In this document: positions 1 through 43,649 of the stretch, piece by piece
How the letters are laid out: the number at the start of each line of letters is the position of its first letter
How positions within the stretch are numbered: the first letter of the stretch is position 1
Assembly: GCF_016405985.1 (NCBI RefSeq)
Contig: NZ_JAEFCF010000045.1
Coordinates: 1-43,649 of the forward strand
DNA length: 43,649 nucleotides
DNA from: Paracoccus sp. IB05
GTDB lineage: Bacteria > Pseudomonadota > Alphaproteobacteria > Rhodobacterales > Rhodobacteraceae
Direction of reading: 5' to 3'
Translations under genes and position numbers: made by a program
Notes under the pieces: model-generated
The model's database searches: none
The model's input: the letters and a program-made list of their open reading frames with translations, nothing else
Told to the model about the DNA's origin: nothing

Positions 1-242
1 AACCCCACAGAAAAATCGGCGGAAATCCCCCGTTCCAATCATGGGAACCGTTGATCTGTGTAGATTTTGTCGATGTGAAGCGAAGCGTCCGCAGGCTGAC
101 TGCCTGAGTCGGCTTGCCACATAGCAAGACTGGCGAAGGCAGGGGATTCTATTGCCAGGACCAGCGGGTTGCGGTTTCACCAATCAGTCGTCCAGATGAA
201 ATCTCTGCTCGGGACCATGACAAAGCCAACGGGAACAACTCG

Positions 243-503
243 ATGAAACTGAAGATTTTCGGCATGATGGCAGCGACCTCGGCGCTTGGTGCATGTACGC
301 TGCAAACTGAGCAGAGCCCCGTAACTCCACCACCTGTTCCCGAGAACATTGTTGCGCTGGCCGCACCTTATCAAAACGTCCAAACGGCTCGCCTGATGCC
401 CGACGACAACTGCTATTGGTATGAGCACGCAGGTCAGGTCGAGACAACTCTACTGCCGCTAAATACAGCAGCCGGACGGCAAATCTGCGTTCAAAGGCAA
501 TAG
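243..503 (+). CDS. small lipoprotein, function unknown
   Basis: This encodes 86 residues beginning MKLKIFGMMAATSALGAC. That is a short charged N-terminus, a hydrophobic stretch and a lipobox (LGAC) with the acylated Cys near residue 18, so the protein is predicted to be a lipoprotein. The mature part is Pro-rich at first (PVTPPPVPE) and contains two further Cys (in DDNCYW and RQICVQ) that could pair. An in-frame upstream start at 114 would bury the signal peptide, so I use 243. I do not recognise a family. It is followed by 750 bp without a clear gene and then a copper-type operator, so it seems to be a separate unit. Confidence 0.65.
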   Translation: MKLKIFGMMAATSALGACTLQTEQSPVTPPPVPENIVALAAPYQNVQTARLMPDDNCYWYEHAGQVETTLLPLNTAAGRQICVQRQ

Positions 504-1150
504 TTTATCTGCACAACCTCCCTGTATCTGCCGCACCGCAGTTCAACTGCAACGGGGTACCGGATCCGGCCGAGGCCTTACGCATTCAGCCCGCTCTCGA
601 GCGATTGCTGCACCAGAGCAGCAGGGCCATGATCAATGTCAGAAACGGGAGAGGCCCGAGATTGTTGGCCCGCCGGCCTGCAGTGAGCAGGTTCGAGCCA
701 GCAAGGAATAGCATCATGGATGTCGGTCCAAAGACCGTGGACTCGTTCGATCCCTGAGCTTTGGCGCGCTGCTCTGGCCGAGAATCAGCTTGTACGCTCT
801 CGGAACCGGGGCAACTGCGCCCATTTTTCTTCGGGTCAGCCGGTTGGCGTGATGTTGCGGCAAGGGGATACCGGCAAAATGTCTCCTTGGGCCACAGCCT
901 GATTGGACGCTTCCCGGATGCGACGGCAGTTCCGCAGTTTGGCATGATGGGAGGCTTGGCGGCCTTCAGTCAAAGGTGCTCATCGCGCTTCGTCCTTTAA
1001 CTGAATGGCCGTCCGCTTCGGGCGCACGCGACATGTCCGTACTTCAACTCATGTCATCCAAAGCTCCGGCTTGGCAAGAATACCCGGTCGCAACGCTGCG
1101 GCGCAGCGCGCAGAACGAGCATGAAAAATTGTCCAGCGAGCGCTGCCCCA
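504..1150. other. stretch without a supported gene, possibly decayed
   Basis: No reading frame looks like an intact protein. Short frames on both strands are interrupted, and a minus-strand frame near 600-720 is locally hydrophobic, which could be the relic of a membrane protein. No known family was recognised and no ribosome site precedes any of these frames. A MerR-type promoter begins at 1151. Confidence 0.4.
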
Positions 1151-1181
1151 TTGACCCTCCAGTAACTGGAAGCACTAGCTT
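1151..1181 (+). promoter_or_regulatory. MerR/CueR-type promoter-operator for the glutaredoxin operon
   Basis: The -35 is TTGACC (1151-1156) and the -10 TAGCTT (1176-1181), separated by exactly 19 bp, the overlong spacer typical of MerR-family activated promoters. The spacer holds the dyad CCAGTAACTGG (1159-1169). The layout matches the sites at 15367, 17238 and 20458. It lies 80 bp upstream of the glutaredoxin start at 1262. Confidence 0.8.
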
Positions 1182-1261
1182 TGCCGTCATGCAAATCATC
1201 CGGCATGACGACATGCCGAACAACATGCTGATTCAGATAAACAAACAGGTGGAGAGCCAGA

Positions 1262-1534
1262 ATGTCCGGCACCTACAGAATCGAAGTCTACACAACGCCG
1301 ACCTGCCCCGACTGCCTCGCGCTCAAGCGTTGGTTTGCCCAGGAGGGGCTGTCCTTCACGGAACACGACCTGAGACGGGCCGAAGTCGCAGAAGAGGCAA
1401 AGCGCCGCACCGGCGTGCGCGTGGCCCCTGTGACCGTGATCGACAATGAGCACGTGTTCTACGGCGTCTTTGCTGAACAGAAGAAGAACATCTCCGCTCT
1501 GCTCAAGCTCGATGGCAAAGCGGCCGAGGCATGA
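1262..1534 (+). CDS. glutaredoxin/NrdH-like thiol redox protein
   Basis: This is a 90-residue thioredoxin-fold protein. After the first beta strand (IEVYTT) it has the dithiol active site CPDC near residues 15-18, followed by a helix, the cis-Pro segment VAPVTVID and a short C-terminal helix, which is the glutaredoxin layout. It would reduce disulfides or buffer thiols in the cytoplasm. It overlaps the flavoreductase gene by 4 bp (ATGA), so the two are probably translationally coupled, and the reductase could be its electron source. Both follow the MerR-type promoter at 1151, suggesting induction by the same metal as the envelope genes downstream. The exact glutaredoxin subfamily is uncertain. 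Confidence 0.85.
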   Translation: MSGTYRIEVYTTPTCPDCLALKRWFAQEGLSFTEHDLRRAEVAEEAKRRTGVRVAPVTVIDNEHVFYGVFAEQKKNISALLKLDGKAAEA

Positions 1535-2544
1535 AAACCGTCTCCCTGCCCCAGATCCACCGCCGCGTGCCCGTGGCGGAGGGCGGAACTGTTCTGGAAG
1601 CCGCCCTGCGCGCCGGTGCCCCTTTTCCCCATGGATGCCGTTCCGGGCGTTGTGGTTCGTGCAAATCGGAACTTCTCAGCGGCGAGGTGGAGATGCTACA
1701 GCATTCTCCCTTCGCCCTGACCGCCGCGGAGCGGGACTCGGGACAAATTCTCGCATGCCGCGCGGTTCCCAAAACCGATGTCACCGTCGCCTGGCTGGAT
1801 GATGAATTCATTGAAAAGCCCGCCATCCGCCAAAAGGCGCAGGTCATCGCCCGGGACAAGATGACGCATGACATCATGCGACTGCGGCTGGCGCTGGAGG
1901 CGCCGGTGAAATTCCGCTTTGCCGCAGGCCAATACCTGAACCTGACCATGGCGGATGCACCGATGCGCAGCTATTCCATGGCAAACCGTCCGGATGAAGC
2001 AATCGTCGAACTCCATGTCCGACATGTTCCGGACGGGAAAACCAGCACCGCCATTCACCGCGACCTTGCTGTCGGCGATAGAGTTGAAATTGAGGGCCCC
2101 TGCGGCTCCGCCTGGCTGCGCGATGCGCATGACGGGCCAATCATCGCGCTGGCGGGCGGGAGTGGGCTCGCGCCTATCAGGTCCATTGTCGAGACCGCCC
2201 TGCACGCCGGTATGAAGCAGCCGATCTGCCTTTATTTTGGCGTCAGGCGAGAAGAAGATCTTTATCTCGTCGACCATTTCGAGGACTTGGCAAAGCAGTT
2301 TCCCAACCTGACCTTCATTCCCGTTCTATCCCAGTCTGCAGCGACGCGCCACAGAACCGGCTTTGTCACAGATGCGCTGGCATTCGATCACCATAGCCTG
2401 GCAGATGCGCGCGCCTATGTCGCCGGCCCTCCGGGCATGGTGGACGCTGCCTATGCCGTATTGACCGAGCGGGGCGTGCCTGCGGCAAATATCCATGCGG
2501 ACGTGTTCTTCACACCCGAAGAGGAACATCCGAAGATTGCCTGA
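1531..2544 (+). CDS. 2Fe-2S ferredoxin:FAD/NAD(P)H oxidoreductase
   Basis: A 337-residue fused electron-transfer protein. The N-terminal plant-type ferredoxin domain has C36-X4-C41-X2-C44 (within CRSGRCGSCK) and a fourth Cys near residue 76 (LACRAV). An FAD domain follows, with the flavin motif RSYSMANRP, then an NAD(P)H domain with GGSGLAPI and a C-terminal AGPPGMVDA motif. This order is that of phenol-hydroxylase reductases and CDP-6-deoxyglucoseen reductases. The usual partner oxygenase is missing here. Its only operon neighbour is the glutaredoxin-like protein, so a role in thiol or metal-centre reduction is possible but inferred. The domain assignment is firm and the substrate is not. 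Confidence 0.88.
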   Translation: MKTVSLPQIHRRVPVAEGGTVLEAALRAGAPFPHGCRSGRCGSCKSELLSGEVEMLQHSPFALTAAERDSGQILACRAVPKTDVTVAWLDDEFIEKPAIRQKAQVIARDKMTHDIMRLRLALEAPVKFRFAAGQYLNLTMADAPMRSYSMANRPDEAIVELHVRHVPDGKTSTAIHRDLAVGDRVEIEGPCGSAWLRDAHDGPIIALAGGSGLAPIRSIVETALHAGMKQPICLYFGVRREEDLYLVDHFEDLAKQFPNLTFIPVLSQSAATRHRTGFVTDALAFDHHSLADARAYVAGPPGMVDAAYAVLTERGVPAANIHADVFFTPEEEHPKIA

Positions 2545-2566
2545 CTGCGGTGGTAGTTCAAAACGG

Positions 2567-2595
2567 TTGGTTCCCGTGACTGGAAGCCCTATATC
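2567..2595 (+). promoter_or_regulatory. promoter of the MerR-family gene with overlapping dyad
   Basis: TTGGTT (2567-2572) and TATATC (2590-2595) are 17 bp apart, a normal sigma-70 spacing, with the dyad TTCCCGTGACTGGAA (2571-2585) lying between and over the -35. The right half resembles the operator at 1151 (ACTGGAAG). The layout suggests repression by the regulator's own product rather than MerR-type activation. The gene starts 28 bp downstream. Confidence 0.5.
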
Positions 2596-2623
2596 AGGAG
2601 CGAAGCAAGCTCAGGAGAACATC

Positions 2624-3034
2624 ATGAACATCGGTTCTGCATCGGAACGGTCAGGTCTTCCTGCAAAAACGATCCGCTACTATGAAGAAATCGGCCTGCT
2701 GACTGCAGGTCGAAGCAACAATGGATACCGGGACTACTCTGCATCGGATGTCAGCCGCCTCCGCTTTCTAAAGAGATCACGCAGCCTGGGTTTTTCCGTG
2801 GAGGAGTGCCGCCAGCTGCTTTCGCTTTACAATGACACCGATCGCCAGAGTGCCGATGTGAAGGCGCTCGCGATGGTGAAGCTGGCGGATCTGGACGACA
2901 AGCTCAAAGAGTTGATGGAGTTGAGGAACACTCTCCAGCACCTCGTTCACAGCTGCAATGGGGACAGTCGATCGGAATGCTCGATTATCGACGGACTGGC
3001 CGATGAAACACTGCATGCAGGTGTAAAGAACTGA
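2624..3034 (+). CDS. cueR: CueR-type MerR family copper-responsive regulator
   Basis: 136 residues. The N-terminal winged-helix motif (KTIRYYEEIGLL) is typical of MerR proteins, followed by a long dimerisation helix and a C-terminal metal loop with two Cys eight residues apart (CNGDSRSEC), the spacing of the CueR ligands C112 and C120. The segment RQSADVKALA places Ser where divalent-metal sensors have Cys, which is the mark of Cu(I)/Ag(I)/Au(I) sensors. The C-terminal CCHH tail of E. coli CueR is absent. The start at 2624 is chosen because of AGGAG just upstream and the MerR-standard N-terminus. It is the only MerR protein seen in the window and the likely controller of the 19-bp-spacer promoters. 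Confidence 0.9.
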   Translation: MNIGSASERSGLPAKTIRYYEEIGLLTAGRSNNGYRDYSASDVSRLRFLKRSRSLGFSVEECRQLLSLYNDTDRQSADVKALAMVKLADLDDKLKELMELRNTLQHLVHSCNGDSRSECSIIDGLADETLHAGVKN

Positions 3035-3139
3035 CCGGGCGAGAACGTCTCTCCCTCGGCAACACTGAAAAGTGAATTGCGACGCGGACCAGTTGCGGGG
3101 CAGTTCCCACAGATGCAAGATTGAAGGACGTAGCGGCTC

Positions 3140-3805
3140 ATGCTGACCAGACGCCACTTTATCGCAACGACTGCAGCGTTGTTTTCCGCGCCGCTCGCCG
3201 ACCCGGTATTTGCAAATAGCTGGCCTTCCGAATCGCAAATGGCGGCTTGGGATGCTCAGGTCACACCTGCGAATTACGACCCGGCGACAAGCAATCCCTG
3301 GGGGATCCATCCTCGCTTCCTCCCCAGGCGGGTCGAAGCAAATGACGGCTTGATGGCGGGCGATATCCATGTCGATGCGGTCGCCAGGTACCTTTACCAC
3401 ATTCAGTCTGACGGCACTGCCATGCGATACGGTGTCGCGATCGGCAGGGGAAACCTTTACGAACCCGGCACATACACGATCAAGCGCAAAGTCAAATGGC
3501 CGCACTGGACGCCAACCCAAAACATGATTTCCCGTGAACCAGAACTATATGGACGGTTCGCGGGTGGTGTCGAGCCGGGGCCAACAAATGCACTCGGCTC
3601 ACGCGCACTCTATCTCTACGTAGGTAATCGCGACACCTACCTTCGGATCCACGGGACGCCCGCGCAAAGGTCCATCGGCTCGCGCGCTAGTTCGGGCTGC
3701 GTGCGAATGGTAATGGCCCACGTGATCGACCTTTATGATCATGTTGCACCAGGGTCTACAGCATTCTTGTATCCCGGAGAAGATCGCATATCTGCCGCAA
3801 CCTGA
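3140..3805 (+). CDS. YkuD-type L,D-transpeptidase, exported
   Basis: 221 residues. The start, LTRRHFIATTAALFSAPLA, looks like a Tat-style signal peptide with twin Arg and a cleavage site near VFA-NS. The catalytic YkuD signature is present: HGTPAQ followed by SSGCVRM, with the nucleophilic Cys in SGC. Such enzymes form 3-3 crosslinks in peptidoglycan or attach proteins to it in the periplasm. It lies 105 bp downstream of cueR in the same direction and may be cotranscribed. I saw no separate 19-bp-spacer promoter. It is the first of three YkuD genes in the island (also 15516 and 21133). The motif order supports the family call well, but the acceptor is unknown. Confidence 0.9.
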   Translation: MLTRRHFIATTAALFSAPLADPVFANSWPSESQMAAWDAQVTPANYDPATSNPWGIHPRFLPRRVEANDGLMAGDIHVDAVARYLYHIQSDGTAMRYGVAIGRGNLYEPGTYTIKRKVKWPHWTPTQNMISREPELYGRFAGGVEPGPTNALGSRALYLYVGNRDTYLRIHGTPAQRSIGSRASSGCVRMVMAHVIDLYDHVAPGSTAFLYPGEDRISAAT

Positions 3806-3831
3806 AACTCTAACGCCCCTGACCCAATTAG

Positions 3832-3868
3832 AAAAAAAGACGGAGCTTGCATCTGAGCAAACTCCGTC
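3832..3868 (-). terminator. Rho-independent terminator of the cyd operon
   Basis: On the minus strand a hairpin with a 7-bp outer stem (GACGGAG/CTCCGTC, 3839-3868) and an inner TTGC/GCAA pairing is followed by seven T (3838-3832). It sits about 140 bp after the cydX stop. The plus strand lacks a T-run after the stem, so it terminates the minus-strand cyd transcript. Confidence 0.85.
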
Positions 3869-4005
3869 CGGAAATCTAAAATCATTATGCTTGAGTAACA
3901 GCTCGCGATAGCTTTCATCTTGCAAACTAAGGTAGACAATACACCAGTTCGGTCGACAGGAGCCGAAAGCTCCACTTCATTTCAATCAGCATTAATTTCT
4001 TAACC

Positions 4006-4125
4006 TCATTGGGGCTGATCCGAACCGGATGTGCGCCTGTCTTCGCTCATTTCGAACCACATAGCATTTATCACTGCAAACATTGCCGCGACGGGCAGCC
4101 CCAGCATCCAGGCGAAATACCACAT
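4006..4125 (-). CDS. cydX: CydX, small subunit of cytochrome bd oxidase
   Basis: A 39-residue protein starting MWYFAWMLGLPVAA, which matches the conserved start of CydX/YbgT proteins (MWYFAWILG). One transmembrane helix runs to about residue 23 and is followed by a polar tail (EMSEDRR). CydX stabilises the haem groups of the CydAB complex in the inner membrane. It lies 18 bp downstream of cydB in the same direction, with GGAAGGA about 9 bp upstream of its start, and is followed by the operon terminator. Its size makes it easy to miss. Confidence 0.92.
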   Translation of the reverse strand: MWYFAWMLGLPVAAMFAVINAMWFEMSEDRRTSGSDQPQ

Positions 4126-4143
4126 TTCAGAGTTCCTTCCGGG

Positions 4144-5304
4144 TTAATAGGCATTGGGATTTTTTGTCAGCTCGTCTGCGCCCACCTTGCCCCAGAGCAC
4201 CCGGTATACCCAGGCGGTATAGGCCAGAATGATGGGCATGAAGAACAGCGTGGCACCGAGCATGATGAACAGTGTCTGGTGCGACGATGAGGCATTCCAG
4301 ACGGTCAGCGAAGATTTCGGATCCAGCGAGGATGGCAGGATAAACGGAAACATCGTCAGCCCGACGGTCGAGATGACCCCGAAAATGCCCAGTTTCGAGG
4401 CCAGAAGCGACCAGCCGCCAGCCCCCCGTGACAGGCCAAAGGCGGCCAGGGCGATACCGATCACCCCCAGCACCGGCGCAACCGCGATCCAGGGCCGGAT
4501 CTGATAGGCCGCAAGCCAGGAACCTCCCCGTGTCATCGCTGTCAGATGCGGGTTGGACGGACCTGCGGGATCAACAGCGCCAATATAGTGATAGGCCGGA
4601 ATACCGACCGCCAGCCAGAGCCCGGCCGCCAGGAACCCGAGGATCGCAATTCCCCCGGCCACGACCCCGATCCGGCGTGCCCGGACCGCGACCATGCCTT
4701 CCGCCTTGAACGAAAGCCAGGCCGCGCCATGGGTGATCAGCATTGTCAGACTGACCATGCCAACCAGCAGCGCAAACGGATTGAGCAGCGCGAGAAGCTT
4801 CATCAGCGCATTGCCCGGGTAAAGCGGCACCATCATCTCTGTCAGTTGGAAGGGCACGCCTTGCAGCGCATTCCCGACCGCGATGCCAAAGGTCAGCGCC
4901 GGAACCGCGCCACCGATGAACAGCGCCCAGTCCCAGCGGGTCCGCCATTTCGGATCCTCTTTCTTGTTACGGTATTTGAACCCGACGGGCCGCAGGATCA
5001 GCGCCGCAAGGATCAGGAACATCGCAAGATAGAACCCCGAAAAGCTGACCGCATAAAGCGGTGGCCAGGCGGCGAAGATCGCTCCGCCGCCAAGGATCAG
5101 CCAGACCTGGTTGCCTTCCCAGACAGGGCCGATGGTGTTGATGGCAATGCGCCGCTCGACATCGGTGCGGGCCGCAAAGGGCAACAGCGCGCCAACCCCC
5201 ATGTCAAAGCCATCGGTCATCGCAAAGCCGATCAGAAGGAACCCCATCAGCCCCCACCAGATCAGGCGCAGTGCCTCATAGCTGATAAACTCATGCAGGA
5301 TCAT
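4144..5304 (-). CDS. cydB: cytochrome bd ubiquinol oxidase subunit II
   Basis: 386 residues, multi-helix membrane protein. The start [21 protein letters not shown] followed by [13 protein letters not shown] is the conserved CydB opening, and [14 protein letters not shown] with further helices throughout agrees with the family and its usual length. Subunit II binds CydA and helps house the haem b595/d site. It reduces O2 with ubiquinol electrons without pumping, at high oxygen affinity. The start at 5304 is chosen because the conserved N-terminus begins there. An in-frame extension upstream would overlap the end of cydA. The gap to cydA is 7 bp. Confidence 0.96.
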
Positions 5305-5311
5305 GCTCGGG

Positions 5312-6916
5312 TCACTCCGCTGGCTTGATATCGGTGGCAAGCACGCCGGACAGGCGGGCCTGATGCGCTTTGTTCCAGGCATCGGTTTCTACCGCATCCT
5401 GCACCGGGCCTTTGCGGATCGCGGCCAGCATCAGCCGGACCTCGATCACCAGAAGCACGGTGTAAAGCGCGACGAAGCCCGCCAGCGTGATCAGAAGATC
5501 GGCGACAGACAGGCGGCTTGCCGACAGGAAGGTCGGAAGCAGACCGTCCACCGTCCAGGGCTGGCGCCCGAACTCGGCCACGAACCAGCCGGCCTCGATG
5601 GCGATCCAGGGCACCGGGACCATAAGGACGGCACCGCGCAGGACCCACGTGGGATAGCGCCCCTGGCGGAAATTTGTGCGCCAGAACATATAGGCAAGAA
5701 AGCCAAGCATCAGGAAACCCGCGCCGACCATGATGCGGAAGGACCAGAACAGCGGCCAGACCGTCGGGATCGTATCTGCGGCGGCCTGGGCGATCTGTGC
5801 CTCAGTGGCATCGCGCGGATCCTCGACATAGCGCATCAGCAGCATGCCGTAACCCAGGTTGCCGCCGTTCGCCTCGAAGATCTCGCGCACCTCGGGCGGC
5901 GTGTCCGCGCGCTCGGTGCGGATGGTCTGCAGCGCGTCCCATGCGATGATGCCGGAACGGACACGCTCTTCGGACTCCTTCACCAGATCTTCGATTCCGG
6001 CAATTTCCTCGGTCAGCGACCGCGTGCCGATCAGCCCCATCACATAGGGAACATGCACCGCATAGCGCGTCTCGCGCGCCTCCTGGTCGGGCAGGCCGAA
6101 AAGCGTGAAGGATGCGGGGGCTGCCTGCGTTTCCCACATCCCCTCCATCGCGGCCAGCTTCATGCGCTGCGCATGGGTGGTCTCGTAGCCGCTTTCATCC
6201 CCCAGAACGATCACCGCCATGACCGAGGCCAGACCGAAAGAGCAGGCCACCGTGATCGAACGCCGCGCCAGTTCGGTGTGGCGCCCCTTGATCAGGAACC
6301 AGCTGGACACCCCGATGACGAAGATCGAGGCCGCGACATAGCCCGCGCTGACGGTGTGGACGAATTTCGCCTGGGCGACCGGGTTGAAGATGACCTCGAA
6401 GAAGCTCTCGATCTCCATCCGCATCGTATCGGGGTTGAACACCGCGCCGACCGGGTTTTGCATCCAGCCATTGGCGATCAGGATCCACAGCGCCGAGAAA
6501 TTGCTGCCGATCGCCACGCACCAGGCCACGATGCAATGGGCGCGGGCCGAAAGCCGGTCCCAGCCGAAGAACCACAGGCCCACAAAGGTCGCCTCAAGGA
6601 AAAAGGCCATCAAACCTTCCAGCGCCAGCGGGGCCCCGAACACATCGCCGACATAGACGCTGTAATAGCTCCAATTCATGCCGAACTGGAATTCCATCGT
6701 GATCCCGGTGGCGACGCCCAGCACGAAGTTGATGCCGAAGAGCGTGCCCCAGAATTTCGTCATTTGCCGCCATATGGGGCGGCGGGTCATGACATAGACC
6801 GTCTCCATGATCGCCACGAGCAGCGACAGGCCAAGGGTCAGCGGCACGAAAATGAAGTGGTACATGGCCGTCACGGCGAATTGCAGTCGTGACAGGTCAA
6901 CGACATCAATGTCCAT
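5312..6916 (-). CDS. cydA: cytochrome bd ubiquinol oxidase subunit I
   Basis: 534 residues. Haem ligands are visible: His in [14 protein letters not shown] (b595), His in [10 protein letters not shown] and Met in FRIMVGAG (b558). The quinol site carries GDESGYE, and [15 protein letters not shown] is the family signature. The stretch between GDESGYE and FRIMVGAG is long, so this is the long-Q-loop (E. coli-like) type. The start at 6916 ([13 protein letters not shown]) is preceded by AAAGGAGG and overlaps the end of cydC by 11 bp. It works with CydB and CydX as a high-affinity oxidase that resists cyanide, NO and, by inference here, metal damage to haem-copper oxidases. Confidence 0.97.
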
Positions 6917-8648
6917 CGGTGGCCTCCTTTTTGAGGGGCGCTGCGCCCCTGCGTGTGATGTGGTGAAGGGGTGGTGCGGCTGGCGGCATCCGACTGTCAC
7001 GGTCAGCCGGAGGCAGTTGCAGGCGCCGGTCGGCACCGGCCAGATCGCTTTCGCGATGCGAGACGAGAATGATCCCCGACCGGGGCAGATATGCGCGCAA
7101 ACCCTGCAGGACCGCGGCCGCATTGGCCGGGTCCAGCCCCTCGGTCGGTTCGTCGACCAGAAGGAGGTCCGGTTGCCGCAACAGCGCGCGCGCCAGCGCA
7201 AGACGCCGGGTCTCGCCGCCGGAAAGGCCAGCGCCCCGCTCGCCCAATTGCCGCCCGAGCCCTTCGGGCGTTGTGAGAAAATGCGACAGGGCCACTGCCT
7301 GCATCACGGCCGCAAGTGCCGCATCACCGGCCTGCGGATCGGCAATGCGGAGATTGTCGGCCAGCGATCCGGCGATCAGCGCGGGCCGCTGCGGCACCAG
7401 CGTCACCCCGGCGCGCAGATCGGCCTCGGGCCATTGGCACAGATCGCGACCCAGAAGGGTGATCTCACCCGGCTTTGACGCGGCTGCGCGTGCCAGCATT
7501 GCCAGAAGGGTGGATTTCCCGGCTCCCGACGGAGCATGGATCGCCAGGGTCTCGCCAGGGTCCAGCGTGAAATCCACAGGCGCGCTCAGCACCCTGCCGC
7601 TGCCATGGGCGTGCACCACAAGCTGACGCACTGCCAGCAGCGACGCTCCGGAGCGCAGGGGGGCAGGCGCGGACATCGGATCGGGTGCCGGTCGGGTATC
7701 AGCCCGCCGCCGCGCAAGATTGCGTGCCGCCAGTTCGATCCGCCCGCGCTCGGACCAGCCTCGCCACAACAGCCGAAGGCATTCGGTCAATGCCAGGTTG
7801 ATCAGGATCACCGTCAGCAGCAGCGCCGGTGAAAGGCTGCCCCCCAAGACCAGGGTTGCGGCAATCGCCATGCCCGGTACGAGGTGTATCACGACGCCTG
7901 CCAGACGGCCCATCAGATTCTGGCCGCTGCGCGCCACGGTAGCGCGGGCGATCGCCGCCTTTGCCTGATCAAGACCTTGCGCCAGCAGCCCTTGCATCAG
8001 CAGATCGCCGCGCAGCGCCAAAAGCCCGGCGGCACGCGACCTTATCGCCTGCAGCGCCGCCTCTTCCCGGCGGGCATCGGCGCGCTGCCCGCCCCCGGCC
8101 AGCCGCGCAAGGCACAGGACTCCCATCGCCCAGATGGCGGCCAAGGCCCCGGCAAGCGCCCCTCCGCCGATGATCCAAATCACGCCAAGCCCGATCAGCA
8201 GCGACAGCGCTGCCGCAAACGTCGGGAAGACCAGACGGATCAGCAGCCCTTCAAGCGCCTCCACATCGGCGGTCAGCCGGTTGAGCATCTGCGCGGAATG
8301 CCGACGCGCCAGCGTATGAAGCGGCACAGCGGAAAGATCACGGAACAGCCGCAGCCGCAGCCGTTCCAGCGCCCGCAGCGTGGCATCATGCCCCAGCAGC
8401 CGCTCGCCATAGCGCGAGAAGGCGCGGATCAGCGTCAGCGTGCGGATGCCACCCGAGGGGCGCAGAAAGTCGAAGACAAGGCCAAGCCCGGCCGCACCCG
8501 CCATCGCGGATGCGGTGATGAACCATCCCGACAGGCCAAGAAGTGCTGCCCCCGCAAGTGGCACCATCGCCGCCAGAACGGCCGCACGCCGCAGATGCCG
8601 GCCATTGCCGTCGTTCAGTTCCCGGATGACGGCGGCAAGATGTCTCAT
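6906..8648 (-). CDS. cydC: CydC, subunit of the thiol ABC exporter for cytochrome bd assembly
   Basis: 580 residues. An N-terminal six-helix exporter domain (starting near ALLGLSGWFITASAMA) is followed by an ATPase domain with Walker A GAPSGAGKST, signature LSGGETRR and Walker B LLLVDEPTEGLD. CydCD exports glutathione and cysteine to the periplasm and is needed for assembly of bd oxidase. Its start overlaps the cydD stop by 4 bp, and its end overlaps the cydA start, so the genes form one translationally coupled operon. The assignment as C rather than D follows from order and the GWFITASA motif. Confidence 0.93.
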   Translation of the reverse strand: MRHLAAVIRELNDGNGRHLRRAAVLAAMVPLAGAALLGLSGWFITASAMAGAAGLGLVFDFLRPSGGIRTLTLIRAFSRYGERLLGHDATLRALERLRLRLFRDLSAVPLHTLARRHSAQMLNRLTADVEALEGLLIRLVFPTFAAALSLLIGLGVIWIIGGGALAGALAAIWAMGVLCLARLAGGGQRADARREEAALQAIRSRAAGLLALRGDLLMQGLLAQGLDQAKAAIARATVARSGQNLMGRLAGVVIHLVPGMAIAATLVLGGSLSPALLLTVILINLALTECLRLLWRGWSERGRIELAARNLARRRADTRPAPDPMSAPAPLRSGASLLAVRQLVVHAHGSGRVLSAPVDFTLDPGETLAIHAPSGAGKSTLLAMLARAAASKPGEITLLGRDLCQWPEADLRAGVTLVPQRPALIAGSLADNLRIADPQAGDAALAAVMQAVALSHFLTTPEGLGRQLGERGAGLSGGETRRLALARALLRQPDLLLVDEPTEGLDPANAAAVLQGLRAYLPRSGIILVSHRESDLAGADRRLQLPPADRDSRMPPAAPPLHHITRRGAAPLKKEATDGH

Positions 8649-10330
8649 GCGGCCTTCCCCCCGGCGTGCAGCGCGATGACATGATCCATCGCCCCGACAA
8701 GCCGCGCGTCATGTGTCGCGATCAGCAGCGCGCTGCCCGATCCGCGCAGCGCCAGAAGCGCACCGGTGATCTCCTGCGCGGAGGTCGCGTCCAAGTCCGC
8801 GGTCGGCTCATCCGCCAGCAGAAGCGCCGGAGGGGCAAGCAACGCGCGGGCGATCATCAGCCTGCGCGCCTCGCCGCCAGAGACACCGCCGCCGGTCTCG
8901 CCAAGGCGGGTGCCGAGGCCTTGCGGCAACGACGCCAGGACATGACCAGCGCGGGCGCGGTGCAGCGCATCAATCAGGGCCTCGTCGGTGGCATCCGGTG
9001 CGGCAAGGCGCAGCCAGCGGCGCAGGCTCATCGCCGGAAAGCGCGGCTGCTGCGGCAGCCAGCCGGTCGCGCCGCGCAGGCCCGCAACCGTCGCGTCCGA
9101 AAGCCGGACATCGCCGAAGTGGATGGTGCCGGAGAGTGCCGGGCGCAGCCCCGCAAGCGTGCCCAGCAATGTGGACTTTCCGATTCCGCTTTGCCCCGTG
9201 ACCGCCGTGGCGGTCCGAGGCAACAGGGATCCGTCCGGCACAGCAATCGCGGCACCCTGTCCGGGTGAGATTACCAGACCCTGCCAGCGCAGCGGAAAGG
9301 GCCTTTCGCAGCGGGCGGCGGGTGCCGCGCCCTCGCCAAGGATGCGCGGCATCCCCTGCGCCAGCGCGGCCCGCGCCTCGCCCAGCACCGCCAGAGCCGC
9401 CGCCCGATCATGCCAGGACGCCGCCAGATCCCGCATCGGCTGATAGAAATCCGGCACGATTAAAAGGACAAAGATCGCCCCGAAGGCGCTGATCGGTCCG
9501 CCCCAACCACCCCAGGACACCAGCCCGAGGAGCGAGACCCCCATCTGCACCGCAACCAGCGCCACCCCGAGCGAAGCCATCAGTTCCAGCACCGTCGAGG
9601 ACAGGAACGCGAGGCGCAAAACCTTCATCACCCGCGAGCGCAGATCCGAGGCACGGATTTCCAGATCGGCCCCGGCCTGACCCACGGCGCCCAGAAGCCG
9701 CAGCTCGGCAAGGGCCGCGATCCGGTCCATCAGCAGCCGGTTCAGCGCTCCGGCTTCGACCAGATGATCGCGCGAGGCCGCCTGCGCCGCATAGCCAATC
9801 AGCATCATGAAGACCGGGATCAGCGGCCCGGTGACCGCAAGTGCCAGCGCCGCCGTCCAGCTCTGGCTGGCAACCAGCACCAGGATCGCCACCGGCACGA
9901 TCCTGGCACGGCCCATTGCGGGCAGGAACTTCTCCAGCCAGGGGCGGAGCATCGCCGCCTTCTCGCCCATCAGGGCAGCCTGTGCGGCCGCATCCTCGCC
10001 TGGTCCCGAGGGGGAGCGCCAAACCGCCGCCTCCAGCAACTGAAGCCGCAGATCTGCAATGATCTGGGACGCTTCATCCTGACTTCCAGCCTCGGCCATC
10101 CAGTCCAAACCAGCGCGCAAGCCACTGAGCAAGATGAGCCACGGGGCAATATACCAGCCTGGCATCTCGCTGGCGATAAGATCGGATATGACCCAGGCAA
10201 TCAGTGCAGCCTGCATCGGCCAGACAAGCCCAGAAAAAACCGAAAACGCAACCGCTCTTCGGCTGATCGGAGATCTCGCCCTGATTAAGAGCGCATGGCT
10301 CTCTGGATGAATAGATCGGTTGATTGTCAC
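8645..10330 (-). CDS. cydD: CydD, subunit of the thiol ABC exporter for cytochrome bd assembly
   Basis: 561 residues with an N-terminal exporter membrane domain and a C-terminal ATPase domain: Walker A GQSGIGKST, signature VSGGEARR, Walker B LLLADEPTADLD. It is the first gene of cydDCABX. The start at 10330 is GTG with only a weak GGA upstream, so the N-terminus is less sure than the rest. The spacing to the divergent metal ATPase operon is about 300 bp. I looked for an FNR/Anr box (TTGAT-N4-ATCAA) upstream and did not see one, so its control is unclear. Confidence 0.93.
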   Translation of the reverse strand: MTINRSIHPESHALLIRARSPISRRAVAFSVFSGLVWPMQAALIAWVISDLIASEMPGWYIAPWLILLSGLRAGLDWMAEAGSQDEASQIIADLRLQLLEAAVWRSPSGPGEDAAAQAALMGEKAAMLRPWLEKFLPAMGRARIVPVAILVLVASQSWTAALALAVTGPLIPVFMMLIGYAAQAASRDHLVEAGALNRLLMDRIAALAELRLLGAVGQAGADLEIRASDLRSRVMKVLRLAFLSSTVLELMASLGVALVAVQMGVSLLGLVSWGGWGGPISAFGAIFVLLIVPDFYQPMRDLAASWHDRAAALAVLGEARAALAQGMPRILGEGAAPAARCERPFPLRWQGLVISPGQGAAIAVPDGSLLPRTATAVTGQSGIGKSTLLGTLAGLRPALSGTIHFGDVRLSDATVAGLRGATGWLPQQPRFPAMSLRRWLRLAAPDATDEALIDALHRARAGHVLASLPQGLGTRLGETGGGVSGGEARRLMIARALLAPPALLLADEPTADLDATSAQEITGALLALRGSGSALLIATHDARLVGAMDHVIALHAGGKAA

Positions 10331-10543
10331 GGGATTATCCGTATGGCGCGTTTGCGAGTCCCATTTCCGAAACGGCCTCGTCCAGTCACCAGATATCTCC
10401 TCAACCAGACAGGATTTGGCGATTGGACATTATGTCTCTGACAATTCGCCGCAGAGCGCGAACTTCAATTTATTGCGAAGTTGGCATTTGTGCGGAAATG
10501 GCCGCCCTCAAGAAAAGTTCATCGCATCTGCTCAAGAAACCCC

Positions 10544-10574
10544 TTGAAGCTATAGCAGCTGGAGGTCCTACACA
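10544..10574 (+). promoter_or_regulatory. MerR-type promoter-operator for the P1B ATPase operon
   Basis: TTGAAG (10544-10549) and TACACA (10569-10574) are separated by exactly 19 bp. The spacer dyad CTATAGCAGCTGGAG (10550-10564) fits the consensus of the other sites but is the most divergent in its left half, which looks more like ZntR/PbrR-type sites. It lies 52 bp upstream of the ATPase start at 10627. Confidence 0.7.
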
Positions 10575-10626
10575 TCGGACCCGGCGAGAGTAATTAACCC
10601 GGGTGGACCCGGGCGGGAGGCTTGGG

Positions 10627-12984
10627 ATGAACGGCCCATCACGGCTTGAATGGACGGTCGGCGGCATGGATTGTGCCTCCTGTACGGTCAAGGTGACGAA
10701 GGCGATCGAGCGCTTGCCGGGAGTGAGTGACGTCAAGGTCGCCCTGATGACCGAACGTCTGTCCCTGAACCTTGCGCCGAACACGACCGGGGCCTCGCAT
10801 ATCGAAGATACCGTCCGGCGGCTCGGTTATCAGATTGCGCCGCGCAATGCGGCGGCCGGGGCTGTCCCCGCCTCCGTCCCAACAGCTAGGAAGGCGCCGC
10901 ATGTGCACGGGCCGGACTGCGCGGATCACGACCATGAAAAGGATCATGACCACAAGGATCACGCACATGCGGCGGGCGACCATGTCCAAGGGCCGGCTTG
11001 CAGTGGCCATGAGCATTCGGCCCCGCCGGTTGCGGCCAGGGCTGCCAGAGGCGACGATTCCGGTCATGGCAGCCCCGGCCATGTGCATGACGATCCGGCG
11101 GCTCGCGGCAAGAAATGGTATCAGACCGGCAAAGGGCGACTGGTGATCTTCACCGGCCTGCTGCTTGGTCTTGCCTGGGCGTTCGAACTGCTGACGAATG
11201 CCGAATATGGCTACTGGGCCTTCACCCTCGCCTGCGTCATCGGGGTCGCCCCGGTGGCGAAACGCGCCTTTGAGGCGCTGCGGACGGGTCAGCCCTTCAC
11301 CATCGAAAGCCTGATGACCATCGCGGCCATCGGCGCCCTGTTCATCGGCGCGGCGGAAGAGGCGGCGCTTGTGGTGTTCCTCTTCGCCGTGGGCGAGGTG
11401 CTGGAAGGCGTTGCCGCCGGCAAGGCGCGCGACGGCATCCGGGCGCTGGCCAATCTGGTTCCCAAAACCGCCCTGCTGGAGTTCGACGGCAAGACGACCG
11501 AAGTCCCGGCCGAAACCCTCACAGTCGGTGCGCGCGTGCTGGTCCGCCCCGGTGACCGCATCCCGGCGGATGGTGAAATCGTCGAAGGAACCAGCGGCAT
11601 CGACGAAAGCCCCGTCACCGGGGAAAGCGTCCCGGTCACGCGTGGGCCGGGGGAGACAGTCTTTGCCGGCTCGATCAACACCGAAGCTGTGCTGCGCATT
11701 TCTGTCACCAGAACCGCCTCGGACAACACCATATCGCGGATCATCAAGCTGGTCGAAGAGGCCGAGGATGCCCGCGCCCCGACCGAGCGTTTCATCGACC
11801 GCTTTTCGCGCTGGTATATGCCGGCCATCGTCGTGGTGGCCGCACTGGTGATCCTGATCCCGCCGCTGGCTTTCGGCGGCGATTGGGACACCTGGATCTA
11901 CCGCGGCCTCGCGCTTTTGCTGATCGGCTGCCCCTGTGCGCTGGTCATCTCGGTCCCGGCTTCGATTGCCTCTGCCCTGTCCTCTGGGGCGAAGAAGGGC
12001 CTCCTGATGAAGGGTGGTGCAGTGATTGAGTCTGCGGCCAAGGTCAGCCGCATCGCCTTTGACAAGACCGGCACCCTGACCCATGGCAAGCCGAAAGTGA
12101 CGGACATCGTCACTGCGCCCTCTGTGGCGGAGAGCGATCTGCTGGCGGTGGCTGCCGGGGTCGAGACCGGATCTTCGCACCCGCTTGCGCAGGCGATCCT
12201 GCGCCGCGCCGCAGATGCCGGGGTCGAAGCCTTGCCCGCCAGCGACGCCCGCGCCATTGTCGGCAAGGGGGTCGAGGCCCTGGTGGGCGGTTCAAAAGCC
12301 TGGGTTTCTTCGCCCCGCCACGCTTCGGAGGCCGCCGGGATCGCAACGGACCATATCCGACGGGCGACGGAATTGGAATCTGAGGGCAAGACTGTCGTGG
12401 CCGTCTTCCGCGAACGTCAGCCGCTTGGGCTGATCGCCTTGCGCGACGAGCCGCGGGCCGATGCCGGTGACGCGATGCGGCAACTCAAAGCCATGGGCAT
12501 CGCCCCTGTCATCCTGACCGGCGACAACCCCCGCACCGCCGAAGCCATTGCAGGCCAGCTGGGCATGGATTTCCGAGCGGAAATGATGCCTGAGGATAAG
12601 TTGAGTGTGATCCGCGAGATGGGTCAGCAGGGTGGCGTCATGATGATCGGGGACGGTATCAACGACGCACCGGCGCTGAAACAGGCCGGGGTCGGGGTGG
12701 CCATGGGATCGGGCACCGATGTGGCGCTGGAGACCGCCGATGCCGCAATCCTGCGCGATAGGGTGGCTGATGTGCCGGCGCTGATCCGGCTGGCGCGGGC
12801 AACCATGGGCAATATCCGCCAGAACGTCACCCTCGCCCTGGGCCTGAAGGCCGTGTTCCTTGTCACCTCGGTTCTGGGCATCACCGGCCTGTGGATCGCG
12901 ATCCTTGCCGATACAGGCGCAACGGTGCTGGTGACGATCAACGCGCTGCGGCTGCTGCGGTTTGACCCCGCAAAGGAAGGCTGA
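10627..12984 (+). CDS. zntA: Zn/Cd/Pb-type P1B ATPase (metal efflux)
   Basis: 785 residues. The N-terminal metal-binding domain carries GMDCASC (residues 13-19), followed by a His/Asp-rich linker with several HDH/HEH clusters at roughly residues 95-160. The core has CPCALVIS in the transmembrane channel, DKTGTLTHG with the phosphorylated Asp, SSHPLAQAI and GDGINDAPAL. The last helix reads LADTGATVLVTINALR: the Asp there marks ZntA-type Zn/Cd/Pb pumps, whereas copper pumps have a Met/Ser motif. It exports divalent metal from the cytoplasm. GGAGG upstream favours the 10627 start over GTG at 10603. It leads an operon with the methyltransferase, lspA and dsb genes, under a MerR-type promoter. Confidence 0.92.
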   Translation: MNGPSRLEWTVGGMDCASCTVKVTKAIERLPGVSDVKVALMTERLSLNLAPNTTGASHIEDTVRRLGYQIAPRNAAAGAVPASVPTARKAPHVHGPDCADHDHEKDHDHKDHAHAAGDHVQGPACSGHEHSAPPVAARAARGDDSGHGSPGHVHDDPAARGKKWYQTGKGRLVIFTGLLLGLAWAFELLTNAEYGYWAFTLACVIGVAPVAKRAFEALRTGQPFTIESLMTIAAIGALFIGAAEEAALVVFLFAVGEVLEGVAAGKARDGIRALANLVPKTALLEFDGKTTEVPAETLTVGARVLVRPGDRIPADGEIVEGTSGIDESPVTGESVPVTRGPGETVFAGSINTEAVLRISVTRTASDNTISRIIKLVEEAEDARAPTERFIDRFSRWYMPAIVVVAALVILIPPLAFGGDWDTWIYRGLALLLIGCPCALVISVPASIASALSSGAKKGLLMKGGAVIESAAKVSRIAFDKTGTLTHGKPKVTDIVTAPSVAESDLLAVAAGVETGSSHPLAQAILRRAADAGVEALPASDARAIVGKGVEALVGGSKAWVSSPRHASEAAGIATDHIRRATELESEGKTVVAVFRERQPLGLIALRDEPRADAGDAMRQLKAMGIAPVILTGDNPRTAEAIAGQLGMDFRAEMMPEDKLSVIREMGQQGGVMMIGDGINDAPALKQAGVGVAMGSGTDVALETADAAILRDRVADVPALIRLARATMGNIRQNVTLALGLKAVFLVTSVLGITGLWIAILADTGATVLVTINALRLLRFDPAKEG

Positions 12985-12989
12985 ACCGG

Positions 12990-13607
12990 ATGCCTTCACT
13001 CATGGGATGGGCCTCCTTCGCGGCCCTTTCAACCTATCTTGTCCTCTTCTTCATCGGCACCCTTCGACTTGCACAGCATGGACAGCGGGTCTGGCTGTTC
13101 ACCGAGACAAGTGGTCCAGACAGGCTGGCAGCGCTTGGGTTCAGAGCCGCCTTCGCACTGGCCTTCCTGGGGCCGCTCCTCTGGCAAAGCATCCCATGGC
13201 TACACAAGAGCGATCCGCTCTGGAGCGAGTACGGCATCCTCATTCCCGGCCTTGCCGGCGCAGCCGCGGCATGGATCGGTGCGTTCATCGCACTTTCCTC
13301 GCAATCAGATATGGGCACCTCATGGCGGGTCGGAACTGCCGCAGGACAGAGTAGCTCCCTGGTCACCACCGGGCTGTTCTCTCTGTCGCGCAATCCAACC
13401 TTTCTGGGTCAGGCGTCGCTACTGATCGGCATTGCACTCGCTTTACCTGGTCTCGCAACCGCTATAGCCCCGGTCATTTTCCTTTGGGCTGCCAAGACCC
13501 AGATCAGCAGCGAAGAGACCCTGCTGCTTGCCACCCATGGAGAAGACTATGCCCGATATATGCGCCACGTTCCGCGCTGGATCGGCCGGAAGAGTGGTGC
13601 AGCGTGA
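12990..13607 (+). CDS. isoprenylcysteine methyltransferase-like membrane protein
   Basis: 205 residues with several transmembrane helices. The C-terminal part contains LVTTGLFSLSRNPTFLGQ and later SSEETLLLATHGEDYARYM, the pattern (GxxxxxRNPxYxG ... EExxLxxxxGxxYxxY) of the ICMT/phospholipid methyltransferase group. The N-terminal half is less typical. It follows the P1B ATPase by 5 bp and overlaps lspA by 4 bp (GTGA), so it belongs to the same operon. Small proteins of this group often accompany metal-efflux genes. The substrate is unknown, and a metal-related role is inferred only from context. Confidence 0.8.
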   Translation: MPSLMGWASFAALSTYLVLFFIGTLRLAQHGQRVWLFTETSGPDRLAALGFRAAFALAFLGPLLWQSIPWLHKSDPLWSEYGILIPGLAGAAAAWIGAFIALSSQSDMGTSWRVGTAAGQSSSLVTTGLFSLSRNPTFLGQASLLIGIALALPGLATAIAPVIFLWAAKTQISSEETLLLATHGEDYARYMRHVPRWIGRKSGAA

Positions 13608-14086
13608 GAAACTTTCCTGTCTTTCTGATCGTGGCGCTTGTGGCACTCGCCGCAGATCAGGCAACCAAAGCCGCCGCCCTGACGGGCCTGTCCCCGGGCC
13701 TGCCCGTCCCGGTGCTGCCGGGCTTCAATCTGACCCTCGGGTTCAATACCGGCGCAAGCTTCGGGATGTTGGGGGGCTTCATGGCCGACAAGCCTCTGCT
13801 GATGGCTGCCCTGACTAGCGCAATCACGCTCGGCCTCATCTGGATGGGTGTTCGTGCAACTGCCACCCCGGAGCGAGTTGGCTTCGCGCTGATAGCCGGG
13901 GGGGCATCCGGCAATATCCTTGACCGGCTGCGTCAGGGTGCCGTGACCGATTTCCTGGATTTCTACTGGAGGGACTGGCATTGGCCAACCTTCAACGGGG
14001 CCGATATCGCGATCTTCCTCGGCGTCGCGCTGATCTTGCTCTCCAGCTTCCTCCGCCCCCGACAAAATGAGAGACCCCATGCCTGA
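13604..14086 (+). CDS. lspA: lipoprotein signal peptidase (signal peptidase II)
   Basis: 160 residues with four membrane helices. The two catalytic Asp regions are visible: GNILDRLRQGAVTDFLDF and FNGADIAI. LspA cleaves the signal peptide of diacylated lipoproteins in the inner membrane. The GTG start at 13604 overlaps the preceding stop (GTGA) and gives the usual family length. An upstream ATG would only run through the methyltransferase gene. An extra lspA beside a P1B ATPase recalls lead-resistance (pbr) operons, in which LspA-type proteins accompany PbrA. This copy is therefore probably an accessory to the housekeeping enzyme. Confidence 0.93.
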   Translation: MRNFPVFLIVALVALAADQATKAAALTGLSPGLPVPVLPGFNLTLGFNTGASFGMLGGFMADKPLLMAALTSAITLGLIWMGVRATATPERVGFALIAGGASGNILDRLRQGAVTDFLDFYWRDWHWPTFNGADIAIFLGVALILLSSFLRPRQNERPHA

Positions 14087-14492
14087 CCTGAACTCGCGAA
14101 TGAGCCTCGCTTTCATAATCGCACTGATCGCGACGCTTTCAGCACTGTTCATCGGGGAGGTCCTTGGTCAACGGCCATGTACGCTTTGCTGGTATCAGCG
14201 GATCGCCATGTTCCCAATCACCGCGATCCTGGCCATCGCACTTTGGCGCGACGATTCTGCGGGCCGCCTTTACGCACTGACACTGGCAAGCATCGGGCTG
14301 CTGATCGCGGCCTGGCATTCTGGGCTCTACTCCGGGCTGATAGCCGAGCCGATCATCCCCTGCAGTGAAACCGGGCCTTCCTGCACCGACCGCGATGCGC
14401 AGTCGGTTCTTGGCCTGTCACTGCCCTATCTGTCGATGGCGTCCTTCTTCGCCATTCTCCTCCTGCTTTTGCCGAAAGGACCCGCAAAATGA
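14079..14492 (+). CDS. dsbB: DsbB-family disulfide bond formation protein
   Basis: About 137 residues with four membrane helices. The first periplasmic Cys pair is in RPCTLCWYQR, the classic DsbB/BdbC motif, and a second pair lies in IPCSETGPSC. DsbB reoxidises its DsbA partner and passes electrons to quinone. ATG codons at 14067 and 14079 are both possible. I prefer 14079 because the hydrophobic domain starts soon after. It overlaps lspA by 8 bp and the DsbA-like gene by 4 bp. The pairing with that gene suggests a dedicated disulfide relay for envelope proteins of this island. Confidence 0.9.
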   Translation: MPDLNSRMSLAFIIALIATLSALFIGEVLGQRPCTLCWYQRIAMFPITAILAIALWRDDSAGRLYALTLASIGLLIAAWHSGLYSGLIAEPIIPCSETGPSCTDRDAQSVLGLSLPYLSMASFFAILLLLLPKGPAK

Positions 14493-15169
14493 ACCGACGG
14501 ACCATTATCATTGGATCACTCGCAGCCGGCGTGGCGGCTTTCGCCGGCGGTTCCTGGTATATTCAGGACCAGCGCCGGAAAGAGGCTCTGGCGGAAGCAG
14601 CCAGGCGCGCGGCCGAGATCCCGGACATCAATGCGCTTTTGCTGAGGCCAGGTGCCGTGGCCTTCGGCCCCGAAAACGCGCCGGTCACTCTGGTCGAGTT
14701 CTTTGATCCGTCCTGCGAAGCCTGTCGTGCCTTCCACCCGGTTCTGTCACAACTGCTCAAGGAATTCCCCGAGCACTTCCGGATCGTTATGCGCTATGCG
14801 GCCTTTCATCAGGGATCCGACGAAGCTGTCGCGATCTTAGAGGCAGCCCGCCGGCAGGGCCTGTTTGAGCCTGTTCTGAACGCGCTGTTCGAGTCGCAGC
14901 CGAACTGGGCATTGCATGATGGCCCTAACATGGACTTCGCTTGGCAGGTAGCTGCCGCACAGGGCCTCGACATTTCTACACGTGAAGTCGAAACACGTTC
15001 GCCGGGGACAGTCGCACTTCTGAATCGGGATCGCGCAGACATCGAAGCGCTTGGGGTAAGGGCTACCCCGACCTTCTACCTGAATGGTGAGCCTCTTGAG
15101 CAGGTCAGCTTCGACAGCCTTTCAAGGGCGGTCCGAAATGCGGTTCAGGAGGCGACAGACAGCCAGTAG
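14489..15169 (+). CDS. DsbA/BdbD-like thioredoxin-fold oxidoreductase
   Basis: 226 residues. It has an N-terminal Arg-rich start and a membrane anchor or signal (TIIIGSLAAGVAAFAGGSW), then a linker rich in Ala and Glu. The thioredoxin-fold domain has the active site CEAC within VEFFDPSCEACRAFHP and the cis-Pro loop VRATPTFYLNG. It is a periplasmic oxidoreductase of the DsbA/BdbD group, probably paired with the DsbB encoded just before it (4-bp overlap). Natural substrates may include the SCO1 and PCu(A)C proteins encoded downstream, which need controlled Cys redox state. That link is inference. Confidence 0.88.
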   Translation: MNRRTIIIGSLAAGVAAFAGGSWYIQDQRRKEALAEAARRAAEIPDINALLLRPGAVAFGPENAPVTLVEFFDPSCEACRAFHPVLSQLLKEFPEHFRIVMRYAAFHQGSDEAVAILEAARRQGLFEPVLNALFESQPNWALHDGPNMDFAWQVAAAQGLDISTREVETRSPGTVALLNRDRADIEALGVRATPTFYLNGEPLEQVSFDSLSRAVRNAVQEATDSQ

Positions 15170-15515
15170 AAATCTCGGGCATATGCCTCGCAGTTTATGA
15201 GGTGTCGGCCCTGAGGTTTGTGCAACCGATTGTCGGTTGGACTGCGGGATTCGCGAAAAGTTGTGCCCTGTAATGCCGCAGGTCAGGCGCGCCGAGACGC
15301 TTCCTTGCGCAGAGATCACGGGCGCTCATTTCCCCGTGATCCCAAGCAAGGACGGCAATATCCTGCTTGAACCTCGAGTAACTAGAGGTCGTATCCACCC
15401 CGAAGTCAGCACCCACCGCCGTGAGGTGGGCACGTCCTGCTGTTGGTTTTCTGTCCGGTCACCGTGTCGGCATAGCAGTGCTGACATTTTGAAAGTGACG
15501 ACGGAGGAGGTTCTG
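15170..15515 (+). other. intergenic region carrying a copper-type promoter
   Basis: No gene was seen in this 346-bp gap. Its second half holds the MerR-type promoter at 15367 and a leader of about 110 bp before the ribosome site (GGAGGAGG, 15503-15510) of the next transpeptidase. Confidence 0.6.
15367..15397 (+). promoter_or_regulatory. MerR/CueR-type promoter-operator for the large L,D-transpeptidase
   Basis: TTGAAC (15367-15372) and TATCCA (15392-15397) are 19 bp apart. The dyad ACCTCGAGTAACTAGAGGT (15371-15389) is nearly perfectly palindromic, the best of the set. The only gene downstream is the transpeptidase at 15516. Confidence 0.85.
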
Positions 15516-17120
15516 ATGAGCAGGCACGCAGGAAGCAGTCAGGCTTCAAGACGGAGCATTCTGAGTTTGATGGCCGCGAGCGGGCTGACTGGGTTGCTGC
15601 CCGGCAGAGCACTCGCACAGACTCTTCCAGCTTTCAGCATGGTACTTGCAGAGAGTGTGGCAGACGACCCCGGGCTGTCTGCCTTCTACCGTAACACCAA
15701 TTATATGCCGGTCTGGACAGGATCCGAGCACGGAGCGCGCAGGGCAGCTTTCGTGACAGCACTCTCCCAGGCAGGAGATCAAGGATTGCCGACGGGTCAG
15801 TACGACCTTGAGGGGCTGATTGCTGGTTACCATGCAGTTTCATCAGAACGGGACCGTGCAAGGATTGAAGCTCGGACCTCGAAGCTTTTTGTGCGATATG
15901 CCCGCGACCTGGGGAGCGGCGTTCTGGATCCTATACAAATCATCCCCCAAATTGTCCGAACCCTTCCCCGCCCCGATGTCGCCAGCCTGATGCACGATTT
16001 CGCCATGGCCGAACCGGCGGCCTTCATCCGCAATATGGTGCCATCCTGCCCTGAATACGCACGCCTGCTGCGGTCGATCTATCACTTGCGTGAGAAAATC
16101 ATCCAGGGTGGCTGGGGCCCTGCGGTGACTTCTCTGAGTTTACGGCCCGGCGATCTGGGAGGAGCGGTAGTCGCGCTGCGAGACAGGCTCATAGAGATGG
16201 GTTACCTCGCCCGCACTGCTGTTGCGACCTATGACCATCGAATTCAAACTGCTGTCGCCCGCTTTCAAAGCTTCCACGGCATCGCGGCAACCGGCGTCGC
16301 GGACGCAGCAACACTGGCGGAAATCAACATCTCTCCGGAGGCTCGGCTCCGTTCCCTCACAGTGGCACTCGAGCGAGAGCGATGGTTGAACATACCCCGA
16401 GGGCAGCGCCACATCTGGGTAAACCTCGCCGATTTCACCACCCAGATCATGGACGATGATCTGGTGACGCTGGATACGGTTTCTATCATCGGCGGCCGCC
16501 CAAACGACACACAGACCCCCGAATTCTCACACCAAATGACCTACTTGGAAGTCAACCCGGACTGGACCCTACCGCGCTCGATCGTTGCGCGAACTTACTG
16601 GAATAGCCTCGTCAGCGGCGGAGCGCGCCAACTCGACGTCATCGACAGTGCAGGGCGCGTGGTCCCGCGGAGTTCGATCAACTTCTCGCGTTATACTGCG
16701 CGCACCTTCCCCTACAGCTTGCGCCAGGCTCCAGGACCAACCAACCCATTGGGCACAGTCAAGTTCATGTTCCCCAACCCGTGGGCAATCTATCTGCATG
16801 ACAGCCCCGAGCGCCAGCTTTTCAACAATGAGCTGAGAGCTTTCTCTGCCGGGTGCATCCGCCTGAGAGAGCCACATGAATTCGCATATGAGCTTCTGTC
16901 GCGCCAGAGCGACGACCCGATCGAACTGTTCCAGTCGACACTGCGTAGTCAGAGGCAAACCCGCATACAACTGGAGCAACCCGTTCCAGTTCATCTGGAG
17001 TATCGTACCGCCTTTACCACCGCACGCGGCGGCGTTCACTTCAGAAAGGATGTCTATGATCGCGACACCAAGCTCTATGATGCGCTGGATCAGTTGGGTG
17101 CTATTTTCAGATTTAGTTGA
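15516..17120 (+). CDS. large YcbB/LdtD-type L,D-transpeptidase, exported
   Basis: 534 residues. A Tat-like signal (ASRRSILSLMAASGLTGLLP ending ALA-Q) is followed by a scaffold region, a peptidoglycan-binding module (QTAVARFQSFHGIAATGVAD) and a YkuD catalytic domain with YLHDSPERQLFN and AFSAGCIRL (catalytic Cys in SAGCIR). The size and domain order match LdtD/YcbB, which makes 3-3 crosslinks that bypass penicillin-binding proteins. The start at 15516 follows GGAGGAGG by 5 bp. An in-frame extension back to 15237 would run through the operator. Placement directly under a copper-type promoter is unusual for this family. Confidence 0.93.
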   Translation: MSRHAGSSQASRRSILSLMAASGLTGLLPGRALAQTLPAFSMVLAESVADDPGLSAFYRNTNYMPVWTGSEHGARRAAFVTALSQAGDQGLPTGQYDLEGLIAGYHAVSSERDRARIEARTSKLFVRYARDLGSGVLDPIQIIPQIVRTLPRPDVASLMHDFAMAEPAAFIRNMVPSCPEYARLLRSIYHLREKIIQGGWGPAVTSLSLRPGDLGGAVVALRDRLIEMGYLARTAVATYDHRIQTAVARFQSFHGIAATGVADAATLAEINISPEARLRSLTVALERERWLNIPRGQRHIWVNLADFTTQIMDDDLVTLDTVSIIGGRPNDTQTPEFSHQMTYLEVNPDWTLPRSIVARTYWNSLVSGGARQLDVIDSAGRVVPRSSINFSRYTARTFPYSLRQAPGPTNPLGTVKFMFPNPWAIYLHDSPERQLFNNELRAFSAGCIRLREPHEFAYELLSRQSDDPIELFQSTLRSQRQTRIQLEQPVPVHLEYRTAFTTARGGVHFRKDVYDRDTKLYDALDQLGAIFRFS

Positions 17121-17237
17121 AGAAAATAACCTCACTCTCACCATACGCTATGCATTTCCGACCGTGCACCTGCAGCAGTCCGAAGAATAAATGATTGCGG
17201 CGCCTTGTGACAAAGCCGTGAGGGACCCTTTTTCCAC

Positions 17238-17268
17238 TTGATCCTCTAGTTGCTTGAGGTTGTAGGCG
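17238..17268 (+). promoter_or_regulatory. MerR/CueR-type promoter-operator for the SCO1/PCuAC operon
   Basis: TTGATC (17238-17243) and TAGGCG (17263-17268) are 19 bp apart, with the imperfect dyad CTCTAGTTGCTTGAG (17244-17258) in the spacer. It lies about 70 bp upstream of the small membrane protein that heads the SCO1 operon. Confidence 0.75.
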
Positions 17269-17335
17269 AACCCTCGGACCAGACGAAATAACTTTGATCG
17301 CAGGAGAATATGCTCGTGGCCACAGAGGCAGACCG

Positions 17336-17506
17336 ATGCTCGCGCTAATAGCACTACCAATTGGAGCTATATGGGGGGCATTTCTCGCGAAAAAGAGGGG
17401 AGGCAACCGGCTTGATATGTTGCAGTATGCGGCTGGCTTCGCAATCGCGTTCTTTCTGCTCACTGTGGTCCTGAGCATAGCGTTCGCTCGATACCTGGAG
17501 CTCTGA
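17336..17506 (+). CDS. small two-helix membrane protein, function unknown
   Basis: 56 residues with two hydrophobic helices (MLALIALPIGAIWGAFLA and AAGFAIAFFLLTVVLSIAF) joined by a basic loop (KKRGGNRLD). GAGG lies 7 bp upstream of ATG 17336. A TTG start at 17294 is also possible but would add a polar, unlikely N-terminus. It is the first gene after the MerR-type promoter and ends 4 bp before the SCO1 gene, so it probably helps copper delivery or oxidase assembly. I do not recognise a characterised family. Confidence 0.7.
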   Translation: MLALIALPIGAIWGAFLAKKRGGNRLDMLQYAAGFAIAFFLLTVVLSIAFARYLEL

Positions 17507-17510
17507 ACGT

Positions 17511-18113
17511 ATGTTACGGTTGAGCAGAATTCAAAAAGCTCTTTGGATTGCAGCAATCCTGGCCTCTTTCGTATTCGCCATCCTGAAGTCAGGGCTCTGG
17601 TCCGAAGAAACGCCCCCAACCATCGAGAGCGCAGATTTCCTGCCCCAGTTCAGCCTGCCGGACAGTTCGGGTAAATTGCGCGACAGCGAAGAATTCCGCG
17701 GTCGCTGGCTGCTGGTCTTCTTTGGCTTCACAAATTGTCCCGACGTATGCCCGACAACTCTGGCCGAGGCCGCACAGGTTCTGGATGACCTTGGGCCACA
17801 GGCCGCTTCCGTTCAGCCAGTGTTTATATCGATCGACCCCGAACGTGACCTAGCGCTTGGAATCGACGACTACACTGCAGCATTCCACTCGCAGATCCTG
17901 GGTCTTGCGGGATCACCAACTGCGACCCAGGCCGCCGCCGACAGCTTTCGCATCTATTTCTCACGGGAAGATGATGAAAACGCGCCCGATGGCTACACCA
18001 TGTCGCACAGTCCCGGCCTTTTCCTCGTTGCACCTGACGGGCAATGGTTGCGCCAGTTTGCATATGGCACCTCGGCAACCGAGATCCTCGCCGATCTGAA
18101 AGAAAGATTCTGA
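17511..18113 (+). CDS. SCO1/SenC/PrrC copper chaperone (first copy)
   Basis: 200 residues. An N-terminal membrane anchor (ALWIAAILASFVFAIL) is followed by a thioredoxin fold with the copper-binding CPDVCP motif in FFGFTNCPDVCPTTL and the distant His ligand in TMSHSPG. These proteins deliver copper or reducing power to the CuA site of haem-copper oxidases and can act as thiol reductases in the periplasm. It ends 3 bp before the PCu(A)C gene. A second SCO1 follows at 18575, so the operon has two related chaperones around one PCu(A)C. Confidence 0.93.
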   Translation: MLRLSRIQKALWIAAILASFVFAILKSGLWSEETPPTIESADFLPQFSLPDSSGKLRDSEEFRGRWLLVFFGFTNCPDVCPTTLAEAAQVLDDLGPQAASVQPVFISIDPERDLALGIDDYTAAFHSQILGLAGSPTATQAAADSFRIYFSREDDENAPDGYTMSHSPGLFLVAPDGQWLRQFAYGTSATEILADLKERF

Positions 18114-18116
18114 GGT

Positions 18117-18596
18117 ATGAAGTATCTCCTGGCCGCACTGGCTGTCAGCATGACGGCATCCGCCGCCTCTGCCCAAAGCTGCCCCTCTTGGCAAAGTGGT
18201 GATCTGACCCTCACCAACGCCTGGTCGCGCGCAACCATCGGCCCGGCCCGCCCCGCCGTCTTCTATGTCGAGATCGCGAACGCGGGCAGCGTGGATGACT
18301 CCCTGACGGCGATCTCTACGCCGCTGGCCGAAATGCCGATGCTGCATGAAACGGTCGTGACCGACGGCGTAGCGACCATGCCACATGTCTCGGACATTCC
18401 GGTGCCTGCCGGATCGACGGTCAGCCTCGCGCCGGGCGGCTTTCACGGGATGCTCATGGGCCTGACCGCCGCGCTGGCCGAAGGGGAGAGTTTCCCCATG
18501 ACCCTGATATTCGAACGTTCCGGAGAAGTGACCATCGATGTCGGCATTGCCGCCTATGCTGCCAGGGGGCCGGCATGCCAACCCGACGACAGCTGA
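18117..18596 (+). CDS. PCu(A)C periplasmic copper chaperone
   Basis: 159 residues with a cleavable signal (LLAALAVSMTASAASA-Q). The PCu(A)C copper motif is complete: His in MLHETV, Met ten residues further on in ATMPHV, then after 21 residues HGM, i.e. H-X10-M-X21-H-X-M. It binds Cu(I) in the periplasm and works with SCO proteins in loading cytochrome oxidase. A Cys near the mature N-terminus (SCPSWQ) and another near the C-terminus (GPACQP) are extra to the motif. The gene overlaps the next SCO1 by 22 bp. Confidence 0.93.
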   Translation: MKYLLAALAVSMTASAASAQSCPSWQSGDLTLTNAWSRATIGPARPAVFYVEIANAGSVDDSLTAISTPLAEMPMLHETVVTDGVATMPHVSDIPVPAGSTVSLAPGGFHGMLMGLTAALAEGESFPMTLIFERSGEVTIDVGIAAYAARGPACQPDDS

Positions 18597-19183
18597 TCCT
18601 CGGTGCCGCAGCGGTGGTCGCTACCGCAGCCGGCACGCTGGCTCTGGGTGCCTGGCGCAGCCGGCGGAACCCACCGCAGACAGACGCATCGCCACTGCCT
18701 TTGGCACTGAATGAAATGGACTGGCGCCTGACCAGCCAACGGGGTGTGCCTGTCGGCCCCGGGGATTGGATCGGGCGACCGGCGCTTGTCTTCTTCGGCT
18801 TTACCTGGTGCCCCGACGTGTGCCCGACAACGCTGATCAACATCTCGGACTGGCTGGAAGAACTGGGTGAGGACGCGGAAGCCCTTACCATCGCGCTGAT
18901 CACCGTGGATCCCGAGCGCGACAGCCCCGAGGTACTGGCCGATTATGTAAGTCTGTTTGATGCCCGCATCACGGGACTGACCGGAACACCGGATGAGATC
19001 GCCCGTACCGCCGCAGCCTTCAGAGTGAGGTACGAAAAGATGCCGCGCGAAGATGGCGACTATACGATGAACCACACCGCCGGCGTCTTTCTGTTCCGGC
19101 CCGATGGCCGCTTTGCGGGCATCATTGATTTCCACGAAGACCCCGCCTTCGCCATTCCTAAAATCCGTCGCATCCTGACCTGA
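18575..19183 (+). CDS. SCO1/SenC copper chaperone (second copy)
   Basis: 202 residues. It starts MPTRRQLILGAAAVVATAAG, a Tat-like or anchored N-terminus, then has the SCO1 fold with FFGFTWCPDVCPTTL and the His ligand in TMNHTAG. It is clearly related to the copy at 17511 (shared CPDVCPTT, DPERD, and MxHxxG segments), but divergent enough to be an old duplication or a second subtype. The start lies inside the end of the PCu(A)C gene, suggesting translational coupling. It may serve a different target or act as the thiol reductase partner. Confidence 0.92.
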   Translation: MPTRRQLILGAAAVVATAAGTLALGAWRSRRNPPQTDASPLPLALNEMDWRLTSQRGVPVGPGDWIGRPALVFFGFTWCPDVCPTTLINISDWLEELGEDAEALTIALITVDPERDSPEVLADYVSLFDARITGLTGTPDEIARTAAAFRVRYEKMPREDGDYTMNHTAGVFLFRPDGRFAGIIDFHEDPAFAIPKIRRILT

Positions 19184-19200
19184 AAAGGACATCCTGCCAG

Positions 19201-20376
19201 ATGGCCACAAAACTGACCGTCCCGCTGCTCGCTTTTCTGTTGGCGGCCCCATTACATGCAGAGCCACTGGCGAGCGAGCAAATCGAGACTGGGGCAGCCG
19301 TTGAGGTGCAGTCCGCTGAGATCACTATCGCGCAAGGGGACTCTCTTGACAGGCTGTTGGCGCAGGGCGGCATCTCGCCATCCGACCGCGCTGAAGCCGC
19401 TCTCGCGCTGGACGGCGTGTATGATATCCGCGATTTGCGCCCAGGCAACGTGTTGCGCTGGACGACCAGACGCGACGACAATTCTCGCCTAGAGTCGCTC
19501 CAACTCCTCGTAGGCAATGGCGTCGAAGTATCTCTCTCCTTCACTGGCGAGGTTGAAGCGGTTCGTCTTGAACCAGAAACAACAACCCGGGGCCGGCAAG
19601 AGACAGTCGTTCTGAACGGTTCGCTCTATGATGCGCTGGTCAGTATTGGAGCTCCACCACGGTTCGCTGTGGACCTGACCGCGCTGATGGCGGGTCAGGT
19701 CGATTTCAGGCGCGACCTGCGAGGCGGTGAAGCCTTCGCCCTGATCTGGCAAGAAGACATCCTGCCGGATGGCAGCATTGCCGGGGAACCACGCCTCTCT
19801 TACTCGAGACTGACCATTGGCGGCCATGACTACGAACTGGTGGCGACAGACGCTGCCAGCCCGGTCCTGTTGTTCGAAGACGGTGAACTCGTCCAGCGCA
19901 GTGCTCCGCCGATCATGGGCGCGCGGCTCTCCTCAGTTTTTGGGAACCGCAACCATCCGGTATTGGGTGGGCGCCGCATGCATACAGGCATTGATTATGC
20001 CGCGCCGACGGGAACGCCCATCAATGCAACAGGGGCGGGCAGAATTGTATACGCCGGCACCATCCGCGGCTATGGATTGACAATTGATGTCGACCACGGT
20101 GGTGGCGTGACTACACGCTATGCTCATCTCTCCGCATTTGCTGAAGGGATGGCTCCCGGAACTCGCGTTCGCGCGGGAGATCGTATTGGTGCGGTTGGCG
20201 CAACTGGCCTAGTGAGTGGCCCCAACCTTCACTACGAGGTCTTGATTGACGGCCGACCAGTTGATCCACTCGAAGACGATGCAGTTCCGACACAGGAAAT
20301 CGCGAGCGCCATCGACATGGACGCTCTTGCAAGAGGGCGCCTCGCAACAGGCTACTCCTCGGATCAAGAAGGTTGA
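19201..20376 (+). CDS. M23-family (LytM) peptidoglycan endopeptidase, exported
   Basis: 391 residues. A signal peptide (TVPLLAFLLAAPLHA) is followed by a LysM/OapA-like region (ITIAQGDSLDRLLAQGGIS), a middle domain resembling MepM, and a C-terminal M23 domain with zinc ligands in RRMHTGIDYAAPTGTP and NLHYEVLIDG plus the RYAHLS motif. These enzymes cut peptide crosslinks in the sacculus to allow insertion of new strands. It is 17 bp after the second SCO1 gene and seems to end the copper-type operon. All zinc-binding residues are present, so it should be active. Confidence 0.92.
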   Translation: MATKLTVPLLAFLLAAPLHAEPLASEQIETGAAVEVQSAEITIAQGDSLDRLLAQGGISPSDRAEAALALDGVYDIRDLRPGNVLRWTTRRDDNSRLESLQLLVGNGVEVSLSFTGEVEAVRLEPETTTRGRQETVVLNGSLYDALVSIGAPPRFAVDLTALMAGQVDFRRDLRGGEAFALIWQEDILPDGSIAGEPRLSYSRLTIGGHDYELVATDAASPVLLFEDGELVQRSAPPIMGARLSSVFGNRNHPVLGGRRMHTGIDYAAPTGTPINATGAGRIVYAGTIRGYGLTIDVDHGGGVTTRYAHLSAFAEGMAPGTRVRAGDRIGAVGATGLVSGPNLHYEVLIDGRPVDPLEDDAVPTQEIASAIDMDALARGRLATGYSSDQEG

Positions 20377-20457
20377 GGGTATCTGAGCGGCCTCTGCCGG
20401 CATCTCGCACAGATTCTGAAATTTCCGTGATGCGGCAGGATTTCGGGCATCCCGGCC

Positions 20458-20488
20458 TTGAACCTCATGTGGCTAGAGGAATTACAGG
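20458..20488 (+). promoter_or_regulatory. MerR/CueR-type promoter-operator for the CAP/L,D-transpeptidase pair
   Basis: TTGAAC (20458-20463) and TACAGG (20483-20488) are 19 bp apart with CTCATGTGGCTAGAG (20464-20478) as the dyad, less symmetrical than at 15367. It lies about 40 bp upstream of ATG 20529, and translation of the next gene must begin after it. Confidence 0.75.
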
Positions 20489-20528
20489 GTCTTCCGAACA
20501 AAATGATCTGAAGGCCTATATACGTCTG

Positions 20529-21116
20529 ATGAACTATAGGAATGAAACCATCACCCAGTCGGGTTCCCCGACCAAAATGCGGGCTCCTACCGCGACGATG
20601 TTTCGTGGAGTACTGGGTATTGCTGCGCTGCTCACCTTCTCAGCATGTGCCCAATTGAACCCGTCTGCGCCGCCTCGGCTTGATGATTCTGGCTCGTCAG
20701 TTCAAGGGATATATTCTGTAACACCTGAGAATGTTGCCAATGTACGGCAGCGTGCACTCGAAACAGTTAACAACACCAGAAGCGCTTCCGGGGTTGCTGC
20801 GGTAGTTCTCGAGCCTGCACTCATATTAGCAGCGGACGAGCATTCTCGTTCTATGGCGCAGCAACGCCGCGCCTGGCACTTCGGCGCAGATGGAAGTTCA
20901 CCGATGGACCGCGCCCGACGCGCCGGCTTCTCTGGCAATGTGCTGGGAGAGCTGGTTTCAGAGACCTATGAGAGCGAAGTTCAGACAATTGCGACTTGGA
21001 TGGGCAACTCCGCTCAACGAGCTTTGCTCCTCGATCCGGAAGCACAACGCATTGGCATTGGCGTGTTCCAGGAGCCCGGCAACAGGCTCTGGTGGACTAT
21101 GACGATCGCCGACTAA
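20529..21116 (+). CDS. CAP-domain (SCP/PR1-like) exported protein, probable lipoprotein
   Basis: About 195 residues. A hydrophobic segment ending LLTFSAC looks like a lipobox, followed by a CAP domain: LAADEHSRSMAQQRR, WHFGADGSSPMDRARRAGF, LGELVSETY and a C-terminal RIGIGVFQ...WWTMTIAD. The His and Glu positions of the CAP cavity are present. CAP proteins in bacteria are poorly characterised and bind lipids or peptidoglycan in some cases. The start is uncertain (ATG 20529, 20577 or 20598 are in frame). Only starts after the operator at 20458 are sensible. It is followed by a transpeptidase 16 bp on, probably one operon. Confidence 0.85.
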   Translation: MNYRNETITQSGSPTKMRAPTATMFRGVLGIAALLTFSACAQLNPSAPPRLDDSGSSVQGIYSVTPENVANVRQRALETVNNTRSASGVAAVVLEPALILAADEHSRSMAQQRRAWHFGADGSSPMDRARRAGFSGNVLGELVSETYESEVQTIATWMGNSAQRALLLDPEAQRIGIGVFQEPGNRLWWTMTIAD

Positions 21117-21132
21117 GAAAAGGAAAAGCTTG

Positions 21133-21717
21133 ATGACCGGTCTTTCAACACGGCGCGACATCCTCACTTTCGTTGCAGCCGGAATGGCTGCCCTTGCGAC
21201 TCCAGCCGTCTTGCGGGCCCAAGAAGTCACGATGATCGCGCCTTCCGCACCAAATCGCCACAACACAGCGAGTTTTCGCTCTCAGCGCTGGCAAGACCAC
21301 TTCCAACACCTGAGAAAGGGGGCAATTCTCTGCGATTTGGAGGCCCGCGTCCTGCATTACTGGTCAGAAGACGAAAGCCTATATCTCGTATACCCTTCTT
21401 CGGTGCCCATGAGTGAAGAATTAACCCGCCGCGGCTATACCGAGATAGTCTTGAAGCGCCGAAATCCCACCTGGATTCCGACACCGAATATGCGTGAGCG
21501 CGACCCGACACTTCCTCAATCAATTGGTCCGGGTCCGGACAATCCCCTTGGTTCGCGGGCGCTGAACCTAAGTTGGCAATATTACCGGATCCACGGGATT
21601 GATCTGGTTGAAAAGATAGGCCGTCCCGCCTCAAATGGTTGTGTCGGAATATACAATGAGAACATCGAAAGATTGTTCGATATCGTTGAAATCGGAACGC
21701 AAGTGAGGCTGCTCTAG
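21133..21717 (+). CDS. YkuD-type L,D-transpeptidase, exported
   Basis: 194 residues with a Tat-like signal (STRRDILTFVAAGMAALATP ending LRA-Q) and the YkuD active site: YYRIHGIDLVEKIGRPASNG followed by CVGIY, the Cys being the nucleophile. The sequence TWIPTPNMRERDP resembles the TPTQNM stretch of the copy at 3140, so the two are likely homologues of the ErfK/YbiS type. The ATG at 21133 follows AGGAAAAG. It shares the MerR-type promoter at 20458 with the CAP gene and is the last gene of the metal island before the transfer genes. Confidence 0.91.
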   Translation: MTGLSTRRDILTFVAAGMAALATPAVLRAQEVTMIAPSAPNRHNTASFRSQRWQDHFQHLRKGAILCDLEARVLHYWSEDESLYLVYPSSVPMSEELTRRGYTEIVLKRRNPTWIPTPNMRERDPTLPQSIGPGPDNPLGSRALNLSWQYYRIHGIDLVEKIGRPASNGCVGIYNENIERLFDIVEIGTQVRLL

Positions 21718-21855
21718 AAGGTTCAGGAATTCTGGACTCATCAACGGCCATGTTGCTTGCAGCTGAACTTCCCGACCCTTGCATGCTGTGTTCCCGGTTA
21801 GCGCTTCTCATACCCAACCTGGAACTGCATGTGGTGCCCGTATGGGATGCTCGCC

Positions 21856-23805
21856 TCAGGGTGTGATCCCTGCGTGATTGGCGATAATATCTGCGGCTTT
21901 AAGGACAGCTCTCTCGACCGCAAGTTTACTGTCATCAGTCCGACGGAAGGCCAAAGGCTCAAGGCGGATCGGCGTCAGGGCTCGTACAATCGCGTCACGT
22001 CGACTAGGTGCACGCAATTTGGGATCCGAGACGGTATTAGCTCCTGCTGTCGGGAGAAGATCATTGCCTCGCATTTGACCTACGGCTTCCAGTCTTCGGG
22101 ATAGGAGTCCCACAGCATCTTCTGCCTCCTTTAGCCGGGAATCGTACCGCAGCTTCTCAGCATCAGGATACGGATAGCTACCCCACTGACCTTTATGGGG
22201 CAGTTGGAGTACAGGATCTTCGTAATACTTGATCCGCCGGGCCCGGATCGGCATTTGCGCATCGACCACGAGGATGACTTCATCAAGGTCAAGACGCCGC
22301 GCCTCATCCTCGTTCAACAGAGGCGTTTCCTCAGTGCGTTCCGTCACGCTGCGGCCTTCAAACGGGTTGCGCCCAACAGAGCGGGACCGCGTCACCACAC
22401 GCTTCGTTGTTTTCCCCACCGCCTGGCTCAACTCCTCGATGGTCTTCTGATCCGATGGTGTGAGGTAGAGTTTGACCCCTGCCCCACCCTGCAGGGACCG
22501 GCGGGTATTCTCACCATAGATCTCGTCCAGCGCCGGGATGGTCTGGGTAACGATGGCGAGGTTGCCGCCGAAGGAGCGTAGCGTCTTGATGCTTTCGGCC
22601 ACGATCGGCATCTTCCCGAGCCGGTCGAACTCATCGAGCATGATCATCACTGGCCAGGGTTCGTCTTCCCTCGGCTCGGCCGCCTGAAGCGATGCGATCA
22701 AATCCGAAAAAAACAGCCGGATGAGCGGCGCGAGGGGCCGGATCATCTCGGATTCCACCGCTAGATAGATGGAGTGCGGCTGACGACGGATATCCCGGAA
22801 GGAAAAATCCGATGTCGCCGTTGCCCGGTCAATTGCCGGATTGTCCCAGGTATCCAGGCCCGAGGTCATAAGGAGCGAGAGATAGGAGGTGAGGGTATCG
22901 TTGTTGGTGGAAGCCATGCGCTCGAAGATCAGCCTAGCCGAGGGGCTCTTCACCTCATGGGCGCGCTTGAGATACTCCTTCTGCTTGTCGCCTCCCGAGG
23001 CGGTGATGCGGTAGATCTCGCCGATGGTCGGAATCCCGCGCTCGAAGGCCAGAAGCCCGGCGGCCACAAATAGGTCGATCCCGCCAGCAAGCAAACCGTT
23101 CAGTTTCTCGTTGTCGGTCTGGAGGAAGAGCTTCGCGGTCAGCTTCAACTCCATCTGTTGCCGGTCGGAGTTGGTCATCGCCGCAATCCTCGCCAGCGGA
23201 TTGTAGCGGTGCGTCGGGCGCTCCCAATCCGTTGGAGCGAAGCGGAAAACCTTGTCGCCCAAGGAGGCGCGGAATCGCGCGGTTTCGCGGAAGTTCTCGC
23301 CCTTGACGTCGAGCACCACGGCGGAACCGCGATAGGTGAGCAGGTTCGGGATCACGAAGCCGACGCCTTTGCCGCGCCCGGTTGGGGCTACGACCAGCGC
23401 ATGCGGAAAGGTCTTTGAGACAATGAAGGGCTTCTTCGACTTCGGGGGGCCCATCTTGCCAAGAAGGAATCCGGCACCGGGTTTTGCGAAGAAGCCGTTG
23501 CGCTTCATCTCTGAGCGAGTTTGCCAATGGGTCAGTCCGAACCGGGTCAGCGCATCGCCCAGCATGGTCGCGGTGAGCAGAAGCGCCAGCAGGCCGGATC
23601 CGGCGATGATGCCATTGACCCAGAGAAAATCCTGCGGGGCCGTGTTGCGTAGGGCCAGCCAGTTTCGGGCCAGCAGCGTCAGGTCGAGGCTGCGGGTGGA
23701 GTGGCCATATTGCAGGACGAAGTAGAGCGTCGCCAGCACATAGCCGATGATCAGGCCCAGCAGGGTGAGTGTCGCGGCGGCGAAGGCCATCTTGCCCTTA
23801 TCCAT
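21856..23805 (-). CDS. traG: VirD4/TraG-type conjugative coupling protein
   Basis: 649 residues. Two membrane helices near the N-terminus (TLTLLGLIIGYVLATLYFVL and IIAGSGLLALLLTATMLGD) are followed by a cytoplasmic ATPase with Walker A APTGRGKGVGF and Walker B MIMLDEFDRLG, plus the VGKTTKRVVTRS region. It pumps the relaxase-DNA complex into a type IV secretion channel. The start at 23805 follows the hydrophobic N-terminus and overlaps the relaxase end by 8 bp. No secretion-channel genes lie next to it. The next feature downstream is the metal island. Confidence 0.94.
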   Translation of the reverse strand: MDKGKMAFAAATLTLLGLIIGYVLATLYFVLQYGHSTRSLDLTLLARNWLALRNTAPQDFLWVNGIIAGSGLLALLLTATMLGDALTRFGLTHWQTRSEMKRNGFFAKPGAGFLLGKMGPPKSKKPFIVSKTFPHALVVAPTGRGKGVGFVIPNLLTYRGSAVVLDVKGENFRETARFRASLGDKVFRFAPTDWERPTHRYNPLARIAAMTNSDRQQMELKLTAKLFLQTDNEKLNGLLAGGIDLFVAAGLLAFERGIPTIGEIYRITASGGDKQKEYLKRAHEVKSPSARLIFERMASTNNDTLTSYLSLLMTSGLDTWDNPAIDRATATSDFSFRDIRRQPHSIYLAVESEMIRPLAPLIRLFFSDLIASLQAAEPREDEPWPVMIMLDEFDRLGKMPIVAESIKTLRSFGGNLAIVTQTIPALDEIYGENTRRSLQGGAGVKLYLTPSDQKTIEELSQAVGKTTKRVVTRSRSVGRNPFEGRSVTERTEETPLLNEDEARRLDLDEVILVVDAQMPIRARRIKYYEDPVLQLPHKGQWGSYPYPDAEKLRYDSRLKEAEDAVGLLSRRLEAVGQMRGNDLLPTAGANTVSDPKLRAPSRRDAIVRALTPIRLEPLAFRRTDDSKLAVERAVLKAADIIANHAGITP

Positions 23806-26173
23806 GGCGGATGCCTTTCTCGCCGTCGGTCTGGTTGTGCCGTAGATCGTCGCCATGGCGATCTTCCACGATCCGGTCCAAGACTCTGTCCATGGCCGGA
23901 TCGCTGGCATGCACCTTGTTGGCCTCCAGCCAGACCTTCGCCAGTACAAGCTGCTGGCGCGGATTGTCGGTGATCGCCTCGAGGGCCTCGGCATCTCCGG
24001 ATCGCAGAGCGCGAATATCCGCATCGGTCAGCCGGGCGTTGACCTGCTCGACCAGCCGCGCCTGCCCTGCCTCTGACAAGGGCCGGACCTCGCCCTGCCC
24101 CGCCTCGCGCAGGACCGCGATCAGTTCCGGGGCGGATTCGGCCATATGGCGGCGCTCGGCGTAGACTTGGCGCAAGCGATCCTCGCTCTCGACGGCGCGT
24201 TCGCTGATATAGTCACGCGATGCTCCCTCAGCATAAAGGTGGTCGATCTCACGCTGCACTGCGGCGCGGACCTCGTCCGCCGGCATCTCGGCACGGTAAC
24301 GCGCCAGGGTTCTGGCCTCTTCGGTGATCGGGCCGATATCCCTGAACGGATCGCGCAGCGCGAGTTCCATGTCGCCGATATGCAAGCCGCGGTCCGCTTC
24401 CCTAACTCCGGATTTCGGGGGCTGGATGACATCGGTCGCCTTCTCCCACGCCATGGCTGCGAGTTCCGCATGCTGGGGCGAGCGCTGAGCGAAGCGGTCG
24501 AAGGCCACCGTAGCCTCGGCCACGCCCTTCTCGCCAGCCCGACGGGCCCGCGGATCATCGGAGTAGGAATAGCTGAAGTCAGTCCGCTCGAACTGATAGA
24601 CCAGCGCCCGGAACTCCTGACGCTCGGCCGGACTGTAGATGTCGGGCTCGCGGCCCCCACCCGCCGCATTATCCACCTCTGCCCGGTGCACGGCACGGTC
24701 AGAGGCCCGCGCCCTATTCTCCCTTTCCGGTTCTTCCCGCTCCACCTGCTCGACGGCCCTCAACACTCGCGCCTCGGTCAGGACATCTCCGAGCTTGCCA
24801 TGGACAGCCTCCAGCCGATCCATCGCCTGATCGCGCTGTACCTCATCGCGCAGGTCCAACCCTTCCTTTCCGGCAATTGCCCGCAAATCCTGTGCGAGCC
24901 ATTGCTGTTCCAGCGCGGCATTGCCTGCACCCTCGCGCATCCGGGCCAGAACCGCATCGCTGTCGATGCCGGTGCCCTGCACCGCCTCTGTGATGCGGGT
25001 TCTGAGAGCAGGGTCGTCCAACTGATCCCGATGCGCCTCCACAAGGTTCGGGGCGGCATAGATCCCGTCGCGGGACGCGGGTTCGTGCAAAGTGTCGGAC
25101 CGCTCGCCGAGCGGCTGCAGGTGTGAGACCTCGCGCAGCACATCGGTCAGTTTTCGCTCGATCACCGGGCGCTCGGTTGCCGGAGCCCGCTCGATCAGAT
25201 CCTCGATCTGCCGAACATTCTGCGTGAACCGGTCGATCAACTCGTCAAAGTCATGAACATCTTCACTCATATACAACACTCCGTCTGACTGGATACTTGC
25301 GCCCCGGGCCAACAGATCCCCTGCCCGGGTCAGGGCTTCCGCTACATCATGGAAGTTCGAACGCGAGGCCTCGGCCGCGAGACCTCGATAAATCGCGGCA
25401 TTGCGCGCGACCTCGGCCAGGGCGCGGTCAAGGTCAGGGCCGGTGCGCGGGCGTTCAGCCGCCACCCTACCCTCTGCCTCGGCCTTGCGGATCTCCGTCT
25501 CGTTGGCCGCGCGGGTCAGCACGCCCCGGTCCAGCCGCCGTGTCGCCTCGAGCCGCAGCCCGTGGCGCTCGGCCGCCTCGACCATGGCCTCGCGGAAGGC
25601 GTCATAGCTGAAGTGATGGTCCTTCCCGAGGAAGAACATCTCCCCGTCCTTGCTGCGACGGTTCAGCACGATATGGGCATGGGGATGGGCGCGGTCCTCA
25701 TGGATTGCAGCGATGTAGTCGAAGCGGGCACCATCGCTCTCAAAGAAGCGCTCGCAGATTTCGCGGGTGATCTCGCGCACCTCGGTTCTGCGGGTGCCGA
25801 TGGGAAAGGCCATCAGGAGATGCGAGGTATGGCCCAGCTTCGGCGCGTGGCGCTCGTTCCACTGGTTCTCGAAGCGCCGCGCCACCCGTTCGATCTCGCC
25901 GGGCGAGAGCACTTTCTTGCCATCATGGGTGCCTCGGGAATCTAGGATGAAGCTCGACTTGGTGGTGAGGTAGGAGAGCTGGGCGCGTAGCTGTGCCCCG
26001 GTATGGCAGCCGCCCTGGCGGATCGGCTTGAAGATCGCCGGCGAATGGCCGCGCGCGGCCCGCACCATCTGCGCGCGTTTGCCAAACCCGCCCGAGGCAG
26101 AGCCTGAGACCTTGCTCCAGCCTCGATCGAAGAGCGCAGGATTGATCGCCCGGACGGCGTCAGCGCGGGCCAT
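23798..26173 (-). CDS. VirD2-like conjugative relaxase
   Basis: 791 residues. The N-terminal relaxase domain has a likely catalytic Tyr in LRAQLSYLTTKS and the metal-binding HEDRAHPHAHIVLNRR (HxDxxHPHxH), which is the VirD2-family pattern. The C-terminal half is long, charged and mostly helical. The enzyme nicks oriT, stays bound to the 5' end and is carried into the recipient. The start at 26173 (MARADAVRAINPALF) overlaps the mobC end by 14 bp. The operon order mobC-relaxase-coupling protein is common on rhodobacterial plasmids. Confidence 0.93.
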   Translation of the reverse strand: MARADAVRAINPALFDRGWSKVSGSASGGFGKRAQMVRAARGHSPAIFKPIRQGGCHTGAQLRAQLSYLTTKSSFILDSRGTHDGKKVLSPGEIERVARRFENQWNERHAPKLGHTSHLLMAFPIGTRRTEVREITREICERFFESDGARFDYIAAIHEDRAHPHAHIVLNRRSKDGEMFFLGKDHHFSYDAFREAMVEAAERHGLRLEATRRLDRGVLTRAANETEIRKAEAEGRVAAERPRTGPDLDRALAEVARNAAIYRGLAAEASRSNFHDVAEALTRAGDLLARGASIQSDGVLYMSEDVHDFDELIDRFTQNVRQIEDLIERAPATERPVIERKLTDVLREVSHLQPLGERSDTLHEPASRDGIYAAPNLVEAHRDQLDDPALRTRITEAVQGTGIDSDAVLARMREGAGNAALEQQWLAQDLRAIAGKEGLDLRDEVQRDQAMDRLEAVHGKLGDVLTEARVLRAVEQVEREEPERENRARASDRAVHRAEVDNAAGGGREPDIYSPAERQEFRALVYQFERTDFSYSYSDDPRARRAGEKGVAEATVAFDRFAQRSPQHAELAAMAWEKATDVIQPPKSGVREADRGLHIGDMELALRDPFRDIGPITEEARTLARYRAEMPADEVRAAVQREIDHLYAEGASRDYISERAVESEDRLRQVYAERRHMAESAPELIAVLREAGQGEVRPLSEAGQARLVEQVNARLTDADIRALRSGDAEALEAITDNPRQQLVLAKVWLEANKVHASDPAMDRVLDRIVEDRHGDDLRHNQTDGEKGIRHG

Positions 26174-26747
26174 CGCGCACCTCCGCCACCAGGGGCGCCA
26201 ACGCCTGGCTGACCTCCAGTTCCAACGCGCGGCGGCGGTTGCGCGCCAGCTCTTGAATCTGGTCGGACATATCGAAGACCAGACCTGCCAGCGCCCGGAT
26301 CTCCGCCTGCTCAGGCACCGAAAGCTTCGCCACCTCACCCCTGACCCGGCCCTCATTCAGGCGGCGGGCAATCTGGTTGATGTTGTTGCCGACCCGGTTC
26401 AGCGCCGCGCCAAGGCCGCGCAGCTCTTCTGTCATGTATTCGTCCGGGGCCAGGAGATCATCTGCAGCCATCACGAAACGTCTCAGCGCATCGGTGCGGT
26501 GAGTGATCCCGCGTCGTGACAGGCTGGCGTCGAAAGCCCTCAGCTCGGCTTCGCTGACCCGCAGGTTCAGCACGCGGGTCCGACTTCCGTTCGAGATACG
26601 GCGACCGCTGGCATGGTTCACCGCATTGTAGACCGACACGACGCTGACGCCGTAGCGCGATGCCAACTCCCTCGCAGACACGCCTTCCGACCGCTCTTTG
26701 GCGATGCGCAGACGCTCCTCCTCGGTCAGTCGACGGGCCTTGGCCAT
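26160..26747 (-). CDS. mobC: MobC-like relaxosome accessory protein
   Basis: 195 residues. The N-terminal part (TEEERLRIAKERSEGVSARE, LASRYGVSVVSVYNAVNHA) looks like a helix-turn-helix, and the following segment (RVLNLRVSEAELRAFDASLS) like a ribbon-helix-helix. The central RGLGAALNRVGNNINQIARR is the hallmark MobC motif (NxxGxNxNQ). It would bind oriT and help the relaxase open the DNA. It is the first gene of the minus-strand transfer operon. No strong Shine-Dalgarno was seen close to the ATG, and AGGAG lies about 15 bp upstream. Confidence 0.88.
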   Translation of the reverse strand: MAKARRLTEEERLRIAKERSEGVSARELASRYGVSVVSVYNAVNHASGRRISNGSRTRVLNLRVSEAELRAFDASLSRRGITHRTDALRRFVMAADDLLAPDEYMTEELRGLGAALNRVGNNINQIARRLNEGRVRGEVAKLSVPEQAEIRALAGLVFDMSDQIQELARNRRRALELEVSQALAPLVAEVRDGPR

Positions 26748-26781
26748 TGTAAAGAAAACGCTCCTATTTCTTGCCAGAATC

Positions 26782-26834
26782 GTACAGGCCCGCCGACTCC
26801 CAGCACAAGCGGAGTCGGGCCTACGGGCCTGTAC
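26782..26834. repeat. nested inverted repeat, oriT candidate
   Basis: Outer arms GTACAGGCCCG (26782-26792) and CGGGCCTGTAC (26824-26834) are perfect complements, and inner arms CCGACTCC (26793-26800) and GGAGTCGG (26811-26818) pair as well, so a large hairpin or cruciform can form. It lies 35 bp upstream of mobC, where relaxase recognition sites often are. I cannot point to the nick site. Confidence 0.65.
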
Positions 26835-26842
26835 TCATTATG

Positions 26843-26864
26843 AAAAACCGCCCCCGAGGGGCGG
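26843..26864 (-). terminator. Rho-independent terminator between repeat array and mobC
   Basis: On the minus strand a 7-bp stem (CCGCCCC/GGGGCGG, loop of 3, 26848-26864) is followed by five T (26847-26843). It would stop minus-strand transcripts entering from the repeat array before they reach the hairpin and mobC. It implies a minus-strand transcript from the array, or serves as an insulator. Confidence 0.7.
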
Positions 26865-26868
26865 ATTC

Positions 26869-27169
26869 ACGGTGTCTGCACAATGCGTCACGTCCTATGC
26901 GATCTGCATCCCGTCTTCTGGAACGTGCGCCCCGTCCTCTGCCGTTTGCGGTACGTTTTCTGCGGTCTGCGCCACGTCATCTGCAATACGGGATATGCGC
27001 TCTGGACCCTGCATCACGCCCCCTGCGTCCTGCATTCTGCACAATGGAAAGTGCCGGTAGGGGAATGGGAGCTGCTATCCGCCATCTGCGTGACGCGCTC
27101 TGATTTCTGGAGAGTGCGCCACGTTCTCTGCGATCTGGTAATTGCGCTATGCGGTCTGCATTCTGCTTG
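26869..27169. repeat. array of 43 contiguous degenerate 7-bp units (probable centromere/enhancer)
   Basis: Reading the plus strand in steps of seven from 26869, all 43 units have G as third base. The second base is T or C in 42 of 43 (exception TAGGGGA, 27058-27064), the first is C or A in 37, and the fourth is C or G in 36. A typical unit is CTGCGNT. In the first part every third unit begins ACGT or CCGT, giving a 21-bp super-period (two helical turns). Seven is not a multiple of three, so codon structure does not explain it, and no spacers exist, so it is not a CRISPR. It ends 69 bp before the ParA/VirC1-like gene, whose partner is a ribbon-helix-helix protein. Confidence 0.85.
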
Positions 27170-27238
27170 ACCCGGCATGAAATGCTGCCTAGTCAATAAT
27201 ATTGTATCGTGTCGATTCAGTATTTATGTTGGTGTGCC

Positions 27239-27958
27239 ATGGCGAGTGACTCTCTGCGTGTGATCGCGACCATGGCCCGCAAAGGTGGGTCAGGCAAGAC
27301 GACCCTGAGCCGGGCACTCGTCAGCGCTGCTGCTGCAGCGGGTCGCCGTGTCACCCTGATCGACAGCGACAGTACTGGCGCCTTCGCGTCCTGGTACAAG
27401 CGTGCGGTAGCCAGTGGCTATGGATCGCCCTTGCTGACCCTGGTCAGGGCTGAGAGTGTCGAGACCATAGGCCGCGCCATCGATCACGCCTATGAGCATA
27501 ACCTTGCGGATCTCATCTTCGTCGACACGGCCGGTGTTGGCGCGGAATGGTCGGACGGCGTCGCAGTGCTGGCGGATCATCTGGTCACGCCGGTCATGCT
27601 CTCGACAACAGATCTCGATGTCGGCGAGCAGACGGCGACCTGGTTCGAAAACCTCCGCAACCGCGTCGACGACCCAAGCGCCCTGCCCCGCCATCACGTT
27701 GTGCTGAACATGGTCGATCCCAGACCGACCAAGGCCGATGCCGAGTTGATCGCGCGGGCGGTCAGCCGCTTCCCCGTCATCGAGACCGTGATGATGCGTC
27801 GCAAGGCCTACAAAGACATGGACCAACTGGGCCTGCTGCACGCCATCGCGCTGGAACGGCAGAACGACCCTAACCCGCTGATGAAACCGCATGTCCGACC
27901 GATTGTCGAAGCGCTGGAAGAGGCGGTCGATATCCTCAACGACATTCTCGCGGGGTAA
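27239..27958 (+). CDS. ParA/VirC1-like ATPase
   Basis: 239 residues. The deviant Walker A KGGSGKTT is at residues 15-22, followed by LIDSDS and the Walker B-like LIFVDTAG, so this is a small ParA/MinD-type ATPase with no N-terminal DNA-binding domain. The C-terminal stretch (FPVIETVMMRRKAYKDMDQL then GLLHA) resembles Agrobacterium VirC1, which binds the overdrive element and brings the relaxosome to VirD4. Plasmid partition is the other reading. The ATG at 27239 is chosen because homology starts there. Its location between a repeat array and a ribbon-helix-helix gene fits either function. Confidence 0.88.
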   Translation: MASDSLRVIATMARKGGSGKTTLSRALVSAAAAAGRRVTLIDSDSTGAFASWYKRAVASGYGSPLLTLVRAESVETIGRAIDHAYEHNLADLIFVDTAGVGAEWSDGVAVLADHLVTPVMLSTTDLDVGEQTATWFENLRNRVDDPSALPRHHVVLNMVDPRPTKADAELIARAVSRFPVIETVMMRRKAYKDMDQLGLLHAIALERQNDPNPLMKPHVRPIVEALEEAVDILNDILAG

Positions 27959-27965
27959 GGCAACC

Positions 27966-28523
27966 ATGGTGCGCAAACGCATTCCCCTCGTTACACGACC
28001 TGACCCGGACTATTCGGCCAGCCTGTCCCCGCATGGCCCGCGCCCGGATTCCGCAAGCAGCCTGCCCGAAAGCCCAATAAGCGTTGATACCGCTGAGCAA
28101 ATGCCGGACGCAGGGCGGACCATCGGGCCGGATCCCGTTGCCCAGCCGGATCGGATGGCATCTTCAATCCAGATCGACGTGCGCGCCACCGCCCTCGACC
28201 GTCAGGCAGCGGCGCTGTCAGCCTGCGGGATCGCACCGGCGCAGGTCATTCGTGCTGCCCTGCGCAGGGCCGTGAAGCGGTGGACCCTCTGCCCGACTTA
28301 TATGCCGCCTGCCCCGCACAAGCGTGCGGGCGATACCAGTTGGACTGCCAGGACCAGCGTGGCTGTCCCCGCTGCCGTATTCGACCGTCTTCAGGCGACA
28401 CAGGACCCGCTTGGCGTCTGCAGCCGCTGGTCTCTGGTCCGTGGCCAGTTGGAACCCTTGATATGGGAGGAGATCGACGCGCTCCTGGACACGCTGCAGG
28501 ATGACCATCCTTCTGCCGGCTGA
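27966..28523 (+). CDS. ribbon-helix-helix DNA-binding protein, ParA partner (VirC2-like?)
   Basis: 185 residues. After a disordered, Pro/Ser/Asp-rich N-terminus of about 65 residues comes a ribbon-helix-helix pattern: strand SIQIDVRA, helix LDRQAAALSACG, helix APAQVIRAALRRAVKRW. A second strand-helix-helix-like segment follows (TSVAVPAAVFDRLQ, then WSLVRGQLEPLIWEEI). Two such motifs in one chain would resemble VirC2, which folds as a pseudo-dimer. It starts 7 bp after the ATPase gene, so they are one operon. It is the obvious candidate to bind the heptad array upstream. The first motif is fairly clear and the second is an inference. Confidence 0.72.
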   Translation: MVRKRIPLVTRPDPDYSASLSPHGPRPDSASSLPESPISVDTAEQMPDAGRTIGPDPVAQPDRMASSIQIDVRATALDRQAAALSACGIAPAQVIRAALRRAVKRWTLCPTYMPPAPHKRAGDTSWTARTSVAVPAAVFDRLQATQDPLGVCSRWSLVRGQLEPLIWEEIDALLDTLQDDHPSAG

Positions 28524-28531
28524 ACCCGCTT

Positions 28532-29215
28532 TCAATCCCGGGATCGCCGACCTTTCGGTCCCCGATCAGGCCGGTTCAGGATCAAGCCGCGGCGGGTGGC
28601 AATCGCCACAGCATGGACCGAGTTCTTCGCCCCAAGGATCATGCGCGCCCGTTCCAGCCGCTTCTTGACGGTCTCGGGGCTGATCCCGCGTTTGCGCGCA
28701 ATCTGCTTGTAGGAGAGGCCGAGCGCCATGTCATCGATCATGTCGAGCTCGCTCCCCGACAGTTCCCGGTTTGCCCCGATCCGGGTGAGGATATGCCCGA
28801 GGATATGCTCAACCCCCTCCAACTCGCTGTCGGTCAGCTCCCGGTCTTCGCGGGCGCAGAAGAGAAAGCTCAGCAGCGCAGGTCGCCCCGGATCATGCCG
28901 CGAGGCCCCGCCACCGTAACACAGGCCGTGCCGTTTCGCGCTCTCCATCACCTGCGCCCCGGCTGCCGTGATGGACGACGGTTCCAGATCACTCCAGCGC
29001 ATCCTGCCGGTGTTGGTCCGCGCCCAGTGGTTGACCGGATCAAGCAGGGCAAATTGTCCGTCCCGGTATTGGATTAGCCACGGCTCAGGGAAGGTGGAGA
29101 CATAGTACTCCGGCGCCAATCCCCTCAGATGAATAACAAGTGAGTAGCCGCTGGTCCCGATCTGGCGCAACCGCGCGTCCAGCGCCGGCATTTCCGTCAT
29201 GAGTTTCCAAACCAT
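28532..29215 (-). CDS. LuxR-type autoinducer-binding regulator
   Basis: 227 residues. The N-terminal part matches autoinducer-binding domains: WLIQYRDGQFALLDPVNHW keeps the Tyr and Asp-Pro positions that contact acyl-homoserine lactone, and MRWSDL the conserved Trp. The C-terminal GerE helix-turn-helix reads LSYKQIARKRGISPETVKKR. No luxI is present in the window, so it is a solo regulator. The start at 29215 follows GGAGGGGG. An in-frame start at 29311 lacks this site. It is convergent with the ribbon-helix-helix gene, and a TraR-like role in controlling transfer is plausible but unproven. Confidence 0.88.
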   Translation of the reverse strand: MVWKLMTEMPALDARLRQIGTSGYSLVIHLRGLAPEYYVSTFPEPWLIQYRDGQFALLDPVNHWARTNTGRMRWSDLEPSSITAAGAQVMESAKRHGLCYGGGASRHDPGRPALLSFLFCAREDRELTDSELEGVEHILGHILTRIGANRELSGSELDMIDDMALGLSYKQIARKRGISPETVKKRLERARMILGAKNSVHAVAIATRRGLILNRPDRGPKGRRSRD

Positions 29216-29407
29216 TTCCCCCTCCCGCAGGTGTGGGAATACAACCTGCCACCTTACCCCAACGGGTATCCGCATGGAGAAGTCGCACCCGTTGTGACAG
29301 GTTGTGATCAAGCTTGTTCCGTTTCAACTCTCGGGTGACGAACCCCCCTTGATGCAAAGCGCCAAACTCAGGGACATTCGCCACTCTCTCTTTACTTAGA
29401 TATGGTT

Positions 29408-29629
29408 ATGAGTAAGATGCGCCACGAACATGAGCCTGCCCCTCAAACGCCCAAATATGAACCACGCGAAGCTAAGCTATGCGCGCATCCAGTGGCAAAG
29501 CTTAGAGATAGAAAGACGCAGCGCTTAGTGGGCTTTCTGTACAAGTGGAACACCGGCGAGCACATGCCAGCTTGGCTGGACAAACCCTGCCCTAACGCAT
29601 TGCAAGAACCTCTTGTTGAGAAGCGCTGA
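29408..29629 (+). CDS. small hypothetical protein
   Basis: 73 residues, hydrophilic, starting MSKMRHEHEP. An ATG six bases earlier at 29402 is also in frame. It contains RKTQRLVGFLYKWNTGEHMP, which could be a small beta-rich core, and two Cys. There is no clear ribosome site. The DNA here is less GC-rich than its neighbours, which suggests a different origin from the transfer genes. No family is recognised. Confidence 0.4.
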   Translation: MSKMRHEHEPAPQTPKYEPREAKLCAHPVAKLRDRKTQRLVGFLYKWNTGEHMPAWLDKPCPNALQEPLVEKR

Positions 29630-29907
29630 CGCCGCTGCAGACGTGGGATGCAGCGCATCACTTTTTTCACAGGCTGTTCGTACGTCAGATCGGCATCGAT
29701 TGTTCGGGGTTCCCGACATCTGATGTCTAATAGCATCGAGCAACGCAGCACGCAGACTCCGCGGGTCATACAACTAAGGAGCTACCGCGTAGTGGGCTAT
29801 TCATGAACAAGCCGAGCTGAAGTCGCGTGCTGCTTGCAGTACCCGTTTGCCCCTTCAGCGACGCCTGGGTTATAACGTCCCATGCCGGCGTCTCTTCGCG
29901 CGCCCAA

Positions 29908-30855
29908 CTATCGAGTGAAAATAGCCAAATCTGAGCCAGACTTAGTAAAACGCGCAAGGCCAAGAGCTTCAGAAATTAATTGACCGACCCAATCGGAAAC
30001 GACGCGAACGCGGTAGGGCATCTGTCGCCTATGAGGCCATACTAGCGAAACCGGGATAGACGGCGCAGAAAAGTCGCTCAAAATCTCGACAAGTTCACCA
30101 CGGTTTATAAACCCGGAAACCTCGTAGGCTGGAGCGCGGACAATACCGACGCCGGCGAGCGCACAAGCAAGCAGAGAATCCGCACTGTTCACGCTCACAC
30201 GTGACCTGAGAGGTGGTGAGATCAAGTTTGTGCCATCCAAAGACCCCCAGTCCAGAGGACGACCGGTGGAAGGAGATATCAAACCAACTTCGACATGACC
30301 GGCGAGCTGTCGCATGTCGGTAGGTATTCCGTATCGCTTCAGGTAGCTCGGACTGGCTACAGTCACGAGGCGGACATCACCAACACGCCTTGCTACCAGA
30401 TCACTGTCAGCAAGAAGCCCGAACCTCACAGAGATGTCCACCCCCTCGGCAACAAGGTCTAGCAACCTGTCGCTACCGCCGAGTTCAATATGCAATTCAG
30501 GATAGGCACCAATTAGCGTCGGCAGTGCCGGGGCGAGTATCGTGCTGCTAACGCGCGCCGGCGCATCAATTCGTACCCTGCCTGTCACATTGCTTTGCTT
30601 GCCGCGAAATAAGGCCTCTACCTCTTCCATATCGTTGATCAAATGCCGGGCACACACATATAACGCTTCGCCATCATGCGTAGCTCGTACACTTCGCGTA
30701 CTACGATGAAACATCCTAGCGCCAAAGCGCATCTCAAGATCCTGGATCGCCGCCGAGACCACGGACCGGGAAATATCCAAATCAGCAGCAGCTCGGGAAA
30801 AGCTCCGGGTCTCCAGAACCCGCACGAAAATACGCAGCAAATCGATCCTGTCCAT
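29908..30855 (-). CDS. LysR family transcriptional regulator
   Basis: 315 residues. The N-terminal helix-turn-helix (FVRVLETRSFSRAAADLDIS then RSVVSAAIQDLE) and the following RSTRSVRATHDGEALY are typical of LysR proteins of the AaeR/DmlR-like group. The remaining part is a periplasmic-binding-like effector domain (VDISVRFGLLADSDLVARRV). The start at 30855 (MDRIDLLRIF) is the family start. No divergently oriented target gene is adjacent, so its target is unknown. Codon use and GC are lower than in the helicase genes, so it may be a later insertion. Confidence 0.9.
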   Translation of the reverse strand: MDRIDLLRIFVRVLETRSFSRAAADLDISRSVVSAAIQDLEMRFGARMFHRSTRSVRATHDGEALYVCARHLINDMEEVEALFRGKQSNVTGRVRIDAPARVSSTILAPALPTLIGAYPELHIELGGSDRLLDLVAEGVDISVRFGLLADSDLVARRVGDVRLVTVASPSYLKRYGIPTDMRQLAGHVEVGLISPSTGRPLDWGSLDGTNLISPPLRSRVSVNSADSLLACALAGVGIVRAPAYEVSGFINRGELVEILSDFSAPSIPVSLVWPHRRQMPYRVRVVSDWVGQLISEALGLARFTKSGSDLAIFTR

Positions 30856-30975
30856 GGCCAATGGTCAAAGACGCTACCCGGGTTAGTCAAGAGGCAACCA
30901 ACTCTTACCCCGTTCACAAGCTGGGGACGAGCCAAGGGCAATCACGGCAGGGTGCGTCAAGTGGATTGGCGACGC

Positions 30976-31902
30976 TTACGCGCCGCCCCTCGCCATGCGG
31001 TAGACGGGGATACCCATCTTGCGAGCTTTGTCGGCCAGGTTTTCCTGGATGCCGGTGCCGGGGAAGATGATGACACCGATCGGCAGGCAGTCGAGCATCT
31101 GGTCATTGCGCTTGAAGGGTGCGGCCTTGGCGTGTTTGGTCCAATCGGGCTTGAAAGCGACCTGCGGCACCTTGCGGTTGCTGGCCCAGGTGGCGGCAAT
31201 GCGCTCGGCCCCCTTCGGGCTGCCGCCATGCATCAGCACCATGTCCGGATGCTTGGCGTGGATCTGATCGAGACGATCCCAGATCGTGCGGTGATCGGTA
31301 GTGTCGCCGCCCGAGAAGGCAACTTTCGGCCCCGGCGGCACCAGCATTTCGGTCTCGGCGATCTTCTTGGCGGCGAGAAAGTCGCGGCTGTCGATCATGG
31401 CTGCCGTCAGATGGCGATGGTTGGTGCGTGAGCCCGAACGCGGTGCCCAATGGGTGCCGGTCACGCGCAGGAAGATGTCGGCGGCGGTTTCGCGGAAGAG
31501 TTCCAGGCTTTCGCGACGCTCGATCAGGTTGCCACCGATGCCGATCAGGCTCTCGAGTTGGACGGATTTCACCTCGCTGCCATCCTGTTCCCGCTGGAGG
31601 CGTTTCTGCGCCTGCTCGTTGTCATCGAGCTTGCGCTCGATCCGTTCCGCAGCGCGGTGGAACGTGTTGACGGTCGACCAGAGGATTTCGTCGAGGTCGA
31701 AGTCGAGGTTGGTATCAGCCATGGTGGAAATGAGAGCGTCGAAGATGTCAGAGACCGCGGTCTGGATGGCCTGGTCTTCGGGTGTGGGCCGGGGATCTGC
31801 CTCGCCCTCGGCAGGACGGTAGCCATAGAGTTGCATGTCTTCGATGATATGGCCGGTCGGGGAGATGGTGTGATCGGGTTCGAACTGATCCTGGGCATAC
31901 AT
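30976..31902 (-). CDS. DUF2493 (SLOG/YspA-like) plasmid protein
   Basis: 308 residues. The C-terminal part from about residue 180 shows the DUF2493 pattern: KVAFSGGDTTDHRTIWDRLD, VLMHGGSPKGAERIAATWA, GVIIFPGTGIQENLADKARK. This is a Rossmann-like SLOG fold thought to bind nucleotide-like ligands. The N-terminal half is helical and charged. The start at 31902 has GAAGGA 8 bp upstream, while ATG 31911 would have it too close. The gene recurs beside Toprim and strawberry-notch genes on rhodobacterial plasmids. Its cellular role is unknown. Confidence 0.85.
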   Translation of the reverse strand: MYAQDQFEPDHTISPTGHIIEDMQLYGYRPAEGEADPRPTPEDQAIQTAVSDIFDALISTMADTNLDFDLDEILWSTVNTFHRAAERIERKLDDNEQAQKRLQREQDGSEVKSVQLESLIGIGGNLIERRESLELFRETAADIFLRVTGTHWAPRSGSRTNHRHLTAAMIDSRDFLAAKKIAETEMLVPPGPKVAFSGGDTTDHRTIWDRLDQIHAKHPDMVLMHGGSPKGAERIAATWASNRKVPQVAFKPDWTKHAKAAPFKRNDQMLDCLPIGVIIFPGTGIQENLADKARKMGIPVYRMARGGA

Positions 31903-32253
31903 GGGATGCATCCTTCGGCTTGGACCGCGACCGTCGCGGCCTTCTGGCGACGACAAGCCCACGGGCGCTCCGGCCGGGCAGCCCGCGCCTTCGCGGGCCT
32001 TGATGGCAAAGCCCGGCTGATTTGCCTCGCGATGTAAAGGCGGGGAAGACGGGGCCCCCACGCGACCTGTCGCGTGGGGTGGTTTTCTCGCCGACGGAAA
32101 TCAGTCGGGCGCCGCCATTGCCGGGCTGGAGCGTTTGTGGGCCGCTCGCCCTCTGAGAAGGCCAAGGCGCGGTCCTCTTGCCGAAGGGGTTGCCTCCCCT
32201 GATTGCCCGGGCAGGCGCCAGACCGCCCGATCACCCTCCCCACTCCCGGCGGA
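31903..32253. other. intergenic region with strong hairpins
   Basis: No gene is seen in this 351-bp gap between two minus-strand genes. It contains a perfect 11-bp inverted repeat at 32056-32079 and a second stem GCCCGCG/CGCGGGC near 31980. These may be terminators or RNA leader structures of the DUF2493 transcript. Confidence 0.5.
32056..32079. repeat. 24-bp near-perfect palindrome
   Basis: CCCCACGCGAC (32056-32066) and GTCGCGTGGGG (32069-32079) are perfect complements separated by only CT. On the plus strand a short T-run follows (TGGTTTTC). It may be a terminator or a protein-binding site upstream of the DUF2493 gene. Confidence 0.7.
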
Positions 32254-33297
32254 TCAGCGAAGTGTCATGAAGCGGCTGACGTCTTCAGGGGCGAGTTGCC
32301 CCCGGACCTGCGCCCGAAGCGCCTCCAGACCCGGCCCCATGAGATCGTCGTTGAAATCCCCCAACATGGGCGAGAGCGTGATGGCCTCGATGCCGATCTC
32401 ATGTGCCCGGGCGATCAGGCTGTCCCGCGCCCCTTCACCGGCCGGATCATTGTCGCGGATGATATAGAGCCTGCGCAGACCCGACGGGAACAGGATGGCT
32501 GCGAGATGTGCGGCCGACAGCGCCGAGACCATCGGCATCGTTGGCATGATCTGGCGGAGCGAGATTACAGTCTCGATGCCCTCCCCTGCCGCCATGATAT
32601 CCTGCGCGCGACCAAATCGGACCGCGTGGCCGAGCAGATCCCCCATCGCCTTGCGGGCTGGGTCGAGAGGCGCTTTCCCGCTGCCATCGCGGGCGAGCCA
32701 GGTACGGTGGACGCCGGTGAGTTTGCCGTCGAGGTCGGTGACTTTCGCGATCAGTGCGGGCCAGGTCTCGGTCGGACCTTCGCCCTCCGGACGATAATAG
32801 CAGTCAGGGTGAAAGCGGAGACTATCAGTGCCGCGCAAATCGGTCAGGCCACGGGTCCGCAGATAGGTGCCGGCGAGTGAGCCCCGAATGGGACCGGACA
32901 TGCGCCAGAGACGTTCTGCCGGTTCAGATGATCCTGAAGGGGATGGTGCCGATCTGCGCGTCTTCCCCTCTGGTGCCGGTTCCAGTTGCGGCAGGCTAAG
33001 GAACCGCCGAGCTTCCTTAGCGGCTGCGGTGAAATCGGCGAGCCCGAGGCTTTCGCGAATAACGTCGAGCAGATCGCCGTGTTCGCCATTCTGGCCATCG
33101 GTCCACTTACCCGCTGCGCCCTTGCCGGATGCTGGACCGGTAAGGCGGACGAACATCGACCGCCCAGGCGCGTTGCGCACATCGCCGACCTGCCAGTAGT
33201 TGCCCTCTTTGCGGCCGTTCGAGAGATAGTACCGGCACACCGCCTCGGCCTGTTGGCCGAGACGCTGCGACAGATCGGCGGCATCGATGCGGGCCAT
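32254..33297 (-). CDS. Toprim-domain primase-like plasmid protein
   Basis: 347 residues. The N-terminal region (YYLSNGRKEGNYWQVGDVRN and GKWTDGQNGEHGDLLDVI) resembles the zinc-free primase-type N-terminal domain found in plasmid proteins. The C-terminal Toprim fold has DIMAAGEGIETVISL (the Glu-containing motif) and RRLYIIRDNDPAGEGA (the DxD motif). Such proteins are thought to act in plasmid replication or transfer-strand priming. The ATG at 33297 shares one base with the stop of the upstream strawberry-notch gene (TGATG), so the two are translationally coupled. Confidence 0.85.
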   Translation of the reverse strand: MARIDAADLSQRLGQQAEAVCRYYLSNGRKEGNYWQVGDVRNAPGRSMFVRLTGPASGKGAAGKWTDGQNGEHGDLLDVIRESLGLADFTAAAKEARRFLSLPQLEPAPEGKTRRSAPSPSGSSEPAERLWRMSGPIRGSLAGTYLRTRGLTDLRGTDSLRFHPDCYYRPEGEGPTETWPALIAKVTDLDGKLTGVHRTWLARDGSGKAPLDPARKAMGDLLGHAVRFGRAQDIMAAGEGIETVISLRQIMPTMPMVSALSAAHLAAILFPSGLRRLYIIRDNDPAGEGARDSLIARAHEIGIEAITLSPMLGDFNDDLMGPGLEALRAQVRGQLAPEDVSRFMTLR

Positions 33298-36200
33298 CAC
33301 GCCGCCTCGCGCTCGGTGATACGGCTGATCGGATAGATCGCGAGCAGCTTACCGAGGATCGCGGTGCCGTGTTCCCCAACGGGCACGAAGAAGCGAAGCT
33401 TCCAGGAGATAATCTCGCTAAAGAGGCCCCAGGCCCGCAGTCGGTCGCGCATCACCTCGGTGAACCCGGTCAGTTCGATCCGGTTCGCGCCCATGACTTT
33501 TGAGCGGCGCAATTGCAGCCCCTCCTCCAGATCGAGGATCGTGCGACCGTCGAGAAGTGCAGCATAGGCCTGATCCGGGGTCAGGCTCACCGCGACACTG
33601 GTCGTGGCATTGGACGCCCATGCAGGCGAGACCCGGCGACCGATGATACGTTCGCCCGCATCCGTCTGGAGGCGGTAGACGCGGGTCTCATCCGGCGGCA
33701 AGCGCTTCCAGACCGGCAAAAGCAGGCCCGATACCACATGCAGAGTTGCGTCGGAAAACTCCGGCACATCAGCGACCTCGGCCCGCCATGCGGCCGCGAA
33801 GGTCTTCCTGTCGGTCTCAACCCAAAGGGTGTCACTCATCATCCTGACTGACATGCTGAAGGCTTCCATCGGTCGGATCAAGCGCACACGCCGTTCGATC
33901 TCGCCATCGTCAAGCATGATCGAAGTGGTCGGCACCTGCACCGCCGCCCGGTTTGAGCGGCTGTTTATCAGCAGTACCGCGCGCGGATCATCCAGTTCTT
34001 CCAGTGCGGCATCAAGGAGAAGCGGCTTGTTGCGCCGCCGTTCGGTGATGGTCAGAAGCCGGGTCTCCGCCCCGGTGCCGGGATGGGTATAGATCACCTG
34101 CCGGTCAGTGACGGTGAAGCTCTCGGCCTTCAACGTCTCAAGGCCCAGATCATAGATGCCGGCGGCTATCGCACCCTCGACCTTCGCCTCCAGCAGCTGC
34201 TCAAAGGCCGTGAAGAGCACGCCCTGCAACTCGATGGTCAGCGCCAACAGGCGGTTGAGGAAGGTGGTGATCGGCGGCAACTCATCCTTCATGCCATTGC
34301 TGTCCATCAGCTTCAGCCCGGTGGCGGCCTCGAACCGTTCCAGCGAGCAGCCCTCCACTTTGCCCCGCACAAGGAGAAGATAGAGCTGGCGCAAAGCGGC
34401 ACGAGCATAGGGGCTTTCGAGATTGTCCTCCGGCCGGAACAGCCCCTGCCCGCCAGTCTGGCGCTGGCCGCGGGTGATCGCGCCGAGTGTGTCGAGGCGC
34501 CGCGCGATCGTGCTGAGAAACCGTTTCTCCGCCTTCACATCCGTGGCGATTGGCCGGAACAGGGGCGGCTGCGCTTGATTGGTGCGGTTGGTGCGCCCCA
34601 GACCCTGAATGGCGGCATCGGCCTTCCAACCCGGCTCCAGCAGATAGTGCACCCGCAGCCGCTGGTTTCGCGCGGAAAGCTCGGCGTGGTAGCTGCGCCC
34701 GGTGCCACCTGCATCCGAGAAGACCAGGATACGCTTCTGGTCATCCATGAAAGCCGAGGTCTCCGCCAGATTGGCCGAAGCGGCGCGGTTCTCGACTGCC
34801 AACCGTGCCGCCGGACCTTCGCCCTTACGGACGATCCGCCGCGAGCGCCCCGTGACCTCTGCCACCTTCTCGGTCCCGAAATGCTGCACGATCTGGTCGA
34901 GCGCGCCCGGCACCGGCGGCAGGCCGGCCAGATGCTCGATCATCGCATCGCGCCGGGAAACGGCCTCGCGGCTTTCGACGGGCTGGCCATCCCGGAACAC
35001 CGGACGCGAGCTGATATTTCCCTCGCCATCGCTGAACGGCTCGTAGAGCTGCACCGGGAAGGAATGCTGCAGGTAGCTCATGACATACTCGCGCGGCGAG
35101 AGGTCGGTATTCAGGTCATTCCAGTCCTCGGTCGGGATCTCGGCCAGCCGCCTATCCATCAGCGCCTCGCCGGTCGAGACAATCTGGATGACAGCCGCGT
35201 GGCCCGCCGCCAGATCCGCCGAGATCGAACGCAAGAGCGTCGGCGTCTTCATTGAGGTCAACAGATGGCCAAAAAAGCGCTGCTTCGTGCTCTCGAAGGC
35301 GGATCGGGCAGCGGATTTGGCCTGGCGGTTCAGCGTGCCGTCCGAGCCGGTGATGTTTGCGGCCTCCATCGCCGCATCAAGGTTGTTGTGGATGACGGCG
35401 AAGGCCCCGGCATAGGAATCGTAGATCCGGCGCTGCTCATCGGTCAGCTGATGCTCGATCAGCTCGTATTCGACGCCATCATAGGACAGGGACCGCGCGG
35501 TATAGAGGCCGAGCGAGCGCAGATCCCGCGCCAGCACCTCCATGGCTGCGACGCCCCCGGCCTCGATCGCTTCGACGAACTCGGCCCGAGTGGCGAAGGG
35601 GAAATCCTCGCCGCCCCAGAGGCCGAGGCGTTGTGCATAGGCGAGATTGTGGACGGTCGTGGCCCCGGTGGCCGAGACATAGACCACCCGGGCATCGGGC
35701 AGGGCGTGCTGAAGCCGCAGACCCGCCCGGCCCTGTTGCGAGGCCACGACATCACCGCGCTCGCCCTTGCCGCCAGCGGCATTCTGCATCGCGTGGCTCT
35801 CGTCGAAGATGATGACCCCGTCGAAATCCGATCCGAGCCAGTCAGTGATCTGCCGCACCCGCGATGCCTTCTCGCCGCGCTCATCGGAGCGCAGCGTGGC
35901 ATAGGTGGTGAACAGGATCCCTTCCGAGAGCGTGATGGCCTTGCCTTGCGCGAAACGCGACAGTGGCGTGATCAGCAGTTTCTCCTGCCCAAGCGCGGAC
36001 CAGTCGCGCTGCGCATCCTCGATCAGCTTGTCGGATTTGGAGATCCAGACCGCCTTGCGCCGCCCGCGCAGCCAGTTGTCGAGGATGATCCCCGCCGATT
36101 GCCGCCCCTTGCCCGCACCGGTACCATCGCCAAGCATGAAGCCGCGCCGGAACCGCACGGCACCTGCGGCACCGGCCGGTGCGGCGCTGACCTTGTCCAG

Positions 36201-37640
36201 GGTCTCGTCGAGGGTCCAGGATCCTGCAAGATGATCGGAATGGGCCTCACCGGCATAGATCAGGGTTTCCAGTTGGGCGTCGGACAGGCGGGTGCAAATG
36301 TCAGCGGGCAGCAGTGGCCAGTAGGAGGGACGTGGCGGCGCGACCGAGGCCATGGCGGCGGATTGCACCAGCTTCGTCGGATGCGGGGCCGCGCCGGGAA
36401 TCCGAATCGATTGCAGCGTGTATTCCTCGTAGATCGCGTCCGAGAGCCGCGCGGCTTCGGGCGGGGTCCAGTCGATCGTCTCATAGGTCAGCTCAACGGC
36501 ATTCGGGCTGACATGAATGATCGGGAGAGGTTGCGAAGAACGCGCTCGAGCGAGATGGGATCGAACCGATCTGGCGGCTGCCGGTGCAGCCAGCGCCGCA
36601 GGCTTCGGGAGATCGACCGGCGGACGGGACGGCACCTGCGTCGCGATCCAGTCGAGCAGAGTGGCAACATCGGGGGCCATGCCGGAAGAGGCCGGGAAGG
36701 ACGAAGGGTTCTCGGCAGGAACCTTGTCGATCACCGTAAGGCGCGTGTCGAAACTCGTGCCGTGTTTTGCATAGACCGCTCCATTGATGGCGGCGGTGAA
36801 GACCACGCGGCCGCTCTCCTGCATACGGATGAAGGCTTCCCGCCAAGCGGGGGCTTCGGGGCCAAAGCCCGCACCGGTGATGGTAGCCAGACGCCCGCCA
36901 GGAGCAAGGCGGGCCAATGCCGAGGCGATATGGCGGAAAGCGGCATCGGAAACCCTGCCAGTGACGTTGGCCAGCGCGGAGAAAGGCGGGTTCATCAGTA
37001 CCACCGAAGGCACGATCTCAGCATCGAGATGGTCGTGGACCTGGGCCGCATCGAAACGGGTGACGGAAAGGGCCGGGAAGAGGAGCGAGAGCAGATCGCC
37101 GCGGGTTTCGGCCAATTCGTTCAAAGCGAGACTGCCGCCAGAAATCTCTGCGAGGATCGCCAGAAGGCCTGTGCCTGCCGAGGGTTCCAGAACGACATCA
37201 ACCGGTGTGATCGCTGCTGCGGTCAGAGCGGCAAGGCCGAGGGGCAGCGGCGTGCTGAATTGTTGCAGCGCCTGGCTTTCCTCGGAGCGGCGGGTGTGGC
37301 TCGGCAACAGGCCTGAGATCTTCGAGAGTGCTGCAAGTCGGGAACCCGGCGTGGCGGCTTTGCGGAAGATCGCCCGGCCGTATTTTCGCAGGAAGAGAAC
37401 CGTGGCGACCTCGCAGGCCTCATAGGCCGTCTTCCAGTCCCAGGCACCGCTGGCGTCGGATGTGCCGAAGGCCTTTTGCATCGCGTCGCGCAAGATGCCA
37501 GCATCGACAGGCTGGCCGCGTTCGAGACGCGGCAGCAATGCCTGGGCCGCGGCAAGGATCGCGGCCGCGCCGGAGCCAAAGGCAGGCGCTTTGGGCGCGA
37601 CCGGCGCTTGCGCCATGGTCGCGGGAGACAGATCGTTCAT
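33297..37640 (-). CDS. strawberry-notch-type helicase fused to a methyltransferase-like domain
   Basis: 1447 residues. The N-terminal third is methyltransferase-like: LEPSAGTGLLA (AdoMet site) and VVLMNPPFSAL (NPPF catalytic motif, near residue 216). The following strawberry-notch/SF2 helicase domain has LGDGTGAGKGRQSAG (Walker A, near 508), IIFDESHAMQNA (DESH box, near 613), FSDAGGTGRSYHAEL and GLGRTNRTNQAQPP. Homologues are common on alphaproteobacterial plasmids and phages. Their role is uncertain: DNA remodelling, antirestriction or replication support have been considered. It heads an operon with the Toprim gene. Confidence 0.9.
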   Translation of the reverse strand: MNDLSPATMAQAPVAPKAPAFGSGAAAILAAAQALLPRLERGQPVDAGILRDAMQKAFGTSDASGAWDWKTAYEACEVATVLFLRKYGRAIFRKAATPGSRLAALSKISGLLPSHTRRSEESQALQQFSTPLPLGLAALTAAAITPVDVVLEPSAGTGLLAILAEISGGSLALNELAETRGDLLSLLFPALSVTRFDAAQVHDHLDAEIVPSVVLMNPPFSALANVTGRVSDAAFRHIASALARLAPGGRLATITGAGFGPEAPAWREAFIRMQESGRVVFTAAINGAVYAKHGTSFDTRLTVIDKVPAENPSSFPASSGMAPDVATLLDWIATQVPSRPPVDLPKPAALAAPAAARSVRSHLARARSSQPLPIIHVSPNAVELTYETIDWTPPEAARLSDAIYEEYTLQSIRIPGAAPHPTKLVQSAAMASVAPPRPSYWPLLPADICTRLSDAQLETLIYAGEAHSDHLAGSWTLDETLDKVSAAPAGAAGAVRFRRGFMLGDGTGAGKGRQSAGIILDNWLRGRRKAVWISKSDKLIEDAQRDWSALGQEKLLITPLSRFAQGKAITLSEGILFTTYATLRSDERGEKASRVRQITDWLGSDFDGVIIFDESHAMQNAAGGKGERGDVVASQQGRAGLRLQHALPDARVVYVSATGATTVHNLAYAQRLGLWGGEDFPFATRAEFVEAIEAGGVAAMEVLARDLRSLGLYTARSLSYDGVEYELIEHQLTDEQRRIYDSYAGAFAVIHNNLDAAMEAANITGSDGTLNRQAKSAARSAFESTKQRFFGHLLTSMKTPTLLRSISADLAAGHAAVIQIVSTGEALMDRRLAEIPTEDWNDLNTDLSPREYVMSYLQHSFPVQLYEPFSDGEGNISSRPVFRDGQPVESREAVSRRDAMIEHLAGLPPVPGALDQIVQHFGTEKVAEVTGRSRRIVRKGEGPAARLAVENRAASANLAETSAFMDDQKRILVFSDAGGTGRSYHAELSARNQRLRVHYLLEPGWKADAAIQGLGRTNRTNQAQPPLFRPIATDVKAEKRFLSTIARRLDTLGAITRGQRQTGGQGLFRPEDNLESPYARAALRQLYLLLVRGKVEGCSLERFEAATGLKLMDSNGMKDELPPITTFLNRLLALTIELQGVLFTAFEQLLEAKVEGAIAAGIYDLGLETLKAESFTVTDRQVIYTHPGTGAETRLLTITERRRNKPLLLDAALEELDDPRAVLLINSRSNRAAVQVPTTSIMLDDGEIERRVRLIRPMEAFSMSVRMMSDTLWVETDRKTFAAAWRAEVADVPEFSDATLHVVSGLLLPVWKRLPPDETRVYRLQTDAGERIIGRRVSPAWASNATTSVAVSLTPDQAYAALLDGRTILDLEEGLQLRRSKVMGANRIELTGFTEVMRDRLRAWGLFSEIISWKLRFFVPVGEHGTAILGKLLAIYPISRITEREAA

Positions 37641-38014
37641 CGGGGAGAACCTCAGGAGAGCAGAACAGCGGGATGGCCCCGCCAGCGCTCTCTCTCACCT
37701 GCCGGGAACCACCCCCGTCCCGGCCGCTCTCTGTCTCTCCAGATCGATCCAGCACAGCCGGGCAGATTATCCGGTTCGGTTTCGGACCGGCCTGACCTTG
37801 CGTCAGGGATCATTGCCCGCATGGGGGGAGACGGCATCACCGGCTCCCGTCCGCAAGGACCTGAGCCCGGTCCCGGCCTTGCCGGGAGACGCCCGGTTCA
37901 GTTTGAGCCTGTTACTGTCACTGGCCCTCGGCGATCTGGAAGCTCTGACAGACATGGTTCCAAAGGACCGCGCAGCAGAGTAAATTGTCGCAAGTTTCGG
38001 GAATTTTGCGACGG
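37641..38014. other. gene-free stretch upstream of the helicase operon
   Basis: No convincing coding frame occurs here. It lies upstream of the strawberry-notch gene and downstream of the DUF6616 gene, both minus strand, so it should hold the helicase promoter. I see no clear -35/-10 pair or hairpin with a T-run. Confidence 0.4.
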
Positions 38015-38353
38015 TTAGAGCGCCGCGAGCTGCGCGAGGTGGCCGTTCAGATCGACGCCGGAGCCGGTCGCGTTGATCGTGTCGAAATAGTCATGCCACC
38101 CCGAAGCGGCGATGCCCGACACCAGGGCGTTCATTGCTGCCGCGTCGGGCGCACGCCAGATCGCAAAGAACTTTTGCGACGGGGCATGAAGGGTCGCGGC
38201 GTTCGTTTCACCCAGGGCAATCGCTTCCACGCCGAGGGCCGATAGCGAGCCCATGCCAGATCCAACGGCCTTGAAAAACTCTTGACGGCCGTTCTGGTCG
38301 AGCGCCAACCATGCGGTTTTAGGGGAATAGAGTTCAGCGAGATAGTGCGCCAT
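38015..38353 (-). CDS. DUF6616-like small protein
   Basis: 112 residues, starting MAHYLAELYSPKTAWLALD. The pattern of a short helix, then GMGSLSALGVEAIALGETN and FAIWRAPDAAAMNALVSGIA, is a ferredoxin-like alpha/beta fold of the kind seen in stress-responsive or dimeric barrel proteins. The family name is from memory of similar sequences and is moderately sure. It lies 20 bp after the HEAT-repeat gene in the same direction, so it belongs to the MarR-led operon. Confidence 0.7.
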   Translation of the reverse strand: MAHYLAELYSPKTAWLALDQNGRQEFFKAVGSGMGSLSALGVEAIALGETNAATLHAPSQKFFAIWRAPDAAAMNALVSGIAASGWHDYFDTINATGSGVDLNGHLAQLAAL

Positions 38354-38373
38354 AGAGGTGGTCCTTTCGTATG

Positions 38374-39120
38374 TCAGCCCTTGCGGTCGATGGAGCGCAG
38401 GGCGCGCTTGCAGATTCGGGTGGTTGAGGGGATGGCGCTTTCCGCTGACCATTGGGCGCAGAGCGAGCGCACCCAATCGGGCCGGTCCTTGCTGGCATCG
38501 TTCAGCCAGTTGCCAACGGAGTCCTGCACATAGGGGGCGGGATCGGCGCGGAGCGGTTCGAGGATCGGCAGTGCCTTTTCGGGAGATTGCCGCAGCGCGC
38601 CGAGATGGGCGCACCATACGCCGCGCGGCCGGGTTGCTTCGCTGGCGAAGCGCCGCAGGCGTTCGGACGGTTCGCCCGTCCAAGCGGCGAGCAGCGAAAT
38701 CGCGTTGTCGAGATCGGCGGCGATATGCGGGCGAACGACCATCCATGACCATTCCCGCACCCCGAAATGGTGATCGTCCGCAAAGGGCTTGATTGCAGCG
38801 AGCCGGGCGGGAAGGGGCATGTCCTCGGCCGCGCCGATAGTGAAGCAAGCCCACCCGCGCACCGTGTCGGATACATGGCGGCGGAGTTCTTCCACGGCGA
38901 TCATGCCACGCCGTTCATGGATCAGGCGCCCAGCCAATGCCATGCGCCGCGAAATGCCCTCGCCTGCCGCTTTCTGCATCGCTGCTATGGCATCTGCTGC
39001 GATTTCAGGCAGGGCGGCGCGCATTAGCACCGCAAAATCCACGGCCAGGCACTCGGTCAGCGTGGCGGCCTCGGTAACGCCGGCATTGAGCTGGCCGAGA
39101 CGGGCAGGCTCAATATCCAT
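38374..39120 (-). CDS. HEAT-repeat protein related to DNA alkylation repair proteins (AlkD-like)
   Basis: 248 residues, all helical. HEAT-like repeats read as ADDHHFGVREWSWMVVRPHI, LRRFASEATRPRGVW, LRADPAPYVQDSVGNWLNDA and SIPSTTRICKRALRS. The VREWSW and YVQDSVGNWLNDAS motifs are typical of AlkD/AlkC-like proteins, which remove alkylated bases without flipping. ATG 39120 starts at a natural N-terminus (MDIEPARL). A GTG at 39150 overlapping the marR stop is the alternative and would couple the genes. Confidence 0.78.
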   Translation of the reverse strand: MDIEPARLGQLNAGVTEAATLTECLAVDFAVLMRAALPEIAADAIAAMQKAAGEGISRRMALAGRLIHERRGMIAVEELRRHVSDTVRGWACFTIGAAEDMPLPARLAAIKPFADDHHFGVREWSWMVVRPHIAADLDNAISLLAAWTGEPSERLRRFASEATRPRGVWCAHLGALRQSPEKALPILEPLRADPAPYVQDSVGNWLNDASKDRPDWVRSLCAQWSAESAIPSTTRICKRALRSIDRKG

Positions 39121-39146
39121 CACACGTTTTCCCGACCGACCAGCAT

Positions 39147-39677
39147 TCACCGGGGATCGCCAGCAGCAACGGCCGCGCTGTCCTTCGCCGGAATTGCCAA
39201 ATTGCGCCAGACATGCCGCAGGAGGCCGCTAAGGGCTTCGCGCTCGTGCTGGTCGAAGCCCGCGAAAAGCGAGGCAATCCATTGGCTATGTTCGTTGAAC
39301 AGATCGAGTGCCACCGCCTGCCCCTTGGCGGTGAGGCGCACCGACACCTTGCGTCGATCTTCCTTGTCTCCATGCCGGACAAGAAAGCCGTCGCGCTCCA
39401 ATCCGTCGAGAAGGCCGGTAATCGTGGCGCGCGTGACGCCGGCGCGTTCGGCCAGCTCGTGCGGGGCCAGCCCTTCCGGCAGATCGCGCAGCAGGAACAG
39501 CAGCACGAATTTTCCTTCAGACAGGCGATGCGGCGCGAGGCGCGACGCGCAAGCCCGGTCAATGCCCGAGGCCAGCGCCAAGACCTCGAAACAGAGACGC
39601 ATGTTGTCCGTGGCCGACTGTCCACGGCGCTGTGCCTCATTGAGCAATGCGAGATGTTTTTGTTCCAGTGTCGTCAT
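39147..39677 (-). CDS. MarR family transcriptional regulator
   Basis: 176 residues. The winged-helix region includes LAPHELAERAGVTRATITGL, LDGLERDGFLVRHGDKEDRR and KVSVRLTAKGQAVALDLF, the MarR DNA-binding signature with the DRR wing. It probably represses its own operon with the HEAT-repeat and DUF6616 genes. A palindrome (CATATAATATG) lies just upstream of its start. The ligand is unknown. MarR proteins next to AlkD-like genes suggest a response to alkylating or phenolic compounds. Confidence 0.92.
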   Translation of the reverse strand: MTTLEQKHLALLNEAQRRGQSATDNMRLCFEVLALASGIDRACASRLAPHRLSEGKFVLLFLLRDLPEGLAPHELAERAGVTRATITGLLDGLERDGFLVRHGDKEDRRKVSVRLTAKGQAVALDLFNEHSQWIASLFAGFDQHEREALSGLLRHVWRNLAIPAKDSAAVAAGDPR

Positions 39678-39682
39678 GCGGC

Positions 39683-39714
39683 GGCATATAATATGTCGCC
39701 TAATTAAAAGTCAA
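39683..39714 (-). promoter_or_regulatory. marR promoter with overlapping operator
   Basis: On the minus strand TTGACT (39714-39709) serves as -35. The AT-rich palindrome CATATAATATG (39685-39695) covers the -10 region (TTATAT at 17 bp, or TATTAT at 15 bp). The gene begins at 39677, so the leader is very short. MarR autorepression is the likely control. Confidence 0.6.
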
Positions 39715-39850
39715 CATTGCGCAGCTTCGATAACCTGCAGCGATTTTCATGTCGAAGATCTTGTCTCAGGTGGTGTGGAGCTTGCGAAAAGGATGTCTTG
39801 CAGCGAATGGAGGCTTCGTCCCGCAAAACTGCCGGTCCAACCGGGAAGAT

Positions 39851-39880
39851 CTTAAAGGCCCCGGTCCTTCGACCGGGGCC
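39851..39880 (-). terminator. Rho-independent terminator of the DUF736 gene
   Basis: A perfect 10-bp stem (GGCCCCGGTC/GACCGGGGCC, 39857-39880) with a GAAG tetraloop on the minus strand is followed by TTTAAG. It lies 12 bp after the DUF736 stop. The T-run is short. Confidence 0.75.
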
Positions 39881-39892
39881 CTGGTTGGGGGG

Positions 39893-40216
39893 TTAGTCCC
39901 CCCGGCGGCTGTTGGGCCGCGACCAGATCAGGCTGTAGCTTTCGCCGTCCTCGTCATCGAAGAGGTTGGCGAAGATCGGGTGGCTGAAGCTCGGATCGTC
40001 CAGCTTCAGGCCCAGATACTCCCGCCCCTCGTTCGAGCGCTTCGTCCAGGCGGCGCCGATCTCCGCGCGGCCGACCAGGATCCGGTGCGAGGGCGCGTTC
40101 TCGCCCGTGGACCGCAGGTCGGGGACGATGCGCACGCCCTTGGCCTGCACGCTCAGGGTGACGATTTCGCCGGAGTATTCGTTGCCGGTCTTCTTGAAGG
40201 TGCCGATGGTCGCCAT
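39893..40216 (-). CDS. DUF736 family protein
   Basis: 107 residues, starting MATIGTFKKTGNEYSGEI and containing KGVRIVPDLR, APSHRILVGRAEIGAAW, EYLGLKLDDPSF and DGESYSLIWSR, the pattern of the DUF736 family. It occurs on most Rhodobacteraceae and sphingomonad conjugative elements, often in high copy, but its function is not known. It is a single-gene transcript here with its own terminator. Confidence 0.92.
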   Translation of the reverse strand: MATIGTFKKTGNEYSGEIVTLSVQAKGVRIVPDLRSTGENAPSHRILVGRAEIGAAWTKRSNEGREYLGLKLDDPSFSHPIFANLFDDEDGESYSLIWSRPNSRRGD

Positions 40217-40867
40217 TGTCTGTCTCCATTCTCTCGTGTTCGGGCCCGCTCCAGTGCGGCCTCGATGGCGATCTAAAGGCCGGAGACAAAGGCCGGCGCA
40301 GTCCCGAACGGGATCCTGACAGCACAGGCAGGGCTTTCTTGACCCGCGAGGAATGACGGCAGGGCCGGCAGGGGAAGAAAGTCCCACGACGCTGTTGCGC
40401 CGAGACGTTGAGGCGCGCCTGCGCGCTGTTCTTCGGCCAGATCAGCCCATCACAGAGGACGCATGCGAGCGAGCCGCCACAGACAGGGAGACAGCGGCGA
40501 TCCTGAAGGAACCAGCAGGAAGATCAGGCAGACAACGACCGGCAATGCTCACACCAGCGGCTGACGGACAGGCTTGCGCCATTTCCCCACCGACCTGCAG
40601 CTACGGCCGTGCAATTCCACACCGGATCCTGATCGGCCGCCGGAGCGGCGCAGGCCAAAGCAACGCTCGACAGGGAAGAGGAGCAGGGCCTGATGAGCGG
40701 TCCTGGTATGCTACCGATCTCAGCCTATCATGGTGATCAGGATGGCAGCGGCAGAGTCCACTGGCTCCTCAATTCCGGACGGGAGGACCCGCCCGTGACT
40801 TGGGAATGCTCCGTCGAAAGATCTGGCACCTGGTGAGAATGCAGCCCGCTCTTGCCGCAGTGTGTGC
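40217..40867. other. 651-bp stretch without a supported gene
   Basis: A plus-strand frame from 40353 to 40736 is open but is low in hydrophobic residues, rich in Arg/Ala/Gly and has no ribosome site or recognised domain, so I do not call it. The stretch must contain the DUF736 promoter. Nothing else could be recognised. Confidence 0.45.
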
Positions 40868-41158
40868 TCAGCCGGGCAACGCATCCATGAAAATGAACTT
40901 CGCGGGCTGTCTCTGATAGGCATTTATGAGCGGTACCAATCGCGTGAAGTGCTCCGACGCGCAATGGGCGTCAAGAGCAGCCCGATCTGGCCACTCCTCA
41001 ATGAAGACAAAGTGCCCAGGATCCTTCTGATCGATGAAGAGATCATAGGCTATGCAGCGCTCTTCCCGGCGGGTCGCCTCCACCAGTTCACGATAGAGTG
41101 GCATCACGATCTCCAGCGCATCAGGATTGATAAAATCCTCTGCAATCACCTTGAGCAT
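40868..41158 (-). CDS. antibiotic biosynthesis monooxygenase (ABM)-like protein
   Basis: 96 residues, a complete dimeric alpha-beta barrel: MLKVIAEDFINPDALEIVMP, TRREERCIAYDLFID, FVFIEEWPDRAALDAHCASE and HFTRLVP. The WPDRAALDAH..SEHF motif is the ABM/quinol monooxygenase signature (YgiN-like). Such proteins act on quinols or reactive aldehydes in redox stress. It stands alone between gene-free regions, so it is probably cargo. Confidence 0.9.
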   Translation of the reverse strand: MLKVIAEDFINPDALEIVMPLYRELVEATRREERCIAYDLFIDQKDPGHFVFIEEWPDRAALDAHCASEHFTRLVPLINAYQRQPAKFIFMDALPG

Positions 41159-41358
41159 GCGAACGGTCCTTTCAGAAACAGGGCGCGGCCAGGGGAGAAG
41201 TCCCGGAAAGGGACGACGAACATCACATGAACCAACGCTACTCTCAGCCTATGATCGGCTGCAATGTTCACTTATTGTTCCGGCGGTCAGCCGAAGTCAA
41301 CCTGACAGAATAGAATGGCCGCCAGGCGCCCCGACCGAGCGAGGGACACGTGCCAACG

Positions 41359-42003
41359 TCATCCGAAGCGGCGACCGGCCTCCGTGAAAGTATACTCATT
41401 GGCCGCGATGGTGTCATCGACCGCCTCGTCGGAGGACAGGTAGTTGTATTCGCGCTCCAGCTGGCGGTAGAGCCAGCGGGCCAGATCACGCAATGCTTCG
41501 ATGACGGCATCTTCGGCATCGGCAGTCATGTCCTGATATATGGGGCTGTCTCGCTCGACCGAGATCGCCATGCAGTATTCGTGACAATAGTGGCCGCGAT
41601 GGCTGGCCTCGGCGCGAAGCTGATAGAAGTTGCGCCGCTGGATCGCCTGCAGGGCCTCGGCGATGCGGTGCAGTTCCGCATCCTGTGGCGCATAGTCTCG
41701 GATCCGGCGGGGCGCTCCTTTCCGATAGGAATACCACGATTCAAAGCATGCTCCGTCACCTTGCGACCAGAAACCCCGGAACCAGATGCAGGGATCCTGC
41801 CGTGTGCCGCCGCCCATGAGGCGAACGGGCCGGGTTTTGAAGTCGAGGCCGAGGATTTCCGCGATGCGCTGGAAATCCTCATAGACGGCGTCATACCAGC
41901 CATAGTCAAATCCGCCCTCGCGATACCAGGCGCGGGCCTTGTCCCTCGCCGCCTCCGACAATTCGTCGAGGCGATAGACGGTGGTCTCGATCACCTCACT
42001 CAT
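41359..42003 (-). CDS. conserved plasmid protein, function unknown (a)
   Basis: 214 residues starting MSEVIETTVYRLDELSEAAR. It is rich in aromatic residues (RDKARAWYREGGFDYGWYD, YEDFQRIAEILGLD, CIWFRGFWSQGDGACFESWY) and ends with a helix and charged stretch (EREYNYLSSDEAVDDTIAAN). Similar proteins on plasmids are sometimes labelled as antitoxin, without proof. Its start overlaps the end of the next gene upstream by 8 bp, so they form an operon. Confidence 0.75.
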   Translation of the reverse strand: MSEVIETTVYRLDELSEAARDKARAWYREGGFDYGWYDAVYEDFQRIAEILGLDFKTRPVRLMGGGTRQDPCIWFRGFWSQGDGACFESWYSYRKGAPRRIRDYAPQDAELHRIAEALQAIQRRNFYQLRAEASHRGHYCHEYCMAISVERDSPIYQDMTADAEDAVIEALRDLARWLYRQLEREYNYLSSDEAVDDTIAANEYTFTEAGRRFG

Positions 42004-42412
42004 AGGGATTGCCTCCCTCCAGCACGGTGGACAGCCAGCCGTCGGTGTAAATCCAGTCCACCGTCTCACCGGTGGCAAGATCAAGGACGTGCGCGCCGCC
42101 GCCGAACCCGTCGACCCTCGGTCGGGAGCAGGTATTGGCGTATTGCATCCCCCACAGACCGGTCAGGCCGAACTCTTTCGCACAGCGCAGCACGAATTTG
42201 AGGACGTGCTCGGCGTCGCCATTGCCGCCATCGTGGATCCAGAGCCAGGTGCCGCCCTGCTCCGGCTGGATCGAAAGCAGAAACCCGTTGGCAGGCGGGT
42301 CCTCAGCCGCGTTCTCGTCGGAAAGCGCGGTGTAGAGTTCCAGCGCGCGGACAGCATTCTCGGAAGAGCCTATGTCGAGCAAGCAGGAAAAATGGGTGAA
42401 ATAGTCGGCCAT
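41996..42412 (-). CDS. conserved plasmid protein, function unknown (b)
   Basis: 138 residues starting MADYFTHFSCLLDIGSSENA. The segments SIQPEQGGTWLWIHDGGNGD, EHVLKFVLRCAKEFGL and GLWGMQYANTCSRPRVDGFG are unlike a named family but look like a compact alpha/beta domain. Its length is consistent with a complete gene, and its codon use is like that of its neighbours. It is coupled to the gene at 41359 and lies 67 bp from the one at 42480. Confidence 0.75.
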   Translation of the reverse strand: MADYFTHFSCLLDIGSSENAVRALELYTALSDENAAEDPPANGFLLSIQPEQGGTWLWIHDGGNGDAEHVLKFVLRCAKEFGLTGLWGMQYANTCSRPRVDGFGGGAHVLDLATGETVDWIYTDGWLSTVLEGGNPYE

Positions 42413-42479
42413 GGTGATCTCCAGACAGTATAAGGCCCGGTGCTGGACCGGGCCGGGGGGATGGGAAACAGGGTGATGC

Positions 42480-43028
42480 TCAGGCGGCCTGCGGCAGGCG
42501 CAGCAGATCGGCGGCAATCTCGCGCCAGGCAGGATCGACCAGCCGCGCCTCCAGCACCGCAGCGCGGTGGCGCAGGACGCAAGCCTCCACCGGGTCCGAG
42601 GCGCGGAACGCCATGCCGCGCAACCGGCTGGCCTCGGTCACGATCTGGCGGGCCTCGGAATCTGAAGCGACTGGCGGCTGCCAGAGGATGAGACCGGCGC
42701 GGATTTCGCCGGAGAGGACCAGGCCGTGCTCATGGTCCTGGATCAGCATGAGGCGCGGGTTGAACTGCCGGAAGCCGTCAGGCGCTGTGCAGATGTCGCC
42801 GCTCGACAGGTGCAGGGCTGCAAACTGCATCGCCTCCTGGGGCGACGAAGTTTCTTCGAGCAGGATCACCCGGTCAAAACTTTGGGCATCGTCACCATCA
42901 TCATGGCTGGCCTGCCCAAGGCAGGAGATGCGCAGCGGCATCTTTTGCGCCTGCCGGAGCGCAGGCAGTACCTTGGTCGTAACGATCTGGCCAATGGAAC
43001 GGAAGCTGTCGGGGCGGGCAAAGGTCAT
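42480..43028 (-). CDS. conserved plasmid protein, function unknown (c)
   Basis: 182 residues starting MTFARPDSFRSIGQIVTTKV. It contains RVILLEETSSPQEAMQFAAL and LRGMAFRASDPVEACVLRHR, which resemble nothing I can name. The ATG at 43028 has GGAG about 9 bp upstream, so I prefer it to GTG 43037. It belongs to the same minus-strand run as its neighbours. Confidence 0.7.
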   Translation of the reverse strand: MTFARPDSFRSIGQIVTTKVLPALRQAQKMPLRISCLGQASHDDGDDAQSFDRVILLEETSSPQEAMQFAALHLSSGDICTAPDGFRQFNPRLMLIQDHEHGLVLSGEIRAGLILWQPPVASDSEARQIVTEASRLRGMAFRASDPVEACVLRHRAAVLEARLVDPAWREIAADLLRLPQAA

Positions 43029-43116
43029 CGGGAGCACTCCATGACGGGCGCCGGAAAGCCTCTCTCTCCAGCCCTGAACCCGTCACGGCTGAACCACCCG
43101 ACCTCTGCCTCACCCC

Positions 43117-43536
43117 TCAGTCGGGACCAATCTCCGCCTCCTGACTATTCCCGGCGCCTGCTGCCGCATGGGCTGCCAGCATCTGGCGATAGAACCGGCG
43201 TCGCGAGAGGCGCAAAGATGAATCCCGTCGGATCGAAGGGTGCATGGCCCGGGCGGCAGCACGCAGCACAGTGAACCTGCCCGCATCAGCCGAGACCCCG
43301 AGAACATCGTAAATGGGGTCCGTCTTAGAACCGGAGGCTGGAAGGGCTGGCTCCACCTCCGCCTTGATCTGCACCGTCCGCCCCATCCAGGGTGCGGGCT
43401 GGATCGCCCGAGCCCAGTCGGCGAAACTCGGGATATGCCGCAGATCCTCGCGGACATGCTGCTCACCGACCCACCGGGTCGGGATAACCCGCCCGGACGA
43501 GAGTGTGATCGTCGGGCCGAAGATCGTCTCTGCCAT
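43117..43536 (-). CDS. conserved plasmid protein, function unknown (d)
   Basis: 139 residues starting MAETIFGPTITLSSGRVIPT. It has a beta-rich start, TVQIKAEVEPALP and a DnaJ-like stretch (DPIYDVLGVSADAGRFTVLR then AAARAMHP), which recalls the J-domain opening of a DnaJ protein but lacks HPD. I do not name a family. The upstream end of the window is near, so its promoter is probably outside. Confidence 0.65.
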   Translation of the reverse strand: MAETIFGPTITLSSGRVIPTRWVGEQHVREDLRHIPSFADWARAIQPAPWMGRTVQIKAEVEPALPASGSKTDPIYDVLGVSADAGRFTVLRAAARAMHPSIRRDSSLRLSRRRFYRQMLAAHAAAGAGNSQEAEIGPD

Positions 43537-43649
43537 GAATATGCCCTCCGCATGATGGCGCAGGGCGCGATGCCGGAAGTCCGCCAGGATTTCCTTCGAG
43601 GCATCGATTATGTGGACAGGATGCCGACGGTGGCGTTTTGCCCTATGCT

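Follow-up and report, generated by a model that had tools for sequence, protein, structure and literature searches.

An array of heptads beside a probable transfer origin

The window, the whole stretch of 43,649 nts of Paracoccus sp. IB05 DNA that was analysed, contains a long run of direct heptads between genes for conjugative transfer and a gene for a VirC1-like ATPase. The features concerned, with the basis of each assignment in parentheses, are:

21856..24024, minus strand: VirD4/TraG coupling protein (ORF limits)
23798..26356, minus strand: VirD2-like MOBP relaxase (ORF limits; true start unsure)
26160..26747, minus strand: MobC/VirD1-like relaxosome accessory protein (profile matches)
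26759..26776, plus strand: nic-like motif CGCTCCTATTTCTTGCCA, roughly 90 bp before the first G of the array (assigned by resemblance)
26782..26834, no strand assigned: 11-bp inverted repeat GTACAGGCCCG / CGGGCCTGTAC, arms 26782-26792 and 26824-26834 (sequence)
26848..26864, minus strand: terminator-like hairpin at the array edge, toward mobC (consensus match only)
26862..27169, plus strand: array of 44 direct heptads NYGNNNN with G at every seventh base (run, autocorrelation and relatives)
27239..27958, plus strand: VirC1-like ParA ATPase, 239 aa, with Walker motif KGGSGKTT (PF07015)
27966..28523, plus strand: VirC2-like protein with a basic N-terminal tail, a low-confidence linker and two ribbon-helix-helix modules (position and predicted fold)

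The mobC, relaxase and coupling-protein genes are to the left of the array and read away from it. Their best NCBIfam matches are VirD1 for the mobC product (E 1.3e-4) and VirD2 for the relaxase (E 2.1e-24), both below the curated cut-offs. The motif CGCTCCTATTTCTTGCCA, which we take to resemble nic sites of the MOBP/VirD2 kind, reads CGYTCCTATTTCTTGCCA in 9/9 usable aligned rows (the row of L035 was left out of the 10). When the motif is relaxed, 44 of 50 related loci have it in the 1000 bp before virC1; it is absent upstream in L009, L023, L048, L050, L053 and L054, some of the stretches being shorter than 1000 bp. With nic so placed by resemblance, the predicted junction being 26773/26774, the array would be on the leading side of the transferred strand. 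The inverted repeat probably belongs to oriT, and it is probable that the array adjoins the transfer origin of a conjugative element. In this genome there are VirB4 matches on contigs C37, C40 and C50 and none on the contig of the window, C48. Further along, the window has genes for a Toprim/DUF7146 protein similar to part of TraI (32254-33300) and for a strawberry-notch-type helicase (33297-37640).

The unbroken run of G at period 7 comprises 44 units, with its first G at 26864 and its last at 27165, and when the whole window is scanned it is the longest single-base run at any period from 2 to 39; elsewhere the best is a run of 13 As at period 3 (position 10925). With a local G frequency of 0.28, the probability of 44 consecutive Gs is about 10^-24 per start, and chance is therefore excluded as the origin of the array, as it also is by the shuffle tests below. 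The 43 heptads counted in the original prediction do have G at their third position in 43/43 cases and a pyrimidine before it in 42 (31 T, 11 C, 1 A). The autocorrelation that it proposed as a check is 0.446 at lag 7, 0.418 at lag 14 and 0.511 at lag 21, compared with 0.165-0.303 at lags, up to 48, other than multiples of 7. The 21-bp super-period that it also described is present weakly in the window's clade (z = 4.0, with 0/300 unit-order permutations as strong, for 7 partly related arrays that singly give p 0.007 to 0.19), where groupings of 2, 4 and 5 units do not stand out in the same test. However, it is not general: in 10 arrays of other clades the three-unit grouping has z = 0.58, and some have a two-unit alternation in its place. 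Within the array, at 27044-27071, is a purine-rich block of four heptads (ATGGAAA GTGCCGG TAGGGGA ATGGGAG) that is less degenerate than the remainder and reappears mid-array in the closest related arrays. With 140-bp windows and periods of 5, 7, 8, 10 and 11, no further periodic array was found in the window or in a complete 44-kb relative plasmid, nor in the 49.3 of 54.3 kb scanned likewise in a second one.

The ATPase passes Pfam PF07015 (E 9.6e-22, 77.9 bits, cut-off 24) and its best NCBIfam match is the VirC1 equivalog NF010423, at 81.2 bits, under the cut-off of 313. The ribbon-helix-helix gene had been placed by the original prediction in the next operon; instead it starts 8 bp after the stop codon of the VirC1-like gene, on the same strand. 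The AlphaFold2 model of its product has strand-helix-helix twice in one chain (mean pLDDT 68.6), a second, trimmed model being worse and without strands. The six best Foldseek matches of the model in the PDB (E 0.049-0.12, so that none reaches E 1e-3) include DndE, a chain of the F relaxosome and, at rank 6 with E 0.12, VirC2 of pTiC58 (2rh3). The F chain is presumably TraY because it is also matched in 9f10, which lacks TraM. Among viral models one unnamed match is below 1e-3, and at rank 4 is an archaeal-virus ribbon-helix-helix protein (3.7e-3). Used as a single query, the window protein has no sequence match in Pfam, NCBIfam or the PDB; the NCBIfam VirC2 model NF010436 does not match it at E 0.01, and relatives L019 and L022-L025 have no VirC2 match at E 1. 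A 15-row profile of VirC2-like proteins gave two unconvincing PDB matches (E 1.9 and 8), Pfam on the 15 proteins gave single-member matches only (best E 0.042), and profile comparison with the VirC2 of a Haematobacter plasmid (L061, below) gave a probability of 3.5% and E 0.012. The designation VirC2-like refers to position and predicted fold, not to established membership of the VirC2 family. The basic N-terminal tails, of which RKKRPNIQGHNPDY and MARKKRPNIQGHNPDYSTNF are examples, resemble by eye the N-terminal peptide of ParB-P1 printed in PMC9499535. Beside the virC2-like gene, at 28532-29311, is a gene for a LuxR-type regulator with an autoinducer-binding domain (pAMI8 too has a LuxR gene there), and transfer is possibly under cell-density control via this regulator.

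Spread, pitch and anchor base in related loci

A second locus of the same build is present in the same genome, on contig C37 (L004; about 2475-2749, minus strand, 40 units), so two related systems coexist in one Paracoccus sp. IB05 cell. That locus has its own mobC and virC1/virC2-like genes, and its contig also carries one of the VirB4 matches. A search of GTDB contigs gave 11 loci, with the array, of 33-51 units, in 11/11; one of them, L005, has an array and a VirC1-like protein identical to those of the window and may come from this genome or a close one. Relatives of VirC1 are present at E 1e-5 in 231 PLSDB records. The order of mobC-position gene, gap, virC1 and downstream gene is kept in 10/10 plasmid records, and single-base runs reveal a clear 7-bp array in 6 of the same 10, those of L022-L025 being none, weak or different. 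The VirC2-like profile matches in 30 of 292 genomes of the order and, in a class-wide sample, in 1 of 385, which is the source genome itself.

All 25 loci of the window's clade that were compared (near-copies included) have a single base at strict pitch before the virC1-virC2-like genes, next to a nic-like site and genes of the VirD1, VirD2 and VirD4 kind. A uniform test was applied to 50 loci: the 700 bp before virC1, where present, were scored at periods 4-14 against 20 dinucleotide shuffles per locus. The 50 are what is left of 56 after removal of L001-L003 and L030 (duplicates of the window or of the contig C37 locus) and of L038 and L055 (partial VirC2-like matches and no VirC1 match); they still include near-identical copies, and one place twice (L004 and L056). 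The periodic stretch exceeds all 20 shuffles in 49/50. Its best period is 7 in 43 loci and 4 in two, and the periods 8, 12, 13 and 14 are each best in a single locus. L022 passes weakly (period 7, score -2.1), L024 has a T/G-rich stretch of period 4 only, and the locus that fails, L023, has TRF periods of 22, 37 and 96, an imposed period of 22 giving G in 12/12. As a control, virC1-virC2 coding DNA scores below 0 in 50/50 at periods not divisible by 3 (best -7.2), and at most 7.8 when periods divisible by 3 are included. The 7-bp phase is thus kept beside conserved neighbouring genes in the related loci, the comparison for which the original prediction had asked.

The anchor changes with lineage. 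The window's clade has NYGNNNN, Phaeobacter the C-A anchored GACAAGC/AACACCG and Leisingera ACGAAAC, and other consensuses include CATCAGA, CGCACAC and ACGCATC. On a VirC1 tree of 39 rows (11 near-duplicates, all with best pitch 7, were removed) the 7-bp arrays span three clades, and other pitches are on deep, long branches of unsure placement. Among five plasmids with VirC1 of low identity (10 shuffles each, keeping base composition only), the pitch is 7 in Paracoccus versutus, 8 in Bradyrhizobium, 9 in Haematobacter and 13 in Paracoccus; the fifth, Rhizobium sp. BT04, has a virC operon whose VirC2 is over the model cut-off, and no periodic array in the 1000 bp upstream. Haematobacter pOT1-9 (L061) has the same layout, with a ATATATCCTGCC site at about 3426 and a 9-bp array at 3723-3966, and its second gene, annotated as VirC2 family, matches the VirC2 model at E 4e-14, below the cut-off. 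The ATATATCCTGCC site is T-DNA-border-like, and its presence with the 9-bp array and the VirC2-family gene makes this locus a possible bridge to the Ti system. Two further plasmids may be mentioned. The 44-kb Leisingera NZ_CP083550.1 has annotated T4SS genes together with this module and is non-mobilizable according to MOB-suite, despite an annotated relaxase and coupling protein. Phaeobacter inhibens pP78_f (NZ_CP010635.1), typed as conjugative, has predicted floR and sul2.

Readings of the array

In 364 aligned heptad pairs (from 9 pairs of clade-A arrays, the pairs partly overlapping) the G differs in 1, and the other six positions differ in 21-36%. In the profile of 359 units from 8 arrays, NYGNNNN, the G has 1.79 bits, the preceding base 0.63 and the rest at most 0.22. 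Unit number ranges from 33 to about 53, and length changes are of whole units with one exception, a 1-bp phase break between blocks of 23 and 27-28 units that is shared by L018, L027, L028, L029 and L031. A G is occasionally missing (present in 52/53 units of L034 and 52/54 of L035). It is very improbable that all this reflects the coding of a repetitive peptide or a functionless minisatellite by-product of slippage. Three plus-strand ORFs of 95-120 aa do overlap the array in the window, and the variation in unit number can be counted for either. However, the arrays differ in the frames in which stops occur, and every 7-bp unit added or removed changes the frame, which leads to rejection of coding; a conserved protein-coding reading, the counter-evidence named by the original prediction, was looked for in the related arrays and is absent. 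Slippage would homogenise every position, whereas the G alone is fixed in aligned arrays and the others diverge by up to 56% between arrays, and neutral slippage is therefore rejected too; moreover, the phase is still there in relatives with as little as 30-38% identity in VirC1. Judged from these alignments, a single base of the array is under purifying selection for register, as distinct from homogenisation.

The register likely serves a binding track for the VirC1/VirC2-like pair, overdrive- or parS-like, that would enhance transfer and possibly serve partition. A single-chain tandem ribbon-helix-helix protein would sit on each heptad in the same orientation, 33-53 copies side by side, with its two different modules forming an asymmetric unit suited to reading direct, non-palindromic sites, one per 7 bp. 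At 7 bp a unit covers two thirds of a helical turn and three units cover two, and adjacent units could form a polar protein spiral, about 50 units long at most. The basic N-terminal tails of the VirC2-like protein would recruit and stimulate the VirC1-like ATPase, activation by the tail being suggested because of the parallel with omega. The complex could then aid assembly of the relaxase complex at nic some 90 bp away and hand it over to the VirD4-like coupling protein, the part that VirC1/VirC2 and overdrive play for T-DNA. In the excerpts available of PMC4285021 and PMC10530663, VirC1 binds overdrive and VirC1 with VirC2 raises T-strand output; from the VirC1/VirC2 work (these two and PMC4949242, likewise in excerpt) the outcome to expect is better relaxosome assembly and delivery to the coupling protein. 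On plasmids without another ParA the array may double as a centromere, and an array extending to the start codon of virC1 is probably an operator as well. To be set against the track are the missing sequence matches of the VirC2-like protein, the Rhizobium sp. BT04 operon with no array upstream, the failing locus L023 and the shared 1-bp phase break. Which of the two proteins would make the contact was approached with partial Mantel tests on 22 arrays. Divergence of the consensus is correlated with the distance between VirC1 proteins (partial r 0.46, p 0.002) and not with that between VirC2 proteins (partial r -0.17, p 0.98, with a VirC2 alignment that is poor at such distance), so that a consensus following VirC2 rather than VirC1 is rejected and VirC1, or another protein, could be the reader.

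That the array is primarily a centromere, a partition site like those of type Ib ParABS systems that is merely beside oriT, is possible if on the whole doubtful. In type Ib systems parS is upstream of a short parA and a ribbon-helix-helix protein is downstream, which is the layout here, with an array, a 239-aa ATPase and, 8 bp further on, a gene whose product is modelled as ribbon-helix-helix. In five of 10 records searched with ParA and ParB_N models (W04, W05, W07, W08 and W09, of 44-74 kb) the VirC1-like gene is the sole match of the ParA model PF13614 (E 0.001). The same five lack a ParB_N match of ordinary ParB size (2 have none and 3 have it in an ORF of 617-672 aa), and the 44-kb Leisingera plasmid has an annotated repC and no annotated repA or repB. 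Omega parS needs at least 4 contiguous heptads for full ParA activation, and the likeness of N-termini such as RKKRPNIQGHNPDY to ParB-P1 can be added here (PMC9499535, in the part available). Nevertheless, the other five records have ParA and ParB_N matches in ORFs of RepA/RepB size, and repABC (roseobacter-type) of pMM259 is by itself stably kept in two hosts, according to an excerpt of PMC5613091. In favour of transfer are the nic site, relaxase gene and VirD1-like gene linked to the array, and the affinity of the ATPase to VirC1. By analogy with R388, where one set of sites affects both stability and transfer, a dual role would be plausible here, and both options of the original prediction, a centromere or an overdrive-like enhancer next to oriT, survive. 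It is unlikely that the array is mainly an operator by which the VirC2-like protein autoregulates its own operon and perhaps mobC. The last anchor base is 1-6 bp before the inferred virC1 start in L019, L021, L041, L043, L045, L046, L050, L051 and L052, from which it follows that the promoter would lie inside the array, and omega sites overlap promoters (PMC9499535, same part). Yet 33-53 contiguous sites are far more than repression needs, and the last G of the window's array is 74 bp away from the virC1-like gene (measured on the identical locus L005). A search of 26700-27300 gave no sigma-70-like match, so the promoter is not placed.

Phased arrays are far wider than first reported from the window. 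A literature search, in the text accessible to it, gave no recognised published description of them, and in the accessible text of two roseobacter plasmid papers there is no word beginning with oriT, VirC or overdrive (PMC11481893) or with oriT or VirC (PMC5613091). Tentatively, and with the doubt that a wide generalisation deserves, the arrays may form a single broad class that has so far gone undescribed, in which conjugation modules of the VirC1/VirC2 type have a long phased track that has its own anchor base and pitch (7, 8, 9, 12 or 13 bp). Overdrive would be this track in short and displaced form, the track would be centromere and transfer enhancer at once, one nucleoprotein filament would decide between inheritance and transfer, and lineage-specific codes would separate coexisting plasmids. 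The way in which ParA-like proteins link conjugation with the movement of DNA is not settled, in part since overdrive is a short element whose reading is unclear. The arrays are a natural series of dozens of sites, with anchor base and pitch changing from one relative to the next, so that the rule a ribbon-helix-helix/ParA pair follows in reading DNA can be tested directly. On the plasmids where the VirC1-like protein is the sole ParA-model match, shared machinery for segregation and transfer is testable by one deletion.

Comparison with known systems

Omega sites are 7-10 repeats of WATCACW, direct and inverted, with one dimer per repeat, and the delta/omega parS of pSM19035 is like the array in its 7-bp pitch, in contiguous non-palindromic repeats and in having a ribbon-helix-helix protein with ParA (PMC9499535, as far as available). 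Here, in contrast, there is one nearly invariant base, 33-53 units that are all direct, and two predicted ribbon-helix-helix modules per chain. The contiguous 7-bp repeats are shared, whereas the consensus is not, the profile of the window's clade being NYGNNNN and not WATCACW. The omega parallel of the original prediction thus stands for pitch and layout (a ribbon-helix-helix protein with a ParA partner) and does not for sequence, copy number or orientation, and its remark that the array differs from omega heptads and is much longer is borne out (33 to about 53 repeats against 7-10). The array does not belong to the omega family.

In R388 StbA and StbB work with repeats near oriT that affect stability and transfer, and stbABC has in common with the present locus that the repeats adjoin oriT and that the partner is ParA/VirC1-like (PMC3098194, in excerpt). 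Its stbDR differs in consisting of 9-bp TTGCATCAT repeats, in two sets of five with 2 bp between repeats, where the pitch here is 7 bp, and in its operon StbA precedes StbB. The likeness to F TraY is that the F relaxosome chain, presumably TraY, is among the best fold matches of the VirC2-like model. MetJ binds tandem 8-bp boxes; ribbon-helix-helix proteins of the TraY or MetJ type bind few sites and are not known to share an operon with a ParA partner.

The Agrobacterium Ti system shares a ParA-type VirC1 followed by a VirC2-type protein (here so called by position and predicted fold), VirD1-, VirD2- and VirD4-like partners and a cis element, in the Ti system an enhancer, near the nicking site (PMC4285021 and PMC10530663, in the excerpts available). 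It differs in that the VirC2-like protein of the window is unmatched by the VirC2 model. Overdrive is short and is at the T-DNA border, not before virC1, whereas here 33-53 phased units lie between the nic-like site and virC1. The original prediction had named overdrive only; the set of VirC1, VirC2 and overdrive is a closer parallel than omega, and it looks as if the array works like overdrive, stbDR and parS arrays.
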